Below are positions 1 to 64,000 of a stretch of 64,000 bases of DNA, in pieces. The translations under genes and the position numbers were made by a program. The notes under the pieces were generated by a model. That model did no database searches, was not told the DNA's origin, and was given only the letters and a program-made list of their open reading frames with translations. Origin of the DNA: Arthrobacter sp. Soil762 (GTDB lineage Bacteria > Actinomycetota > Actinomycetes > Actinomycetales > Micrococcaceae); NCBI RefSeq assembly GCF_001428335.1, contig NZ_LMSG01000017.1, forward strand, positions 124,140 through 188,139, read 5' to 3'. Position 1 is the first letter of the stretch, and each line of letters starts with the position of its first letter.

Positions 1-2
1 GG

Positions 3-518
3 ACTATCCGCTACAGCTCCGGCGTCATCTGCGTCCCCTTGAGCGGGGAGCGCGCCGACACGCTGGCCCTGCCGCCCATGGTGGCCGTGAACCAGGACGC
101 GAAGGGTACGGCGTACACCGTTTCCTGCGATGCTGCGGTGGGTGTCAGCACCGGAATCTCCGCCACAGACCGGGCCCTCACGGCCCGCGTCCTTGCCGAC
201 CCCGGCGCCGGACCGGCGGCCGTGACCCGGCCCGGGCATATTTTCCCGCTCCGGGCAGTTAACGGAGGAGTGCGTGAACGCCCCGGCCATACCGAAGCGG
301 CCGTGGACCTCTGCCGGCTCGCCGGACTGGAGCCAGTGGGCGTGATCGCCGAGGTTGTGTACGACGACGGTGAAATGATGCGGCTCGACGGGCTGCGGGG
401 ATTCGCCGCTGAACACGGGTGCCCCCTGATCTCGATTGAGGATCTGGTGGCCTACCTTGATGCAGGAGCCGGGACACCCGCCGACAGTGACACCGGGCCG
501 GACGCCCGGGCGGAGTAG
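3..518 (+). CDS. ribB: 3,4-dihydroxy-2-butanone-4-phosphate synthase RibB, C-terminal part (5' end outside window)
   Basis: The frame is open from base 3, so the gene starts before the window; 171 residues are visible. The stretch [16 protein letters not shown] near the window edge is typical of the ribulose-5-phosphate-to-DHBP synthase family, which makes the four-carbon precursor of riboflavin. The stop at 516-518 lies 7 bases before the GTP cyclohydrolase II start. In many actinobacteria the two activities are one RibBA polypeptide; here a stop codon separates them. Identity rests on the C-terminal half plus the ribA-ribH context; the N-terminal catalytic residues cannot be seen. Confidence 0.85.
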
Positions 519-525
519 AGGAGTA

Positions 526-1763
<1,238 letters not shown>

Positions 1764-1867
1764 CAGCGGGCGGGCTGCCGGGGCGCGGTGTGTGTTCGCT
1801 CACATCGCGCCCGTCATGCGGCGGCCCGAAAGGCGCCCCCGGGCCGGCAGCAAGTAGGCTGTAGGGC

Positions 1868-2131
1868 GTGAAGAATTTCGAGACGCTGTTCGCTGAACTG
1901 AGTGAGAAGGCAGCCACCCGCCCGGCAGGCTCCCGCACCGTCGCTGAATTGGAGTCCGGAGTCCACGGCATTGGCAAGAAAGTCGTGGAGGAAGCAGCCG
2001 AAGTCTGGATGGCCGCTGAGTACGAATCCGATGAGGCCACGGCCGAGGAAATCTCCCAGCTGCTCTACCACCTGCAGGTTCTGATGCTCGCCAAAGGCCT
2101 GACCCTGGAAGACGTCTACAAGCATCTGTAG
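1868..2131 (+). CDS. hisE: Phosphoribosyl-ATP pyrophosphatase HisE
   Basis: This 87-residue protein matches stand-alone HisE, which hydrolyses phosphoribosyl-ATP to phosphoribosyl-AMP in the second step of histidine synthesis. The metal-binding helix motif is seen in [18 protein letters not shown], typical of the all-alpha MazG/HisE fold. The start is GTG at 1868; no in-frame ATG lies nearby and the N terminus [15 protein letters not shown] fits the family. hisG follows after 93 bases. The cyclohydrolase (hisI) is a separate gene about 2.7 kb downstream rather than a HisIE fusion. Confidence 0.92.
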
Positions 2132-2224
2132 CCACTGCGGCACCCGGCGGTCAACAATTGCCTGCCCGTGCCCTGCGTGGCCCGTTTGCCTGATCCATAG
2201 ACCTCCCAATCAAGAAAGACCCCC

Positions 2225-3085
2225 ATGCTGCGAGTAGCCGTACCCAACAAGGGCTCCCTGTCCGAAGCCGCCTCCGCCATGCTGTCCGAAGCGGGCTACC
2301 GCCAGCGCCGCGACACCCGTGAGCTCGTCATGATGGACCCGGACAACGACATCGAGTTCTTCTTCCTCCGCCCGCGCGACATCGCCGTGTATGTCGGACG
2401 CGGAACCCTCGACGTCGGCATCACCGGCCGAGACCTGCTGCTGGACGCCGAGGTGGAGGCCGAGGAACTGCTGCCCCTGGGCTTCGCCGCGTCCACGTTC
2501 CGCTTCGCCGGACCCGTGGGTGACTTCGCCGCAGCAGAAGAGCTGGAAGGCAAGCGCCTCGCCACCAGCTACGACGGGCTGCTCCGCGGCTACCTCGCCG
2601 AGCGGGGCATCAACGCCAAGGTGGTCCGGCTTGACGGCGCGGTGGAGTCTTCCGTGCGCCTCGGCGTAGCGGACGCCATCGCCGACGTCGTGGAAACGGG
2701 CAACACCCTCAAGGCCGCCGGGATGGAAATCTTCGGCGAGCCGATCCTCAAATCGGAAGCGGTCCTGATCCGCCGCACCGGCGAAGGCGGAGCCGCGAAC
2801 GGCACCGCCAAGGAGATTGAAGTCCTGATCCGCCGCTTGCAGGGCGTCCTCGTGGCACGCCAATACGTGCTGATGGATTACGACATCCGCAAGGAACTCG
2901 TGGAACAGGCCGCTGCACTGACTCCCGGCCTGGAATCACCCACCGTCTCACCGCTGCGCGACTCCGACTGGGTGGCCGTCCGGTCCATGGTTCCGAAGAA
3001 GGAAACCAACCGGATCATGGATGAGCTCTACGACCTCGGCGCCCGCGCCATCCTGGTCAGCAGCATCCACGCCTGCCGTATCTGA
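2225..3085 (+). CDS. hisG: ATP phosphoribosyltransferase HisG (long form)
   Basis: HisG joins ATP and PRPP in the committed, histidine-inhibited step of the pathway. The 286-residue length indicates the long, self-sufficient hexameric form with a C-terminal PII/ACT-like regulatory domain (about residues 205-286), so no HisZ partner is needed. Visible signatures include [14 protein letters not shown] at the start and [18 protein letters not shown] in the PRPP-binding region. It lies between hisE and hisF on the same strand with short gaps and is probably transcribed with them. Confidence 0.95.
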
Positions 3086-3142
3086 GCTCCCGTCCGGTTC
3101 ACGCCGCGCCGCAGAATCCACCCGAGAATCCCAGGAGTCCCC

Positions 3143-3919
3143 ATGGCTGTAGCTGTACGAGTCATCCCCTGCCTCGACGTCGACGCTGGGCGCGTTGTGA
3201 AGGGCATCAACTTCGAGGGGCTCCGCGACGCGGGTGACCCGGTGGAGCTGGCGCACCGCTACGACAATGCGGGTGCCGACGAGCTGACGTTCCTCGATGT
3301 CACGGCGTCCTCGGGCAACCGCGAAACCACCTTCGACGTGGTCCGCCGCACGGCCGAGGAAGTCTTCATCCCGCTGACCGTGGGCGGCGGTGTCCGCGGT
3401 GTTGCCGAGGTGGACAAGCTCCTGCGTTTCGGCGCGGACAAGGCTTCCATCAACACGGCCGCCGTTGCGCGGCCGGACGTCATCAACGAAATCAGCCGGC
3501 ATTTCGGTTCGCAGGTGCTGGTCCTGTCAGTGGACGCCCGCCGGACCCGCCCCGGGTCCCAGCCCACGCCGTCGGGCTTTGAAGTGACCACCCATGGCGG
3601 CCGCACCGGTACCGGGATCGACGCCATCGAGTGGGCAAGGGAAGCTGCCGACCGGGGCATCGGCGAAATCCTGCTCAACTCCATCGACGCCGACGGCACC
3701 AAGGACGGCTTTGACCTGGAACTGATCCGGCTCGTCCGGGCAGCCGTGAAAGTGCCGATCATCGCCTCAGGCGGGGCCGGGGAACCGGCCCACTTCCCGC
3801 CGGCCGTGGCCGCCGGTGCGGACGCCGTGCTGGCAGCCTCGATCTTCCACTGGGGCCCGGACAACATGATGTCCCAGGTCAAGCAGGCCATCCGCGAAGC
3901 AGGTTTCGAAGTCCGCTGA
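3143..3919 (+). CDS. hisF: Imidazole glycerol phosphate synthase cyclase subunit HisF
   Basis: HisF uses ammonia delivered by HisH to convert PRFAR into imidazole glycerol phosphate and AICAR. The 258-residue (beta/alpha)8 barrel shows the N-terminal catalytic Asp in [19 protein letters not shown], the second catalytic Asp in VLSVDARRT, and phosphate-binding loops LTVGGGVR and ASGGAGE. The ATG at 3143 is preceded by AGGAG (3132-3136). hisH is not in the window. A strong hairpin follows immediately, so hisF ends the transcription unit. Confidence 0.96.
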
Positions 3920-3938
3920 TCCCCACCCGACTCAGCAA

Positions 3939-4005
3939 CGCGGGGTCACTTCTTGCCCGATAACCGATGGTTATTCGGCCGGAAGTGACCTCGCGTTTCT
4001 TTGTT
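3939..4005. terminator. Large hairpin between convergent hisF and the TIGR03085 gene
   Basis: CGCGGGGTCACTTC (3939-3952) pairs with GAAGTGACCTCGCG (3982-3995), 13 of 14 positions, and an inner CGATAACC/GGTTAT pair extends the fold. A T-rich run (3996-4005) follows on the plus strand. It sits exactly between two genes reading toward each other, so it can end transcription from hisF and probably from the opposite gene. Confidence 0.75.
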
Positions 4006-4648
4006 AGAGGCCGACTTCTGCCGACTGGAGCAGGGCGACGGCGTCCGGCTGGCCTTCGAAGGTGACCAGGGCGTGGCGGGTGCGGCCGTGGGCGTGCATC
4101 AGCAGCTCGCCCGGCTCACCAACGATCGCCACCGAAACCGGTGCCCGCTTGGCGACATGCCGCGGCCCGGACGGGCGCACCAGCACAATGCCAAGGTCGA
4201 CGCCCCGGTAAAGGATGGCTGCCCGCTTGATCAGTTCGTCCCATAGGGCGTCCGAGTAGGCCTCGTCGAGGGCGCGCGGCGCCCAGCGGTCCACAGCCCG
4301 GCGGATGTCCTCGGTGTGCACGAAATATTCGATCAGGTTGGAGCTTTCGTCCAATGCCTTGATGTTCATGGGGGACAGAGCCGGCGGGCCACTACGGAAG
4401 GTGTTCACGAGGCCGGTGTAGTCGTCAGCGGTTTTCAGCTTCGCCGCGAGCTTGGCGGTGGCTTTGTCCGAAGCCTTGGACAGGCGCTTGATGATGAGGC
4501 CAAGCCCTACGGCAGCCTTGCGTTCGCGAAGGTAAAGGTGCGCGGCAAGGTCCCTGGTGCGCCAGCCTCTACAGAGGGTGGGGGCATCAGGGCCGGCCGC
4601 CAGCAGGGTTTCGGCCAGGACTTCTCGGGACGGTTCGACGAAATGCAT
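4004..4648 (-). CDS. TIGR03085 family metal-binding protein (mycothiol maleylpyruvate isomerase-like fold)
   Basis: This 214-residue protein begins MHFVEPSREVLAETLLAAGP and continues with TLCRGWRTRDLAAHL, the signature of the actinobacterial TIGR03085 group related to DinB/mycothiol-dependent enzymes. The His in DLAAHL and the HTEDIRRA segment near residue 105 are the likely metal ligands. The open frame extends upstream to 5128 but that part is antisense to hisI; the ATG at 4648 matches the family start. Substrate and role are unknown. It is divergent from hisI, sharing the 135-base space at 4649-4783. Confidence 0.8.
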   Translation of the reverse strand: MHFVEPSREVLAETLLAAGPDAPTLCRGWRTRDLAAHLYLRERKAAVGLGLIIKRLSKASDKATAKLAAKLKTADDYTGLVNTFRSGPPALSPMNIKALDESSNLIEYFVHTEDIRRAVDRWAPRALDEAYSDALWDELIKRAAILYRGVDLGIVLVRPSGPRHVAKRAPVSVAIVGEPGELLMHAHGRTRHALVTFEGQPDAVALLQSAEVGL

Positions 4649-4783
4649 CACTTGTGAAACTAGCACGAGAGCAGCGAAGTTGGGCAGCAGAACCGCCAGC
4701 CGATAGGTGCCCTTGTTCACACCCTGTTTGTATGCCCGTTGGTGCATATTCGGGGCCGCTGATGAGGCACTAGACTTGGTCTG

Positions 4784-5191
4784 ATGTCTGAGCAGCCCGC
4801 CTCCGCCCCCGTAATAGTCCCGGCCCCCGCCACAAGCCCGCTTCCGCCCGCTGTTGCGGCCGCGTTGAAGCGCGACGGCGCCGGGCTGGTTGCCGCGGTG
4901 GTCCAGCAGTTCGACACCCACGAAGTGCTGATGCTGGGCTGGATGGACGATGAAGCCCTGCACCGAACCATGACCAGCGGCCGGGTCACGTTCTACTCCC
5001 GCTCCCGCCAGGAATACTGGCGCAAGGGGGACACCTCCGGCCACGTCCAGTGGGTAAAATCGGTTGCCCTGGACTGCGACGGCGATGCCCTGCTGATCCG
5101 CGTGGACCAGGTCGGCGCGGCGTGCCACACCGGCACCCGGACCTGCTTCGAGGGCAGGGGCTTGGAAGTCCAGACCGGCGAGGCAGTCTGA
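4784..5191 (+). CDS. hisI: Phosphoribosyl-AMP cyclohydrolase HisI
   Basis: HisI opens the adenine ring of phosphoribosyl-AMP in the third step of histidine synthesis. The 135-residue protein shows the metal-binding pattern [13 protein letters not shown] with Cys, then [12 protein letters not shown] with two more Cys, and the conserved [14 protein letters not shown]. The N-terminal 25 residues are a Pro/Ala-rich extension not needed for the fold. It is separated from hisEGF by a minus-strand gene and stands ahead of trpE by 124 bases, so it may head the trp transcription unit. Confidence 0.95.
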
Positions 5192-5315
5192 CCCACGGCC
5201 CGGGGCGGATGACCTGCCCCCAGGCGAACACTTTTGGCAGCATAGGACTGGCGCCGTTCCACACCCGGCGACATTTCACGAGGCGACACACAAGAACAGG
5301 CGGCGAAGCATAGCC

Positions 5316-6917
5316 ATGCAGGACCTTGGAATCATCAGCCCGGGCCTCGAGGAGTTCCGCGAACTCGCCGGCCACAGCCGGGTCATCCCCGTCACGCTCA
5401 AAGTGCTGGCGGACGCGGAGACCCCTATCGGCCTCTACCGGAAGCTGGCCCAGGGCCAGCCCGGCACGTTCCTGATGGAGTCTGCGGCGGTGGGCGGCAC
5501 GTGGTCGCGGTATTCCTTCATCGGCGCGAAGTCCCGGGCAACCCTGACCACGAAGGACGGCCAGGCGCACTGGCTGGGCCAGCCCCCTGCCGGAGTGCCC
5601 CTGGACGGCAATCCCGTGGATGCCATCCGCGACACCATCGAAGCGCTGCGGACCAGCAGGTTTGACGGACTGCCGCCGTTCACCTCCGGCCTGGTCGGCT
5701 TCCTGGGCTGGGAGACGGTCCGCCACTGGGAACGGCTGACCAGCCCGCCGGAGGATGACCTCCACCTGCCCGAGATGGCGCTGAACCTGGTGACGGACAT
5801 GGCCGTGCACGACAACCATGACGGCACGGTGCTGCTGATCGCCAACGCCATCAACTTCGATGGCAGCTCCGACCGCGTGGACGAGGCTTGGGAAGATGCC
5901 GTGGCCCGGGTCAAGGCCCTCCTGACCACGATCAGCACACCAGTGGCCCAGCCGGTTTCCGTGCTGGAACCCGCCGCCCTGGATTTCGCCTCCAGCGTCG
6001 AGGAACGGTGGGACGAACCCTCCTACCTGGCCGCCCTTGACCGCGGCAAGGAAGCCATCGTGGACGGTGAAGTGTTCCAGGTGGTGATTTCACGCCGCTT
6101 CGAAATGGAGTGCGGCGCCTCGCCCCTTGACGTGTACCGCGTCCTGCGCAACACCAACCCCAGCCCGTACATGTACATCTTCAGCCTCGAGGACGCCGAC
6201 GGCCGGGAGTACTCGATCGTTGGGTCCTCGCCCGAGGCCCTGGTGACCGTGACCGGTGAAGAAGTCATCACCCACCCCATCGCCGGTTCACGGCCCCGCG
6301 GCAAAACCGTGGAGGGAGACAAAGCCCTCGCCGAGGAGCTGCTGGCCGACCAGAAGGAACGCGCCGAACACCTGATGCTCGTGGACCTCTCCCGCAACGA
6401 TCTGTCCAAGGTCTGCGTGGCGGGAACCGTGGATGTCACGCAGTTCATGGAGGTGGAGCGTTTCAGCCACATCATGCACCTGGTCTCCACCGTGGTGGGC
6501 AAGTTGTCCCCGGACGCCAACGCCTACGACGTCCTGAAGGCGACCTTCCCCGCGGGCACCCTGTCCGGTGCCCCGAAGCCCCGGGCTCTGCGCCTGCTGG
6601 ACGAGCTTGAACCCCACCGCCGCGGCATCTACGGCGGCGTGGTGGGGTACCTCGACTTTGCCGGCGACATGGACATGGCCATCGCCATCCGCTCGGCCCT
6701 CCTCCGCGAAGGACGCGCCTACGTCCAGGCCGGTGGCGGCATCGTGGCGGATTCCGTGAACCCCACAGAAGCACTGGAGACCGTGAACAAGGCGGCCGCC
6801 CCCCTCCGGGCCGTGCACACCGCCGGATCGCTGCACAACATTGCGGCAGAATCGCTCCCCGGCACCTCTCCCCACAGCGACGCCGGCACCGCCGGGGAAA
6901 GCCAGGGCGCCGAATGA
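5316..6917 (+). CDS. trpE: Anthranilate synthase component I TrpE
   Basis: TrpE converts chorismate to anthranilate with ammonia from a TrpG partner that is not in the window. The 533-residue protein has the N-terminal Trp-binding site (LMESAAVGGTWSRYSF) and the C-terminal chorismate-binding domain with GSSPEALV, HPIAGSRPRG, LMLVDLSRNDLSKVC, FPAGTLSGAPK and IYGGVVGYL. The Leu-Glu-Ser-like element suggests normal feedback inhibition by tryptophan. The last 40 residues are a Ser/Gly-rich tail. Its stop overlaps the next gene by ATGA at 6914-6917. Confidence 0.96.
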   Translation: MQDLGIISPGLEEFRELAGHSRVIPVTLKVLADAETPIGLYRKLAQGQPGTFLMESAAVGGTWSRYSFIGAKSRATLTTKDGQAHWLGQPPAGVPLDGNPVDAIRDTIEALRTSRFDGLPPFTSGLVGFLGWETVRHWERLTSPPEDDLHLPEMALNLVTDMAVHDNHDGTVLLIANAINFDGSSDRVDEAWEDAVARVKALLTTISTPVAQPVSVLEPAALDFASSVEERWDEPSYLAALDRGKEAIVDGEVFQVVISRRFEMECGASPLDVYRVLRNTNPSPYMYIFSLEDADGREYSIVGSSPEALVTVTGEEVITHPIAGSRPRGKTVEGDKALAEELLADQKERAEHLMLVDLSRNDLSKVCVAGTVDVTQFMEVERFSHIMHLVSTVVGKLSPDANAYDVLKATFPAGTLSGAPKPRALRLLDELEPHRRGIYGGVVGYLDFAGDMDMAIAIRSALLREGRAYVQAGGGIVADSVNPTEALETVNKAAAPLRAVHTAGSLHNIAAESLPGTSPHSDAGTAGESQGAE

Positions 6918-7516
6918 CGCCGGCCTGGGCCAGGAAGTCCACGCTGGTACTGCTGATCGCCGTCCTTGCGCTGGCTGTCTTCGGCGCCACCACCCAGACC
7001 TGGATCACCGTCAGCCTGGACGCCAACCAGATGGGCCAGGCCGCGGGGGACCGGAACACCCTGCCGGTCCAGGGCAGCAAGGCCGCCACCGCGGTGACGG
7101 CCCTGGCCGTCGTGGCCCTGGCGGGCGGACTGGCAGCATCCATCGCAGGAAAGTTCGCGCGGTGGGTCATCACCGCCCTCATCATGTTGGCCTCCGTTGG
7201 CATCATTGCCGCTGCCGCCACGGTGCTGGCTGACCCGTTGGGCGCCGCGCAGGGCTCCATCGCCGCTGCCACCGGGGTCACCGGCGGGAACGCGGAAGTG
7301 GCTGTTACCGCCTTCCCGGTCCTCGCCGTCGTCGCCGGTGCCCTGCTGGCGCTGGCCGCGTTGCTGATCATCCCCGCTGGCCGGCACTGGAAGTCGCGGA
7401 CCAAATATGACGCAGCCACATACGGGGGGCCCGCCGGCAGCACGGTGGCCGCCACCGGTCCTGTGGACGAGATCGACAGCTGGGACAGGCTCTCGCGCGG
7501 CGACGATCCCACCTGA
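6914..7516 (+). CDS. Tryptophan-operon-associated membrane protein (TIGR02234 family)
   Basis: This 200-residue protein has four likely membrane segments, at about residues 8-28, 53-77, 82-105 and 130-155, including LVLLIAVLALAVFGATTQTW and a later AVVAGALLALAALLII. The position directly after trpE with an ATGA overlap is the hallmark of the actinobacterial family annotated only as a Trp-biosynthesis-associated membrane protein. No enzymatic motif is visible; a role in tryptophan or indole transport or in regulation is inference from context. Confidence 0.8.
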   Translation: MTPAWARKSTLVLLIAVLALAVFGATTQTWITVSLDANQMGQAAGDRNTLPVQGSKAATAVTALAVVALAGGLAASIAGKFARWVITALIMLASVGIIAAAATVLADPLGAAQGSIAAATGVTGGNAEVAVTAFPVLAVVAGALLALAALLIIPAGRHWKSRTKYDAATYGGPAGSTVAATGPVDEIDSWDRLSRGDDPT

Positions 7517-7634
7517 ACCCCCGCTCGCAGCCAAAGCCGGGCAGCCCGCTAAAACCTGAGCCCGGCCTGCCGATGGGCAGGTCGCGGCCAAAAAATGGCA
7601 GAATGTAAGCAGTATTCATCCCGAGGAGATTCAC

Positions 7635-7922
7635 ATGAGCAAAGCACCCGCTTCCGTTTCGAAATCAGGCACCCGGACCGTTGCCCCCGGCGTCGTTGAC
7701 CACAGCCAGGAACTTGGCCACGGCAACAGCCCCGCGGCCTGGACCTGCGTGATCGTTATGCTGGTCGGCGCCCTCATCGCGTCAATCGCCTTTGTCATCG
7801 CCAACACCCCCATCTTCATCGCCGGCGCGGCCGTGATGGTCCTCGGCCTGATCCTTGGCTACATCATGCGCAAGGCGGGCTACGGCGTCGAAGGCAGCAA
7901 GCTGAAGAGCTCCGGCCACTGA
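7635..7922 (+). CDS. HGxxPAAW motif small membrane protein
   Basis: The 95-residue protein contains HGNSPAAWTC at about residue 32, followed by two membrane helices (WTCVIVMLVGALIASIAFVI and the IFIAGAAVMVLGLILGYIM region) and a short basic tail. Actinobacteria carry this unnamed family between trpE and trpC. GAGGAG (7623-7628) precedes the ATG. Its stop codon overlaps the trpC start (TGATG at 7920-7924), so the two genes are translationally coupled. Function is unknown. Confidence 0.8.
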   Translation: MSKAPASVSKSGTRTVAPGVVDHSQELGHGNSPAAWTCVIVMLVGALIASIAFVIANTPIFIAGAAVMVLGLILGYIMRKAGYGVEGSKLKSSGH

Positions 7923-8743
7923 TGGCGACTGTTCTCGACGACATCAATGCCGGTGTCTGGGAGGATATGGAGGCCAGGAAGCGTCTCGTTTCGCTGGCGG
8001 AACTAAAGGACCTGGCGGCGGCCGCGGCACCCGCCCGGGACGCGTGGTCGGCCCTCGGCGGAACCGCGGTGCAGCGGGACCAGCTCAAGGTCATCGCGGA
8101 AATCAAGCGGCGCAGCCCGTCCAAGGGCGACCTCGCGAGCATCGTGGATCCGGCAGCGCTGGCAGAGCAGTATGCCGACGGCGGCGCAGCCGTGATCAGC
8201 GTCCTCACCGAACAGCGGCGCTTCAACGGCTCCCTCGCGGACCTGGACGCCGTCCGTGCCCGCGTGGACGTTCCGCTGCTCCGCAAGGATTTCACGCTCG
8301 ATGAGTACCAGATCTGGGAGGCCCGCGCCCACGGCGCGGACCTGATCCTGCTCATCGTGGCGTCGCTCTCCGACAGCCAACTCCGGGAGTTCAGCGCCCT
8401 CAGCCGCGAACTCGGCATGAACGTGCTCGTGGAGACGCACACGGAAGAGGAGATCGAACGTGCAGTGGCGGCTGAGGCGCGCATCATCGGCGTCAACGTG
8501 CGCAACCTGAAGACGCTCGACGTCGACCGTTCAGTCTTCGCCTCCCTCGCCGGACTGATTCCGGCCGAATCGCTGGTCATCGCCGAATCCGGTGTGCGCG
8601 GCGTGGACGACGTGACGCATTACGCCGCCAACGGCGCCAACGCCATCCTGGTGGGGGAGGCCCTCGTCAGCGACGCAACGCCGCGTGACCGGATCGCCGA
8701 ATTCACTGCGGCCGGCGCTGCCGCCATCGCCGCCCGGGCCTAG
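7922..8743 (+). CDS. trpC: Indole-3-glycerol phosphate synthase TrpC
   Basis: TrpC closes the indole ring from CdRP. The 273-residue barrel shows the catalytic Lys in VIAEIKRRSPSKGD, then VPLLRKDFTLDEYQIWEAR, VNVRNLKTL and IAESGVRGVDD, all family signatures. It is stand-alone, not fused to TrpF or TrpD. The ATG overlaps the stop of the preceding membrane-protein gene. trpB starts 75 bases downstream, a spacing that is compatible with one operon. Confidence 0.95.
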   Translation: MATVLDDINAGVWEDMEARKRLVSLAELKDLAAAAAPARDAWSALGGTAVQRDQLKVIAEIKRRSPSKGDLASIVDPAALAEQYADGGAAVISVLTEQRRFNGSLADLDAVRARVDVPLLRKDFTLDEYQIWEARAHGADLILLIVASLSDSQLREFSALSRELGMNVLVETHTEEEIERAVAAEARIIGVNVRNLKTLDVDRSVFASLAGLIPAESLVIAESGVRGVDDVTHYAANGANAILVGEALVSDATPRDRIAEFTAAGAAAIAARA

Positions 8744-8818
8744 TCCGGGCACCCGCCGGGCCTGGCGCCGGCGGCCCAACACTTCCGAACGACCAACTTG
8801 AACAGGACGGTGAGACTG

Positions 8819-10225
8819 ATGGTTGACGCACTCTCAGAAAACGCTGACAACAACGCTGCGGACGCTTTCCTGCAGGGCGGCTCGCTGAAGCACGCCCCGG
8901 GGCCATACTTCGGCGGCTACGGCGGGCGCTGGATGCCTGAATCGCTGATCGCCGCCCTGGACGAGCTCGAAGACACCTTTGAAAAGGCCAAGGCGGATCC
9001 CGAATTCCTGGCCCAGCTCTCCGACCTGAACAAGAACTACTCCGGCCGTCCCTCGCTGCTGACCGAGGCCAAGCGGTTCTCCGAGCACGCCGGCGGCGCC
9101 CGGATTTTCCTCAAGCGCGAGGACCTCAACCACACCGGATCCCACAAGATCAACAACGTCCTGGGCCAGGCCCTGCTGGCCAAGCGCATGGGCAAGACCC
9201 GCGTGATCGCCGAGACCGGCGCCGGGCAGCACGGCGTTGCCAGCGCCACGGCCGCGGCGCTCCTCGGCCTGGAATGCGTTGTGTACATGGGCGCCGAAGA
9301 CTGCCGTCGGCAGGCACTGAATGTCGCCCGGATGCAGCTGCTCGGCGCCACCGTGGTGCCCGTGGTGAACGGTTCGCAGACCCTAAAGGACGCCATCAAC
9401 GACGCCCTCCGGGACTGGGTCAGCAACGTGGACAACACCCACTACCTGCTGGGCACCGCCGCCGGGGCGCACCCGTTCCCGGCCATGGTCCGTTTCTTCC
9501 ACGAGGTCATCGGCGAGGAAGCCCGCGCCCAGATTCTGGAGCAGACCGGCAAACTGCCCGACGCCGTCTGCGCCTGCATCGGCGGCGGTTCCAACGCCAT
9601 CGGCATCTTCCACGGATTCCTGGATGATCCGTCCGTGAAGATCTATGGCTTTGAAGCCGGCGGCGACGGCGTGGACACCGGCCGGCACGCAGCCACCATC
9701 ACCCTTGGCAAGCCCGGCGTCCTGCACGGCGCACGGTCCTACCTTATGCAGGACGACGACGGTCAGACCATCGAGTCGCACTCGATTTCCGCGGGTCTGG
9801 ACTACCCGGGCGTTGGCCCGGAGCACGCCTACCTGGCCGACATCGGACGCGTCACCTACGAGCCCATCACCGACAGCGAAGCAATGGATGCGTTCAAGCT
9901 GCTGTGCCGGACAGAAGGCATCATCCCCGCCATCGAATCCTCACACGCCCTCGCGGGTGCCATCAAGGTTGGCAAGCGCCTCACCGAAGGCAGTGCTGAC
10001 CCGTCCGAAACTGTGATCGTTGTGAACCTTTCCGGCCGTGGCGACAAGGACGTGGAAACTGCCGCGGAATGGTTCGACATGCTCGACGAGGAGGGCAAGG
10101 TCAAGGGCACCAACCTGTCCACCCGCAAGCCCAAGGGCCCTGCCGACAGGGCGGAAACTGAAGCCGTTCCCGCCACAGCTGCCCCTGCCGCCAGCGCAGC
10201 GGACAACAACGAGGACCAGAACTGA
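8819..10225 (+). CDS. trpB: Tryptophan synthase beta chain TrpB
   Basis: TrpB condenses indole with serine in a PLP-dependent reaction. The PLP Lys lies in [19 protein letters not shown], and the phosphate-cradling loop [15 protein letters not shown] and GRGDKD near the C terminus are present. The ATG at 8819 is taken as the start because AGGACGG precedes it; a TTG at 8798 would add seven residues. The protein has about 40 extra C-terminal residues rich in Ala and Asn that lie outside the conserved fold. Its stop overlaps trpA by TGATG at 10223-10227. Confidence 0.95.
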
Positions 10226-11031
10226 TGACTGAACAGACGGCCAGCAAGTCCGCCGCCGCCATCGACCGTGCACGGGACGCCGGACGCTCAGCGCTCGTGT
10301 GCTACCTGCCTGCAGGGTACCCGGACGTCCAGGCCACCATTGATGCCGGCATTGCCATGGCGAAGAACGGTGCCGATCTGATCGAAATCGGCATTCCCTA
10401 CTCGGATCCTGTCATGGACGGCCCGGTCATCCAGGCCGCCACCACTGAGGCGATCGCCAACGGATTCCGGGTCGAGAGCGTCTTTGACGTTGTCGCCGGC
10501 ATCACGGCAGCCACCGACGTCGCCGTACTGGTGATGACCTACTGGAACCCCGTGGTCCGGATGGGTGTGGACGAGTTCTCCCGACGGCTGGCCGAAGCCG
10601 GGGGAGCAGGGCTCATCACGCCTGACCTCATCCCGGACGAAGCATCTGAATGGTTCGCCGCCTCGGACAAGTACGGACTGGACCGCGTGTTCCTCGTGGC
10701 GCCGTCCTCCACCCCGGAGCGCCTGGCCATGACCGTCAAGGCAAGCCGCGGCTTTGTGTACGCCGTCTCCATCATGGGCGTGACGGGTACCCGCCAGGCC
10801 GTCAGCAGCAGCGCGGAGAAACTCGTTGCCGATACGCACGCCGCCGGCGCCGAACGCGTGTGTGTGGGACTCGGCGTCTCCAACGCCAGCCACGTCCGCG
10901 AGATCGCAGCATACGCAGACGGTGTGATCGTTGGCACCGCGCTTGTTGCCGCCATCCGTGACGGGGGAGTCCCCGCCGTCGCCGACCTCACCCGGGACCT
11001 GAGCGCCGGACTCGTCAGGGAAGAAGCCTAA
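10225..11031 (+). CDS. trpA: Tryptophan synthase alpha chain TrpA
   Basis: TrpA releases indole from indole-3-glycerol phosphate and channels it to TrpB. The 268-residue barrel shows LVCYLPAGYPD, the catalytic Glu in DLIEIGIPYSDPVMDGP, the second-acid region GLITPDLIPDEA and VYAVSIMGVTGTR. Start overlap with trpB implies coupled translation of the two subunits in equal amounts. lgt follows only five bases after the stop, so the tryptophan operon seems to read into the lipoprotein-modification gene. Confidence 0.95.
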   Translation: MTEQTASKSAAAIDRARDAGRSALVCYLPAGYPDVQATIDAGIAMAKNGADLIEIGIPYSDPVMDGPVIQAATTEAIANGFRVESVFDVVAGITAATDVAVLVMTYWNPVVRMGVDEFSRRLAEAGGAGLITPDLIPDEASEWFAASDKYGLDRVFLVAPSSTPERLAMTVKASRGFVYAVSIMGVTGTRQAVSSSAEKLVADTHAAGAERVCVGLGVSNASHVREIAAYADGVIVGTALVAAIRDGGVPAVADLTRDLSAGLVREEA

Positions 11032-11036
11032 CCACC

Positions 11037-12191
11037 ATGCAGATCCTCCTTCAGGCCGCCGCCCTGGTGCCGGCCAGCATCCCCAGCCCGGACTGGTCCG
11101 GCTTCGACATCCCGCTGCCGTGGGGGACTCTGCGGATCCACGCCTATGCCCTGTGCATCCTCGCCGGGATCATGGCGGGCCTGTGGCTCACGTCCGTCAG
11201 GTGGGCCCGCCGCGGCGCGCCCGAAGGCAGCGTCTGGGACATCGTCATCTGGGCGATTCCCTTCGGCATCATCGGCGGCCGGCTCTACCACGTGGTGTCG
11301 TCCCCGGACGCCTACTTCGGGCCCGGCTTCGACGGCACCGGGGACCTGTGGCTCATCCCGCAGATCCAGCGTGGCGGACTGGGCATCTGGGGTGCCGTGG
11401 TTCTGGGCGTCCTGGGCGCATGGATCGGCTGCCGCCGGTCCGGTGTGAAACTCACCGCCTTCCTGGACGCCGCGGCGCCCGGACTGCTGCTGGCGCAGGC
11501 CGTTGGCCGCTGGGGTAACTACTTCAACCAGGAGCTCTTCGGCGGGCCCACCACCCTGCCGTGGGGCCTGCAGATTGATGCGGACAACCCCAACTTCCCG
11601 GCCGGCATGCCGGTGGATACGCTCTTCCACCCCACGTTCCTGTATGAGTCGCTCTGGAACATCGCCGGTGTGCTCATCCTGGTGGCCCTGGACCGCCGAT
11701 TCCACTTCCGCCGCGCCCGGCTCTTCTGGCTCTACGCCATGTATTACACGCTGGGCCGGGTCTGGATAGAAGCGATGCGGATCGACGACGCCGAACAGAT
11801 CAACCTGTTCGGGATCACCACCAGGCTCAACGTCTGGACCAGTATCTTTGTCTTTGTGGCAGCACTCATCGTGTTCGTCCTCCTGGGATTGAAGGGCCGC
11901 CCGGAACCGGACACTCCCTTCCTGGCGGGGCGCGAGCCGGCAGCCGTCGAGTACGTGGGCGCTGCGCGGGAAGAAAAGGCACCGGTCCGCGATGCGGACT
12001 CTTCTGTCTCGGATAGTGAATCGCGTGATAATCTCCCACATAACCAAAATGGTGCCCGGATCCCTTCCACCCCAACGGAAGAGGAACCGGCATTCCGGGA
12101 CGGCGACAAGCCAGTTCCGGAGTCGCCGGTAACCGGAAGTTCCCGCCACAAGGCAACGGAATCCGCGCCGGAGGCTGGCACGAACAAGTAG
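11037..12191 (+). CDS. lgt: Prolipoprotein diacylglyceryl transferase Lgt
   Basis: Lgt transfers diacylglycerol from phosphatidylglycerol to the lipobox Cys of prolipoproteins at the membrane. The 384-residue protein has about seven membrane helices and the signature PFGIIGGRLYHVV, followed by AVGRWGNYFNQELFGGPT, with the essential Arg and Asn residues. Residues beyond about 290 form a hydrophilic, Ser/Pro/Glu-rich cytoplasmic tail seen in actinobacterial homologues. The gene is the likely end of the trp transcription unit. Its product would modify lipoproteins encoded in this same window. Confidence 0.93.
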   Translation: MQILLQAAALVPASIPSPDWSGFDIPLPWGTLRIHAYALCILAGIMAGLWLTSVRWARRGAPEGSVWDIVIWAIPFGIIGGRLYHVVSSPDAYFGPGFDGTGDLWLIPQIQRGGLGIWGAVVLGVLGAWIGCRRSGVKLTAFLDAAAPGLLLAQAVGRWGNYFNQELFGGPTTLPWGLQIDADNPNFPAGMPVDTLFHPTFLYESLWNIAGVLILVALDRRFHFRRARLFWLYAMYYTLGRVWIEAMRIDDAEQINLFGITTRLNVWTSIFVFVAALIVFVLLGLKGRPEPDTPFLAGREPAAVEYVGAAREEKAPVRDADSSVSDSESRDNLPHNQNGARIPSTPTEEEPAFRDGDKPVPESPVTGSSRHKATESAPEAGTNK

Positions 12192-12454
12192 GACGCCAGC
12201 ACGGCAGGGTAGCAGAGTCAACACTCGGAGCGCCCACACACCACAGCGTCGTGGCAATAGGGCCCATCCGGCCAGCAGACAGCAGCTGGCCGGTCAAGTC
12301 CGGGTCACGGGCCTGCGTAACTCTTCGTTGAGCAGGCCGGTCTGGCCTACAATTTCCAGTAAATAACACTTTGTTGTGCCCATCACATCGGCGCTTACAA
12401 GGCGGGCCAACGGTGTCCCTTCCATACGCACGATCTCGAGGAAGGACGTCTTCA
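12192..12454 (+). promoter_or_regulatory. Intergenic leader upstream of gltB
   Basis: These 263 bases separate lgt from gltB and hold no convincing gene. An open frame continuous with gltB begins at 12371, but the family N terminus and the GAGGAAGGA (12438-12446) before ATG 12455 favour the later start. A lower-GC stretch around 12345-12375 (AATTTCCAGTAAATAACACTT) is the most promoter-like part. No clear terminator for lgt is seen. Confidence 0.4.
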
Positions 12455-15400
12455 ATGACCCATCTTCATAGCCCACGTTGGTCCGAAAAAATAGGATCGC
12501 AGGGCCCCGTCTCCCCGTTCAAGCGCTTTGCCGCGCTTCCCGAGGCCCGGGGTCTGTACAACCCAGAGAACGAAAAAGACGCCTGTGGCCTGGCGATCAT
12601 CGCCACGCTCCGCGGCGAGCCCGGCTACGACATTGTCGACGCCGCACTGACCGCGCTCCGCAACCTCGAGCACCGCGGTGCTGTAGGTGCGGACGAGGGA
12701 ACCGGTGACGGTGCCGGCCTGCTGATGCAGATCCCGGACGAGTTCTTCCGCGCCGTCACAGAATTCGAACTCCCCGCACCGGGCCAGTTTGTTGCCGGTA
12801 CCGCCTTCCTCCCGGCCGAGCAGCGCGAAGCCGACGCCGCCAAGGCCGGCATTGAAGGCCTTGCCGCCGATGAAGGCCTGACCGTGCTCGGCTGGCGCGA
12901 AGTGCCCATCGTCGCAGACCTCGTGGGCGCCATGGCCCGCGCCTGCATGCCCTACTTCTCACAGCCCTTCCTTGCCTCGGCAACCGGCGAGGAATTGGAC
13001 CGCAACGAGCTCGACTCACGCGCCTGGCGGATCCGCAAGCGTGCCCAGAACAAGTTCGGCGTGTACTTCCCGTCGCTGTCCTCGCGCACCATCGTCTACA
13101 AGGGCATGCTCACCACGGCCCAGCTGGAGCCGTTCTACCCCGATCTCTCGGACAAGCGTTTCAAGACGAAGCTGGCGATCGTCCACTCGCGCTTCTCCAC
13201 CAACACGTTCCCGTCCTGGCCGCTGGCCCAGCCGTTCCGCACTATCGCCCACAACGGTGAAATCAACACCGTCAAGGGCAACCGGAACTGGATGCGCGCC
13301 CGCCAGTCCCAGCTCGCCAACCCGCTGCTGGGTGACTCCCCGGAAGAGCTGTACCCCATCTGCACCCCCGGTGCGTCAGACTCGGCGTCTTTCGACGAAG
13401 TCGCCGAGCTGCTCTGGCTCTCCGGCCGCCCCATCACGCACTCGATCATGATGATGATCCCCGAGGCCTGGGAAAACCACGCCACCATGGATCCGGCACG
13501 ACGTGCGTTCTACGAATACCACTCCCTGCTCATGGAACCGTGGGACGGCCCCGCCGCCGTCTCGTTCACGGACGGTAACCTCGTCGGCGCTACCCTTGAC
13601 CGCAACGGCCTGCGCCCCGGACGCTACTGGATCACCGAAGACGGGCTGATCATCTTCGCCTCCGAGGTGGGAGTGATCGACGTCGAACCCTCCAAGGTGG
13701 TCAAGAAGGGCCGCGTTTCCCCGGGCAAGATGTTCCTGGTGGACACCGACGCCGGCCGCATCATCGACGACGAAGAGGTTAAGGCCGAGGTCGCTGCGGC
13801 GAACCCGTGGTCCGAGTGGGTCAAGGACAACCTGATTGACCTCAAGGACCTCCCCGAGCGCGAGCACGTGGTCCACACCGCCGCGTCGGTCAACATCCGC
13901 CAGCGGACCTTCGGGTACACCACCGAGGAGCTCAAGATCCTGCTCGGCCCGATGGCCCGGACCGGCGCCGAGCCGCTGGGTGCCATGGGTTCGGACACCC
14001 CGATCGCGGTGCTGTCCAAGCGTCCCCGGCTGCTGTTCGACTACTTTGTGCAGTCCTTCGCGCAGGTCACCAACCCGCCGCTGGACGCCATCCGTGAAGA
14101 GCTGGTCACGTCGCTGACGTGCGCCATCGGTCCGAACGGCAACCTGCTGGACACCAAGCGGGTCCGCCAGCCGCAGGTCATGCTGCCGTTCCCCGTGATC
14201 AACAACGACCAGCTCGCCAAGATCGCCAACATCGAAACGCCCGACGGCGACCGTGTGGCCATGAAGGTCCGCGGCCTCTACCGCCCTGAAGGCGGCGAGA
14301 ACGCCCTGCGTGCCCGGCTCACCGAGATCTGTGAGCAGGTGTCCGGCGCGATCAACCGCGGCGTGCAGTACGTTGTGCTGTCCGACCGTGACTCAAACGC
14401 GCAGTGGGCGCCGATTCCTTCCCTGCTCCTGGTCAGCGCCGTGCACCACCACCTGCTGCGCAGCGCGAACCGCACCAAGACCGCCCTGGTGGTCGAGGCC
14501 GGCGACGTCCGCGAGACGCACCACGTTGCTGTCCTGATCGGCTACGGTGCCTCTGCTGTGAACCCGTACCTGGCAATGGAATCCGTGGAGCAGCTCATTA
14601 CCGCCGGTGACGTTGTTGGGGTCACGCCGCAGGACGGCGTCTACAACCTGATCAAGGGCCTCGGCAAGGGCGTCCTGAAGATCATGTCCAAGATGGGCAT
14701 CTCCACTGTTGCGTCCTACACCGGTGCGCAGACGTTCGAGGCCCTGGGCCTCGGACAGGAACTGGTGGATGAGTTTTTCGCCGGCACGCACTCCCAGCTG
14801 GGCGGCGTGGGCCTGGACGTCATCGCGGCCGAAGTTTCGGCGCGGCACCAGATGGCCTACCCGGAAGGCGGCATCGAACTGCCGCACCGTCCGCTCCTGG
14901 GCGGCGGCGAATACCAGTGGCGCCGCGACGGCGAGCCGCACCTGTTCAACCCGGAGACCGTCTTCCGGCTGCAGCACGCCACGCGTGAGCGCCGCTATGA
15001 CATTTTCAAGGCGTACACCAAGGGCGTGGATGACCAGTCCGAGAACCTGATGACCCTGCGCGGGTTGCTGAAGTTCAAGAACGACCGTCCCGCTGTTCCG
15101 TTGGAGGAAGTGGAGCCCGTCTCCAGCGTTGTGAAGCGCTTCTCCACCGGCGCCATGAGCTACGGGTCCATCTCCAAGGAAGCCCACGAGACCCTCGCGA
15201 TCGCCATGAACCAGTTGGGCGGCAAGTCCAACACCGGTGAAGGCGGCGAGGACGTGGACCGCCTGCTGGACCCGAAGCGCCGTTCTGCCGTCAAGCAAAT
15301 CGCGTCGGGCCGGTTCGGCGTCACCAGCCTGTACCTGACCAACGCTGACGACATCCAGATCAAGATGGCCCAGGGTGCCAAGCCCGGCGAAGGCGGCCAG

Positions 15401-17065
15401 CTGATGGCGCAGAAGGTGTACCCCTGGGTTGCCCGGACTCGCCACTCGACGCCCGGTGTCGGCCTGATTTCGCCGCCCCCGCACCACGATATCTACTCCA
15501 TTGAGGACCTCGCGCAGCTCATCTACGATGCGAAGCGCGCCAACCCCTCGGCCCGGGTACACGTCAAGCTCGTCTCCGAAGTGGGGATCGGCACTGTGGC
15601 GTCGGGTGTCACCAAAGCGAAGGCCGACGTCGTACTGGTCTCCGGCCACGACGGCGGAACAGGCGCGTCCCCGCTGAACTCGCTCAAGCACGCGGGTGTG
15701 CCGTGGGAGCTCGGGCTCGCCGAGACGCAACAGACGCTGATGCTCAACGGCCTGCGCGACCGTGTGGTGGTCCAGGTGGACGGCCAGCTCAAGACCGGCC
15801 GCGACGTTGTTATCGCCGCGCTGCTCGGCGGCGAGGAATTCGGTTTCGCCACCGCCCCGCTGGTGGTGGAAGGCTGCATCATGATGCGCGTCTGCCACCT
15901 GGATACCTGTCCGGTGGGCGTTGCCACCCAGAACCCCGAGCTGCGGGCCCGCTTCACCGGCAAGCCCGAATTTGTGGTCAACTTCTTCGAATTCCTGGCC
16001 GAGGAAGTCCGTGAGATCCTCGCGGAACTCGGCTTCCGGAGCATCGAAGAGGCGATCGGTCACGCCGAAGTCCTGGATGCCCGCGAAGCGATCAACCACT
16101 GGAAGGCCGACGGCCTGGACCTGGACCCGATCCTGCACGGACTCGAGTTCGACGACGACGCTCCGCTGCGCAACATGACCTCGCAGAACCACGAACTGGA
16201 CAAGCACTTTGACCAGCGGCTGATCACCATGGCCACGGAGGCGCTGACTGACCGCAGCCCGGTGAAGATCGCGGTGGACGTGATCAACACGGACCGCTCG
16301 GTGGGCACCATGCTTGGCCACACGGTGACCAAGACGTTCAGCACGGACGTGCTGGCGCCGGACACCATCGACATCACCCTGACCGGTACCGCGGGACAGT
16401 CGCTGGGCGCCTTCCTGCCCGCCGGTATCACCCTGCGCCTCTTTGGTGACTCGAACGACTACGTGGGCAAGGGCCTTTCCGGCGGGCGGATCATCGTCCG
16501 GCCGGACCGCACCAACGTGTTCAAGGCCGAAAGCAACGTCATTGCCGGCAACGTGATCGGCTACGGCGCTACCAGCGGCGAAATGTTCCTGCGCGGCCAG
16601 GTGGGCGAACGCTTCCTGGTCCGCAACTCCGGAGCCACTGCAGTTGTTGAGGGCATCGGCGACCACGGCTGCGAGTACATGACCGGCGGGCAGACGCTGA
16701 TCATCGGCCGCACCGGCCGCAACTTCGGCGCCGGCATGTCCGGCGGAACCGCCTACGTGCTGGACCTGCAGACCACACAGGTCAACAAGGACGCCCTGCA
16801 GTCCGGCGAACTTCAGCTCGTTGAACTTGACGCCGAAGACCGGGACATTGTCCACGGCCTGCTGGTGAAGCATGTCGAGGAAACGGAATCGCTCCATGCG
16901 GCGCGGTTGCTGGAGAACTTCGACGATACCGCTGCCCGCATTACCAAAGTGCTGCCGCGCGATTACGCGGCAGTCCTGCAAACCCGACTGGACGCCATCG
17001 AAGAGGGCCTTGACCCCGATGGCGAAGAAGTATGGGCTCGAATCCTGGAGGTGACCGGTGGCTGA
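12455..17065 (+). CDS. gltB: Glutamate synthase (NADPH) large subunit GltB
   Basis: GltB makes two glutamates from glutamine and 2-oxoglutarate. The 1536-residue protein has an N-terminal class II amidotransferase domain whose nucleophile is Cys44 in KDACGLAII; the 43 residues before it would be a cleaved propeptide. The central domain, the FMN-binding synthase domain (about 830-1200, with [12 protein letters not shown]) and the C-terminal beta-helix (GGTAYVLD region) follow in order. The 3Fe-4S Cys are in [15 protein letters not shown]. It overlaps gltD by 8 bases. Confidence 0.97.
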
Positions 17066-18515
17066 TCCACGCGGATTTCTGAAAGTACGCCAGCGTGAAA
17101 CCCAGCCGCGCCGCCCCGTTCCGGTCCGCATCATGGACTGGAAGGAAGTCTATGAGGCCCAGGAAAGGGGTGTCCTGAAGGCCCAGGCCGGCCGCTGCAT
17201 GGACTGCGGCGTGCCGTTCTGCCACCAGGGCTGCCCGCTGGGCAACCTCATCCCAGAATGGAACGACCTCGCGTGGCGGGACAAGGGCGAGGAAGCCATT
17301 GAGCGGCTGCACGCCACGAACAACTTCCCCGAGTGGACCGGCCGGCTTTGCCCGGCGCCGTGCGAGGCGTCCTGTGTGCTGGGAATCAACCAGCCCGCAG
17401 TCACCATCAAGCAGGTTGAAGTGTCCATCATCGACGAAGCGTTCGAAAACGGCTGGGTCAACCCGCTGCCTCCGACGCGCCTGACCGGAAAGACCGTTGC
17501 CGTCGTCGGCTCCGGCCCGGCCGGCCTGGCCGTGGCGCAGCAGCTGACCCGGGTGGGCCACACCGTCGCGGTGTACGAGCGTGACGACAAAATTGGCGGC
17601 CTCCTCCGCTACGGCATCCCCGACTTCAAGATGGAAAAGGAGCAGGTGGACCGCCGCGTTGAGCAGATGAAGGCGGAAGGCACCCGCTTCCGCACCGGCG
17701 TCGCTGTGGGCACCGACGTGACGTGGGAGCAGCTGCGACGCCGCTACGACGCCGTCGTGGTTGCCACCGGCGCCACCGTCCCGCGGGACCTGCCCATCCC
17801 GGGCCGCGACTTTGAAGGCGTGCACTTCGCCATGGATTACCTGGTCCCGGCCAACCGCGTTGTCGCGGGGGAGACGGTGGAGAACCAGATCCACGCCAAG
17901 GGCAAGCACGTGGTGATCCTGGGCGGCGGCGATACCGGTGCTGACTGCCTCGGTACTGCGCACCGCCATGGAGCCGCATCCGTGACCACCCTGGCCATCG
18001 GCAAACAGCCGCCGGCGGAACGCGCCGGGCACCAGCCCTGGCCCACGTTCCCCACCCTGTTCGAAATGGCCAGCGCCCACGAGGAAGGCGGCGAACGCAC
18101 GTACCTCGCCTCCACCGTGGAGTTTGTCGGCGAGAACGGCAAGCTCACCGGCGTCAAGGTTGCCGAAACGGAATTCGTTGACGGCAAGCGTCTCCCGAAG
18201 GCCGGCACCGAACGGATCATCCCGGCGGACCTGGTCTTCCTGTCGCTGGGCTTCACCGGAGCCGAGCCCGCGGGCATCACCGAGCAGGTCAGCGCCGAAT
18301 TCGACGGTCGCGGCAACGTGACCCGCGACGGTTACTACATGACCAATACGGAAGGCATCTTCGTGGCCGGCGACGCCGGACGCGGGCAGTCGCTCATTGT
18401 ATGGGCCATCGCTGAGGGCCGGGCCTGTGCCGCCGCCGTGGACAAGTTCCTCATGGGCAGCACCATCCTGCCGGCGCCGGTGGCTCCGACGGACCGGGCC
18501 ATTGCGGTTCTCTGA
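17058..18515 (+). CDS. gltD: Glutamate synthase (NADPH) small subunit GltD
   Basis: GltD passes electrons from NADPH through FAD and 4Fe-4S centres to GltB. The 485-residue protein has the N-terminal Cys clusters [17 protein letters not shown] and [14 protein letters not shown], the FAD motif [17 protein letters not shown], the NADPH motif [16 protein letters not shown] and a C-terminal FAD-contact segment [19 protein letters not shown]. The start overlaps the gltB stop, ensuring coupled expression of the two subunits. Length is normal. Confidence 0.97.
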
Positions 18516-18586
18516 CAGCCGTCAGTTCGCCGCGGATTAACCTCCACAACAACTTAACCAATGCAGGACACTACTAGGGTAGGTAT

Positions 18587-20068
18587 ATGAGACGCGCTAA
18601 GATTGTGGCCACTTTTGGCCCGGCAATTGCCAGCTTTGAGAACACGCTCGCGGTGTTGGAAGCCGGTGTGGATGTTGCCCGGATGAACATGAGTCACGGT
18701 GACTACTCCGTGCACGACAACACGTACGAGAATGTCCGCAAGGCAGCAGCCCAGCTGAGCAAGCCTGTGGCCATCATGGCTGACCTGCAGGGCCCCAAGA
18801 TCCGTCTTGGGCGCTTTGTGGACGGCCCGCACGCCTTGGCCGAGGGTGACATCTTCACCATCACCACGGAGGACGTTCCGGGCACCAAGGACATCTGCTC
18901 CACCACGCTGAAGAGCCTCACCGAGGACGTCAACGTGGGGGATGCCCTGCTGATCGACGACGGCAAGGTGGCCCTGCGGGCGATTGAGGTCGACGACGTC
19001 AAGGTCGTGACAGAGGTGACCGTCGGCGGGATGGTGTCCAACAACAAGGGCATCAACCTTCCCGGCGTTGCAGTCAACGTGCCGGCGCTGAGCGAAAAAG
19101 ACGAGGACGATCTCCGCTGGGCCATGCGCCGCGGCGTAGACATGGTTGCCCTCTCGTTCGTGCGTGACGCCTCCGACATCACCCGTGTGCACGAGATCAT
19201 GGACGAAGAAGGCCGCCGTGTGCCGGTCATCGCCAAGATCGAAAAGCCGCAGGCAGTCGAGCAGCTCCACGAGATCATCGACGCCTTCGACGCCATCATG
19301 GTGGCCCGTGGCGACCTCGGTGTGGAACTTCCGCTCGAGGAAGTGCCGATCGTGCAGAAGCGCGCCATCGAACTGGCACGCCGCTGGGCGAAGCCGGTCA
19401 TCGTGGCCACGCAGGTCCTCGAATCCATGATCGACAACCCGCGCCCCACCCGTGCAGAGGCCTCCGACTGCGCCAACGCCGTTCTCGACGGTGCAGACGC
19501 CGTAATGCTCTCCGGCGAGACCAGCGTGGGCAAGTACCCGATCGAGACCGTCAAGGTCATGGCAAGGATCATTGAATCCACTGAGGTCCATGGCCTGGAA
19601 CGCGTTCCGCCGCTGGGCACCAAGCCCAAGACCCGTGGTGGCGCTATCACCCGCGCCGCCGTCGAAATCGCCGACCAGCTGGATGCAAAGTACATCTGTA
19701 CATTCACCCAGTCCGGCGACTCCGCGCGCCGCCTGTCACGCCTGCGCCCCATCAGGCCGGTATTCGCGTTCACGCCGCTGGAGCACGTGTGGAACCAGCT
19801 GGCGCTGACCTGGGGCATCCAGCCGGTGCTGGTTCCCATGGTGGGCCACACCGACGAGATGACCGCGCAGGTCGACCGCAGCCTGTTGGAATTGAAAGTG
19901 GTGGACGACGGCGACCTGGTGGTCATAGCCGCCGGTTCGCCTCCCGGAAAGGCCGGTTCCACGAACATGCTGAAGGTTCACCGGGTCGGAGACCTGGGCG
20001 ACGCCGGCAGCCTAGGCGGCGAGGCTGGCGTACCCAGGGAGAAGCTCGGTCCCTGGCCGACGGCATAG
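18587..20068 (+). CDS. pyk: Pyruvate kinase
   Basis: The enzyme makes ATP and pyruvate from phosphoenolpyruvate at the end of glycolysis. The 493-residue protein starts RRAKIVATFGPA, carries ADLQGPKIRLGRF in the A domain, the B-domain lid at about residues 70-165, the catalytic Lys in VIAKIEKPQAVEQL, and the metal site MVARGDLGVELP. The C-terminal alpha/beta domain (about 345-475) is complete. It stands 71 bases after gltD and is followed by a strong intrinsic terminator. Confidence 0.97.
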   Translation: MRRAKIVATFGPAIASFENTLAVLEAGVDVARMNMSHGDYSVHDNTYENVRKAAAQLSKPVAIMADLQGPKIRLGRFVDGPHALAEGDIFTITTEDVPGTKDICSTTLKSLTEDVNVGDALLIDDGKVALRAIEVDDVKVVTEVTVGGMVSNNKGINLPGVAVNVPALSEKDEDDLRWAMRRGVDMVALSFVRDASDITRVHEIMDEEGRRVPVIAKIEKPQAVEQLHEIIDAFDAIMVARGDLGVELPLEEVPIVQKRAIELARRWAKPVIVATQVLESMIDNPRPTRAEASDCANAVLDGADAVMLSGETSVGKYPIETVKVMARIIESTEVHGLERVPPLGTKPKTRGGAITRAAVEIADQLDAKYICTFTQSGDSARRLSRLRPIRPVFAFTPLEHVWNQLALTWGIQPVLVPMVGHTDEMTAQVDRSLLELKVVDDGDLVVIAAGSPPGKAGSTNMLKVHRVGDLGDAGSLGGEAGVPREKLGPWPTA

Positions 20069-20075
20069 CAACCTA

Positions 20076-20116
20076 AAAAGAAGGACCCCTGCCGGCTGGC
20101 AGGGGTCCTTTTCTTT
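20076..20116 (+). terminator. Rho-independent terminator after pyk
   Basis: AAGGACCCCTGCC (20081-20093) pairs perfectly with GGCAGGGGTCCTT (20098-20110) around a GGCT loop, and an A-rich run precedes and a T-rich run (TTTCTTT) follows. It lies 7 bases after the pyk stop and ends the plus-strand housekeeping block. Confidence 0.93.
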
Positions 20117-20122
20117 GGTCTC

Positions 20123-20149
20123 GGGGTGATTGAGCTTGTCGAAATCCCC
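20123..20149. repeat. Intergenic imperfect palindrome of a type common in Arthrobacter relatives
   Basis: GGGGTGATTGAGCTTGTCGAAATCCCC folds on itself (GGGG-ATT outer arms, AGCTTGTCGA core). Sequences of the form TTGAGCTTGTCGAAA recur between convergent genes in many Micrococcaceae and Microbacteriaceae genomes (recalled, not searched). Only one copy was seen here, between the pyk terminator and the ANTAR gene. Confidence 0.45.
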
Positions 20150-20165
20150 GGTGTCGCCTGTTGTG

Positions 20166-20771
20166 CTAGTTGACCTGGTTGATGATGGTCTCGGCGACCT
20201 CGCGCATGCTGAGGCGGCGGTCCATGGAGGTTTTCTGGATCCAGCGGAAAGCCTCCGGCTCCGTCAGGCCCATCTTTGTGGTCAGCAGGCTCTTGGCGCG
20301 CTCGACGAGCTTTCGGGTGGCGAACTGCTCCTGCAGGTCCGACACTTCGCTTTCGAGGGCCTTGATTTCCTCGTGGCGGGAGAGCGCAATTTCCAGGGCC
20401 GGGATGAGGTCGGCCGGGGTGAAGGGCTTGACCACGTAAGCCATGGCGCCGGCATCGCGGGCGCGCTCCACAAGTTCCTTCTGGCTGAAAGCCGTCAAAA
20501 GGACCACGGGGGCGATGCGGGCCTTGACGATCTTCTCGGCTGCGGTGATGCCATCCATAATCGGCATCTTGACGTCCATCAGGACGAGGTCCGGCTTGAG
20601 TTCCTCGGCGAGCTGCACGGCCTTCTCGCCGTTGTCTGCTTCGCCCACCACGTCATAGCCTTCGCCGCGCAGGATCTCGATGATGTCGAGTCGGATGAGG
20701 GTTTCATCCTCGGCCACAATGACGCGGCGCGCCGGCTGGGACGTGGGTTTTGACTCCGTTTGTTCAGTCAC
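20166..20771 (-). CDS. ANTAR-domain response regulator (PdtaR-like antiterminator)
   Basis: The 201-residue protein has a receiver domain (residues 15-130) with acidic pocket AEDETLIRLD and phosphoacceptor Asp66 in LVLMDVKMP, then a short coiled coil (about 132-150) and an ANTAR RNA-binding domain (about 148-200, with AKSLLTTKMGLTEPEAFRWI). ANTAR proteins bind paired hairpins in mRNA leaders to prevent termination. The match to mycobacterial PdtaR suggests a histidine-kinase partner encoded elsewhere. It is convergent with pyk, with the terminator and palindrome between them. Confidence 0.92.
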   Translation of the reverse strand: MTEQTESKPTSQPARRVIVAEDETLIRLDIIEILRGEGYDVVGEADNGEKAVQLAEELKPDLVLMDVKMPIMDGITAAEKIVKARIAPVVLLTAFSQKELVERARDAGAMAYVVKPFTPADLIPALEIALSRHEEIKALESEVSDLQEQFATRKLVERAKSLLTTKMGLTEPEAFRWIQKTSMDRRLSMREVAETIINQVN

Positions 20772-20975
20772 GGGATCTCCTTGGAAAGGTACGGCGGGAA
20801 CATCACCATCTTAGGTGCGCCCGCGGCCGTAGTTTGATCTGCATGGTCTATTGCGGCGTCAGCGGCGCGATTCTGGAATTCAGCCTATCTGCATGTAGAG
20901 TAATTCCGCGTACGTGAAGCGATCGCGTTGCTCACAATCAGCTGTGGGCGTACCGGTTTGCACAGCGTATTCCGC

Positions 20976-21057
20976 GCCCGAGTGGCGGAATTGGCAGACG
21001 CGCCGCACTCAAAATGCGGTATCGAAAGGTGTGTGGGTTCGAGTCCCACCTCGGGCA
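20976..21057 (+). tRNA. tRNA-Leu (anticodon CAA)
   Basis: The acceptor stem GCCCGAG (20976-20982) pairs with CTCGGGC (21050-21056) with A as discriminator; the anticodon stem is CCGCA/TGCGG (21003-21007, 21015-21019) around loop CTCAAAA, giving anticodon CAA at 21010-21012. A long variable arm, as expected for tRNA-Leu, and the T-loop GGTTCGAGTCC are present. CCA is not encoded. A tyrosine integrase starts 88 bases downstream, so this gene is the probable integration target. Confidence 0.95.
21034..21057 (+). other. Probable attL: tRNA-Leu 3' end used as attachment site
   Basis: Tyrosine integrases of this type usually recombine at the T-arm and acceptor end of a tRNA gene, and the integrase at 21145 faces away from this end. 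The core is placed here by that rule only. I searched by eye for a second copy of GGTTCGAGTCCCACCTCGGG later in the window and found none, so attR is outside or lost. Confidence 0.5.
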
Positions 21058-21073
21058 CAGTGTTTCCCCAGTT

Positions 21074-21144
21074 CAGAGGGTTTTAGGCCTCTGACTGTGC
21101 ACAAAAACTCGTTTTCTGTGCACACGAAGCCTAGAATTTTAGGC
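21074..21144 (+). promoter_or_regulatory. Repeat-rich integrase leader (paired TGTGCACA palindromes)
   Basis: The 8-base palindrome TGTGCACA occurs at 21096-21103 and again at 21117-21124, 21 bases apart, which places both on one DNA face. CAGAGG/CCTCTG (21074-21079, 21088-21093) and GCCTA/TAGGC (21129-21133, 21140-21144) form short hairpins, and TTTTAGGC occurs twice (21081, 21137). The block fills the space between tRNA-Leu and the integrase ATG and may hold arm-type integrase or Xis sites or an operator. Confidence 0.5.
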
Positions 21145-22275
21145 ATGGCCAGCATTTGGGAACGAAAAAAATCGGATGGATCCACGTCCTATACGGTCCG
21201 CTGGCGGAACCCCGAGACGCGTAAGCAAGAGGGGATTACCCTCGCCACGTCGGCTGAAGCGCAGACGTTGAAGCGCCTCCTTGATGCCAACAACCAATCA
21301 TTTGAGATCGCACAGCATGCAATGGTTTCCAACCAGACCAAATCGCCCACCGTAGCGGCAGTGATCCAAGAACACATCGACCTTCTGGTCCGGCCCTCTG
21401 TTGGCACGGTGCACACGTACCAGACCATGCTGAAGCTCCACATCGCCGACGTCATCGGGCACATTCCTGTGGACAAGCTTGACTACCGGCACCTGACGTA
21501 CTGGATCAAGGCGATGCAGAACAAGGGCCGGTCCGCCAAAACCATCAAGAACAACCATGGCCTGATCTTCTCGGCGATGGAGACTGCCGTCCGGCTCGGT
21601 TACCGGAAAGACAATCCTTGCCGCGGAGTGCAGCTTCCGTCCGGCGAAAAAGCGGAGGATGAAGCCAGGTTCCTGACGCACGCCGAGTTCGGACTGATCC
21701 TCGAAGGCATGGGGGAGCGGTATAGGGCCTTCACAGAGTTCCTGGTCATGACGGGAACGCGATTCGGTGAAGCAACCGCTGTGACCGTCGCCGACGTCGA
21801 CCTTATGTCCAAACCGGCCACAATGCGGATCAACAAGGCCTGGAAACGCGGTACTGATTCCGAGTACTACATCGGTGCGACCAAGACCGGCGCCGGAAAA
21901 CGAACGGTGTCGTTGAATCCGCAGCTCGTGGAGGTTCTGATTCCGCTGGTGGCCAGCCGGCCTGGCTCCGATCTCTTGTTCACCACGCCCAAGGGCGAGA
22001 GGATCGTCCACAAGCTGTACTGGCATCACTACTGGGTTCCGGCAGTGGAGGCGGCCCAGGCGCGTGGCCTCAAGAAGTCTCCCCGGATCCACGACCTGCG
22101 TCATACGCATGCCTCCTGGCTGATTCAGGACGGCGTATCGCTGTTCACGGTCTCCCGGCGTTTGGGGCACGCGTCGACTCGGACGACAGAGCAGGTCTAC
22201 GGTCACCTGATGCCGCAGGCCCTCCAGGATGCGGCCGACGCCGTTGAGCGGTCCGCGGTGGTTTGGCGAGGTTAG
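21145..22275 (+). CDS. Tyrosine-type site-specific integrase
   Basis: This 376-residue protein inserts and excises the element at the adjacent tRNA-Leu. It has an N-terminal arm-binding domain (SIWERKKSDGSTSYTVRW), a SAM-like core-binding domain (about 70-155), and the catalytic domain with Arg in MTGTRFGEATA, HxxR in HDLRHTHASWL, LGH in RLGHASTRTT and the Tyr in EQVYGHL. A longer open frame begins at 20914 but would cross the tRNA gene; the ATG at 21145 fits the family. The gene is convergent with the excisionase-like gene. Confidence 0.93.
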   Translation: MASIWERKKSDGSTSYTVRWRNPETRKQEGITLATSAEAQTLKRLLDANNQSFEIAQHAMVSNQTKSPTVAAVIQEHIDLLVRPSVGTVHTYQTMLKLHIADVIGHIPVDKLDYRHLTYWIKAMQNKGRSAKTIKNNHGLIFSAMETAVRLGYRKDNPCRGVQLPSGEKAEDEARFLTHAEFGLILEGMGERYRAFTEFLVMTGTRFGEATAVTVADVDLMSKPATMRINKAWKRGTDSEYYIGATKTGAGKRTVSLNPQLVEVLIPLVASRPGSDLLFTTPKGERIVHKLYWHHYWVPAVEAAQARGLKKSPRIHDLRHTHASWLIQDGVSLFTVSRRLGHASTRTTEQVYGHLMPQALQDAADAVERSAVVWRG

Positions 22276-22294
22276 TGTCCCGCTCGGCGCTTGG

Positions 22295-22540
22295 CTAGGA
22301 GTACTTCTGCCGCGCTTGGGCGCGGGTCCCGATCATGCGGACCGCGGGAACAGAAGGGCCGTGGGATCGAACTTCCCGCAGCTGCGCAATCTCCTTCAAG
22401 TGGCCTGAGGTGAAGATGATCTTCCCCTTGCCCCAGACGGCATGCGGGAACTCGCCCTTGGCGGCGCCTTCGCGGAGCCATGCCTCGGAGCATTTGAGCA
22501 CTGAAGCGGCCTCGGCTGGTTCGAAGAATTCGAGTTTCAT
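22295..22540 (-). CDS. Excisionase-like helix-turn-helix protein
   Basis: The 81-residue protein has an N-terminal MerR/excisionase-type helix-turn-helix (EPAEAASVLKCSEAWLREGA) with the short beta segment GKGKIIFTSGHL that such proteins use as a wing. Size and position next to the integrase suggest Xis, which sets the direction of recombination. It overlaps the upstream winged-helix gene by ATGA at 22537-22540, so the two are co-expressed. A plain DNA-binding regulator is the alternative. Confidence 0.65.
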   Translation of the reverse strand: MKLEFFEPAEAASVLKCSEAWLREGAAKGEFPHAVWGKGKIIFTSGHLKEIAQLREVRSHGPSVPAVRMIGTRAQARQKYS

Positions 22541-22806
22541 GTGTAGGTCATGGACCCGCCGAGATCAGACTGCATGACTGTGCGTCGGAAGCTGGCGGCG
22601 GCGGCTTGCACACGTTCGGGGCTTGCCTGGAAGCGGCCTGCAGAGTGAGTCACGAGCCGAGCATCGCAAAGGAGGTCCAGCTGCCGGCGGATGCCCGAAT
22701 AGGACTGCCCCAGCTCGTCGCCGATTTGGCCGCACGTTGACGGGCCGTTCCTGATCAGGAAACGGAGGATTCGGCTGCGCGTTCGGTTCATCAAGATGTT
22801 CGACAT
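22537..22806 (-). CDS. Small winged-helix (ArsR-like) regulator
   Basis: This 89-residue protein reads RTRSRILRFLIRNGPSTCGQ followed by IGDELGQSYSGIRRQLDLL and ARLVTHSAG, a complete winged helix-turn-helix of the ArsR/MarR type with recognition helix at about residues 33-47. It has no metal-binding Cys pair, so it is not a metal sensor. A 28-base palindrome lies 30 bases upstream of its ATG and is a likely operator for autoregulation. It is translationally coupled to the excisionase-like gene and so probably controls excision. Confidence 0.72.
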   Translation of the reverse strand: MSNILMNRTRSRILRFLIRNGPSTCGQIGDELGQSYSGIRRQLDLLCDARLVTHSAGRFQASPERVQAAAASFRRTVMQSDLGGSMTYT

Positions 22807-22836
22807 GGAGACCGCAATCCGAGGGTTGATGATGAC

Positions 22837-22864
22837 TGCTGCTGTAGACGGGTCTACAGCAGCA
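22837..22864. promoter_or_regulatory. 28-base near-perfect palindrome, putative operator
   Basis: TGCTGCTGTAGAC (22837-22849) and GTCTACAGCAGCA (22852-22864) are perfect 13-base inverted arms around GG. A two-base centre is too tight for an RNA loop, so a dimeric protein site is more likely. It lies between the divergent winged-helix gene (start 22806) and the EspR-like gene (start 23054). Confidence 0.7.
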
Positions 22865-23053
22865 GGATACTCCCGCTGCGGTCATGCCGGAAGAGGTGGG
22901 CCGGGGAAATGAAGACAGTCCAGGTTGCCGTTGGCTGATGTTGACGCGAACTCAGCAATTGATTGCCCAACTGGATGACTCGCGGAATACTGGGGCACAG
23001 GGACGGCGCTCGGCAGTAGGCCGCCCACGTAGAAGCAGGTCGAAAGGTGAGCG

Positions 23054-23557
23054 ATGTCGAGTGAGGAGACAGGCCGTGGCCATGCATTGTCGCCCCAGGC
23101 TCAACTCGCCCGTCGCCTAAACCTGCTGCTCGACGTCGTCGTTGCTGAGCGTGGCAAGCCGGTGACTTTCCGAGAGGTCCAAGCAGACCTTGCGTCCAAG
23201 GGAATCAAGCTCTCGCGCGCTCGGTGGTTTTACATGAAAGAGGGTACAGGCCGGCTGGTCAGCGACCCTGTGTTGCTGTCGGGGTTGTGCAGTATTTTCG
23301 GTGTCGACCCGGAGTACCTCGCCAGCGACGATGCTGCCTTGCCCGAGCGGATTGATTCTCAACTGGAATTCGTAAAGTCGCTCCGTGCGGCGCGGGTGAA
23401 GTCATTCGCGGCCCGGACCCTGGGCGATGTTTCGCCGGAAACGCTGCGGGTCATTTCCGAATTCCTCAACGAGGACATCAGCCGTCACCCCGGAGGGGAG
23501 CGGGCTGCGGCTAATCCTCCAGAAGATACTGAAGGTGAGCAGCCAGCAACTCCTTGA
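23054..23557 (+). CDS. EspR-like helix-turn-helix regulator
   Basis: The 167-residue protein has an N-terminal helix-turn-helix of the EspR/XRE type: RRLNLLLDVVVAERGKPVTF then VQADLASKGIKLSRARWFYM, ending in CSIFGVDPEYL. Mycobacterial EspR has the same order of helices and the same use of a C-terminal helical dimer domain, which here spans about residues 105-145. The last 20 residues are disordered. It is divergent from the winged-helix/xis pair and its 3' end overlaps the opposite regulator gene by 47 bases. A role in controlling transfer is inference. Confidence 0.65.
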   Translation: MSSEETGRGHALSPQAQLARRLNLLLDVVVAERGKPVTFREVQADLASKGIKLSRARWFYMKEGTGRLVSDPVLLSGLCSIFGVDPEYLASDDAALPERIDSQLEFVKSLRAARVKSFAARTLGDVSPETLRVISEFLNEDISRHPGGERAAANPPEDTEGEQPATP

Positions 23558-23834
23558 TCCGTGCGGCGTTGGCTGAATATCGCGGCGATCGGCCGTGGCG
23601 CCTGCCGGGCTCTACGTCGACCACAATGGCGCCGGATTCCTCGAGAGCCAGCAGGTGTTTAGCCACGCTCGGCTCGCCGGCGCTCACCGCTTCCACGATG
23701 TCTCCGCGGGTTGCCGGACCGTGGGCGGAAAGATAACGCAGAATCTCGTTTCGGGACCTGTTGCCGAAGGTCGCGACTGCGGCTTCGACGTCGGCGGACC
23801 AGGCGGCGTCGTGAGGTTGCGTTATGCGTGGCAT
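23511..23834 (-). CDS. Second winged-helix (ArsR-like) regulator
   Basis: This 107-residue protein contains FGNRSRNEILRYLSAHGPAT, then RGDIVEAVSAGEPSVAKHLL and the wing VVDVEPGRRHGRSPRYS, a full winged helix-turn-helix. It is a paralogue-like partner of the regulator at 22537-22806 but has a longer N terminus. Its start is separated by 34 bases from a perfect 15-base palindrome that overlaps a promoter reading toward the sigma-like gene, so it is placed to control both itself and that gene. Its 3' end is antisense to the end of the EspR-like gene. Confidence 0.7.
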   Translation of the reverse strand: MPRITQPHDAAWSADVEAAVATFGNRSRNEILRYLSAHGPATRGDIVEAVSAGEPSVAKHLLALEESGAIVVDVEPGRRHGRSPRYSANAARIKELLAAHLQYLLED

Positions 23835-23867
23835 GGAACCATTCTTGCCGAATGAGCTCCAAAAAGT

Positions 23868-23909
23868 AAGACTGACAGTCTTGACGATACTTTAAATATC
23901 TTCGACAAT
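23868..23909 (+). promoter_or_regulatory. Putative promoter with overlapping operator, upstream of the sigma-like gene
   Basis: TTGACG (23881-23886) and GACAAT (23904-23909) are separated by 17 bases and fit an actinobacterial -35/-10 pair. The perfect palindrome AAGACTG-A-CAGTCTT (23868-23882) overlaps the -35 box, so a bound repressor would block the promoter. It lies between the divergent winged-helix gene (start 23834) and the sigma-like gene (start 24024). Confidence 0.55.
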
Positions 23910-24023
23910 AGTTTGCATAGCTTTGCGCCGTCGTGGTCGGTCAGATTGTGGCCGCCACTCCAGAGGTGCCGGCCGTGCTGGCACCGGAAGTATCGGAATC
24001 TGTCAGTCGAAGCGGTGAAGACC

Positions 24024-24929
24024 ATGCGAGTCGAAGCCAGGGCACAGCAAGCCCCGCAGAATCAGTCAGCCTCAACCACCATAGATATCTCCCTGCAAGG
24101 AGTGGCGCCCCCGGCGGAAATTGCAGTCCCGGTGGACCAAATCATGGTGGCCGTCGACAGCGTGCAGCGCTATGTGGTGTCGCATCTGTCGAGGATAGGT
24201 CGGGCGTGCGATGTGGACGACGTCATGCAGGACATCCGGGTCGCAGTCTGGGATGGTCTTACGCGCGGACACTACCGTCAGCTCCCAGGCGTTGCCTTCG
24301 GTGCCTGGGTTCAGGGGGTTTGTGCCAATGTGTGCGCCGCGCATATCCGACGGGAACTCAACCATCCGACGCTCCCGCTGTTCGGGGATCCAAGTGACGC
24401 TGGCGGCCCGGTGTCGTTTGACGTTCTGGGCACATTGGGGATCGACCGCGCGTGGGATCGGGGCACTGAGACAATCATCGACCAGGACTGGGCGAGAACC
24501 ATCATTGACCTGACCAGGGCCAGCGTCCCAGGGGGAGTCTGGGAACTGGCCGTGGACAGTCTCACTGGGCCGCGCCGATACGGTCCGCCGTCTCCGCAGG
24601 ACCGCCGCCGCTGGCACGCCGTGACCGTTGTGCGCCAAACGGCCCGAACTGTCCAAAGCGCACTGGACGTTGAACGGTCAGCCATCCGGAACATCGGGGA
24701 CGTGTGCCAGCACGCAGCAGCGTGCCTGCCAACGCCCGTGCTCCGCAGAACGGCCGAATCCATCGTTCGTCCAGGATTGCGAGGCCCGGACCGAACGAAA
24801 GCCTTGGCAGCTGTCGCCGCCGAGCTCGGTGTCACCGAACGCTATGTGGCCGTGCAGATCGGTTTCGCACGCCGGCTGTATCAGGCTGCGTGGAGGATTC
24901 TCCAATCGGGGGCGCGTGCAGCCCGCTGA
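24024..24929 (+). CDS. Sigma-70-like protein encoded by the element
   Basis: The 301-residue protein has a sigma region 2-like part (about residues 35-110): YVVSHLSRIGRACDVDDVMQ followed by DIRVAVWDGL and FGAWVQGVCANVCAAHIRRE. A C-terminal region 4-like helix-turn-helix (about 258-300, AVAAELGVTERYVAVQIGFA) is joined by an unusually long linker. ATG 24024 is chosen; the open frame extends upstream to 23913 across the promoter. It could direct RNA polymerase to transfer-gene promoters, but a sigma-like DNA-binding protein without sigma activity is possible. The conjugation genes follow on the same strand. Confidence 0.55.
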   Translation: MRVEARAQQAPQNQSASTTIDISLQGVAPPAEIAVPVDQIMVAVDSVQRYVVSHLSRIGRACDVDDVMQDIRVAVWDGLTRGHYRQLPGVAFGAWVQGVCANVCAAHIRRELNHPTLPLFGDPSDAGGPVSFDVLGTLGIDRAWDRGTETIIDQDWARTIIDLTRASVPGGVWELAVDSLTGPRRYGPPSPQDRRRWHAVTVVRQTARTVQSALDVERSAIRNIGDVCQHAAACLPTPVLRRTAESIVRPGLRGPDRTKALAAVAAELGVTERYVAVQIGFARRLYQAAWRILQSGARAAR

Positions 24930-24979
24930 GTCATGTCTTTGACCCTGGAATCTTGCCATGAGCGGGTGAGGAGGCTGGA

Positions 24980-25693
24980 ATGCTGCCATTGCGGAGAAAT
25001 ACCACTCGACCGAGCAGACTGCGCCGTTGGTGGTTCACGGCGATCACGGTCCTGTGTGTGGCCGGCGGGCTGCTCGTTCTCACGATGCCGCCGCGCGGAC
25101 CCGCAGCAGAGCCGGTTCCTCCGCCGACGGTGACGGCGCCCCAGGAGTCGGAACTTCCTTCGCCCAGCTCGACGGCAGAGACAGCGACGGCGGCTCCCGC
25201 CGTCGGGATGCCCGATGGTGCGCCGTCCACAACGGACTTCCGCAAGCTCGCTGTCGCGGCGGCGACGGCGATCTACACCTGGGACACCCGATCGGCGTCG
25301 TACTCCGACGTCTACTCGAGGCTCCGAGGTTGGTGGCACGTGTTGCCCGACGGGTCCAATCCCCTGTCGGTGCTTGTTCAAGAATTCGAAGCGACCGGCA
25401 TCAACGCCGGAAGCTATGCCACCTTGGCGGGGCAGCAGGCCCAGCGCTCGGCAACGGTCCAGTCCCTGATGTGCGACGACGAACTGGCCGAGGTGCGGGA
25501 GCACCCGGCGCCGTGGTTTGGTCTGCATGTTTGCACGGTCTCGCTTTGGGTTGTGGATGAGTCGACGTCTGGGCGTAACAGGTACGCGGCTACTGCCAGC
25601 GTGATGGTGAACTGTCCGCCCGCTTCGACGGCACCGCCGGATCGATGTGTGATGGTCGGTTTCTACGCTTCGCCCAGCAGGATCGTGTCCTGA
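24980..25693 (+). CDS. Membrane-anchored conjugation protein, VirB8/TcpC-like
   Basis: The 237-residue protein has a basic N terminus (RRNTTRPSRLRRWW), one membrane helix at about residues 19-38 (FTAITVLCVAGGLLVLTM), a Pro/Ser/Thr-rich linker to about residue 85 and a C-terminal extracytoplasmic domain (about 88-235) with four Cys. The topology matches VirB8/TcpC scaffold proteins of Gram-positive conjugation systems. GAGGAGG (24968-24974) precedes the ATG. It overlaps the cell-wall hydrolase gene by one base (TGATG). Family assignment is by architecture only. Confidence 0.5.
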   Translation: MLPLRRNTTRPSRLRRWWFTAITVLCVAGGLLVLTMPPRGPAAEPVPPPTVTAPQESELPSPSSTAETATAAPAVGMPDGAPSTTDFRKLAVAAATAIYTWDTRSASYSDVYSRLRGWWHVLPDGSNPLSVLVQEFEATGINAGSYATLAGQQAQRSATVQSLMCDDELAEVREHPAPWFGLHVCTVSLWVVDESTSGRNRYAATASVMVNCPPASTAPPDRCVMVGFYASPSRIVS

Positions 25694-26805
25694 TGCAGAC
25701 TGCAGTGCTGCTGGTCGGGCTTGCTAAGCGTCATGTCCTGCTACGGGCTGCAGTGGCTGTCGCCACTGTTCTGATACTGGCGGGCGTCTTTGCGTTCTGC
25801 GGTGCCGTCGCAGTACTCGGTGCCAATGGGGGAGCTGCGTCTGCGTGTTCGCCGACGCGTCCGAGCGGTATGTCTGGGGGCAATAGATCCGAAGCTCTGA
25901 GCGTTCGCGCCGGTCGCCAGGCGCCGCTGGATCTGACGGCGCGGCAAATTGCCGTTGCCTCGGATTACATCTCAGTTGGCAAGCAGTTGGGTGTGCCGCG
26001 CGATGGTCAGATCATTGCGATCATGATGTCGCTACAGGAATCCGGTCTTAGAGTCCTGGCCAATGCGAACGTACCCGAATCTCTCAACTATCCGCACGAT
26101 GGCGTCGGCAGCGACCATGATTCGCTGGGCAGTGCCCAGCAGCGTCCGGCCGCAGGTTGGGGGAGCATTGCCCAGCTGATGGATTCCATGTACAACGTCC
26201 AAGCCTTCTACGGTGGCCCGGCTGGTCCTAACCGCGGCAGTCCGCCGGGGCTCTTGGACATTCGAGGCTGGCAATCCATGAGCAAGGGCCAGGCGGCCCA
26301 GGCCGTCCAGGTGTCGGCGTTCCCCGAGCTGTACGCGCACTGGGAACCTCAAGCAACTGCGATCGTCGACACGCTCGACGACGGGACCCCGCCTGCCCTG
26401 TGCGGCGAAACGTCGAGTACCGCGCCGATGATCCAGGAATTGGCCAACCTGAGCCAGATTCGTCAAGACATCCTGCGGTTCACCCAAGAGGGCGTTGGTG
26501 GCGCGTACGTATGGGGTGGTACGGCTTTCAAGGCGTGGGATTGTTCCGGCTATGTCCAGTGGATCTACCGGCAGGCTGGAATCAATCTGCCGCGCGTGGA
26601 GCAGTGGCGTGTAGGCGTGCGAACCGACAATCCGCTGCCCGGAGATCTGGTGGTGCAGAACGCGCAAGGGCCGAACAGCTGGGGCCACGTTGGCATCTAT
26701 GCCGGCGATGGCAAGATGTGGAGCGCCCTCAACCCTTCTGTAGGGACACTACTGCATCCAATAGCCTGGAACTCGGATACAGCGTATTTCGATCTGCTGG
26801 CCTGA
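25693..26805 (+). CDS. NlpC/P60 cell-wall hydrolase of the conjugation module
   Basis: The 370-residue protein has a membrane helix at about 15-40, a middle domain (about 75-230) with QIIAIMMSLQESGLRV resembling a lytic transglycosylase-like fold, and a C-terminal NlpC/P60 domain (about 255-370). Its catalytic Cys lies in AWDCSGYVQWIYRQAG and His in WGHVGIYAGDG. Such two-domain hydrolases open peptidoglycan for the transfer channel (VirB1/TcpG role). The ATG at 25693 shares bases with the upstream stop; the frame could extend to 25645. Confidence 0.85.
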   Translation: MQTAVLLVGLAKRHVLLRAAVAVATVLILAGVFAFCGAVAVLGANGGAASACSPTRPSGMSGGNRSEALSVRAGRQAPLDLTARQIAVASDYISVGKQLGVPRDGQIIAIMMSLQESGLRVLANANVPESLNYPHDGVGSDHDSLGSAQQRPAAGWGSIAQLMDSMYNVQAFYGGPAGPNRGSPPGLLDIRGWQSMSKGQAAQAVQVSAFPELYAHWEPQATAIVDTLDDGTPPALCGETSSTAPMIQELANLSQIRQDILRFTQEGVGGAYVWGGTAFKAWDCSGYVQWIYRQAGINLPRVEQWRVGVRTDNPLPGDLVVQNAQGPNSWGHVGIYAGDGKMWSALNPSVGTLLHPIAWNSDTAYFDLLA

Positions 26806-26883
26806 GATTCACTGCTGACGGTTTCGCAATTGACGCTAGGTAATGGCAGCCTGCCCGGCCAAGTAATCCTGACCACGCTTGGA

Positions 26884-26913
26884 ATGGAGGCGCCGGCTGC
26901 CCAACGCCTCCAT
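26884..26913. terminator. Hairpin between convergent NlpC/P60 and lipoprotein genes
   Basis: ATGGAGGCG (26884-26892) pairs perfectly with CGCCTCCAT (26905-26913) around a 12-base loop. It lies between two genes that end toward each other, but no T run follows on the plus strand, so intrinsic termination is uncertain. Confidence 0.5.
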
Positions 26914-26925
26914 GCTTCGGCGGGC

Positions 26926-27300
26926 TTAGACAGGTCGGCAGATGTGTCGTTTGGCCAGACCCACGATCACCGCTGCCTTGGCATCATTGCGGGCATGATT
27001 GGCCAAAACAAGCGTGCTCTTGTGCAGTTCATCAGCAGTCGCAGCCGTCATGCCGAGCTTCTTAGGATCAACGCAGATATCTTCCCCAATCCTGGCTATC
27101 TCCTGATCCGTGTTGTTGTTGATTGTTGGCACGCGATCCCGGACCGCCTCCACGAAGGCCTTGGTGCCGTCGTCTGCTGCTGACGTGGTCACCTGGCTGC
27201 TGGTCGAGGGGCCGCCGGTATCACTCCCGCCACAGGCAGAGATAGACACGGTGATGGCGATAACGGCTAATAGGCCGCAAAGTGTAGAGCGCTTAAACAT
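26926..27300 (-). CDS. Small lipoprotein, DUF732-like
   Basis: The 124-residue protein has a signal peptide ending in the lipobox ISAC (Cys23), then a Ser/Thr-rich spacer and a domain with FVEAVRDRVPTINNNTDQE, IGEDICVD and a C-terminal ICRPV. The two Cys flanking the domain and the IxxGxxxC pattern are typical of actinobacterial DUF732 exported proteins. It would be modified by Lgt and anchored outside the membrane. It reads against the conjugation genes. Exclusion or adhesion roles are only guesses. Confidence 0.6.
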   Translation of the reverse strand: MFKRSTLCGLLAVIAITVSISACGGSDTGGPSTSSQVTTSAADDGTKAFVEAVRDRVPTINNNTDQEIARIGEDICVDPKKLGMTAATADELHKSTLVLANHARNDAKAAVIVGLAKRHICRPV

Positions 27301-27798
27301 GGGAACCTTTTACTTTGGTCGTGCTTTGACGGCAGCGAGCGTAACACTCATTTATCTGTCGCGACCGGAGTGCGCGCCGATCCATTCCACAAGCTGACCA
27401 ATGGCACTTCGGATTGAAATTGCAGGCTCCATCATGCGGCAGGTGGGCAAAAGTCTCGCCTCAGCCGGGGCAGACGAATTCGTGATACCACCAACCGAAA
27501 ATTGGCCACCATTCACCATAGAAGTACTCAATAGGGATGTTTGGTGGCGATGGCCACTTGGTCGGGCAGGCATCCGAAGCGTGAGATACCGACGATGCCG
27601 ACCCGCCACGCTCGCGAGGCAGCTCGCCGGCTCAAGGGCTCCGGGACGAACATTCCGGCGCCGGTCATGGCAGCAGGCGAGTTGATCGGCCCTTACCGCG
27701 GATAGCCAGCTGGCGGCAGTAGCGTCGCGGATGGCCTTGGGCTCGTTCGGGCGCGCAGCCGATGGTGAAATGCCGCGATGCAGAACGTTCGCGTGGAG
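27301..27798. other. Gap of about 500 bases without a convincing gene
   Basis: The stretch lies between two minus-strand lipoprotein genes. Short open frames on both strands (for example plus 27401-27685, beginning ALRIEIAGSIMRQVG) show no family features and have no good ribosome site. The second half is more GC-rich with frames that look like decayed coding DNA. The first 60 bases presumably hold the promoter of the lipoprotein gene at 26926-27300. Confidence 0.4.
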
Positions 27799-28551
27799 CT
27801 ATTTCACGTATCCGTTCAATCTGAGCTCACGCTCTGCATCGGCCGCACGTGCAGGGCAAAAATAGGCCACGGTCAGGCGGACCACAGCCGGACCACGGCC
27901 ACTGGACTCAGAACCTGGGGATCCGAACTCCTTAACTTCGGTCGAAAAATTTGTGTATCCGCCGCTCAGGGGCTTGTCGCAAAGAAATTCCTTCATGAAC
28001 TGGCCGAAACTGGTCACATTGTCCGGCACGATCCCGGCCGAGGCTAGGTCGGCGCCATAGCTTCCAGTTGTTTGAATGGGGGATGGAAATGGAGTGGAGT
28101 CAGGCCTGTATGGGATTGAGACCCCAAGATCGGCGCATCGGTTGATCAGCTCCGTGCCGGCGGCTTTGAAATCCGCAGCCTTCAGGTCATAGCTGCCTGC
28201 AGCGTTGAGGAGGCCGTCGACCGGTTCCGCGAGCGCATTTACAAGTGTTTTGACGTCGGGCTCGGCGCGCTTGGCGATGTCACTGAGCTCTGCCGAAAGC
28301 TTGCTCGCCGTCGACCTCGCGGTGGAATCCACGTTCGTGACATCCTTGACGAACGCAATGGAGTCAAGGAAGGTGCTATGGCTTTTGCTACCCATGAGTT
28401 GATCACACGTGGTCTTGGCCGACACAGTGAACTCATTGGCGCTCGCTGACGGACTGTTCGTCGAGCCTGCATCTGGCTCGCTGCGAGGCCCACTGCATCC
28501 AGCCACAAGAAGGGCCGACATCGAGATGACAGCCACCAGGATCTTCTTCAA
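27799..28551 (-). CDS. Putative lipoprotein of unknown function
   Basis: From TTG 28551 the 250-residue product starts KKILVAVISMSALLVAGC, a clear signal peptide with lipobox LVAGC. A Ser/Asn spacer is followed by a helical domain (about 50-135) with TTCDQLMG and a C-terminal segment with LCDKPLSG and VAYFCPARAADA. The open frame extends to 28755, but that region lacks signal-peptide character. DUF3558-like exported proteins have a similar layout, but the match is weak. It may be a surface factor of the element. Confidence 0.55.
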   Translation of the reverse strand: MKKILVAVISMSALLVAGCSGPRSEPDAGSTNSPSASANEFTVSAKTTCDQLMGSKSHSTFLDSIAFVKDVTNVDSTARSTASKLSAELSDIAKRAEPDVKTLVNALAEPVDGLLNAAGSYDLKAADFKAAGTELINRCADLGVSIPYRPDSTPFPSPIQTTGSYGADLASAGIVPDNVTSFGQFMKEFLCDKPLSGGYTNFSTEVKEFGSPGSESSGRGPAVVRLTVAYFCPARAADAERELRLNGYVK

Positions 28552-28893
28552 TTGTCCCCATTTCGGATTTATGTTGATCAAACGGAATCGTGTCCCGAGA
28601 TTTGGCGGATACTGCACGAAATCAACAGTCTCATCCCAAGTCACAGCCTCCCGACGAATGCCACACGGAGAGGCAAGAACAAAACCCGTTAGTGAGTGAA
28701 AATCCACGAACCGGCAACATCTCCGCAGCTCAGAGCCCGGCCTTCCCGAAACCACGACCCGCGAACCGAGTCAGGCGGAGTTGGTCGGCTGGTCCGGTTT
28801 GCGCTTAGCACTCCGGATTCGCGATGGACATGGCAGGGTTTGAGCTGCCAAACCCAAGGCGTGCGGACAGGCACTGTTCCAGTCAGATAAGCG

Positions 28894-29265
28894 TCAGCGT
28901 TTGGTCAGCGACTTGTAGAAACGCCAGTCGCCGTTCCCGTTGCTGTCGTACTGAAAGCATCTACGCATGGCGTCGATCGCGTTTAGGACACCAAGCAAGG
29001 CCGCTGGAGAGAAAGACGAAGCTCCTGCGGTGCCGTAGTGGCTCACCCAGTTGGCTACGATCGAGGGAGCATGACGGGTTCGAAGGTCTGCAATCTGCTG
29101 CGTGGTGAGGATGACCTGGCTAGCGGCCTCGTGAATTTTCACCGCGTACACAATGGCGTCAAGACAACTGTGAGTCTTGACAGTGGCTGGTCTGGGACTG
29201 GCTGGCAGGATGGGTGCAGGCCGTTCCGCCCCGTGGATATGACTCACCGCACAACTGACCCGCAC
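28894..29265 (-). CDS. Hypothetical protein, possibly cut by IS110
   Basis: No family is recognised in this 123-residue product (GTG start at 29265). Residues 36-123 look like a folded, mostly helical domain (LDAIVYAVKIHEAASQVIL, then ALLGVLNAIDAMRRCF), while the first 30 residues look random. The start lies within about 20 bases of the presumed left end of the IS110 element, so the true N terminus may have been lost on insertion. It follows the lipoprotein gene on the same strand. Confidence 0.4.
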   Translation of the reverse strand: MRVSCAVSHIHGAERPAPILPASPRPATVKTHSCLDAIVYAVKIHEAASQVILTTQQIADLRTRHAPSIVANWVSHYGTAGASSFSPAALLGVLNAIDAMRRCFQYDSNGNGDWRFYKSLTKR

Positions 29266-29279
29266 GGTGTCTTTAAGTA

Positions 29280-29465
29280 GATTTGTCTCTCCATTGGGGT
29301 GGTCCGACCGGCACCTGTCCGGCCCACCTCGGTAGCTTGATCAGAAGATTGTCCACCCCTTTTTGCGGGGCGTGACCCATCACAGTGCTGTTCCTTGGTG
29401 ACCTCAACCCGGACTGGTACCGGCCAGCGACGGCCATGACCATGTCCGTGAACAGGAAGGTACCA
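29280..29465 (+). ncRNA. Candidate bridge RNA region of the IS110 element
   Basis: IS110-group elements encode a bridge RNA between the left end and the transposase gene that pairs with target and donor DNA. This space has hairpin potential, for example GGTGGTCCGACCGG (29299-29312) with CCGGCCCACC (29319-29328), and CACCCC...GGGGCGTG further on. No loop was matched to a target, so this is by position and family knowledge only. Confidence 0.35.
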
Positions 29466-30539
29466 ATGACCGCCATGTCTATCGTCGCGCATGCCCATCC
29501 ATTTGTCGTGGGCGTCGACACGCACGCCCGCAACCACGTCTACTCGATCCTCGCCGCAAATACCGGCGCCTTGCTCGAATCCCGGGATTTCCCCGCAACC
29601 GGAGCCGGGATCAACCGGGCGATCGACTGGGTCGCCCGCCGCACCGGCGGCGCTGCCGACACCCTCTGGGTGATCGAAGGTGCCGCGTCCTACGGAGCGA
29701 TCCTGGCCGGCACCGTAGCCAGCCACGGCTTCCCTGTGGCCGAGGCACCGCGGATGGATGCCAAGAAGCGCCGTGGAGTGGGCAAGACCGATGCCCTGGA
29801 CGCCCACCAGATCGCCATCTCGACCCTGGCCCTGCCGGTGGACAAGCTGCGCCGCCCCCGCCTGCATGACGGGATCCGCCAAGGCGTGAGGATTCTGGTT
29901 ACGGCACGGGGATCCATGACCAAGGACCGCACCCGGTCGATCAACGCTCTCAACGCCCTGGTGCGCGGCAATGACCTGGGCATCGACGCCCGCAAGAAGC
30001 TCACCAGCACCCAGATCACTGAGGTCTCAAAGTGGCGGTCCCGGGAAGAAGAGCTCTCGCTGTCCATCGCCCGCACCGAGGCTGTGCGACTGGCTAGACA
30101 CGTCCTGCTTCTCGATGAGCAGCTCACGGCCAACGAGAACCAGCTCGATGAGTTGGTCAAGGTCAGTGAAGCCGCACCCTTGCTCGAGGAGACAGGGTTC
30201 GCAGCGATCAGCGCCGCGAAGTGCCTCGCGGCCTGGTCACACGAAGGAAGAGTTCGTAACGAGGCGGCCTTCGCATCCCTGGCCGGGGTGAATCCCATAC
30301 CCGCATCATCCGGGAACACGGTCAGACACCGACTGAACCGGGGCGGAGACAGATCTCTGAACAGTGCCCTGCACATGGTCGCGGTCACCAAAATGACCCA
30401 TGACGCCAAAACCCACGAGTATGCCGAAAAACGACGCGCCCAAGGGCGAACCAACAAGGAAATACGCCGCTGCATCAAGCGCTACCTCGCACGCCATATC
30501 TACCGCACGCTCAATGCCTCAGCAACGCACACGCCTTGA
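29466..30539 (+). CDS. IS110-family transposase (DEDD)
   Basis: The 357-residue protein has the N-terminal RuvC-like DEDD domain (VVGVDTHARNHVYS, LWVIEGAASYGA, KTDALDAHQIA), a coiled-coil middle (about 200-250) and the C-terminal Tnp20 domain with FASLAGVNPIPASSGNTVR and the conserved Ser. ATG 29466 is preceded by AGGAAGG at 29454-29460. The frame is intact, so the element may still move. A piece of the same gene's 3' end is repeated at 31621-31693. Confidence 0.92.
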   Translation: MTAMSIVAHAHPFVVGVDTHARNHVYSILAANTGALLESRDFPATGAGINRAIDWVARRTGGAADTLWVIEGAASYGAILAGTVASHGFPVAEAPRMDAKKRRGVGKTDALDAHQIAISTLALPVDKLRRPRLHDGIRQGVRILVTARGSMTKDRTRSINALNALVRGNDLGIDARKKLTSTQITEVSKWRSREEELSLSIARTEAVRLARHVLLLDEQLTANENQLDELVKVSEAAPLLEETGFAAISAAKCLAAWSHEGRVRNEAAFASLAGVNPIPASSGNTVRHRLNRGGDRSLNSALHMVAVTKMTHDAKTHEYAEKRRAQGRTNKEIRRCIKRYLARHIYRTLNASATHTP

Positions 30540-30681
30540 CAGACCTAGAAGCTTTACCAGGATCCTCGCCCACCTAGCCCTTCCGTTGACACGCATAAGG
30601 ACTGGGCTGCCGGTGAGGCACATGCTGTGCGCTAGCTGAGAGACTATCCGGAGAACATATGAACTACAGAGGGGGCATTAC

Positions 30682-31458
30682 GTGTCAGAAACGTCAGTTG
30701 ATCACAGGCGGCAGCGCTTCGGATGGCTAATCGAGCGCAAGGACGGACGCGATTTTCCCTTCTATGACGGTCAACCCGTAGAGGTAGCTACGTGGAAGTG
30801 GCTGGTCATCATCGCATCTTGCGTGGCAGGTTTCCTCGCATTGACGTTGATCCCCGAAGCTAACAATGTCGGCTCGCTCCTGACACGGTTCTTGTTCGCA
30901 GCAATCCCTTTCTCGGTCTTCATCGCTCTCACTGGAGGCTTCTGGAAGTCGATCTTCCGTAAACTCACCGGCCGGGACTTCCTGGACATGGTGATCTTCT
31001 GGCTCTTGAACCTCATAGTCAGCGCGGCAGTCGGTGCTATCGTTTTCGCAGTTTTCGGCGCAAACGCGAACACCGCCACTGACTCCGTCCTCGACGGCGG
31101 TCCAGCGGAAGTCATCGCCTTCTACGTCGGGACCGGGGTCCAGCTCTTCGGGGAGGAAATATTCACGATCCTGCCCTTCCTGGCCGTCATGTATCTGCTC
31201 TATACCAAAGCCCGGCTGACTAGGACAGCGTCGATTCTGCTGGCCTGGTTCATCACCGCTATTTGGTTCGGCGCCGCGCACCTGCCAACGTACGACTGGA
31301 ACTTTGCGCAAGCCCTGCTCATCATCGGTGCCGCACGCCTGGTACTGACGCTGGCATTCATCCGAACCAAAAACATTCTCGTCTCCACCGGCGCCCATAT
31401 TCTCAACGATTGGTCATCGTTCACACTCGTACTAATCGCTGCAAGCCTGACCTCATAA
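30682..31458 (+). CDS. CPBP-family intramembrane metalloprotease-like protein
   Basis: This 258-residue protein has about seven membrane helices and the CPBP/Abi motifs: EE at about 157-158 (FGEEIFTILPF), a His at about 199 in WFGAAHLP, and GAHILND at about 237. The usual EExxxR motif lacks its Arg, so activity is uncertain. Start is GTG 30682 with GAGGGGGC at 30669-30676. CPBP proteins often act in bacteriocin self-immunity or CaaX processing. A small gene with a strong ribosome site follows 41 bases after the stop. The pair lies between an IS110 copy and a fragment of the same element. Confidence 0.75.
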   Translation: MSETSVDHRRQRFGWLIERKDGRDFPFYDGQPVEVATWKWLVIIASCVAGFLALTLIPEANNVGSLLTRFLFAAIPFSVFIALTGGFWKSIFRKLTGRDFLDMVIFWLLNLIVSAAVGAIVFAVFGANANTATDSVLDGGPAEVIAFYVGTGVQLFGEEIFTILPFLAVMYLLYTKARLTRTASILLAWFITAIWFGAAHLPTYDWNFAQALLIIGAARLVLTLAFIRTKNILVSTGAHILNDWSSFTLVLIAASLTS

Positions 31459-31499
31459 GGGCCTCCGCCGGCCGACTCTGGGTTCCCAGAGGAGCAGCG

Positions 31500-31724
31500 G
31501 TGAACGCCCAAGGGAACAACGGCAGGACATACCCAAACTTCAATCCCCTGGGCAAGAATCTGACTAGCCTCGAACTGGACACCACTGTCATCGCGCCGGG
31601 CAGTCTCCGCCCGCGCACAGGCCACCTCGCACGCCATATCTACCGCACGTTCAATGCCTCAGGAACAGCAACACACGCCTTGACAGACATAGAAGAGTCT
31701 GTGAGAGAAAGAACCGACGCGTAG
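31500..31724 (+). pseudogene. Chimeric short gene: unknown N-terminal half fused to the IS110 transposase tail
   Basis: GTG 31500 is preceded at ideal distance by AGAGGAG (31488-31494). The first 40 residues (NAQGNNGRTYPNFNPLGKNL, then TSLELDTTVIAPG) match nothing I recognise. From about 31621 the frame continues in phase with the last residues of the IS110 transposase (LARHIYRTFNASG). The 74-residue product is therefore a fusion of a truncated host gene with an element remnant. The strong ribosome site and position behind the CPBP gene suggest the N-terminal part was once a partner peptide or protein. Confidence 0.5.
31621..31693 (+). repeat. Partial copy of the IS110 3' end
   Basis: CACCTCGCACGCCATATCTA and the following 50 bases match 30481-30549, the end of the IS110 transposase gene and its right flank, with a few substitutions and a small insertion. 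Similarity stops near the shared TAGAAG. The remnant and the intact element bracket the CPBP gene. Confidence 0.85.
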
Positions 31725-32469
31725 ATGTTGCTACCGGCGCCGTAGATGCAATCGTGGTCTGGTGTCCCGATGGCTTACTATCTTTCGTGGGATCCGCCTG
31801 GCCAGCGGAAGCCTGAGCCTCCAGCTTGTTCAAAGCATCTTTTACCATTCTATTGAATAATGGCCTTATATTCTTCCGGTTCTCCTCCGTAGCAGCGGAC
31901 TCAAGGAGTACTAGATTCGCCTTAAGTATTGCCGCCATAGAGGCGTCAATCGATTCGAGGTGCTTCAGATATTGCACGAGATCAGACGACAGTCCAGCCC
32001 CACTGAAAACAACTTCTGACACGATTTTCCTCGTCCCCCATAAATGCTGCCTAGCGCGGCCATTTCCCACGACCTGACCGACGATACTACGGCCTGCTGG
32101 ATGGTGGACGTCTCGGCTCGCCTCGTACTTCGCATAAGGTCCCCGAGGACCAGATGCGCAGTTTCTCTGGATGAAACCAACGGCGAGAGTGGCCGGGCCG
32201 CAGCGTCCAAGGCAGCGTGCTCCCGGGAGCATGATCCTTCCTAAATCTGCTATCGCCTCGGAGGAGCCTCTCGGTACCGAGCCGATTCGACACGGACTCG
32301 TGCCGTCGGCATACCCCCGCAGCAAACTCCATTGCATGGCTTGGAGACCGAATTCGGCGACGGCTATTCGCTTGACAGCCGTCGCGCATCTACCGCAACT
32401 CACAGCCACGTTGCATCCGGTATATAGTGCCAACGCGCTGACGTCGGGGGCGGACTGAACACTAGTCAT
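31651..32469 (-). CDS. Hypothetical protein with tail read from IS110 remnant
   Basis: The 272-residue frame begins TSVQSAPDVSALALYTGC. Its centre (about residues 130-235) looks like a real helical domain: VVFSGAGLSSDLVQYLKHLE and ATEENRKNIRPLFNRMVKDA. The N-terminal part is rich in Cys and less convincing. The last 15 or so residues are antisense to the IS110 remnant, so the natural C terminus has probably been replaced. No family is recognised. It is divergent from the conjugation genes starting at 32549. Confidence 0.4.
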   Translation of the reverse strand: MTSVQSAPDVSALALYTGCNVAVSCGRCATAVKRIAVAEFGLQAMQWSLLRGYADGTSPCRIGSVPRGSSEAIADLGRIMLPGARCLGRCGPATLAVGFIQRNCASGPRGPYAKYEASRDVHHPAGRSIVGQVVGNGRARQHLWGTRKIVSEVVFSGAGLSSDLVQYLKHLESIDASMAAILKANLVLLESAATEENRKNIRPLFNRMVKDALNKLEAQASAGQADPTKDSKPSGHQTTIASTAPVATSTRRFFLSQTLLCLSRRVLLFLRH

Positions 32470-32548
32470 GTAGCCCCGCCCCTCCACCTCCATGAAGTAG
32501 TGAGCCCAAACCCCTCATTCCCTTGGACAACGACGGACGGAGCGCCCG

Positions 32549-32836
32549 ATGTTTTTGGCAGCGGTAGATCCTGGAATCACCCCGAATGCAGACTTTCCAT
32601 TCCTTGAATCGCTGAAGCAGATCGGCGGTGGCATCCTGGTTGGTGCCTTCGTGGTGATCGCGATCGTGGCGATCATTGGGGCTGCGATGCTGCTCGCCGG
32701 CAAGCTGAGCCAATCTTCGCGGTTGGCTTCCGGTGGCGGCATGATCTTGCTCTGGACCGGGCCTGTGGCCGCCATCCTGGGCGGCATCAACGGCTACATC
32801 CTGTGGTCTCAGACGGCTTTTCCCTTGGGGTTCTAG
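32549..32836 (+). CDS. Small two-helix membrane protein of the conjugation system (DUF6112-like)
   Basis: The 95-residue protein has two membrane helices (about 28-52, GGILVGAFVVIAIVAIIGAA, and about 63-85) and short polar ends. It comes immediately before the TrbL-like gene (6 bases apart), the position of the small DUF6112/pilin-like protein in actinobacterial conjugative elements. It may form part of the channel, as VirB2/VirB3 do in other systems. GGACGGAGC upstream is a plausible ribosome site. Confidence 0.6.
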   Translation: MFLAAVDPGITPNADFPFLESLKQIGGGILVGAFVVIAIVAIIGAAMLLAGKLSQSSRLASGGGMILLWTGPVAAILGGINGYILWSQTAFPLGF

Positions 32837-32842
32837 GCAGAC

Positions 32843-34210
32843 ATGCCGGTTCAGTGTGATCTGAATGGATGGTGGCCACCCGGGTGCGGTCTGGTCTCCC
32901 AAGCGAACGACGGCGTCCAAGGTTCCATTACGTCGCTCTTTGCCAACATTCTCCAGAGCATCGCCTCCTGGATCTGGTCCTTCATCACGGGCGCGTTCAG
33001 CGTCTCGGACGTCGATGATTCGCAGTGGACCGCCGTCGAGGGGCTGACGACTTGGTGGGTCATTGTCATGATGACCCCGCTCGTTGTCGTGATGATCCTC
33101 CAACTGCTGTCTGGCTTGATCAGTCAACAGCCCCGCCGGCTGGTGCGGGCGCTGGTTGGCGGTGCCGCGGCCGTTCCCATGGTGGCCGGCGCGGTCTACC
33201 TTGTCCGGCAGCTCACGAAGGTGGGTGATTCGGCCTCCACCGCGCTCCTTGGCTCCATGGGGACCGATCCCTACGTCCTGTTCATGCGGCTCTTTGGCTT
33301 CGAGCGGGCTCCGGAGGGCTCGGGCAGGGAATGGAACGTCGTCTCCTTGTCGCCGGGGACAAGCGGTGGCGGGGCCGGGGGAGTCATCGTGACCGCGATG
33401 GCGGTCATTGTCGTCTGGATTCTGGCGTTCATCCTGATGTGTTCGATGATTTTCCGGTCTTTCGCGCTTGTCGTGTTGGCCGCCGTCGCCCCGGTTGCGC
33501 TCATGCTGATGCCGTGGGAGAAGACGAAGACCTGGGCCCGTCGATGGTGCGAGATCGTCGTGGCTCTGCTCCTCGCCAAGCCGCTGGCTGCGACCGTGTT
33601 GGCCGTGGCCATCAAGCTGTTTGCCGAGTCGAAGTCATTCGCGGGGCTGGCCGCAGGAGCCGTCGGCATGGCGCTGGCCTGCGCTGCCCCGCTTATGGCC
33701 TTGCGCCTCGTGAGCTTTGCCGGAGGGGAACTCGCAGCTGCAGCTCAAACCGCAGGCGGCGGACACGTCCTTTCGCGGGGCTCTGGCTTTGCGGCTCGGC
33801 AGATCAGTCGGCAAACCGGCGGCAGATTCACGCTCGCCGGCCTGGCAGGGCGCCCGTCGATCACCCGCCCGATCCAGTCGAGCCGCCACCAATTTCCCAC
33901 TCGTGCACTTCCGCCGCGCATGCCGTTGCCAGGGAACGTCACACATACGACGCCGACACAGGCTTCGGGCCCGAGCTCACGGGTGTTGATGCTCGACGTC
34001 GGGACCCCGGCTCCCGACCCACCGTCACCTCAGGCGACCGCTGGCGGCAGCCCGCGTCCAGGTTCAGACTCACCACGGTCGGCGGCCCAGCCGACCTCGC
34101 CCCGTTCGCCGTCGCCGACCAGGGACGCCGCCGCACCGGTAGCGCCACCGCCATCCATCCGCCCGCAGCCAGTCGTCCAGCCACCCAGCGATGGTGATTC
34201 CCGTGTCTGA
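32843..34210 (+). CDS. TrbL/VirB6-like polytopic conjugation protein
   Basis: The 455-residue protein has a short N-terminal part, then about six to seven membrane helices between residues 63 and 300 (TWWVIVMMTPLVVVMILQLL, VTAMAVIVVWILAFILMCSM, AVAPVALMLMPWEK). A long Pro/Ser/Arg-rich cytoplasmic tail occupies about 330-455. This matches the TrbL/VirB6 inner-membrane channel subunit of type IV secretion. It overlaps the next gene by 8-20 bases depending on the start used there. Confidence 0.75.
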   Translation: MPVQCDLNGWWPPGCGLVSQANDGVQGSITSLFANILQSIASWIWSFITGAFSVSDVDDSQWTAVEGLTTWWVIVMMTPLVVVMILQLLSGLISQQPRRLVRALVGGAAAVPMVAGAVYLVRQLTKVGDSASTALLGSMGTDPYVLFMRLFGFERAPEGSGREWNVVSLSPGTSGGGAGGVIVTAMAVIVVWILAFILMCSMIFRSFALVVLAAVAPVALMLMPWEKTKTWARRWCEIVVALLLAKPLAATVLAVAIKLFAESKSFAGLAAGAVGMALACAAPLMALRLVSFAGGELAAAAQTAGGGHVLSRGSGFAARQISRQTGGRFTLAGLAGRPSITRPIQSSRHQFPTRALPPRMPLPGNVTHTTPTQASGPSSRVLMLDVGTPAPDPPSPQATAGGSPRPGSDSPRSAAQPTSPRSPSPTRDAAAPVAPPPSIRPQPVVQPPSDGDSRV

Positions 34211-35660
34211 AAATTCCCGTACCCTCGAGGCAGTCAAGTTTCCCCGGTACGAGCGCCGCGGCCTGTTCATGGGCCTGAAGTGGTACCAACTGCTGCTCCT
34301 GGCCAGTGGCGTCTTGGTGGCCAGTACGGCATCGGCAGTTCGCGGTCCCGCAGGCCTGTTCGCCTCCGGACCGGTGTGGCTGGCGCTGATACTCCTCGGG
34401 TTGCTGCAGTATTCGCGGATTCCGTACCCGGTGTGGGCCAGCCACGCAGTGGTGTTCTTCGTCAGGATGGCCGTCAAGCAGACCCGCTTCCTTGCCAGGC
34501 CGGAGCAGGCTGCCTTGGCTGGCCGTCTGGCACTCCCCGGCGGGCTGGGGAACTTGGAACTGCGCCGGACAAGCCGCGGCGAGTCGTTCCTCGTGGACAC
34601 CCGTGGCCGGGAGGCGATTGCAGTGCTGCGCTGCAGCACTCGGTCATTCGCCCTTCTGGACACGGACGACAAGGCATGGGCGGTGCAGGCCTGGTCGCGG
34701 GTGCAGGCCGGTCTGGCCCAGCGCAGCAGCGTGGCGAGGATTGCCGTGCAGGATTACACGGTCCCGTACCCGTCGTCGGCGCTGCGGGATTTCTACGAAC
34801 ATGCGATCCTGCAGCGAACGGAATCGTGGGGTCAGCGGGCGTACGAGGACCTGATCGCCGCAGCCGGATCCACCATGAGCCACGACGTCCTCCTCGCCCT
34901 TGTGGTGGACACCGCCAAGGCGCGGCGTCGGATCAGGGAGGCGGGAGTGGGACTGATTGGCGTCGAACGGGTCCTCCGTCTCGAGGTTGAGGCCATGACC
35001 ACGGCACTGGGAACGCACAGCGTGAGGGTAGAGGAGTGGCTCCCGGAGGAGGGGATCCTCGACGTCGTCCGCGGCGCCTTCGACCCGGCCGCAATACCAG
35101 CACCGGCGCGGCAGCCTGCGCTGCCCGCTGACGCGCTGAGCCTGCCAGCCGGGCCAATGGCCGTCGAAGAACACTGGAGCTACGTCCGGACGGACTCGGG
35201 CTTTCACCAGACGTTCTGGGTCGCCGAATGGCCCCGGCAGAAAGTGTTCCCCGGGTTCCTGCACCCACTGATCTACGTCGGGGGTTTCCGCCACACCGTG
35301 ACCGAAGTGATTCGCGCCGTCCCTACAACGGAGGCATTGCGGGATATTCGTTCCGCGCAGGAAGCCCACGAGACGCGGCGGAGGATCAACACACGATTCG
35401 ACAGGCCACTCACGCGCGAGCAAAAGGCCGAAGAGGACGAAGTGGCCCAGCGCGAGGAGGAGATCGTCGCGGGACACGGTGACGTACGGCCCGCCGCCTA
35501 CGTGACCATCACGGCGGCCACCCTCGAGGACCTGGCCAGGCACCGGCAGGAACTGGAATCAGCGGCGGCGGGAGCCTTCGTTGAACTACGCCTTCTGGCC
35601 GGGCAGCAGTGGGCGGCCTTTGTCGCCGGCGCTCTGCCGTTAGGGAGGGGACTGCGATGA
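34191..35660 (+). CDS. SCO6880-family conjugation protein (PrgI-like plus VirB4 N-domain)
   Basis: The 489-residue protein starts with ENSRTLEAVKFPRYERRGLF and two membrane helices (about 30-75), the PrgI-like part, followed by a soluble domain to residue 489. SCO6880 proteins are the N-terminal partner of the split VirB4 ATPase in actinobacterial elements. Starts at ATG 34191 or GTG 34203 are both possible; neither has a strong ribosome site, and translation is probably coupled to the TrbL-like gene. It overlaps the ATPase gene by ATGA at 35657-35660. Confidence 0.75.
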   Translation: MVIPVSENSRTLEAVKFPRYERRGLFMGLKWYQLLLLASGVLVASTASAVRGPAGLFASGPVWLALILLGLLQYSRIPYPVWASHAVVFFVRMAVKQTRFLARPEQAALAGRLALPGGLGNLELRRTSRGESFLVDTRGREAIAVLRCSTRSFALLDTDDKAWAVQAWSRVQAGLAQRSSVARIAVQDYTVPYPSSALRDFYEHAILQRTESWGQRAYEDLIAAAGSTMSHDVLLALVVDTAKARRRIREAGVGLIGVERVLRLEVEAMTTALGTHSVRVEEWLPEEGILDVVRGAFDPAAIPAPARQPALPADALSLPAGPMAVEEHWSYVRTDSGFHQTFWVAEWPRQKVFPGFLHPLIYVGGFRHTVTEVIRAVPTTEALRDIRSAQEAHETRRRINTRFDRPLTREQKAEEDEVAQREEEIVAGHGDVRPAAYVTITAATLEDLARHRQELESAAAGAFVELRLLAGQQWAAFVAGALPLGRGLR

Positions 35661-37117
35661 CGCGGAGCAGCCAGTCCATGCAGTACGTTCCGGCAGGCGG
35701 GAACCGGCAGGAACGGAAGGAACGACGTCGGCGTGCGGCTGCCGCGGACAGCCAGCCGTGGCCGGCCAAACTCCAAAGGATGGGAGAGACGCTGAGCGAC
35801 CGGCTGGGCAGCGGCGAGCCCCGCGGGGACTGGGGGAGCAGGGAGCCTGACTCGCTGCGCGGTCCGCACCGGCTGCGCCCGGCACCGCACCGTGCCTCCA
35901 CCCTGACCTTCGCGGCCGCGTACCCGTTCATCACCGAATCCGGTCTCGGCCATGAGGGCACCTACATTGGCACGGACGTGTTCGGTTCCGGGGCGTTCTC
36001 CTATGATCCGTGGATCCTCTATGACAAAGGCGTCATCAGCGGCCCCTCGATCGTCGTCATCGGCACCGTCGGGACCGGCAAATCCATGTGCGGGAAATCC
36101 TTGGTGGCCCGGTCCATCACGCTGGGCCGCAAGGCCGCCGTCGCCTCCGATCCCAAAGGTGAGTGGGTCGCCGTCGCCAACGCCGTCGGCGGCAAGGTGA
36201 TCTCCGTCGGTCCCGGGCGCGCCGCTCGCGTCAATCCGCTCGACGCCGGGCCGCGCTCCAGCGCCCTGAGCGAGGCACAATGGCAGGCCGTGGTGCGCCA
36301 GCGCCGGCGCTACCTGCTCGTTGCACTCGTCTCGCTCATGAGGCAGGGCATGCCGCTGCGGCCGGTGGAGCACACCGCCCTGGACATGGCGCTGATGGAG
36401 ACCGTGGCCGAGAATTCGAATCCCACGCTGCCGATGGTCCTGGACCACCTGCTGAACCCGTCGAAGGAAACGATCGGCCTGGTGGGCAAGGACGGGGGAC
36501 TGGCGGTCAGCCACTCCCTGCGGCGCACAGTCTCCGGGGACCTGGAGGGCATGTTCGATGCCCCCTCCACCGTCGCCTTCGACGCCGACGCGCCCATGAT
36601 GGTGATGGACACCTCCGCTCTGATCGGCGCCTCGGAGCAGGCCCTGTCCCTTGCCGCGGCGTGCGGTGCCACCTGGCTGGAAGCAGCGGTCACCAATCCC
36701 GACGGCGGCAAACGGCTGGTGGTGTATGACGAAGGCTGGCGCATGCTTGCCGACCCGTACATGCTCGCCAAGATGAGCGAGCAGTGGCGGCTGGCCCGTA
36801 CCTACGGCATCGCGAACCTGCTGATCATGCACAAGGTGGCGGACCTGAACGAAATCGGTGACAGCACCAGCGGACACCGGCAGAAAGCCCTTGGCCTGCT
36901 CACGGAAGCAGATACCAGGATCATCTACCGGCAAAAGCATGATGCCATGCGCCTCACCAAGGAAGCACTCGGGCTGTCCGAGGCCGAATGCGAGCATGTG
37001 GAGAACCTCCCCAAAGGCGTCGGACTCTGGAAGGTCGGGAACCGTTCCTTCATCGTGGCCAACCGCGTCACCACCGATGAACTGGCGGTCTTCGGCACCG
37101 ACGACCGGATGATCTGA
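35657..37117 (+). CDS. VirB4/TraC-like conjugation ATPase
   Basis: This 486-residue cytoplasmic protein has a Walker A at about residue 134 (GTVGTGKSMCGKSL) and Walker B at about 354 (KRLVVYDEGWRML), then RTYGIANLLIMHKVADLNE and a C-terminal FGTDDRMI. This is the motor of type IV secretion, here separate from its N-terminal SCO6880 partner. The first 60 residues are basic and disordered. The ATG at 35657 overlaps the upstream stop. The coupling protein gene follows 8 bases downstream. Confidence 0.88.
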   Translation: MTRSSQSMQYVPAGGNRQERKERRRRAAAADSQPWPAKLQRMGETLSDRLGSGEPRGDWGSREPDSLRGPHRLRPAPHRASTLTFAAAYPFITESGLGHEGTYIGTDVFGSGAFSYDPWILYDKGVISGPSIVVIGTVGTGKSMCGKSLVARSITLGRKAAVASDPKGEWVAVANAVGGKVISVGPGRAARVNPLDAGPRSSALSEAQWQAVVRQRRRYLLVALVSLMRQGMPLRPVEHTALDMALMETVAENSNPTLPMVLDHLLNPSKETIGLVGKDGGLAVSHSLRRTVSGDLEGMFDAPSTVAFDADAPMMVMDTSALIGASEQALSLAAACGATWLEAAVTNPDGGKRLVVYDEGWRMLADPYMLAKMSEQWRLARTYGIANLLIMHKVADLNEIGDSTSGHRQKALGLLTEADTRIIYRQKHDAMRLTKEALGLSEAECEHVENLPKGVGLWKVGNRSFIVANRVTTDELAVFGTDDRMI

Positions 37118-37125
37118 GCACCGCC

Positions 37126-38940
37126 ATGGCATCGCGGCGAGGCGACAACAACCCCTTGTTCACCGCCGGGCTCATGGCCGCGGCCGGCTACGTCTGTCTC
37201 TGCCTCCTGGTCCAGGCAGCGGCGCATGTGGTGACCGTCTGGCGCTGCGGCGGCAGTCCGCCGTCGCCCTTCAACCCGGCGGCCGCCGTCGGGCTCCTCG
37301 CCGGACGGATCGACTGGATCACCCGGCAGCCACAGGGCTGCGACGTCGGAACGGGCAGCATCTGGTGGGTGGTCGGGCCGGTGCTGCTCCTGGTCGCCGC
37401 GGCGGCCGTGGGTGCAGTGCTGGGCTGGCGGCGGTGGAAGCAATCCGGTGCCTGGCTGCGACAGGACATCCTGAACCGAGAGGGCATCGCCCAACGAGCC
37501 GAGATCCGGCAGGACTTCGGCGCCAGGGCAGTCCGGAAACGCGGAAAATTCACCCGGCCCGGCCTGGCAAAGCCACGGATCCAGGACGTGGCATGGACGC
37601 TCGGCCGCTCCCGCGGCATCACCATCCACGTCTCCACCGAGGAATCAATGGTCATCCAAGGAGCGCCGCGCTCCGGCAAGGGCCTCTACGTGGTCATCAA
37701 CGCCATCCTCGACGCGCCCGGCGCCGTCGTCACCACCTCTACACGTGCCGACAATATTGTGGTCACCATGAACGCCCGCGCCAGCGGCAACAGGCCGGTG
37801 ACCGTGTTCGACCCACAAGGCATGTCGGGCCTGCCCTCAACACTTCGCTGGTCGCCGGTACGCGGCTGCGAAGACCCCGATATCGCCACCCGCCGTGCCC
37901 TCGTCATCACGGCAGACACCGAGATGAAAGGCGAGAACGCCGCCTGGCAAAAGCGCTCACTGATCATCCTGCAATGCTTGCTCCATGCTGCGGCGTTGTC
38001 CGGGGAGGGCGTCCGGGCATTTCGCCGCTGGTCCTCGAGCCCGGTCCTGGCCCGCGAGGCACTGGAGATACTCGCCCGGCCCGGGGCGGCCCTGGGGTGG
38101 CAGGCCGACCTGATGGGCATCCTGGAAGACGATCCCAGGAACACCTCAAACTCGTGGATCGGCGTCTCCGCAGCCGTCGCGCCGTTGTCATCGCCGAAGG
38201 TCCTCGCCGCTTTGGACCCGCGGGATGAGTCCGAGGAATTCGACCCCAAGGCGTTCATCCGAGACCGGGGGACGCTGTATCTGATCGGCACCCGCGCCGG
38301 CGCCGCCGCAGCAGGGCCGTATCTGTCGGCCCTGATCGATGACATCGACAATGCTGCCCGCGAAATGGCCTTCGTTGCGCCCGGAGGCAGGCTGGACCCA
38401 CCGTTGTCCCTGATTCTGGACGAGATCGCCAACCTGGCCCCCTGGCCGGGACTGCCCATCGCCCTCTCGGACGGCGGCGGCATCGGCATCTCCACTCTCG
38501 TGGTCCTGCAGTCACTGTCCCAAGCGCGGACGGGATGGTCCATCGATGAGGCTGCGACGATCTGGGATTCGGCCATCATCAAGGTGATCTTCGGCGGTGG
38601 CTCAGACGAACGCGACCTCCGCTCGCTCGCGGGACTGCTGGGGGAGCGGAGCCTGACCCTGAATACCCGTTCCTGGTCCTCACAAGGCCGCCAGGACGGC
38701 GAACAGATCAGGGAGAGCCCAGTCCTGCCCCTGCACGAGATCAGGCGTCTGCCGGCCGGCACAGCCCTCATGCTGGGGCGCCGCACGCGGCCCATCCTCC
38801 TGGACCTGCGCGAATGGCACAAGCGCAAGGACGCCGCCGAACTCGGACGGTCCAAGCTCGAGCTCGAACGGGCCTTGGCGGACGGCCACCGGCTGCGGCA
38901 GCACGCAGCGGAGGAAGTCAGCCATGGACAGCCTGGATGA
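37126..38940 (+). CDS. VirD4/TraG-type coupling ATPase
   Basis: The 604-residue protein has two N-terminal membrane helices (about 8-33 and 83-105) and a cytoplasmic ATPase with Walker A GAPRSGKG (about residue 182) and Walker B LSLILDEIANLAP (about 425). The FDPQGMSGLP segment and the C-terminal LMLGRRTRPILLDL are typical of actinobacterial TraG/TraD relatives. It would bring the relaxase-DNA complex to the channel, yet no relaxase gene is in the window. It overlaps the DUF4913 gene by 17 bases. Confidence 0.88.
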   Translation: MASRRGDNNPLFTAGLMAAAGYVCLCLLVQAAAHVVTVWRCGGSPPSPFNPAAAVGLLAGRIDWITRQPQGCDVGTGSIWWVVGPVLLLVAAAAVGAVLGWRRWKQSGAWLRQDILNREGIAQRAEIRQDFGARAVRKRGKFTRPGLAKPRIQDVAWTLGRSRGITIHVSTEESMVIQGAPRSGKGLYVVINAILDAPGAVVTTSTRADNIVVTMNARASGNRPVTVFDPQGMSGLPSTLRWSPVRGCEDPDIATRRALVITADTEMKGENAAWQKRSLIILQCLLHAAALSGEGVRAFRRWSSSPVLAREALEILARPGAALGWQADLMGILEDDPRNTSNSWIGVSAAVAPLSSPKVLAALDPRDESEEFDPKAFIRDRGTLYLIGTRAGAAAAGPYLSALIDDIDNAAREMAFVAPGGRLDPPLSLILDEIANLAPWPGLPIALSDGGGIGISTLVVLQSLSQARTGWSIDEAATIWDSAIIKVIFGGGSDERDLRSLAGLLGERSLTLNTRSWSSQGRQDGEQIRESPVLPLHEIRRLPAGTALMLGRRTRPILLDLREWHKRKDAAELGRSKLELERALADGHRLRQHAAEEVSHGQPG

Positions 38941-39433
38941 CGTCGAACGCTTTGAGATCCCGTCAGCTGGGGCAAACGACGACGAGCTGACGGCTGAGCT
39001 CTTCCGCGCCGCATTCCGGCCACCCGGCCGGGCTGCCGGCGTGACGTACCGCTGGCGGGAAATGACGCCGACGCAGGCCGCGAGCGTGTGGGGCGCCCTG
39101 GCGGCTTGGGTCAGATGGCTTGTTGCCACGTACCAGCTCACGACGTCGGTGGTACCGGATTGCTGGTGGCGCCACTCCGAAATCGTGGCAGAGCTGTACG
39201 CCCTGCAGAGGGCGGAACTTGCCTCCTACGCCAGTGATGATTCCGGGTTCGGGCCGCTGGCCTTCCACGAACGGCTGCCACACGCCATCGAACGCCTCCG
39301 CACCCATACCCGGACGGCCGGCTGCGTCGGGCTGCAGAAACACAAGGAACCCGTCACGAGGGACCTGCGGCTGGACGAGCCGGACTTCTTGGAGTGGCAG
39401 TCGGCGCCCCACCAAATGGCGGACGAATTCTGA
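38924..39433 (+). CDS. DUF4913 domain protein
   Basis: The 169-residue protein carries the DUF4913 core from about residue 38: WGALAAWVRWLVATYQLTTS, VPDCWWRHSEIVAELYALQ and HERLPHAIERLRTH. The family is common in actinobacterial conjugative elements and plasmids, nearly always next to the coupling ATPase, but its job is unknown. The 17-base overlap with the upstream gene argues for co-translation. A hairpin follows and closes the conjugation operon. Confidence 0.8.
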   Translation: MDSLDDVERFEIPSAGANDDELTAELFRAAFRPPGRAAGVTYRWREMTPTQAASVWGALAAWVRWLVATYQLTTSVVPDCWWRHSEIVAELYALQRAELASYASDDSGFGPLAFHERLPHAIERLRTHTRTAGCVGLQKHKEPVTRDLRLDEPDFLEWQSAPHQMADEF

Positions 39434-39448
39434 AACCTTGATCAGGGA

Positions 39449-39471
39449 GCACGGGCTTGACATGCCCGTGC
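39449..39471 (+). terminator. Hairpin after the conjugation operon
   Basis: GCACGGGC (39449-39456) pairs perfectly with GCCCGTGC (39464-39471) around TTGACAT, 15 bases after the DUF4913 stop. The T run is missing, so termination may depend on Rho. Confidence 0.6.
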
Positions 39472-39569
39472 GCGCGTCCGGGTGAATTTCGACTGTCACT
39501 AAATTGTCGCAAACGGTCCATTCTGAGACTGGCTCGCCGCAGGGCCCGGCGGACCGCCTCGGGACCCGG

Positions 39570-39640
39570 ATTCATTCTCAAAACCTGTTCTCACATGAAC
39601 CAGGCCTGGGCGAATTGTGGGAGTGGTTTGTGAGAAGATT
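39570..39640. promoter_or_regulatory. Possible recombination site upstream of the serine recombinase
   Basis: TTCTCAAAACCTGTTCTCAC (about 39574-39593) faces a near-inverse GGTTTGTGAGAAG (about 39625-39637). Serine resolvases bind paired inverted sites upstream of their own genes, so this may be the res site and autoregulatory operator. The match is imperfect. Confidence 0.35.
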
Positions 39641-39645
39641 CCCGG

Positions 39646-40602
39646 GTGAGCAGCGAACCGGACCCGAGCCCCACCGACGCCGACGAGATCGAACGGCACC
39701 CCTGCCCCCGGTGCCTGGCCGGTGCGGGCTCGCCGTGCCGGTCACGCTCCGGCACGGTCGCGGGCACCTACCACACCGGCCGGTTCATCAAGCTGCCCCG
39801 CTTGGCGAAGCGGCTGCGGGTACCGACCCCGGCCGACCGGAGGCCCGGCCTGCTATGGCGGCCCGGCACGCCGCCGCCGGCGCCGATCCCCACCAGCACG
39901 CCGGCCACCGACATCAGGGTGGGTTACGCCCGCTGCTCGCACCTGACCCAGGAACTCCAGTCCCAGCTCGACGCCTTGGAAGCGCACGGCATCGGCCGCG
40001 AGAAGATCTTCGCCGAGAAAGTCTCCTCCCGTGTGCGGGTCCGGCCGAAGTTTGAGGCCGCGTTGGAGGCGTGCCGCCAGATCAAAGCCCACGCTCCGCA
40101 CTGCAGAGTCATCCTCACCGTGTACGAGATGAAGCGCCTGGGGCGGGACTCCGCCGAGCTGACCGCGCTGGCTGACCACCTCACCGCGCACGGCATCGCC
40201 CTGGAAATGCTCGCCGGTCCGCTGCCTGGCATCTATGACCCGTCCGGCACCGGCCGTGTCTTGTTCGCGTTTTTCGCCGCGATGGCCGAGACCGAACGCG
40301 AGAATATCCGCGAAGCCACCCTCGAAGGGCTCAACGCGGCCGCCCGCAAGGGCAACCACGGTGGACGCCCACCGGTGATCACCAACGATATGCTGCACAC
40401 CGTGCTCCGTCGCCGCGCCGACGGCGAGAACTGTGGAGGACATCCGCGGCGACCTGATCATCCCACCGGCAAGCGCAAAGGCCGCAACCCGAGCCTGGCC
40501 AGCGTCTACCGGGCTCTGGCCGAACACGCTAAGCGGCAGGCGCACCCCGAGGCTGTAGACCAGGCCCACGCCGAGTTCGCCGCGCACGAGGCGACTACCT
40601 GA
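39646..40602 (+). CDS. Serine recombinase (resolvase/invertase) with N-terminal zinc-finger-like extension
   Basis: The 318-residue protein begins with a Cys-rich segment (HPCPRCLAGAGSPCRSRSGT) found fused to some actinobacterial resolvases. The catalytic domain (about 90-235) has VGYARCSHLTQELQSQLDAL with Ser92-region nucleophile replaced in context by RCS, YEMKRLGRDSAEL and FAAMAETERENIREAT. The hinge around residues 265-278 reads out of phase with the family for about 12 codons owing to two compensating indels. The C-terminal DNA-binding part (KRKGRNPSLASVYRALAEH) is back in phase. Start is GTG 39646. Confidence 0.75.
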   Translation: MSSEPDPSPTDADEIERHPCPRCLAGAGSPCRSRSGTVAGTYHTGRFIKLPRLAKRLRVPTPADRRPGLLWRPGTPPPAPIPTSTPATDIRVGYARCSHLTQELQSQLDALEAHGIGREKIFAEKVSSRVRVRPKFEAALEACRQIKAHAPHCRVILTVYEMKRLGRDSAELTALADHLTAHGIALEMLAGPLPGIYDPSGTGRVLFAFFAAMAETERENIREATLEGLNAAARKGNHGGRPPVITNDMLHTVLRRRADGENCGGHPRRPDHPTGKRKGRNPSLASVYRALAEHAKRQAHPEAVDQAHAEFAAHEATT

Positions 40603-41113
40603 TCGGTTCCGCTGGCCGAACGGGTCATCGCCAACCAGCGATATCCGCCCGTTTTCCCGAGGAGTACAGCCACTGTCGCCGCATCGAATCACGGGCGTTT
40701 TGGGACATCTTCCGGGACAGCCAGGTTACGGGCCTTTGTCAGCACTGAGCGGATCCGTGTTCGCGGGGGAGTCCTACCAGAGGGTGTCCGGCTTCCAAGG
40801 AAATGGAACGGCCGGCACGTCGGGCTAGCGGGGAAGTCGAACTTACTGCGAGGGCGCCGCCGCGCGACCTTTACAGGAGTGGTCAGACTCAGCCGCTGCC
40901 AGCGATGGGTTGGCGCAGGTCGCCGGTACTATCTCATCAAGGGGGCTCTGTTGTAGGTGCTGCTTACAGAGTGCTTCCAGATCACGGCACTAAGGTCCTT
41001 CGGCATGTGCCGCGGCACCGTGGGACGGCGTCTTCTTAAGCCCTCACAAAGTGATGCTGGCACTCAGTGGTGACCGTGCGGCCCGATTGCAGTAGTCCCC
41101 GGATTTCGGGGAC
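40603..41113. other. Gap of about 500 bases between recombinase and PIN gene
   Basis: No gene is supported; the best open frame (plus 40803-41039) has composition of random GC-rich DNA. The stretch holds one of three related hairpins (40788-40815) and ends with the hairpin after the PIN gene. A GGCTCTGTTG at about 40944 resembles IS6-family ends but has no partner. Confidence 0.45.
40788..40815. repeat. Hairpin repeat copy 1 (AAGGAARTGGAAC family)
   Basis: CCGGCTTCC (40788-40796) faces GGAACGGCCGG (40805-40815) around AAGGAAAT. It shares the loop-side core AAGGAARTGGAAC with copies at 43491-43516 and 45323-45352, while the outer stem bases differ between copies yet still pair. Confidence 0.6.
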
Positions 41114-41114
41114 T
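41094..41114 (-). terminator. Hairpin at the end of the PIN/ImmA operon
   Basis: AGTCCCCG (41094-41101) pairs perfectly with CGGGGACT (41107-41114) around GATTT. It touches the stop codon of the PIN gene, so it probably ends the two-gene minus-strand operon. Confidence 0.6.
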
Positions 41115-41614
41115 TAGGCGGCAGGGGAGCGGGTTCCAAGGATGAACTGGGCTCCGCTCGACCTCAGCATTTCATAGGGGCTGATCCACGGTACTCCGAA
41201 CGCATCGCACGCGTCCGGGATGAGGATTCGGCGCTTGGACAACGGGTTTGGTCGTTCATGGGTGACGACCGTGTGACCGTGCGCGTGGGCGTATGCCACG
41301 AGCTCAAAGTCGGCAACGCTGAGGAACTCGGCAACGGCTGCGGGGGTGAAATTTTTCGACGTTGCCCACTGGCTCACGGCTTGGAGACTTGGAAGCGTCT
41401 TAGCGTCCGGTGAGAGGAAGAACGCGCTGCGTTTCCCCGCCCAGGTGCTCAGTTCGTCAGCTCCGGTCGTGAGTTCCTGGCGTACTTTGTCTGTGCTGCA
41501 GAGAATGCCCGCTGTGTGGCCGTGATCGATCCACTCCCAGAACGCTGGCACGAAATCGAAGCCATAGTGCAGGTTCTTCGCGGTAATGAATATGTTGGCA
41601 TCCAACAAGTACAC
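41114..41614 (-). CDS. DUF4411 PIN-domain protein (toxin-like)
   Basis: The 166-residue protein starts YLLDANIFITAKN with the first PIN Asp, continues with VRQELTTGADEL, the middle acidic FELVAYAHAHGHTVVTHE and the last Asp in ILIPDACDAFGV, so the acidic set of a PIN ribonuclease is present. DUF4411 proteins are usually paired with an ImmA/IrrE-like protein, as here: the GTG start directly follows the stop of the upstream gene. This suggests a type II toxin-antitoxin pair, with this gene as toxin. Target RNA is unknown. Confidence 0.8.
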   Translation of the reverse strand: MYLLDANIFITAKNLHYGFDFVPAFWEWIDHGHTAGILCSTDKVRQELTTGADELSTWAGKRSAFFLSPDAKTLPSLQAVSQWATSKNFTPAAVAEFLSVADFELVAYAHAHGHTVVTHERPNPLSKRRILIPDACDAFGVPWISPYEMLRSSGAQFILGTRSPAA

Positions 41615-42769
41615 CTAGGCCACCCCTACTTCTTTTCCCAGATTGACGAAGGTTTCATACTTTCTTGTCCCAAGAAGGCGGAAAGCGTCGCGATGTAGCG
41701 TCCGGCCCGTACTGGCATCGCTAATGACGGCACGCGCGAAACGACGGCTGACACGAAGTGGCTGCGTGTAGTAGTAATTTCCACCGGAGCTGTCTTTGCG
41801 GCTGAGCAGCCGCAGCACTCTGCGTAGTTCTTCCTGGTAAGCGGCCTGGTAGGCGTCCCACGGCAGGGATCCCGTGTCGTAGATCCGCTTGAGGACAACC
41901 AAAGTGCTGACCTTGTACAGCTTCGCCAGTCTGTCCAGTTCTTCCACGTCGATCCGCTTCCGGTGCTCGGCCCGAAGAGAATCCAGCGGAACGAGAACTT
42001 CGGCTGCCACCTTGTTGCACCAGAGTTCCGTTTCGTTTCCGCCCGTGCGGTCCAAGGACACATCCGACAGGGCTGTTTGACCGATCCAGAGATGAGCGAC
42101 CTCATGGACAAGCGTGAATATTTGGGCGGCCTTCGTATCTGCGCCGTTGATGAAAATTACCGGCGCCAGAGAATCGGACAGCGCGAAACCCCTGAACTCA
42201 TCCGGATCAAGCCCCCGGTGGGTGTTGTTTCCCACGATGCCGCTGACCATCACGAGTATCCCGGCGTCCTCGGCAGAATCAATGAGCCTTCGCAGGGCAT
42301 CAGCCCACGTAGAGTCCTGACGGCGGTCAGCGGAGGAAAAACGCAGTTGCTCGCGGATCCGTTGCGCGGTTTCGGGCACAGACTCGCGAATGTTGGCAGA
42401 GCCAATGAAGCCCAACGGTTCTGCCCCGCTTATCAACGCGTGTTCCCGGTACCACTCTTGGCGCTGTTGGCAAATGAAGATGGTCTCAAGCAGATTAGGG
42501 CTCGGCGTGGAAACGCCAGCATTGGCCATCGTTCTGAAATCGGGAATCGGGACGTCATCAACTGGTGGGGTACTGAGGAAAAAAGTCCCAAAAGGTGTGT
42601 GGGTGGTGTGAGCGAGCTTCTCCAATTGGTTGAAAGTAGGCTGCCGAGCACCTTGACGCCAGGCGTCCAGGTCCGGGAATTTGTGGTGAATGTCGTCTAA
42701 GGGCACGCCGGATCGTTGAACGGCCCAGTCCAGCACTACCGGGGAAACGGGCACGCGAAACGTTGGCAT
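41615..42769 (-). CDS. ImmA/IrrE-family metallopeptidase with XRE-like N terminus (antitoxin-like)
   Basis: The 384-residue protein has an N-terminal domain (FRVPVSPVVLDWAVQRSG, then helices that resemble a helix-turn-helix) and a zinc peptidase domain with HEVAHLWIG at about residues 240-248. ImmA/IrrE enzymes cleave repressors, whereas long COG2856 forms also act as antitoxins for DUF4411 toxins. GGAGGACAG lies just before ATG 42769; the frame could extend to 42925 but loses the family start. It is the first gene of a two-gene operon with the PIN gene. Confidence 0.82.
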   Translation of the reverse strand: MPTFRVPVSPVVLDWAVQRSGVPLDDIHHKFPDLDAWRQGARQPTFNQLEKLAHTTHTPFGTFFLSTPPVDDVPIPDFRTMANAGVSTPSPNLLETIFICQQRQEWYREHALISGAEPLGFIGSANIRESVPETAQRIREQLRFSSADRRQDSTWADALRRLIDSAEDAGILVMVSGIVGNNTHRGLDPDEFRGFALSDSLAPVIFINGADTKAAQIFTLVHEVAHLWIGQTALSDVSLDRTGGNETELWCNKVAAEVLVPLDSLRAEHRKRIDVEELDRLAKLYKVSTLVVLKRIYDTGSLPWDAYQAAYQEELRRVLRLLSRKDSSGGNYYYTQPLRVSRRFARAVISDASTGRTLHRDAFRLLGTRKYETFVNLGKEVGVA

Positions 42770-42864
42770 GTCTGTCCTCCCCACTGATTGCTTACGCTGA
42801 CCATAGTCTGCCCGACCCAAAACAAATAGTCCCATTACAAGGAAGTGAACACCGTCCAGCGCTG

Positions 42865-43435
42865 TTACCCGAGCGCGGGGTGGTTCTGGATGAAGGGCTT
42901 CACCTGGAAGTTCAGCATCGCCCAAATCTTCTTGTTCCGCGCGTCCGAGATGTCTTCCTTCTTGCGCTTGTTGAACATCTCGAGGAAGAAGGCGTAGTCC
43001 CCTTCTCCGTTGTAGCCGTTGCGCTCATTGTTGAACGCCCCTTCAGCGAATAGCCAGTGCAGCAAGGCTCGGGAGAAATAGTCCGACGTCAGGGTGATTT
43101 TCTTACTGTCTTCGATGGCCCTCTTCAGAGCCAGAAGCTGGCTGAACACTGAGACCTGCACATCCAGGTCCTGGCGCTTGAAGTGGTGCACGCACTGGCT
43201 TCCGATATAGGAGAGCGTTTCCTGCTTCTCACTGTTGTAGATGGTGTACATGTAAAGCAGGTTCTGCTGCCCGCAGAGGCATTCACCCTCGTTGTCCGGG
43301 TGTTCCTCAACTGCTACGACGGCCCCATTCATGCACGGCGTCATGGAAATGCGCGGCCACGGAATTGTCCTCGATGACCTTCTTCAACGTCTCAAAACTA
43401 TGCGCTGCCACTGCTGGCCCCCGTTCTTCTGTCAC
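42865..43435 (-). pseudogene. Frameshifted gene for a small CxCG-type protein
   Basis: The downstream frame (42865-43344) encodes NEGECLCGQQNLLYMYTIYN and SYIGSQCVHHFKRQ, a zinc-like CxCG...C pattern seen in small proteins of mobile elements. The natural start is in another frame: GTG 43435 begins TEERGPAVAAHSFETLKKVI and EDNSVAAHFHDAVHEW, and hits a stop after about 45 residues. The frame change lies near 43315-43330. Joined, the product would be about 185 residues. The indel may be a mutation or a sequencing error. Confidence 0.6.
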
Positions 43436-43490
43436 GACTTTACAGCTGGGGCGGTTGGATCTTTGCGTCGGCCGGAATCACGGCGCCATC

Positions 43491-43516
43491 CCGCCTCCAA
43501 GGAAGTGGAACGGCGG
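43491..43516. repeat. Hairpin repeat copy 2 (AAGGAARTGGAAC family)
   Basis: CCGCCTCC (43491-43498) faces GGAACGGCGG (43507-43516) around AAGGAAGT. The outer stem CCGCC/GGCGG differs from copy 1 but still pairs. It lies between two divergent genes. Confidence 0.6.
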
Positions 43517-43635
43517 CGATTCGTCCAGACTGTAACGTTGTCCCTGCGTCGCCAACGCAGCAACTTGATACTTCTTCTCATGCCGGCCCCTGGGACAGGG
43601 GCCAAGTTCGATTTCCAATCGGGAGCACCTACCTC

Positions 43636-44466
43636 GTGAAGCCCCTGCGCGAACTTTCACTGTCACAGGCCAGAATCAGTCGTGCCCAGGACAACATCAA
43701 AGAGTTCGCCCAACTCCTCGGTGAGTACCTTGAAGGCCGCCCATCACGGATACGAGTCGACATCGATGCCCAAGGCCACGGGGCCATTCGGGTTGAACGC
43801 CGCGAACCCATCCCCGACCAACTCTCCATCCTCCTGGGAGAGGCACTTCAAAACCTACGCGCCGGCTTGGACAACTGCCTCTACGCCGTAGCGATCATCG
43901 ACTCCGGAACCAACCCGCCGCCAGGAGCTGCCCAACTTCAATGGCCCATCGCGCTTTCACCCAAGGAATGGACCGCGAACAAGAAACGGCTTCAGCACCT
44001 ATCTCCGCATCTCATCGAGGCCCTTCATCGAATCCAGCCCTTCCAGGCCGAGAACCCCGGGTGGAATTGCCTTCGCATCTTGCACGACCTTGCGCGCATC
44101 GACCGGCACCGCTCCGCCCACGAACTCGCGATAAGGCCGGAGAAAGTCAAAGGAACCTACGACAAGAAGACCATTCACGACCTCAAGATTAACGAAGGGC
44201 CACTCGACGACGAGGGCATCGTGGTCACCTTCACCAGGTATGGAGACGAAGAGCTGACACCGAAGATGCTCGACCTGCAGTTCGAGTTCGATATTGATGT
44301 CCGTGACGTCGAAATGGCCCCACATATCGTGACGGGCAAACCGTCCCGACCCTGGGGGGCGTTGGACAACCGCCTGAAAGTCATGTGCGCCGCAGTCGAA
44401 GACTACGCTGACGGACTGGTAGAGCTGGCCCGAAACCCTGAACTGGCACGGGCTGAGCAAGCGTAG
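43636..44466 (+). CDS. Conserved hypothetical protein
   Basis: The 276-residue protein is well composed but matches no family I know. It has an N-terminal helical part (SLSQARISRAQDNIKEFAQL) and a middle with LLGEALQNLRAGLDNCLYAV and LRILHDLARIDRHRSAHELA, which suggests an all-alpha HEPN-like fold including an R-x4-6-H pattern (RIDRHRSAH). The C-terminal part is mixed. If HEPN-like, it might act on RNA, but this is inference. The neighbour at 44682-45176 on the other strand is also unrecognised. Confidence 0.5.
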   Translation: MKPLRELSLSQARISRAQDNIKEFAQLLGEYLEGRPSRIRVDIDAQGHGAIRVERREPIPDQLSILLGEALQNLRAGLDNCLYAVAIIDSGTNPPPGAAQLQWPIALSPKEWTANKKRLQHLSPHLIEALHRIQPFQAENPGWNCLRILHDLARIDRHRSAHELAIRPEKVKGTYDKKTIHDLKINEGPLDDEGIVVTFTRYGDEELTPKMLDLQFEFDIDVRDVEMAPHIVTGKPSRPWGALDNRLKVMCAAVEDYADGLVELARNPELARAEQA

Positions 44467-44681
44467 CGGAATGCTCGGATTAGCCGGTGCCGCGGCCCGG
44501 AAATGAGTTGCCACACCCGACCTAGGGGTGTCTCTCCTGAGGAGGATGAGCCTGACGGAAAGGTCGGACCGCAGTTTGCTAGGCCTGACCTAACCCACCC
44601 GGGGTCCCGGCGCGGGCGCCCTTGTTCCGGCAGCGCAGGTTTGCTTCGCCCTGGGAGCGTCACACCAACACGCTGGACGTG

Positions 44682-45176
44682 TTAGCTGATGGTCGACTTA
44701 CCCAACGTTCGGGCCACCGTCATCGAGCAATCGAACACTTCCCAAGCAACGCTGTGCAGCTGTCTCGCTATCCTGTCCAAGTCCTCATCTGTGAGTATCC
44801 GATCTGGATTCTTCGGGTGAGTTCTGAATGTCACCGCCCCTGGCTTCATGGAAGTGCCTACGACGGCATGTATGACAATGTTGCGTGTCCTCAGCAACTC
44901 ATCGGACTCAGCGAGCACCTTTAGGATTTGCGCGGAGTCGGAAGCTTTCAGCGCTTCGCAGGATCGGAGGAATGTCCGGGCATGTCTGATCGCACGAGAA
45001 CCTGGCGACGGGGGATCAGAAAGAGAGAAGTTGCTGAGGCGCTGGGCCAATTCTCCAAGATTTCGCTCCAAAAGCGACGCCCATACCGCAATGCGTCCCA
45101 CCGCGATCTCACCCTCAGTGCTGAGCTGAGTCGCCCTATGGTCATCTATAACAGCGATGGGATTCTCAGGGATCAT
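44682..45176 (-). CDS. Hypothetical helical protein
   Basis: From ATG 45176 the 164-residue product starts IPENPIAVIDDHRATQLSTE and contains GRIAVWASLLERNLGELAQR, LRTRNIVIHAVVG and LDRIARQLHSVAWEVFDC. The LRTRNIVIHAV segment, with Arg and His around position 105, resembles the RNase-like motif of abortive-infection HEPN proteins. The open frame extends to 45377 but upstream codons look random. It is convergent with 43636-44466. Confidence 0.5.
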   Translation of the reverse strand: MIPENPIAVIDDHRATQLSTEGEIAVGRIAVWASLLERNLGELAQRLSNFSLSDPPSPGSRAIRHARTFLRSCEALKASDSAQILKVLAESDELLRTRNIVIHAVVGTSMKPGAVTFRTHPKNPDRILTDEDLDRIARQLHSVAWEVFDCSMTVARTLGKSTIS

Positions 45177-45322
45177 GACTCCGATATTAACCTGCCTCTT
45201 TGGGAAGGAGCCTGCCGGTAGCCCCTGGGTCAGGCCAAGGCGTAAAGATCGGCTCCAAGCTTCTCTGCACGAACTGATCGCTTCGGCCAGTGATCTTCGC
45301 CCGGATGGGAGCGTCCCGCTTT

Positions 45323-45352
45323 GGTGTTCCACTCTGAAGGAAGTGGAACACC
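45323..45352. repeat. Hairpin repeat copy 3 (AAGGAARTGGAAC family)
   Basis: GGTGTTCCACT (45323-45333) pairs perfectly with AGTGGAACACC (45342-45352) around CTGAAGGA. It has the same AAGGAAGTGGAAC core as copies 1 and 2 with a third version of the outer stem. It lies between the hypothetical gene at 44682 and the IS3 element. Confidence 0.65.
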
Positions 45353-45444
45353 CTAGTATGGACGGAAGCGCCTGCACCGCGGCGCCAGCCTGTATAGGCG
45401 TTGACGGATTCGGAATTTTTCAAGCTGAACGGTACCAATGGGAG

Positions 45445-46437
45445 TTAGGCGGCTGACTGTTCGGTGATTTCCTTGGGTTGGTTGATCCACGCCGGTCCTG
45501 GGAGCGCGAGGATTTTGGGGTCGGTGGTGGTGTTGAAGCGTTCGGGGTGTTGCGCGCGGGCTGCAGCGAGGGTTGCGGAGCGTTCTTTGGCCACGCCGGC
45601 GGCGTGGCCGTAGTGGACGTTCGCGGGGGTGTGGAAGCCGATGCCTGAGTGTTGGTGGTGATGGTTGTACCAGTCCACGAACCCGCTGATGAAGGCTCCG
45701 GCGTCGTGGATTGAGGCGAAGCGTTCGGGGAATTCCGGACCATATTTCAAAGTCTTGAAAATCGCCTCCGAGTACGGATTATCATTCGATACCCGGGGTC
45801 TGGAGTGGGACCGGGTGACCTCCAGATCCGAGAGCAGCGCCGCGACGGTTTTGGAGGTCATGGACGTTCCCCGGTCCGCGTGGACAACTTGGGGGATGCC
45901 ATGGATCCCGAAGATTCCCTTCATCATCTCCACGGCCAGCGCCCCGGATTCGGTGGCGTGGACGTGCGCGCCGACGATGAACCTGGAATGGATATCCACC
46001 ATCATGTAGCAGTCGAAATACTTGCCCTTGACCGGGCCGGCGAGCTTTGTAATATCCCAGGTGTAGACCTGTCCCGGGGCCGTGGCGACCAGTTCAGGAA
46101 CCGCCCGGGGCGGGTGTTTGGCCAGCCGACGGCGCTCCTTGCCCATCTTGTTTTCCTCCAGCACCCTGTAGAACGTCGACAGGGATCCCAGATAGATCCC
46201 CTGGTCCAGCAGCTTTGTGTAGACCTGCATGGGTGCCAGGTCCACGAACCCGGGTGAGTTCAGCGCCGCCAGGATCTCCGCCCTTTCGGCGGCGGTGAGT
46301 TTGTTCCGCGGGACCACCGGCATCTGGTCCCGCGGCGGGGCCGGTCTGCGGTTCGCGGTCGTCCTGGAAACACCGGTCAAGGATGCCGCCCGGCGTGAGG
46401 GGATCTTCAGTTCCAGCATCGACCGGTAGGTGGCCAT
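45445..46437 (-). CDS. IS3 transposase OrfB (DDE integrase domain)
   Basis: The 330-residue protein has an N-terminal HTH_21-like region (SRRAASLTGVSRTTANRR), then the rve domain with catalytic acids in QVYTWDITKL, VVHADRGTSM and NDNPYSEAIFKTLK, and a C-terminal FVDWYNHHHQHSGIGFHTP. Its ATG shares bases with the stop of orfA (TGATG on the minus strand), so it may be made by reinitiation rather than the usual -1 frameshift. The gene is intact. Confidence 0.93.
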   Translation of the reverse strand: MATYRSMLELKIPSRRAASLTGVSRTTANRRPAPPRDQMPVVPRNKLTAAERAEILAALNSPGFVDLAPMQVYTKLLDQGIYLGSLSTFYRVLEENKMGKERRRLAKHPPRAVPELVATAPGQVYTWDITKLAGPVKGKYFDCYMMVDIHSRFIVGAHVHATESGALAVEMMKGIFGIHGIPQVVHADRGTSMTSKTVAALLSDLEVTRSHSRPRVSNDNPYSEAIFKTLKYGPEFPERFASIHDAGAFISGFVDWYNHHHQHSGIGFHTPANVHYGHAAGVAKERSATLAAARAQHPERFNTTTDPKILALPGPAWINQPKEITEQSAA

Positions 46438-46883
46438 CAGCGTATCTTGGACCGGGGCACGTCCGGCATATCCTCGGAGGCGCTCTCTAAGAACGCCTGT
46501 AGTTTTCCCATCAGCTCCAGGGCTGCCTCGGTCTTTTTCAGCCGGCTCTCACTCACCTCCAGGTGGCGGCGCAAACGCGCGTTCTCGGCCTGCTCCGCCG
46601 TCAGTTTCCCGATCGTTTCCCCGGCCTTCTTCCCGGCAAGGACGCCGGAGTCACGGGGCCGACGCCACTCGGTCATCTGCGAGGAATACAGGCCCTCCCG
46701 GCGCAGGAACGCACCGCCCTCATTGTTCTCGCACGCGTCCTCGTACGCGGTCAAAAACTCGAGCTTCTGGACCGGGGTGAACGACCGGCGCGGCCGCGGG
46801 CCACCGGCCCGCGGCCCCGAAGAACTGCTACTACTACTCACAGCACTATCTTCGCGTACTGCACTCAAAACTGGACTGGACAT
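46437..46883 (-). CDS. IS3 transposase OrfA (helix-turn-helix)
   Basis: The 148-residue protein has a Ser-rich N terminus, a helix-turn-helix (RSFTPVQKLEFLTAYEDACE, then LRREGLYSSQMTEWRR) and a leucine-zipper-like coiled coil (ENARLRRHLEVSESRLKKTE, LMGKLQAFLE). It binds the element ends and partners OrfB. Intact. Confidence 0.9.
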   Translation of the reverse strand: MSSPVLSAVREDSAVSSSSSSSGPRAGGPRPRRSFTPVQKLEFLTAYEDACENNEGGAFLRREGLYSSQMTEWRRPRDSGVLAGKKAGETIGKLTAEQAENARLRRHLEVSESRLKKTEAALELMGKLQAFLESASEDMPDVPRSKIR

Positions 46884-46987
46884 GATTACGGGATTCCTGG
46901 TTCTCGCCCCACGCGATTAAGCGGACTTGCTATGAGCCCCTGGTACCGTTCCAGCCTGACACGTAGGGGATTGGATCCGACGCCTAC

Positions 46988-47992
46988 TTATGTTCTTGCC
47001 AGTTGTTCTTTTAGGACGGCAGTGACGGTAGGCAGAGCATCTTCATCGAAGCCTCTTGTTCTGAGTGCGAATCTGTGGAGGAAATGATTCTCTCCTCCTT
47101 CCGTCTTGCCGTCGCGGTGGCGCTTTACTTCTTCCACGTTTAGCAAGCCAAACAACTCCAAGGTCTTTCGGGCACGTGAGTAAGGGTCCCGGCCTATCCC
47201 GTAGTGGAGGAGTCTAGTTTCGGCTGGGATGCTGACAGAGGGCCCGGACAGACTCCCTATGCCACAAGCGACCATAAGCAGGAGGGCGAGTTCGGAGTCC
47301 TCCAATACGTGGACCCAGGAATTCAGAATGAACCCGGGCGGCAAGGTGGCCACTGGCTCCTTGAGGCCGGGCACTTTGTAGAGCTGCTGCTCCCCACTGG
47401 AACCTCTCTCATCTAGGAGGTCGTAATTTTCGAAGTCTCCTCGCTTGCCCTCTGATCTGGCAAACCGAATGAGACCTGCGGTCTCCAACCTTTTGAGGCT
47501 CGCCCTGACGGACCGGGCTCTCTTGTCCTTTGCTTCGAGTGTTGTCAGTCCATTGCCAGCTCTCACCGCGTCCGTTGCAATCAGATCCGTCCAGCCGGGT
47601 CGGTCTGTGCTCCCTACGACGGGCAGCCACTGGGGATGTCCTCCGACCCTATTGGTCTTTTGAGCAACGGCCAGGGCCGTGAGATAGAGCCTGAGAGTTG
47701 AACCACGGCTTGACGAAATTTCGGTGGAAGGTGGGCGGAGATCGCGGGGTGGAACCTTTCGGTCCGAAAAATCCCCTGCTGGAGCTTCTCTTCGGTAGAT
47801 GAAGTCCGGACGGAGGCGGAACCCATGCTTCACCAGAGGCCCTTGCCCCTGAAGAGCGTGAAGCGTCCTAGACGCGCGCTTGACGGATTCCCCGTAGCTG
47901 CCGGTTAGCCTGGCGAGTCTGGCTTCGTAAGCCCCGCGGTCCTTTGGCGTGGGGAGACGGGAAAAATCCAGGCTGATGATGCTAATTTTCAA
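46988..47992 (-). CDS. Hypothetical protein with two winged-helix-like segments
   Basis: From TTG 47992 the 334-residue product starts KISIISLDFSRLPTPKDRGA. Two segments look like winged-helix DNA-binding folds: VRASLKRLETAGLIRFARSE (about 165-190) and YSRARKTLELFGLLNVEEVK (about 275-300), the second with PSVSIPAETRLLHYGIG before it. Plasmid replication initiators and some phage regulators have such paired winged helices, but no specific match is claimed. It is divergent from the DUF3800 gene, sharing the space 47993-48173. Confidence 0.5.
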   Translation of the reverse strand: MKISIISLDFSRLPTPKDRGAYEARLARLTGSYGESVKRASRTLHALQGQGPLVKHGFRLRPDFIYRREAPAGDFSDRKVPPRDLRPPSTEISSSRGSTLRLYLTALAVAQKTNRVGGHPQWLPVVGSTDRPGWTDLIATDAVRAGNGLTTLEAKDKRARSVRASLKRLETAGLIRFARSEGKRGDFENYDLLDERGSSGEQQLYKVPGLKEPVATLPPGFILNSWVHVLEDSELALLLMVACGIGSLSGPSVSIPAETRLLHYGIGRDPYSRARKTLELFGLLNVEEVKRHRDGKTEGGENHFLHRFALRTRGFDEDALPTVTAVLKEQLART

Positions 47993-48173
47993 AGCCTTTC
48001 TACATCTAAGGTTGAACGTCTAAAGCCGCCTGATACTCTTCTAGACATCTCCATAATGGTTTGTCTTGCTTGCGGCTTTACCCGTCGAATCAGTCTAGTG
48101 GATGAGCGGCAGGATCGCGTCATACAGTTCTACCTGTTCACTCCGTTCGCCTCTAGTCAGATATGTGCCACTT

Positions 48174-48758
48174 ATGCCTTCAGAACTTCGTGCTTACCTC
48201 GATGAGTCTTCTGCCATCCGTTCAGAGGACTCTCAGGAGTACCTTGTGTGCGCTGCGGTCGTTCCTGATGACTCTGCTGCGGAGCTTCGGGAACGGTTGC
48301 TGTCCTTGCGCCTGAAGGGGCAAATCAAACTGCACTGGACAGACGAAAGTGACGCGCGCCGGAAGAAGATCGTTGCTGCCGTAAGTGAGCTGACACCCAT
48401 GACCGCCGTCGTCACACATATGAGCCAGCGGCAGAACAAGACCGAACGTTTCAGACGGAAGTGCTTGGAAACGATCTACTACGAGCTAGCCTCAATGGGT
48501 ATTCGGGAAGTTGTATGTGAGGCTCGGATGCCTGCCCAGAACCAAAGGGACATTGCCCATATCGTGGCGCTTAGGGGTCAGAAGGTAGTCGATCGTGACT
48601 TCACTATTAGCCATTGCCGTGGGGGTGATGATCCGCTCTTGTGGATACCCGATATCTTCCTGGGGGCCATCAACGCTAAGTATGCGGGCCAGGACACCTA
48701 CTATGAGGCGTTGAAGGATCTCTTGATTCTTGAACGTAGGACCCCGGACTCGGCTTAA
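48174..48758 (+). CDS. DUF3800-family protein
   Basis: The 194-residue protein starts SELRAYLDESSAIRSEDSQE, with the YxDES motif of DUF3800, and continues with EYLVCAAVVPDDSAAELRER, KLHWTDESDARRKKIVAAVS and a C-terminal DIFLGAINAKYAGQDTYYE. DUF3800 has a predicted RNase H-like fold with acidic residues from YLDES and a late Asp, here DPLLWIPDIFLGA. ATG 48174 is preferred to the open frame from 48102. The family is frequent in mobile and defence-rich regions; its target is unknown. Confidence 0.65.
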   Translation: MPSELRAYLDESSAIRSEDSQEYLVCAAVVPDDSAAELRERLLSLRLKGQIKLHWTDESDARRKKIVAAVSELTPMTAVVTHMSQRQNKTERFRRKCLETIYYELASMGIREVVCEARMPAQNQRDIAHIVALRGQKVVDRDFTISHCRGGDDPLLWIPDIFLGAINAKYAGQDTYYEALKDLLILERRTPDSA

Positions 48759-48764
48759 GCACGA

Positions 48765-48806
48765 AAGGCCCGAGATCCAGTCGTCCGGCTGGGGTTCAAG
48801 GGCCTT
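48765..48806 (+). terminator. Terminator after the DUF3800 gene
   Basis: AAGGCCC (48765-48771) pairs with GGGCCTT (48800-48806), with inner TCCAG/CTGG pairing, and CTTCCC follows. It starts 7 bases after the stop codon. Confidence 0.7.
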
Positions 48807-48956
48807 CTTCCCAATCCATCGCAATGGCGGGCAGTTATTACGATAGTCTGCCGCGATCCGGCAAGCAAGTGGACCGGGGCGCTGCGATGGGCGGGTGCCC
48901 GCTGAAGCCTACCGCCGCACCGCGGAGCGGATCGTTGCAGAGGAGCAGCCGGACAG

Positions 48957-49100
48957 CTAGCCGACGTAGATCGAGATCGCTTTCGAGCCCTCCGCAATCA
49001 AGGCTTCGGCCGCCGCTTTGGCCTTCTCGTACGTCTCGCCTTCGGCGTCGACGTGGCTGATCTGGCCGTCGCCGGCTTCTGCCGTCAGGATCACTTTCAC
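48957..49100 (-). CDS. Small conserved-looking protein (47 residues)
   Basis: GTG 49100 begins KVILTAEAGDGQISHVDAEG, followed by ETYEKAKAAAEALIAEGSKA and ISIYVG before the stop at 48957. The strand-loop-helix-strand pattern and the third-position GC bias look like a genuine short protein, and similar TYEEAKAAL...IPEG...I peptides are common in Micrococcaceae (recalled, not searched). A G-run precedes the start; the ribosome site is weak. It lies 24 bases after the gene at 49125 on the same strand. Confidence 0.6.
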   Translation of the reverse strand: MKVILTAEAGDGQISHVDAEGETYEKAKAAAEALIAEGSKAISIYVG

Positions 49101-49124
49101 CCCCCCATATCTGGCCCCCATACC

Positions 49125-49520
49125 CTAGGCCGCCGCGCCGGCCAGGGTCCGCTCTAACGCTGCCAACAGCATTGGTGCCTGGCTGCGTTTCCGCAGGTCC
49201 ACCGGGCGGGCTCCCTGCAGGGCCGGGCAGGGGGCCATCATCCAGAGTGCGAAGTTGTGCGGGATCCGCAGTTCCATCGCCCGCTGGAAGAGCCCCACGA
49301 CGGTCAGGTTGAGGGACAGGTCGGCGTGGAACTGGAAACCAGGGCAATACGTGCCGTCTTCGATGAAGACGCGGACGGGCTGACGCATGACCGAGTCCGG
49401 ATCCTCGTGGACGGCGGAGAGTCGTTGGCGGACCTGATCCAGGGCCGGGATGCTGAACTCATCCCTGATCCGTTCCCAGAGTTGTCCGGGGATGGGCAAC
49501 CGGTAAACGTCGTCCGGCAC
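49125..49520 (-). CDS. Hypothetical protein, MbcA/ParS-like C terminus
   Basis: The 131-residue protein starts GTG 49520 (PDDVYRLPIPGQLWERIRDE) and ends FALWMMAPCPALQGARPVDL then RKRSQAPMLLAALERTLAG, which resembles the toxin-binding domain of Xre/MbcA/ParS antitoxins. The middle VRVFIEDGTYCPGFQFHADL is typical of the same group. The start codon's first base is the last base of an IS701 target duplication. Before insertion its GTG overlapped the TAG stop of the gene now at 50938-51249. Confidence 0.55.
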   Translation of the reverse strand: MPDDVYRLPIPGQLWERIRDEFSIPALDQVRQRLSAVHEDPDSVMRQPVRVFIEDGTYCPGFQFHADLSLNLTVVGLFQRAMELRIPHNFALWMMAPCPALQGARPVDLRKRSQAPMLLAALERTLAGAAA

Positions 49521-49523
49521 TAG

Positions 49524-50937
49524 TAGTACTTGGTTAGGTTGGTCCGGCGCGGGTGTTGCAGGTGGGGCAGTATCCGAGGATCCGGATGACGGCGACCTGG
49601 AGGTATCGCAGCGTCTGGTAGAAGCTCAGGCTGCCCCGTGGGCTTTTGGGTCGGCGGTCAGTCGCTGGGTGGTGACGAAGAGGTGCGCGGCGGTGACGAG
49701 GGTGACGTGGTGGTGCCAGCCGGCGAAGGTACGGCCTTCGAAGTGGGCCAGGCCGAGGCCTTGTTTGAGTTCGCGGTAGTCGTGTTCGATGCGCCAGCGG
49801 ATCTTGGCCAGGCGGACCAGTTCCGGCAGTGGGGTGTCTTCGGGCAGGGTGGAGAGCCAGTAGTCCGTGGGCTCCGCTGCGTCGGCGGGCCATTCGGCGA
49901 TCAGCCAGAGCTCGGGCAGGGACCCGTCCGGGTTGCGGGGCACGTTGCGGTTCGCTGGCCTGACCCGGACGGCCGCGAATCGGCTCCTCATCTGGGCTTG
50001 GGGGTTGCCGGGGCCGGTTCTGGTGCCGTGGCGCCAGGTGATCTCGGTGAACGCTTCGCGTGGGCCGGCGAGGTCTTTGACCGAGGATGGCGCCTGCTGG
50101 TAGCGGACGGTGCGGGGGCGGGGTCCGCGCCCGGCATGGCCCATCAGCTCGGGCAGCGCTGTGGCCGGGTAAACGCTGGTGGTGGACTTGACCGCGACCA
50201 CGTACGGGAGCTCTCGCTCCGTCAGGCCGAGCCGGAACGGGGTCACCTCGCCGTAGCCGGCATCTGCGCAGATCAGCGGGGGCCGATGCCCCCAGACGGC
50301 CAGTTCGTCGAGCATTTCGAGGGCGAGTTCCCATTTGGTCCGGTGCCGCACCCTGTCCGGGATCTGCGCCTTGGCCCGGCGTGCTGAAGCAGCTTCAGCG
50401 TCAGCCGGGGCGTCCTGGCAGGTGTCGTCCCACGCTTCGGGCAGGAACAAGCGCCAGTTCAGCGGGCACGAGGCTGCATCGGTGGCCGCGTGCAGGGAGA
50501 CGCCGATCTGGACGTTCCCGATCTTGCCCAGCGTGCCCGAGTACTGCCGTGCCACACCGGGCGAGGCCGGGCCGTCCTTCTTGAATCCGGTGTCATCGAT
50601 GACCCACGCCTCAGGGCCGATTGCCCCGATCGCGTTGCGGGCCAGCACCCGCCGGACCGGCTCGACCGGCCACGGCGAGGAGGACACGAACTGCTGCAGC
50701 TGCTGGTAGTCGATCCCGAGCCGGCCGCCCATCGGCTGCATCGACTTCCGCCGCCCCTCGAGCATCAACCCCGCAAGGTACAGGCCGCCCTTGCTCCGCT
50801 GGTCCTTGCGCGGCAGGGAAGCGAACACCTCCTGCACGAATCCCTCGAGCACTGCACGAACCCCGGCGATCTCATCTGCTTGCACATCCAAAAATTAACA
50901 GACCGACCACCGAATTAACAGACCTAACCAAGTACTA
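49524..50937 (-). mobile_element. IS701-family insertion sequence with CTAG target duplication
   Basis: The ends TAGTACTTGGTTAGGT (49524-49539) and ACCTAACCAAGTACTA (50922-50937) are perfect inverted repeats, and CTAG flanks both sides (49520-49523, 50938-50941). The 1414-base element carries one transposase gene. The clean duplication implies a fairly recent simple insertion. Confidence 0.93.
49626..50891 (-). CDS. IS701-family transposase (DDE)
   Basis: The 421-residue protein shows KGGLYLAGLMLEGRRKSMQP, the first catalytic Asp in EAWVIDDTGFKKDG, the second in PPLICADAGYGE and the Glu in RWRIEHDYRELKQGLGLAHF, with the long IS701/IS4-type beta-rich insertion between. The start is TTG 50891 or GTG 50885. 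The frame is intact and the C terminus reaches close to the left inverted repeat, so the element may be active. Confidence 0.93.
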   Translation of the reverse strand: MDVQADEIAGVRAVLEGFVQEVFASLPRKDQRSKGGLYLAGLMLEGRRKSMQPMGGRLGIDYQQLQQFVSSSPWPVEPVRRVLARNAIGAIGPEAWVIDDTGFKKDGPASPGVARQYSGTLGKIGNVQIGVSLHAATDAASCPLNWRLFLPEAWDDTCQDAPADAEAASARRAKAQIPDRVRHRTKWELALEMLDELAVWGHRPPLICADAGYGEVTPFRLGLTERELPYVVAVKSTTSVYPATALPELMGHAGRGPRPRTVRYQQAPSSVKDLAGPREAFTEITWRHGTRTGPGNPQAQMRSRFAAVRVRPANRNVPRNPDGSLPELWLIAEWPADAAEPTDYWLSTLPEDTPLPELVRLAKIRWRIEHDYRELKQGLGLAHFEGRTFAGWHHHVTLVTAAHLFVTTQRLTADPKAHGAA

Positions 50938-51249
50938 CTAGCTGATTGATTCCAATAGCCATTGCGTGGCCAGCGGATCACGACGGAGAGTGAACGTCAG
51001 CAATTCTGGGTTGGATGCCAACTTGGTTTGGAGCTGCCAGTGCTCGACGCTGACGACGTCGCCAATACCGATAGGTGCCCGGTGCTGGGTATCCCACCAC
51101 GATTCCCGGGTGAACCAGTGCGTGGCGTGGACGTCGGGATCGACTGTCCAGATGTGGCCGTCGTGGCGGACCGCCATGGGTGTGCCGTCGGGGCTGAAGC
51201 GGACGGCGACCTCCTCGAGAGTGTGGGGAGCTTCTGTTGCCAGAGACAT
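50938..51249 (-). CDS. Conserved hypothetical protein (DUF6504-like)
   Basis: The 103-residue protein contains EVAVRFSPDGTPMAVRHDGH then IWTVDPDVHATHWFTRESWW, a small beta-rich fold seen next to Y-family polymerase genes in Micrococcaceae, and ends TQWLLESIS. Its TAG stop at 50938-50940 is part of the CTAG duplicated by the IS701 insertion, so the protein is unchanged. It lies 29 bases downstream of the umuC remnant on the same strand, which suggests an SOS-linked operon. Confidence 0.55.
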   Translation of the reverse strand: MSLATEAPHTLEEVAVRFSPDGTPMAVRHDGHIWTVDPDVHATHWFTRESWWDTQHRAPIGIGDVVSVEHWQLQTKLASNPELLTFTLRRDPLATQWLLESIS

Positions 51250-51278
51250 CCGGGGATTCCTTTCTGTTTCGCTGCCTG

Positions 51279-51836
51279 TTAGGCGGCCTTGACGAGGGGG
51301 AGTTCGTCCCAGTGGGTGGTGTATCTGGGGGAGAGCATGTCGCGTTTCATGGTCCAGTCGGGGCCGCCTTTGATGCCGGCGTGGCCGAGGCCGATGGATC
51401 CGCGGCCGTAGCGTTTGGCCACGTCCTCCAACAGGGTTCCGATGCCGCGTTCTTCGTGACGGTTTTCGAAGATCTCTAGGGGTTTCTGGTTGCCGGTGGG
51501 GCGCAGATCGGTGACCATGATCCCGGCCCTGACGTACTTCACACCTTCGTGCACCTGGGGGAGCACGGCGTGGGCCGCCCTGGTCAGCAGCACGGGGTCG
51601 GCGGTGGGCATCGGCAGCGCGACGCAGACGGAAGGGAAGGACTTTTCATTGGGGTTGAAGTGCGAGGTCGCCGCAAAGGCTGTGAGCACCTTGGCCTGGA
51701 GGCCGTGTTTGGCCAGCCGGGCGCTTGCCATCTGCGCGTAGACGCTCATGACCTGGCGCAAACCCGCAGCGGTGGTGATCGGGGTGGCGAAGGAGCGGGA
51801 GAAGATCACCGTTGGCACACAAACTTGGGGCCCTCG
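51279..51836 (-). pseudogene. umuC: UmuC (DNA polymerase V, Y-family) C-terminal remnant
   Basis: About 185 residues remain: the little-finger domain (IFSRSFATPITTAAGLRQVM, LTAFAATSHFNPNEKSFPSV) and the C-terminal DUF4113 tail (VAKRYGRGSIGLGHAGIKGG, MLSPRYTTHWDEL). The catalytic palm with its acidic residues is absent; homology stops near 51836, just before the truncated recombinase on the other strand. The gene cannot make a polymerase. The breakpoint suggests the recombinase group replaced the 5' half of umuC. Confidence 0.8.
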
Positions 51837-51882
51837 TCTGGACTTTGCAGGTAGCCGCGGCCGGGCGGGGGCGTCCCGGGTC

Positions 51883-52721
51883 AGGTCTGCCGATGTCAAG
51901 TGGTTCTCTCCGGGCGCGTTCAGGCGCTGGCGTGATGTGGGTATTCTCGGCATCGCCCCCGACGGCAAGGAGCGAACGCGATGGAGGCCGCGGTCACAGA
52001 CACGCGACGCTGCCTTTGTCGACGGGCTCTACGGCACCGGGTTGCGCATCCAGGAGTGGGCGAGCGTTCTCGTCAACGAACTCAGGCAGCCCTCCGGGGA
52101 CAACAACTATGTGACTCTGCAGCTCGCGGATGCATGCGCGAAAGGCGGCCGCGGTCATCCATATTGGGCCAAGCGTGACGTGCTCAACAGCGTCGGTAAC
52201 TACGTCGAGACCGATCGGGCCGCGTCGATCCGCCACGCGCAGGCCCTGGGAACGTACGAGCAGCCATGTGCTTCGCCATAGCTTCGCCCTGCGCTGGTAC
52301 GCCGTCGGCCGGCTTGTCTGGGAACGACGAGCACCCGGCCTTAGCCCCGGGCAGGCCCTCGACTTCCGGGAACAGTTCGGTGACACCCTCGTCGCTGGTG
52401 CAGACAATGCTTGGCCATTCAAACGTGAATACGACAAAGGACACTTACTTGGAACCGTTCCGTGGCCTGGATGTGAAGCTGCTCCTCGAACATGGCGTGA
52501 GTGAATTACAGGCGGAGACTTTGTTGGATGTGCTGCGCTCCAATCCGCGGGTTCGCGTTGAAGACGACATGCAGTTCGGGGGAGAGCGACGAGAGGGGCT
52601 GCACTTCCCCAGCCCGGTTACACGTCGCCGGTCAACCATTTTTCGTCGCCCGGGCAGAACATGGTCCGCGTCTATCCCGAGGCCGTTCCAGGGTTCAAGG
52701 ACTTCTCGTTCCATTCCTTGA
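51883..52721 (+). pseudogene. Tyrosine recombinase 1 (TnpA/RitA-like), truncated and frameshifted
   Basis: The remnant begins inside the protein (SADVKWFSPGAFRRWRDVGI) with the first catalytic Arg region DGLYGTGLRIQEWASVL, then lacks an internal stretch after RHAQALGTYE. It resumes in another frame with SSHVLRHSFALRWYAVG (HxxR) and shifts again near 52385 to SLVQTMLGHSNVNTTKDTYL (LGH and Tyr), ending in VEDDMQFGGER. The N-terminal domain is missing. It stands first in a Tn554/RIT-like row of recombinases. Confidence 0.75.
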
Positions 52722-54328
52722 ACGTGGCGCCCGAGCTTCAGTTCGCTTTCGCGGAGGGCTTCGCCCGGGCTACGGGGCCTGCGGGGACTCGTCGGACCAT
52801 TTCCTCCGCCCAGAATCTGTTTTCGGGAATCAGGATGTTTGTGAAGTTGGTTGCGTCTGGGCCCAGGCCGCCCGGCCGTCTCGCAGATCTTCGTCCATCA
52901 CATCTGGCGGAGTTGCGCATGCGGCACACGCGGGCCGGAAACAGTGCGCTGATCGCGCTTCGTGTTGTCCTTCGTGCGAATCCGGACCTGCCAATGCCTT
53001 TCAGGAACGCGCTGTTCACTCCTCTGACGAACCCGGCACCGTCGACCACGGCTGCGTCTTACTCACCGGCGGAATTCCGGGCGATACAGCGGGCGGCAAG
53101 GTCCGGCGTCCGCGCAATGGTGGCACGGATCCGAGCGGGAGAAGAAGAGCTCAAGGCATGGCGTCGCGAACAAGAACAAGGCTTCACAGACTCGACCCCG
53201 CAACGGGGGGAACAAAGCCGGGGCAGCGTGCTTAACCACATCGCCCTGGTAGGGGACATTCCCAGAAGCCCATCCAGTAGTCCTCGTGGAAAGGGCCCCG
53301 CCAAGGACGCATGGAACTTGTTCTATGCGCTCTTCCCGGCCTTGTCCGACATGGCGGCGTTGGTCGTCCTGTTCCAGTGCCTGACCGGGGAGAACCTGAC
53401 CACCATTTGCAACCTGACGGCCCGGTACAGCCGCGCCGATGCCTCCCTGGACGGGGAGACGCCGGTGCTGATCACGAGGGGATCCAAAGCTCGACGTGGA
53501 CCCAATAAGGCGGAAATGGACCTGGCATTCACTGCAATTCCTGAATGGATACAGGCATCCGAGGGCAACGGCGAGAGCGATGACTATGCATCCGCTTTCG
53601 GTCTTTACATGATCGCCGAGAAGCTGTGCCGACGCGCCCGCGAGTTCGCATCCAGCAATGCCTTGTTGGTCGGCCATTCGCCTCACCGGCTTGACACCTC
53701 TGTCAACGGCACAGGCTTTCGTCCCGTCCCCCACAACTGCATGGCGCGATGGGAAGGGTGGACTGACAGCGACGGAAATCCGCAGCTGGTGGACAGCAGG
53801 CGGCTCAGACGAACCTTCCTGGAACTTCATCAACGCCCCGTGGCACAGACCACGGACACCTTGGCAAACACCTACCTGCTCCGCGATCCGGGCTCACTCG
53901 CCGCCAACCAGGAGGTCGTACAGCACGTCCTGGAAGGCGAAGTCGAACGGATCCAGACAGAGACCGTAGCGGCCGTATTGACCAAGCACGACATTGCCCA
54001 GGCGGTTGCCGACGTCGAAGGGGTGGCCAAGCGGTTCGGAATCACGGGCGAAAAACTCCAATCCATCCTGGAAGGGCGGCTCGATACCGTGGCGACCGCC
54101 TGCGTCGACAACGAGCACGGACTCGTCACCGAGCCCGGGCAGCCATGCACAGCGTCTCTTCTGCTCTGTCTGGGCTGCCCGAACGCACGGTCAGAGCCAC
54201 GGCACATCCCCATCCAGGCCCTCATGCGCCAGCAAATAGAACGGCGCCGGGAGGAACTCACCCCTGACCGCTGGAAGCAGTTGTACGGCACCGCCACCGA
54301 ACAACTCGATGACCTACTCAAACAATAG
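52661..54328 (+). CDS. Tyrosine recombinase 2 (TnpB/RitB-like)
   Basis: This is the only recombinase of the row with an unbroken frame (555 residues). It has an N-terminal core-binding domain (about 15-130) and a catalytic-like domain (about 225-430) with ALVVLFQCLTGENLTTICNL, RRLRRTFLELHQRP and LANTYLLRD. The usual first Arg (TGxR) is TGEN here and the HxxR box is RRLRR, so the catalytic set is incomplete or atypical. A C-terminal Cys-rich end (ACVDNEHG, CLGCPNAR) is typical of the group. ATG 52661 overlaps the end of recombinase 1. Confidence 0.75.
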   Translation: MVRVYPEAVPGFKDFSFHSLNVAPELQFAFAEGFARATGPAGTRRTISSAQNLFSGIRMFVKLVASGPRPPGRLADLRPSHLAELRMRHTRAGNSALIALRVVLRANPDLPMPFRNALFTPLTNPAPSTTAASYSPAEFRAIQRAARSGVRAMVARIRAGEEELKAWRREQEQGFTDSTPQRGEQSRGSVLNHIALVGDIPRSPSSSPRGKGPAKDAWNLFYALFPALSDMAALVVLFQCLTGENLTTICNLTARYSRADASLDGETPVLITRGSKARRGPNKAEMDLAFTAIPEWIQASEGNGESDDYASAFGLYMIAEKLCRRAREFASSNALLVGHSPHRLDTSVNGTGFRPVPHNCMARWEGWTDSDGNPQLVDSRRLRRTFLELHQRPVAQTTDTLANTYLLRDPGSLAANQEVVQHVLEGEVERIQTETVAAVLTKHDIAQAVADVEGVAKRFGITGEKLQSILEGRLDTVATACVDNEHGLVTEPGQPCTASLLLCLGCPNARSEPRHIPIQALMRQQIERRREELTPDRWKQLYGTATEQLDDLLKQ

Positions 54329-54417
54329 CGAGCCGACATTGCAATGGCCGCATCCCAAGCGACGGATGAGGACTCCACCCTCATCGAGGCGCTTCTCGAC
54401 GGAAGGCTCGATCTCCG

Positions 54418-56522
54418 ATGACCCAACAGGCAGCAGCATTCAGCGACCACCTGATCGGGGACAATCCACTGGCGCTCACAAACCGTCCGGTCCGGCCCGA
54501 CGCCGATGCCTCCCGGCTGTCCCGGTTTGACGACGACCGATGGGACCTGACCCCGGGCATTTTCGAGGATCACAGCACCAAGACCAGTCTGAACTTCGAG
54601 GTCTTTCCGGTCAGGTGGCGGGTGGCAGTCAAGGAATACTTCTGGCTTCTCATCAACGACGAGACAATCCGTCCCCTTCCGGCCGCGCGGCTGGACAAAC
54701 GCCTGTCACTGCGGACGATCAGCTTCGCGAGTGCCCCGCTGGCAAGGGTCCTGGCCTGGGCCGAAGAACACGGCATAATCTCGCTGAACGAGCTTTCTCC
54801 GGCCAGACTCGATCTCATGCTGGCCGACATCGCAGTCTTGGACCTCAGCAACGGCCGCAAGGGAATGATGGTCAGCGAGACCCGCCGACTGTGGGCTTAT
54901 CGCGAAGTCGTACCGGAGATCCTTCGCATGCCGGAACCCCAGCCATGGCTGGGGGAGCTCACACGGGATTTGTTCGCCGAAGCCCCTAAGCGTCCCGGGA
55001 ACCGCACACCCCGGATCCGCGATGAAACCCTCGTACCACTCATCAGCTGGGCCATGAGATTCGTCGATGACCTGTCGACAGACATCACCACGTCATTTCA
55101 TGAATACCGTCTCCTGCTCCAGCAAGAGGACCGGTTCCGCCCGCCCGGTGTCGGAAGAGGCACCCCGGGCGGGACGCGCCAGGAAAGACTCAAACGCGTC
55201 CTTGATCACTTCCGTCGCGACGGGACAAAGCTGCCCGGACGTACCCTTCCGGACGGCACCCGCGAAATCCGGTGGCAGCACCTTGGACGCCTCACCTACA
55301 CGCTGGGGGTGTTCACGCCCAGTACGACCGAGACTTGATCCGCCAATCCGGCCTGGAAATCGATGACGACACCTACCTCTCAACACGCTGCAAGGGAATG
55401 ATCAACGGCCACCTCTGGCGGTCAAAACCCATCGCCTTCGATGACGCCTCCAACCTCGCCCAGCACCTCGTCACCGCGTGCTTCATCCTTATCGCCTACC
55501 TGTCCGGCATGCGCCCCGGTGAAGTCCTCAGCCTTAAACGTGACTGCGTCGCCCACGACAAATCCACCGGACGCTGGACAGTAACCGGCGTCCGCTGGAA
55601 AGGCGCCACGGACAACGACGGCGCAAAAGCAGTCGAAGGCGAGCAACGGGATTTTCCCTGGGTGGTCCACCCCATAGTCGCCCGGGCAGTGACCGTCCTG
55701 ACCCGGCTGCACCCCGAAACTCTTCTCTTTCCGGTAAGCATCCGGCCAAAGCCCCTGCGCGGCCCGGCCGCCCCGACCAACCTGAGACCGGGCACGGCCC
55801 TGACGACATCGCAGGTCGGAACCGACATCGTCGAGTTCATTGACTGGGCCAACACATACTGCACCGAAAACCGCCGTCCCGACCACATCCCCTCCGACAA
55901 AGACGGCCGGGTCAGCCCCCGCCGCTTCCGCAGAACGCTCGCCTGGCACATCGTGCGGCAACCACGGGGACTTGTCGCCGCGGCCATCCAGTACGGGCAC
56001 GTGTCCACCCACATCACCCAGGGCTACGCGGGAACCTACGCGTCAGGGTTCCTGGATGACCTCGCGCTCGAACGATGGCTGGAGCGCATCGAAAACGTTT
56101 ACGAACTCGAAACCTACCTGGACTCCGGCGGCCATGTCAGTGGACCATCGGCGACCGAACTCGAATCCAGGACGCGCCACGCCCAGGCGAAATTCGGTGG
56201 CCGGACCATGCCCACGGTCCGCCAGGCCCACAGGCTTCTCCAAGATCCCACTCTCCAGGTTTTCAAAGGCCGGGGCATGCACTGCGTCTTCAACAAGGCC
56301 ACCGCGTTATGCGCGAAGGAATCCGAGAACGGCCCGTCCCTGGGGGAATGCCGCAGCGCCTGCTCCAACATTGCCCGAACCGATCAGGACATCGCCGAAT
56401 TACGGGCAGAGATCAACGCCCTGCCCGAGGACCCGCTCGCCCCCGAAATCAGAAACCACCGAATCGCGCTCGTCAAGGAAACCATGGTCAAAGCGATCAA
56501 ACACCACGAGGAGGCCCGATAA
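54418..56522 (+). pseudogene. Tyrosine recombinase 3 (TnpB/RitC-like), split by one frameshift
   Basis: Two frames join at about 55318-55321. The first (54418-55338) gives the N-terminal domain to GRLTYTLGVFTPSTTET. The second carries on with QYDRDLIRQSGLEIDDDTYL, the Arg box LSGMRPGEVLSLKRD, RRFRRTLAWHIVRQ, IQYGHVSTHITQ and the Tyr in GYAGTY, then a Cys-rich tail. A CCC at the joint would read through if it were CCCC, so a single lost C explains the break. Joined length is about 700 residues. The stop overlaps the next gene by TAATG. Confidence 0.8.
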
Positions 56523-56917
56523 TGACGACAAATGAGACCGAATTCATCCGCAGCGCCCTCCAACAGGCCAAGGACGACCTCCTGGAAGGCCGCGTTCCGG
56601 GCCCGCTGACCAGCACCCGACTCGTTGAGCTCGCCGGGGTCAAACGACACCGGCTCACCCATGACAACCCCGACACCAACGACGAGTTCCAGCGCCGAGC
56701 ACGCGCACTGAACCGCACCAAACCCGAGGTCGACAGACTCCGCTCCAACCTCGATGCCGAACGGCAACGAAACAAGCGGCTCGTCACCGAACGGGACACG
56801 CTCGACCAGCGACTCAAGGCCTACTCGACTGCTCTGCTCGGTCTGCTTGAGGAGCGCGACAGGCTCCTTGAGGCTCTCAGATCCGGGAACAATGTCACAG
56901 CACTTCCGAACCGTTAA
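56522..56917 (+). CDS. TnpC-like coiled-coil protein (DUF6262-like)
   Basis: The 131-residue protein has TSTRLVELAGVKRHRLTHDN near residue 30-50, a helix-turn-helix-like start, followed by a long coiled coil (about 65-120: DRLRSNLDAERQRNKRLVTE, LDQRLKAYSTALLGLLEERD). It occupies the place of TnpC of Tn554, which helps set insertion orientation and frequency. ATG 56522 overlaps the stop of recombinase 3. Intact, but its recombinase partners are broken. Confidence 0.7.
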   Translation: MTTNETEFIRSALQQAKDDLLEGRVPGPLTSTRLVELAGVKRHRLTHDNPDTNDEFQRRARALNRTKPEVDRLRSNLDAERQRNKRLVTERDTLDQRLKAYSTALLGLLEERDRLLEALRSGNNVTALPNR

Positions 56918-56943
56918 TTGGTTTCTCCATCCATCCCCGGCGC

Positions 56944-58011
56944 TTGGCCCGAGAATCCACGCTTGGCTACGGCTCGGCGCCGGCGAATTCAAGAAGGCGG
57001 GTCACTGCCGTCGAGCCTGTCCTCCGATGGCTGAACGGGTTTCCCGGCACAATCTGGGAGGAGCGGTGGCTGGCCTCCGGCATAGACCAAGCCCCACGGG
57101 AAGGCCTCAAAGAGATCAGCGAGCGGTTGTCAGTAGGTCAAAGTTTCCTCAGTTCTGGCCTCAGCGCACTGGTCCGGGCCCGCCTCGTGCGTCCCTCGTA
57201 TGAGTGGATGTTCTCCTCCAAGCACTGGAATCAAAGCCGCGGTTCGTTATCGTTCCTCGAGGTTTCCGAACCCTTGGAGACAACGCGACTGCGCGCTTTG
57301 CCGGAGTACCAGCGTGGCCACGAGCTGATCCGACGGAACGCCCAGAACGCCGTCGCGAGGATCCTCGTCCGGACCGGCAAACGCCTGGGCCAAGTGATCG
57401 GCGATGATGTCCTCGCATATTCGCACATGGCCCGGTCCAGTAGTTCGCGCTGGTCGGACCCACACAGAACGTTCTCTCCCACAGTTACATCAGTCGTGTA
57501 CTGAACGCCATCGCAGCCCATGCAGGCCTCATGGACGCTGGGGGCGCCCGTCACCTTCACGCCGCACGACTTCCGGCGGCTCTTCGCTACCGAACTCGTC
57601 GACACTGGCCTTCCCCTGCAGATCGTCTCCACGCTCCTGGGGCACCTGAACCTGGAAACGACTAGGGATACCGGCGGTCTTCCCTGAACACGTGATCCAG
57701 GCACCATGCCTTCATAGAACGTCGCCGGCAAGCTCGCCCCGATCACGAATTCCGTCCGGCACCGGTCGAGGAGTGGAAAGAATTCGAACAGCATTTCCTG
57801 CTCCGCAGGGTTGCGCTGGGTACCTGCCACTGCCCCTATGCCACGCCGTGGGTTCACGAACGCGCGTGCGTCAAATGCCGGTTCCTTCAGGTAGACCCAG
57901 CTCAGGTTGAGCGACTCGAAACCATGACGGACAACGCTGAGCAACGTCTCGCCGAGGCACGCGAACACCATGGCTAGGGGAGGTAAGTGCCCTTGAAGAG
58001 AGTCTCGTGCA
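56944..58011 (+). pseudogene. Tyrosine recombinase 4, heavily decayed
   Basis: Pieces lie in different frames in family order: PVLRWLNGFPGTIWEERWLA (from about 57015), HSYISRVLNAIAAHAGLMDA (about 57490-57540), PVTFTPHDFRRLFATELVDT plus IVSTLLGHLNLETTR (57547-57665, HxxR and LGH), and VEEWKEFEQHFLLRRVALG followed by CPYATPWVHERACVKCRFLQ (about 57765-57895, the Cys-rich tail). The middle and the catalytic Tyr are lost or out of phase. It follows the TnpC-like gene and is clearly dead. Confidence 0.7.
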
Positions 58012-58160
58012 TCTACGGCGCCGGTGCGGTGAAGCTGAACGAGTGCACAACAGAACCGACGAGACCACCGAGGACCGTCCAACCCGCGGTGCCTAGATTG
58101 TCTGAATCGCGGGTTACTCTGGTGCGGCGCGTCCAGACCCAAGCCAACCGCAGATCGGCA

Positions 58161-58652
58161 TTAGTTCCAAAAGCCCTCGTGGGCGTGACTTGCTTCGGCT
58201 TCAATCGCGGGACCGGCCACTGAGGTGTGTCTCTGACCTCCGTTGAAGACGATCCGGCATGGCACCTCCAGGGTTGGGTTCTCTGGGTGTGAGCCGGTGA
58301 GTGCGAGCAGGCTCGTCTCGGCGAGGGCATAGACGACCCTTCCGATACCTGCCCAGTAGATTGCGCCGGAGCACATGGCGCAAGGTTCACAGCTTGTATA
58401 GAGCGTGCAATCGTTCAAGATGGGCGCGCCGAACTTCCGAGATGCAAGACGGACGAGATTGGTTTCGGCGTGCCCGGTAGCATCCCCATCGGTTACAACT
58501 GTGTTTTCAGCCTGTAGCAACACCTGTCCTTCGCCGTCGGCAAGTAGTGCACCGAACGGATGGTTGCCGTGCTGGACGGCGTTCTTCGAGATTTCTATGG
58601 CCTGCCGCAGCAGGTGAAGGTCAGCGTCACTAACCGTGGATGACATGTTCAT
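58161..58652 (-). CDS. Nucleoside/nucleobase deaminase (guanine or cytosine deaminase type)
   Basis: The 163-residue protein has the zinc deaminase motifs HAE in GDATGHAETNLVR and PCxxC in CEPCAMCSGAIYWAGI, with NHPFGALLADGEG before them. Order and length fit the GuaD/CDA family that deaminates guanine or related bases. The gene is divergent from a purine-nucleoside-type ABC importer, which supports a purine salvage role (guanine to xanthine). A second ATG six bases inside the first is an alternative start. tRNA deaminase TadA is less likely from the context. Confidence 0.85.
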   Translation of the reverse strand: MNMSSTVSDADLHLLRQAIEISKNAVQHGNHPFGALLADGEGQVLLQAENTVVTDGDATGHAETNLVRLASRKFGAPILNDCTLYTSCEPCAMCSGAIYWAGIGRVVYALAETSLLALTGSHPENPTLEVPCRIVFNGGQRHTSVAGPAIEAEASHAHEGFWN

Positions 58653-58713
58653 GAAGGTCCTCTCTTTGGGTCAAACTACTCCGCCAGTATGAACCACTTC
58701 GCCAAATTGATCT

Positions 58714-58795
58714 ACTGAAAATCAGTTTGTGATCACCTATTGCGAACCAATCGGGCTAAATGGTTAGATTGATCAACTCGACCGGGGGATCGATC
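58714..58795. promoter_or_regulatory. Divergent control region with several palindromes
   Basis: The space between the deaminase and importer genes holds ACTGA-AAA-TCAGT (58714-58726), GTGATCAC (58729-58736), TTGATCAA (58769-58776) and GATCGATC (58788-58795). The two ATC-centred 8-mers are 40 bases apart, about four helical turns. TTGCGA (58740) and TTAGAT (58764) could be promoter boxes for the importer. A shared repressor is likely but unidentified. Confidence 0.5.
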
Positions 58796-58823
58796 ACACA
58801 TCCAATCTCTTCTAAGGACTGAC

Positions 58824-59894
58824 ATGGCAACTCGACGCATCCGGAAACCAATGATGCTGGTCGGCGCGACGCTCTCTCTGCCCCTGATCATCAGCGCCTG
58901 CGGTGCCGCGCCGGCGGAGACTGAAGCAAACAGTGTTTCGGTTGATTACAAAGCCTGCGCCGTTTCTGGGGCTGGCGGATGGAACGACCACTCATTCAAC
59001 GAGCAGGTGTACAACGGGCTCCAGCAAGCAAAGAAGAAGCTGGGCGTTCCCGTAGTGGCGTTCGAGTCAAAGACCGCCGACGACTTCGTACCCGGCATTT
59101 CCTCTCTTGTGGACCAGGGCTGCAAGCTCGTCTTCAGCGTCGGCTTTGACGCAAACGATGCCGTCAACGCCGCAGCGGCAGCCAACCCCGAGGTTCGGTT
59201 CGTTACTGTGGACGGCTTCGTGGAGGACCCGGGCACAACCAACCTCAAGGCCGTGACATACAAGATGAGTGAATCGAGCTATCTGGCTGGCTACCTTGCG
59301 GCAGCACAGAGCAAGAGCCACACCTTGGGAACGTTCGGCGCCATCCAGAACACCGCGATTACCGACTTCATGACAGGGTTCTTCAAGGGATCCCAGGAAT
59401 GGGCGAAGAAGCACGGCACTCCCACGAAAGTGATCGGATGGGAACCGTCAACTAAGACTGGCGTGTTCGTCGGCGACTTTTCCAATCAAATCACCGCGAA
59501 GTCCATTGCAGGTGCCCAGCTCGACCAAGGGGCAGACGTGCTGTTCCCGGTGGCCGGGCCCCTGTTCTCAGCGGCGGCAGAGGCCATCAAGGACACTGGC
59601 GATGGCGCGACTTTCCTAGGGGTCGACTCGGACGTCGCCGTGACGACACCGGAGTACAAGTCCCTGGTCCTGACCTCGGTCGAGAAGCGCATGACCAAGG
59701 CAGTCGAGCAGATCATTGGGGATGCTTCTAAGGGCACCTTCGATTCCCAGCCGTACGTGGGAACGCTGGAAAACGATGGCACTGGGCTATCGCCCTTCCA
59801 TGATTTCGATGGGCAAGTCTCCGCTGAGCTCCGAAGCGAACTGGATGATCTGCGCACCCGGATCGTTAGCGGCTCGGTGGAAACCCTTGGCTGA
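58824..59894 (+). CDS. BmpA-family nucleoside-binding lipoprotein
   Basis: The 356-residue protein has a signal peptide with lipobox IISAC (Cys26) and a periplasmic-binding-protein fold: ACAVSGAGGWNDHSFNEQVY at the N-terminal ligand site, KLVFSVGFDANDAV, KMSESSYLAGYLAAAQS and a C-terminal GLSPFHDFDGQVSAEL. BmpA/PnrA proteins bind purine nucleosides through stacked aromatic residues; SGAGGWNDHSFN matches that site. It feeds the ATPase and permeases encoded downstream. Confidence 0.9.
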   Translation: MATRRIRKPMMLVGATLSLPLIISACGAAPAETEANSVSVDYKACAVSGAGGWNDHSFNEQVYNGLQQAKKKLGVPVVAFESKTADDFVPGISSLVDQGCKLVFSVGFDANDAVNAAAAANPEVRFVTVDGFVEDPGTTNLKAVTYKMSESSYLAGYLAAAQSKSHTLGTFGAIQNTAITDFMTGFFKGSQEWAKKHGTPTKVIGWEPSTKTGVFVGDFSNQITAKSIAGAQLDQGADVLFPVAGPLFSAAAEAIKDTGDGATFLGVDSDVAVTTPEYKSLVLTSVEKRMTKAVEQIIGDASKGTFDSQPYVGTLENDGTGLSPFHDFDGQVSAELRSELDDLRTRIVSGSVETLG

Positions 59895-59927
59895 TTCCAT
59901 GCCAAACCAGCAGGGGAGGAGAGCACC

Positions 59928-61463
59928 ATGATGCTTGAACTACGTGGAATTACCAAGAGATTCGGCACTGTCACAGCCAACGACGGTATCGACCTGATCG
60001 TCGAACCGGGCCAGATTCACTGCCTTCTGGGTGAGAATGGTGCCGGCAAGTCGACGCTGATGAACATCCTCTACGGGTTGTATCACGCCGACGAAGGAGA
60101 AATCCTTCTCGATGGAGTGTCCCAGAAGTTCGCAGGACCCGGGGATGCGATGAAGGCCGGCATCGGCATGGTGCACCAGCACTTCATGCTCGTTCCCGTT
60201 TTTACTGTGGCGCAGAACGTGATGCTGGGGCATGAGCCCACGCATCCAGGCGGACGCCTCGACATGGCAGCCGCCCGCGACCTGGTGCGGCGTATCTCGA
60301 ATCAATTCGGGTTCGGCGTCGACCCGGACGCGTTGATTGAGGACCTGCCGGTAGGCATTCAACAACGCGTTGAGATCATCAAGGCACTGTCCCGGGACGC
60401 CCAGGTTCTGGTCTTCGACGAACCGACCGCAGTCCTGACACCCCAGGAAACGGATGAACTGATCGCCATCATGCGCCGGTTAAAGGCAGAAGGCACAGGC
60501 ATCGTCTTCATCACCCACAAGCTACGGGAAGTTCGCGAAGTAGCGGACACCATCAGTGTCATGAGGCACGGCCAAATCGTGGGCCAAGCATCACCCACAG
60601 CGAGCAGCAGCGAACTGGCCAACCTCATGGTTGGACGACCTGTGGAACTGACCGTCAAGAAGAACGCTCCTGCCCCCGGCGATGCAGGCCTCCAGGTTTC
60701 GGCCCTGACTGTGACCGATGAGCGGGGCCACCGAGTGGTGGACGACGTGAACTTCCAGGTTCGCGGCGGTGAAATCCTCGCCATCGCAGGAGTCCAGGGC
60801 AACGGTCAAAGTGAACTCATGGAAGCCATCATGGGCCTCCGGTCAGCCAGCCACGGAAGTGTCACGCTTGACGGCAAAGAGCTGTTGGGATCAAGTGTCC
60901 GCCAAATCCTTGACGCTGGCGTCGGCTACGTCCCCGAAGACCGTCACGTCGATGCGATGGTGGCCGAGTTCAGCCTCATGGAGAACATGATGCTGGATCG
61001 CTCTGTCGGCTTGCCGTTCGTGAAGTATGGAACCGTCCGTCAGCCGGTCGTGGACCAGTTCACCCGTGAGCGGATGGCCGAGTTCGATGTCAGGGCCGTC
61101 GGACCACACATTCCCATAGGCCGTCTCTCCGGAGGAAACCAGCAAAAGGTCGTCCTGGCCCGTGAGCTCAGCCGCGACTTGCGGCTCTTCATAGCGGCCC
61201 AACCTACCCGTGGCATCGATGTCGGCTCCATCGAGTTCGTCCACCAGCGAATCGTCCGGACTCGGGACGCCGGTGTAGCCGTCGTCGTGGTGTCCACGGA
61301 ACTTGACGAAATAGCTGCCCTCGCTGACCGGATCCTCGTCATGTACCAAGGCCGTGTTATCGGCATTGTTCCCGCAAATACATCCCGGGAGGACCTAGGC
61401 CTGATGATGGCCGGAGTGACCCCCACCACCAAAGAAGACCCTCATGTCCAGCAATTTAACTAG
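59928..61463 (+). CDS. Nucleoside ABC importer ATPase with two nucleotide-binding domains
   Basis: The 511-residue protein has two ABC domains. Domain 1 (1-240) has Walker A LLGENGAGKSTLMNILYG, a degenerate signature LPVGIQQRVEIIKAL and Walker B VLVFDEPTAVLTP. Domain 2 (about 250-505) has a degenerate Walker A GVQGNGQSELMEAI, an intact signature LSGGNQQKVVLARELS and LFIAAQPTRGID in place of the usual Glu. This complementary degeneration is normal for RbsA/NupO-type ATPases. It overlaps the first permease gene by 20 bases. Confidence 0.93.
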   Translation: MMLELRGITKRFGTVTANDGIDLIVEPGQIHCLLGENGAGKSTLMNILYGLYHADEGEILLDGVSQKFAGPGDAMKAGIGMVHQHFMLVPVFTVAQNVMLGHEPTHPGGRLDMAAARDLVRRISNQFGFGVDPDALIEDLPVGIQQRVEIIKALSRDAQVLVFDEPTAVLTPQETDELIAIMRRLKAEGTGIVFITHKLREVREVADTISVMRHGQIVGQASPTASSSELANLMVGRPVELTVKKNAPAPGDAGLQVSALTVTDERGHRVVDDVNFQVRGGEILAIAGVQGNGQSELMEAIMGLRSASHGSVTLDGKELLGSSVRQILDAGVGYVPEDRHVDAMVAEFSLMENMMLDRSVGLPFVKYGTVRQPVVDQFTRERMAEFDVRAVGPHIPIGRLSGGNQQKVVLARELSRDLRLFIAAQPTRGIDVGSIEFVHQRIVRTRDAGVAVVVVSTELDEIAALADRILVMYQGRVIGIVPANTSREDLGLMMAGVTPTTKEDPHVQQFN

Positions 61464-62730
61464 CGACACAACACGAAGCGCTTCGACGGAGCAACAGGCC
61501 CCGACGAACAGCCCGTCCCAGCCCCAGGCAAAGACGACACCGGGCAAATGGCGGACAGTGCTGCGCGAAATTTCCAACGGCAACACCATCATCAACATCT
61601 TCTCGGTGATCATCGCACTGGCAGCGGGAGCAATCCTGATTGGTCTCACCGACGAGGAAGTCCGCGAATCATTCGGATACTTCTTCGCCCGACCAACCGA
61701 TGCGCTCCGGGCCTTCTGGGATGCTGTAGCCGGCGCCTACTCGGCATTGTTCCAAGGCGCCATCTACAATTTCGGCCGCCCAGGCTTCCTCAACGGCATC
61801 AAGCCGTTGACCGACACGCTTACCTACGCCACGCCCCTGATAACTGCAGGCCTCGGCGTCGGACTGGCCTTCAGGTCGGGGCTCTTCAACATCGGCGGAC
61901 GCGGCCAAATGCTGATCGCTGCAGGATGCGCCGGCTGGATTGGATTCGGTATCCAACTGCCATGGGGCATTCACATGATCGTCGCCGTCGTGGCTGGTAT
62001 CGCCGGTGGCGCCCTGTGGGGTGGCCTGGCCGGGCTGCTGAAAGCCCGAAGCGGCGCCCACGAGGTGATCACCACCATCATGCTCAATTACGTCGCCTTC
62101 TACCTTCTCTCCTACCTGTTGCGTACACCGCTGTTGCAGGCGCCAGGCCAGTCGAATTCGAAGTCCGCCCCCACGGCAGAAACAGCAGTACTGCCATCAT
62201 TGCTGGGCGAACGCTACACCCTCCACTTCGGCTTTATTCTGGCAATCCTGGCCACCATAGGAGCAGCCTGGCTGATCAGCCGCTCATCATTGGGCTTCCG
62301 GTTCCGGGCAGTAGGGGAGAACCCGCACGCAGCACGGGTCGCCGGCATCAACGTTGGCAAGACGTACGTCATGGCCATGCTGGTCTCCGGCGGCCTGCTC
62401 GGACTCGCCGGCTCCTTCCAGGTACTGGGAACCACGACGTCCGGGTTCACCCCCGGTATCGACGCCGGCATCGGTTTCGACGCCATCACTGTCGCCCTCC
62501 TGGGACGGTCCCGTCCGTGGGGAATCTTCGCCGCTGGCCTGCTGTTCGGAGCGTTCAAATCAGGCGGCTTCGCCATGCAAGCGGCCCAAGGCATCCCGGC
62601 AGACATCGTGGTCGTCATCCAGGCCCTGATTGTGCTGCTCATCGCCGCCCCGCCCCTTGTCCGCGCAATCTTCAGGCTTCCGCACGACGGCAGCAAGCTG
62701 ACCGATAGCAAGAAGGTCGCCACAGCATGA
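61444..62730 (+). CDS. Nucleoside ABC importer permease 1
   Basis: The 428-residue protein has about nine to ten membrane helices after a 35-residue Ser/Thr-rich cytoplasmic start. Family signatures are TYATPLITAGLGVGLAFRSG, LFNIGGRGQMLIAAGCAGWI and RFRAVGENPHAARVAGINVG in the coupling loop. This is the BPD_transp_2 fold used for riboses and nucleosides. It overlaps the second permease by ATGA at 62727-62730. Confidence 0.92.
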   Translation: MSSNLTSDTTRSASTEQQAPTNSPSQPQAKTTPGKWRTVLREISNGNTIINIFSVIIALAAGAILIGLTDEEVRESFGYFFARPTDALRAFWDAVAGAYSALFQGAIYNFGRPGFLNGIKPLTDTLTYATPLITAGLGVGLAFRSGLFNIGGRGQMLIAAGCAGWIGFGIQLPWGIHMIVAVVAGIAGGALWGGLAGLLKARSGAHEVITTIMLNYVAFYLLSYLLRTPLLQAPGQSNSKSAPTAETAVLPSLLGERYTLHFGFILAILATIGAAWLISRSSLGFRFRAVGENPHAARVAGINVGKTYVMAMLVSGGLLGLAGSFQVLGTTTSGFTPGIDAGIGFDAITVALLGRSRPWGIFAAGLLFGAFKSGGFAMQAAQGIPADIVVVIQALIVLLIAAPPLVRAIFRLPHDGSKLTDSKKVATA

Positions 62731-63998
62731 CTACTACGATCAACCCCCTTGAATCCCAAGAATTGGCTGCCCCGGTCCGCTGGCGGACACCCGGAATGCT
62801 TACCGCCTTCGCCTTGGCGGCCGGATGCGCGTTTGTCTTCTTCCAGCGCCCCGGAACCACAACGTTCCGGCTGAGCTCCGAGAACGACGCCATCCGGCTG
62901 CCAAACCTTGAGGTGTCCACCGTACCGGCAGGTGTTGGGCTCACCATCGCGTTGCTGCTTCTGGCTGGATACTCAGTCTTCCTGCGCTCCAGTGGACGGA
63001 AAACACCACGGTGGCTGATCGCCGTCTTCGCAGTATTGCTCGTAGCAGGATTCCTCATCTGGGCAGGCTCCGGAGGGACCCTGCCGGTCTCCGGTCTGCT
63101 GGTAGCAACACTGGGTGTATCCGTCCCGCTGATCCTCGGATCTCTCAGCGGAGTGATCTCCGAACGTGTCGGCGTCGTCAACGTCGCCATCGAAGGACAA
63201 TTCCTGGCCGGTGCCTTCGCTGCTGCTGTAGTGGCTTCAGTGACAGGCAATGTCATTGCTGGCCTTGCCGCTGCCATGATTGCCGGGGCACTGGTCGCAG
63301 CTGTCCTGGCCCTGTTCGCGATTCGGTACCTCGTGGATCAAGTCATTGTCGGCGTCGTCCTGAACGTCCTGGTGACGGGGCTGACCACCTTCCTGTTCAC
63401 CCAGGTCTTGAGCCCAAACAACCAGCAACTCAACTCCCCGCCACGTTTTGCTCCGATCGACATACCCGTCCTGAGCGACATCCCCATCATCGGGCAGGTG
63501 CTGTTCAGCCAGACCCTGATCGTTTACCTGATGTTCGTCGCCGTGGCGGCCGTCTACTACGGGCTGTTTCACACCCGCTGGGGTCTTCGGCTCCGCGCCG
63601 TCGGAGAACACCCACAGGCAGCGGATACAGTCGGTATCGCCGTCAACGCGACCAGGGTAAGGAACGTCCTGCTCGGCGGCGTCGTCGCCGGACTGGGAGG
63701 GTCTTACTTCACGCTCGGTTCGGTGGGATCGTTCAACATCCAGATGACGGCAGGAGCAGGCTTCATCGCGCTGGCGGCTGTGATCTTCGGGCGATGGGAT
63801 CCCGTGCGCTCCACCATGGCGGCGCTGCTGTTCGGCTTCGCCAGCAGCCTGCAATACGTCCTGAGCATCATGGGCTCCCAAGTGCCCAGCGAATTCATGC
63901 TCATGCTGCCATATCTGGTCACCATCCTGGCCGTAGCCGGTTTTGCCGGCAAAATGCGGGGCCCGGCAGCTGCCGGCAAGCCCTACACGACAGCATGA
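62727..63998 (+). CDS. Nucleoside ABC importer permease 2
   Basis: The 423-residue protein has about ten membrane helices and the same fold as permease 1, with SGVISERVGVVNVAIEGQFL, RLRAVGEHPQAADTVGIAVN and GAGFIALAAVIFGRWDPVRS. It forms the heterodimeric channel with permease 1. Its stop is three bases before the window end, and nothing more of the operon can be seen. Confidence 0.92.
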   Translation: MTTTINPLESQELAAPVRWRTPGMLTAFALAAGCAFVFFQRPGTTTFRLSSENDAIRLPNLEVSTVPAGVGLTIALLLLAGYSVFLRSSGRKTPRWLIAVFAVLLVAGFLIWAGSGGTLPVSGLLVATLGVSVPLILGSLSGVISERVGVVNVAIEGQFLAGAFAAAVVASVTGNVIAGLAAAMIAGALVAAVLALFAIRYLVDQVIVGVVLNVLVTGLTTFLFTQVLSPNNQQLNSPPRFAPIDIPVLSDIPIIGQVLFSQTLIVYLMFVAVAAVYYGLFHTRWGLRLRAVGEHPQAADTVGIAVNATRVRNVLLGGVVAGLGGSYFTLGSVGSFNIQMTAGAGFIALAAVIFGRWDPVRSTMAALLFGFASSLQYVLSIMGSQVPSEFMLMLPYLVTILAVAGFAGKMRGPAAAGKPYTTA

Positions 63999-64000
63999 CA

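Follow-up and report, generated by a model that had tools for sequence, protein, structure and literature searches.

What does a sigma-factor-like gene do directly in front of the transfer genes of a mobile element? In the stretch of Arthrobacter DNA analysed here (64,000 nucleotides, hereafter the window), an ORF at 24024-24929 on the forward strand encodes a sigma-like protein of 301 residues. A preliminary description had placed this gene before the transfer genes, which is where it lies (the ORF ends at 24929 and transfer operon 1 starts at 24980), and had proposed an element-encoded sigma factor that switches on conjugation. The proposal is supported by sigma2- and sigma4-like predicted folds and by a shared motif which the protein would recognise. 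The best reading, which we consider probable, is that the ICE encodes a sigma factor of its own and with it activates excision and conjugation jointly. Its role would be wider than first suggested, with the motif also preceding the excisionase, ardC-ssb and relaxase genes.

Judged by its gene content the element is an ICE, possessing a tRNA-Leu attachment site with an adjoining integrase, an excisionase, a MobF relaxase (on the same contig, outside the 64-kb window), VirD4, VirB6 and an SCO6880 family protein. The tRNA-Leu (CAA) gene (20976-21058, +; ARAGORN) provides the left attachment site at its 3′ end (core 21038-21057). This 20-base core recurs on the same contig (C17) at C17:274196 and C17:293750, and with one mismatch at C17:276387; four copies on one contig suggest tandem islands over ~129-149 kb. 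The ORF adjoining attL (21145-22275, +; start codon chosen) is named integrase by its position and by its counterpart in a related element, annotated as a site-specific integrase. A putative excisionase gene, xis, follows on the reverse strand (22295-22540; HTH_17, E 1.2e-4, under the Pfam cut-off) and is conserved with its upstream motif. It is overlapped by the gene of a winged-helix regulator (HTH_20/ArsR-like, 22537-22806, −; Pfam HTH_20 3.5e-8). Next come an EspR-like DNA-binding protein (23054-23557, +; phmmer EspR 1.4e-5), present in 55/55 loci examined, and an ArsR/SdpR-like repressor candidate (23511-23834, −; HTH_5 1.8e-5; HTH_metalloreg 2.8e-8, under cut-off). At 22842-22859, in the gap between the HTH and EspR-like genes, lies an inverted repeat, CTGTAGAC-CC-GTCTACAG; it is found in most close relatives and is probably the operator of one of these two genes. 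A second EspR-like gene, 41-46% identical to the first, accompanies it on its contig in five of seven sigma-bearing genomes (C17:259396-259800; G236:C1:3604921; G123:C7:286732; G227:C5:2053771; G137:C1:1784312).

Downstream of the sigma-like gene, transfer operon 1 (24980-26805, +) encodes a conserved protein of unknown family (24980-25693) and an NlpC/P60 hydrolase (25645-26805). Transfer operon 2 (32549-38940, +) comprises five genes: a VirB2-like gene at 32549, labelled by position and a weak TrbC hint; TrbL/VirB6 at 32843 and the SCO6880 family gene at 34191, both with family-model matches; a gene at 35609 which is without a Pfam match and which we take to encode a VirB4-like ATPase; and the VirD4/TraG coupling protein at 37126. 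Between NlpC/P60 and virB2 is a cargo hotspot (26806-32460), occupied here by an IS110 transposase and other genes. As far as the related loci reach, they keep the same order: EspR-like, ArsR-like (reverse), sigma, operon 1, variable cargo, then virB2, virB6, SCO6880 and the 35609 gene. One locus (L011) has an insertion of ~5.7 kb that parts the sigma gene from operon 1. The NlpC-virB2 gap ranges from ~120 bp (L070-L075) to >11 kb (L060, L061), and in most elements operon 2 therefore requires a promoter of its own.

How widespread is the sigma-like gene? Relatives occur at 33 loci in Arthrobacter, Pseudarthrobacter and Paenarthrobacter, and 27 of these were aligned with the protein of the window. 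Their identity to it is 56-77%, with an F-x-A-W-V-Q-G stretch that is invariant save for x; more distant relatives range down to 39-46%. The ATG start at 24024 is backed by L010 and L012, where a stop codon lies in frame two codons before the start. Of the 33 loci, 30 have an open gene, and it is cut or broken in L030, L031 and L033; in L031 and L033, where it is broken, the adjoining transfer genes are still there. At E 1e-8, 29 of 295 sampled Micrococcaceae genomes have a match. An order-level sample of 396 genomes gave four, all of the window's own genus, and a phylum sample (396 genomes) gave the genome itself and five others in which only the region-2 end matched, over a short stretch. 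Plasmids supplied one member, named ‘sigma factor’ in RefSeq, and no relative was present in the viral contigs and phages searched. The gene is a core gene of this ICE family, found only in Arthrobacter-type bacteria among the genomes sampled.

The protein consists of region 2 (residues 45-111), which in sigma70 factors binds the core enzyme and reads the −10, a helical middle (146-214) and a part (217-295) resembling region 4, the −35 reader of the family. The sigma region 2 recognised in the preliminary description is confirmed by Pfam Sigma70_r2 (PF04542), which matches residues 45-111 with E 1.5e-5, just above threshold (25.1 bits vs a cut-off of 24); NCBIfam ShbA and other sigma models match the same stretch with scores under their cut-offs. 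A full-length model built from 28 sequences (mean pLDDT 58.8) contains the sigma2 domain: residues ~30-116 match many sigma2 folds (Z 5-6.8), among them CnrH (4cxf; Z 6.6, rmsd 2.4 over 72), and region 2 is 29% identical to ShbA (9isn) over 77 residues.

The region-4-like helix-turn-helix claimed for the C terminus is a weaker case, in which the best structural matches are to sigma region 4, at weak Z, and neither Pfam nor NCBIfam reports a region 4. In a second model, of residues 144-301 (mean pLDDT 73.6), the best match of residues 217-295 is to residues 121-190 of the E. coli sigmaE chain with rmsd 3.6 over 70 and Z 6.9, below the safe level of the structure-comparison tool, by whose calibration Z 5-7 is weak. 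After it come AlgU, CnrH, sigmaH and BldN, interspersed with a few unrelated helical proteins whose Z is ~5. Profiles were compared with 11 ECF-type sigmas picked from the 22 PF08281 matches in the same genome. Residues 217-300 match their region 4 over the helix-turn-helix (hhalign, p = 0.0034) vs p 0.42 for their region 2, and a longer C-terminal piece matches region 4 with p 0.033. WhiG (6pfj), of the group 3 (sigma28/WhiG) factors that have a region 3 between regions 2 and 4, aligns over residues 30-292 of the full-length model with an rmsd of 14.8, and to the 144-301 model with rmsd 2.3 over 61 at a weak Z of 6.3. A PDB sequence search with the family profile found no match, and Foldseek returned nothing at E 0.001 for either model.

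The separation of the two domains, previously put at about 140 residues, is ~150 when counted between residue 111, where region 2 ends, and the helix-turn-helix (~262). It is longer than in ECF sigmas, as had been remarked: ~105 residues intervene before the region-4-like part begins at 217, in place of the short region 2-region 4 linker of the ECF subgroup, which has no region 3. The middle (146-214) carries a strongly conserved DRRRWxAVTVVRQTA and aligns structurally to the −35-binding domain of SigL (3hug; Z 6.3, rmsd 4.2 over 69). A second sigma4 at this position, hinted at by that structure, finds no support in the sequence (p 0.36 against ECF region 4). No partner anti-sigma gene was noticed. 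The family is best described as a divergent sigma70 relative and, judged by domain spacing, not a standard ECF sigma factor.

If this is a sigma factor, what would it read? A bipartite signal, approximately GTCATGY-N18/19-CATGAA, precedes transfer operon 1 (24930), transfer operon 2 (32465) and xis (22578, −). The operon 1 site (24930-24961, +) reads GTCATGT-N20-CATGA and lies past the sigma stop codon, ahead of the operon, the operon 2 site (32465-32495, +) reads GTCATGT-N19-CATGA, and the xis site (22545-22579, −) reads AGTCATGCAG-N15-TCCATGACCT (PWM 26.1). A weaker site (22880-22915, +; PWM 21.3) is located ~140 nt ahead of the EspR-like gene, with similar matches in G187 and G236 and none in G123. 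A search for a motif shared by 24980, 32549 and 25693 had been suggested; it is present upstream of the first two, and 25693, before which no locus shows it (0/54), is probably transcribed together with 24980. In the 64-kb window the strict pattern GTCATGTN{17,20}CATGA has two matches, at the two operons, and in 100 shuffles none. Sixty sites from the window and its close relatives went into the PWM (22 xis, 20 virB2, 18 operon 1; the window's own included). The PWM scores above 20 at four places in the window (32464, 22579 on the reverse strand, 24929 and 22880), the next score being 13.0, and the top score in ten 64-kb Markov controls is 17.6. Across the whole genome the strict pattern gives six matches vs one for a reversed control: two at the operons, three beside att copies and one on contig C1.

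Directly before virB2 a conserved block with sharp limits consists of GTCATGTCG, ~16-17 variable bases and CCATGAA, and the flanking upstream DNA diverges. The motif is upstream of virB2 in 25/41 loci by a strict and 33/41 by a loose pattern, and upstream of xis in 20/26 (TCATG[TC]-N18-20-CATG[AG]) and 22/26, respectively. For operon 1 the count was 13/55 strict and 21/55 loose in a scan that ended 160 nt past the sigma stop and so missed the sites of L011 and L070-L075; counted from the start of the operon with a slightly different pattern, the motif is present in 27/54 loci and without a match in the other 27. By eye, the operon 1 site is not recognisable in the L018-L024 and L057/L062/L065-L067/L069 groups. 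No motif, strict or loose, precedes sigma (55 loci), arsR (55), nlpC (54), virB6 (41), SCO6880 (38) or the 35609 gene (36), nor the EspR-like gene (0/55) in the 130 nt scanned, which exclude the ~140-nt site. The HTH gene at 22806, with the motif in 4/41 loci (strict), is not a clean negative control. Shuffled control means were at most 0.05 (strict) and 0.3 (loose); the regions counted come from related loci and are not independent.

The spacer between TCATGT and CATGAA is of variable sequence and nearly fixed length (18-20 nt, mostly 19, once 17), which argues for a −35 and a −10 box. The boxes differ between clades, and the two operons change in step: CATGGA (usually GCATGGA) is paired with TCATRC or TCATAT in L070-L075, and CACGTCG/ATGTCG with CCATGAAC in the L035/L058-L068 group. 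In L011 the motif stayed with operon 1 despite the insertion after the sigma gene. Both observations argue that the sigma-like protein reads the motif.

A further argument for that recognition comes from the relaxase and ardC promoters, which were absent from the training set of the PWM and have a site wherever the genes are in view. At C17:203993 (+) a match lies ~54 nt ahead of an ardC-like gene, after which comes ssb, and another at C17:210640 (−) precedes a zinc-ribbon gene and the MobF relaxase gene; ArdC, Ssb and zinc-ribbon were named by eye, ArdC also from an annotated counterpart. At a threshold of 15 the ardC site is found in 7/7 elements (the window's own, G187, G236, G123, G239, G231 and the plasmid) and the relaxase-operon site in 6/6 (own, G187, G236, G239, G231 and the plasmid); G137, partly in view with neither gene, is in neither count, and G123, whose stretch does not reach the relaxase, is counted for ardC only. 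In all six relaxase operons the start codon (GTG in four, ATG in two) opens a conserved Cys-x-x-Cys protein and lies 4 nt past the scored decamer, in which the box is GATGAA in 4/6. It would thus fall where transcription should begin, the spacing expected of a leaderless mRNA. At xis of the window, 6 nt separate CATGAC from the ATG. At these two places the right box has the position required of a −10. At PWM scores of at least 16 there are two matches in 257 kb of comparison DNA from the same genome (L119-L131) vs 14 in the 120 kb of C17:186000-305999. Sites are also seen ~190-370 nt upstream of DUF4192-type genes (annotated in L132, named by eye in C17) at C17:257620 (−) and L132:30876-30910 (−), with a similar stretch in L151 near 8694; these genes are possibly a further member of the regulon.

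The sigma gene itself appears to be under different control. As proposed earlier, it stands behind a promoter with an overlapping operator (23868-23909, +): TTGACG-17-GACAAT at 23881-23909, the −35 of which is overlapped by the palindrome AAGACTGACAGTCTT at 23868-23882. This 15-bp palindrome (AAGACTG-A-CAGTCTT) adjoins the divergent ArsR-like gene. Since the sigmaA promoter scan returned three promoter-like sites vs 2.7 from shuffles, the score proves nothing alone. The close relatives listed retain this promoter together with an imperfect AAGA...TCTT palindrome; in distant ones they are not recognisable. Autoregulation through the bipartite motif was rejected, with 0/55 loci having it upstream of sigma.

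In the resting state, then, the ArsR-like protein probably represses the sigma gene through the palindrome over its sigmaA-type promoter. Once repression is lifted, the sigma protein would join the host core RNA polymerase, and the holoenzyme would read GTCATGY as −35 and CATGAA as −10, ~19 bp apart. xis, operons 1 and 2 (cell-wall and channel functions), the relaxase operon and ardC-ssb would be switched on together, and a single self-encoded specificity factor would divert host RNA polymerase to the transfer programme. The sigma identity follows from region 2, detected by Pfam and by fold, and from the sigma4-like C terminus. Counting against certainty are the operon 1 misses, the divergent region 4, copies of the motif in sigma-less genomes, and a sigma70-like match (CTCACA-18-TATAGT, 32399-32428) just 5′ of the operon 2 site, in local DNA that is unconserved between elements.

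GTCATGYN{18,20}CATGAA has 35 matches vs 0 reversed controls in seven sigma-bearing genomes, and 59 vs 13 in 17 genomes of the genus that have no sigma homologue at E 0.1 (noise-level hits, 0.157 and 8.4). The spacer is 19 in 44 of the first 51 matches listed, and some matches are probably chance occurrences in coding sequence because a near-identical string recurs in several genomes. At six of the ten sigma-less loci displayed the sites adjoin, and point toward, a tRNA-Leu(CAA) gene (L138, L144) or a copy of its 3′ end (L137, L145, L147; only 8 bases in L134); L141, L142, L146 and L149 have no tRNA beside the sites. On the window's own contig, the att copies at 274196 and 293750 likewise have sites next to them, and G009 has kept virB2 and its site in the absence of the sigma gene. 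Near the tRNA-Leu(CAA) gene or copies of its 3′ end, and directed toward them, sites occur singly, in pairs (often ~93-118 bp apart) or in arrays (L137, L138, L144, L145, L147, L134, L117, L118). We read the att-side sites as remnants or as companion islands that share the attachment site; those in sigma-less genomes may also be satellites that borrow the sigma factor, or a sign of another reader. By analogy with SGI1 and AcaCD, the sigma-less tRNA-Leu(CAA) islands could be satellites woken or carried along by the sigma factor of a helper ICE, a tentative idea that we rate as possible and somewhat doubtful. If true, the sigma factor would be the hub of a community of mobile elements in which satellites parasitise the ICE via the promoter specificity of RNA polymerase.

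Could the motif be read by a different protein, the EspR-like one or an unknown host factor, acting as activator or repressor, with the sigma-like protein doing something else or having lost its function? Conservation of the EspR-like and ArsR-like genes equals that of the sigma gene, which they track, so co-occurrence fails to single out sigma; the motif occurs in sigma-less genomes; and TCATG...CATGA is also an imperfect inverted repeat to which a dimeric regulator could bind. EspR-like orthologues of at least 70% identity, however, are confined to exactly the seven sigma-bearing of 24 genomes, three sigma-less ones having only paralogues of 36-38%, so that the EspR-like protein leaves the extra sites unaccounted for. 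Of a host factor one would expect targets in the core genome, yet G244 and G260 have no site and four other sigma-less genomes have one. The two halves of the motif diverge separately between clades, the sigmaA-type scan is blank downstream of the operon 1 and xis sites, and the right box is too near the start codons for a downstream sigmaA promoter. We therefore regard a different reader as unlikely. The dyad-like halves, and the several predicted DNA-binding regulators of the element, would equally suit a repressor operator common to the mobility genes, with the sigma-like protein an unrelated regulator or a relic. Such an operator needs an overlapping promoter at each site, but none of the sigmaA type is found at operon 1 or xis and one possible match precedes operon 2. 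The spacer also varies by 1-2 nt, which is unusual in dimer sites, and a relic would hardly be open in 30/33 loci; this explanation is very improbable. Recognition of the motif by the ICE-encoded sigma factor remains the preferred reading.

How does such a switch compare with known systems? The protein resembles the ECF (group 4) sigmas, such as sigmaE, CnrH and ShbA, in its region 2, by Pfam and fold, and in the bipartite promoter-like signal. It differs in the ~105 residues before the region-4-like domain vs a short linker, in its divergent region 4 and in that no anti-sigma partner was noticed for the window's gene. ECF promoter boxes are of the GGAAC/CGTC type, from which those of the ICE motif differ. 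ICE control is usually described in terms of repressors, antirepressors and activators, and Orf7 of Tn916 is a small sigma-like protein from the regulatory region of an ICE. An ICE-encoded sigma factor controlling excision and transfer was undescribed among the matches listed from open-licence literature (titles and starts of abstracts), and in the excerpted text of a review of Gram-positive conjugation a sigma factor is mentioned only as host sigmaH (PMC6540685). Should the preferred reading be true, the control step of this ICE would be a changed specificity of RNA polymerase, with one signal for the genes of excision, DNA processing, the channel and antirestriction. Promoters and start points are predicted precisely enough to be tested directly, and the motif offers a means to find genes of the transfer programme and perhaps satellites.

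Transfer genes of Tn916 are reported to be expressed after excision, from the orf7 promoter (PMC11658703), and not, as proposed here, from a promoter motif dedicated to each operon. Another parallel is AcaCD, the master activator of IncA/C plasmids, which activates transfer genes and an xis gene (PMC4605294). As with AcaCD and SGI1, there is one element-encoded regulator, and islands lacking it bear matching sites; AcaCD is, however, an FlhDC-family activator and not a sigma factor (PMC4605294), and borrowing in the present case is suggested by sequence only. Conjugative transposons of Clostridioides difficile carry predicted sigma genes, recognised by their −35-binding HTH, and the authors asked whether such products bind promoters inside the element (PMC3158075). 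Those genes are accessory, with no regulon proposed in the excerpted text (PMC3158075), whereas the sigma-like gene described here is a core gene with a candidate regulon defined by its motif, and this family makes the question of sigma-like proteins on element promoters testable.
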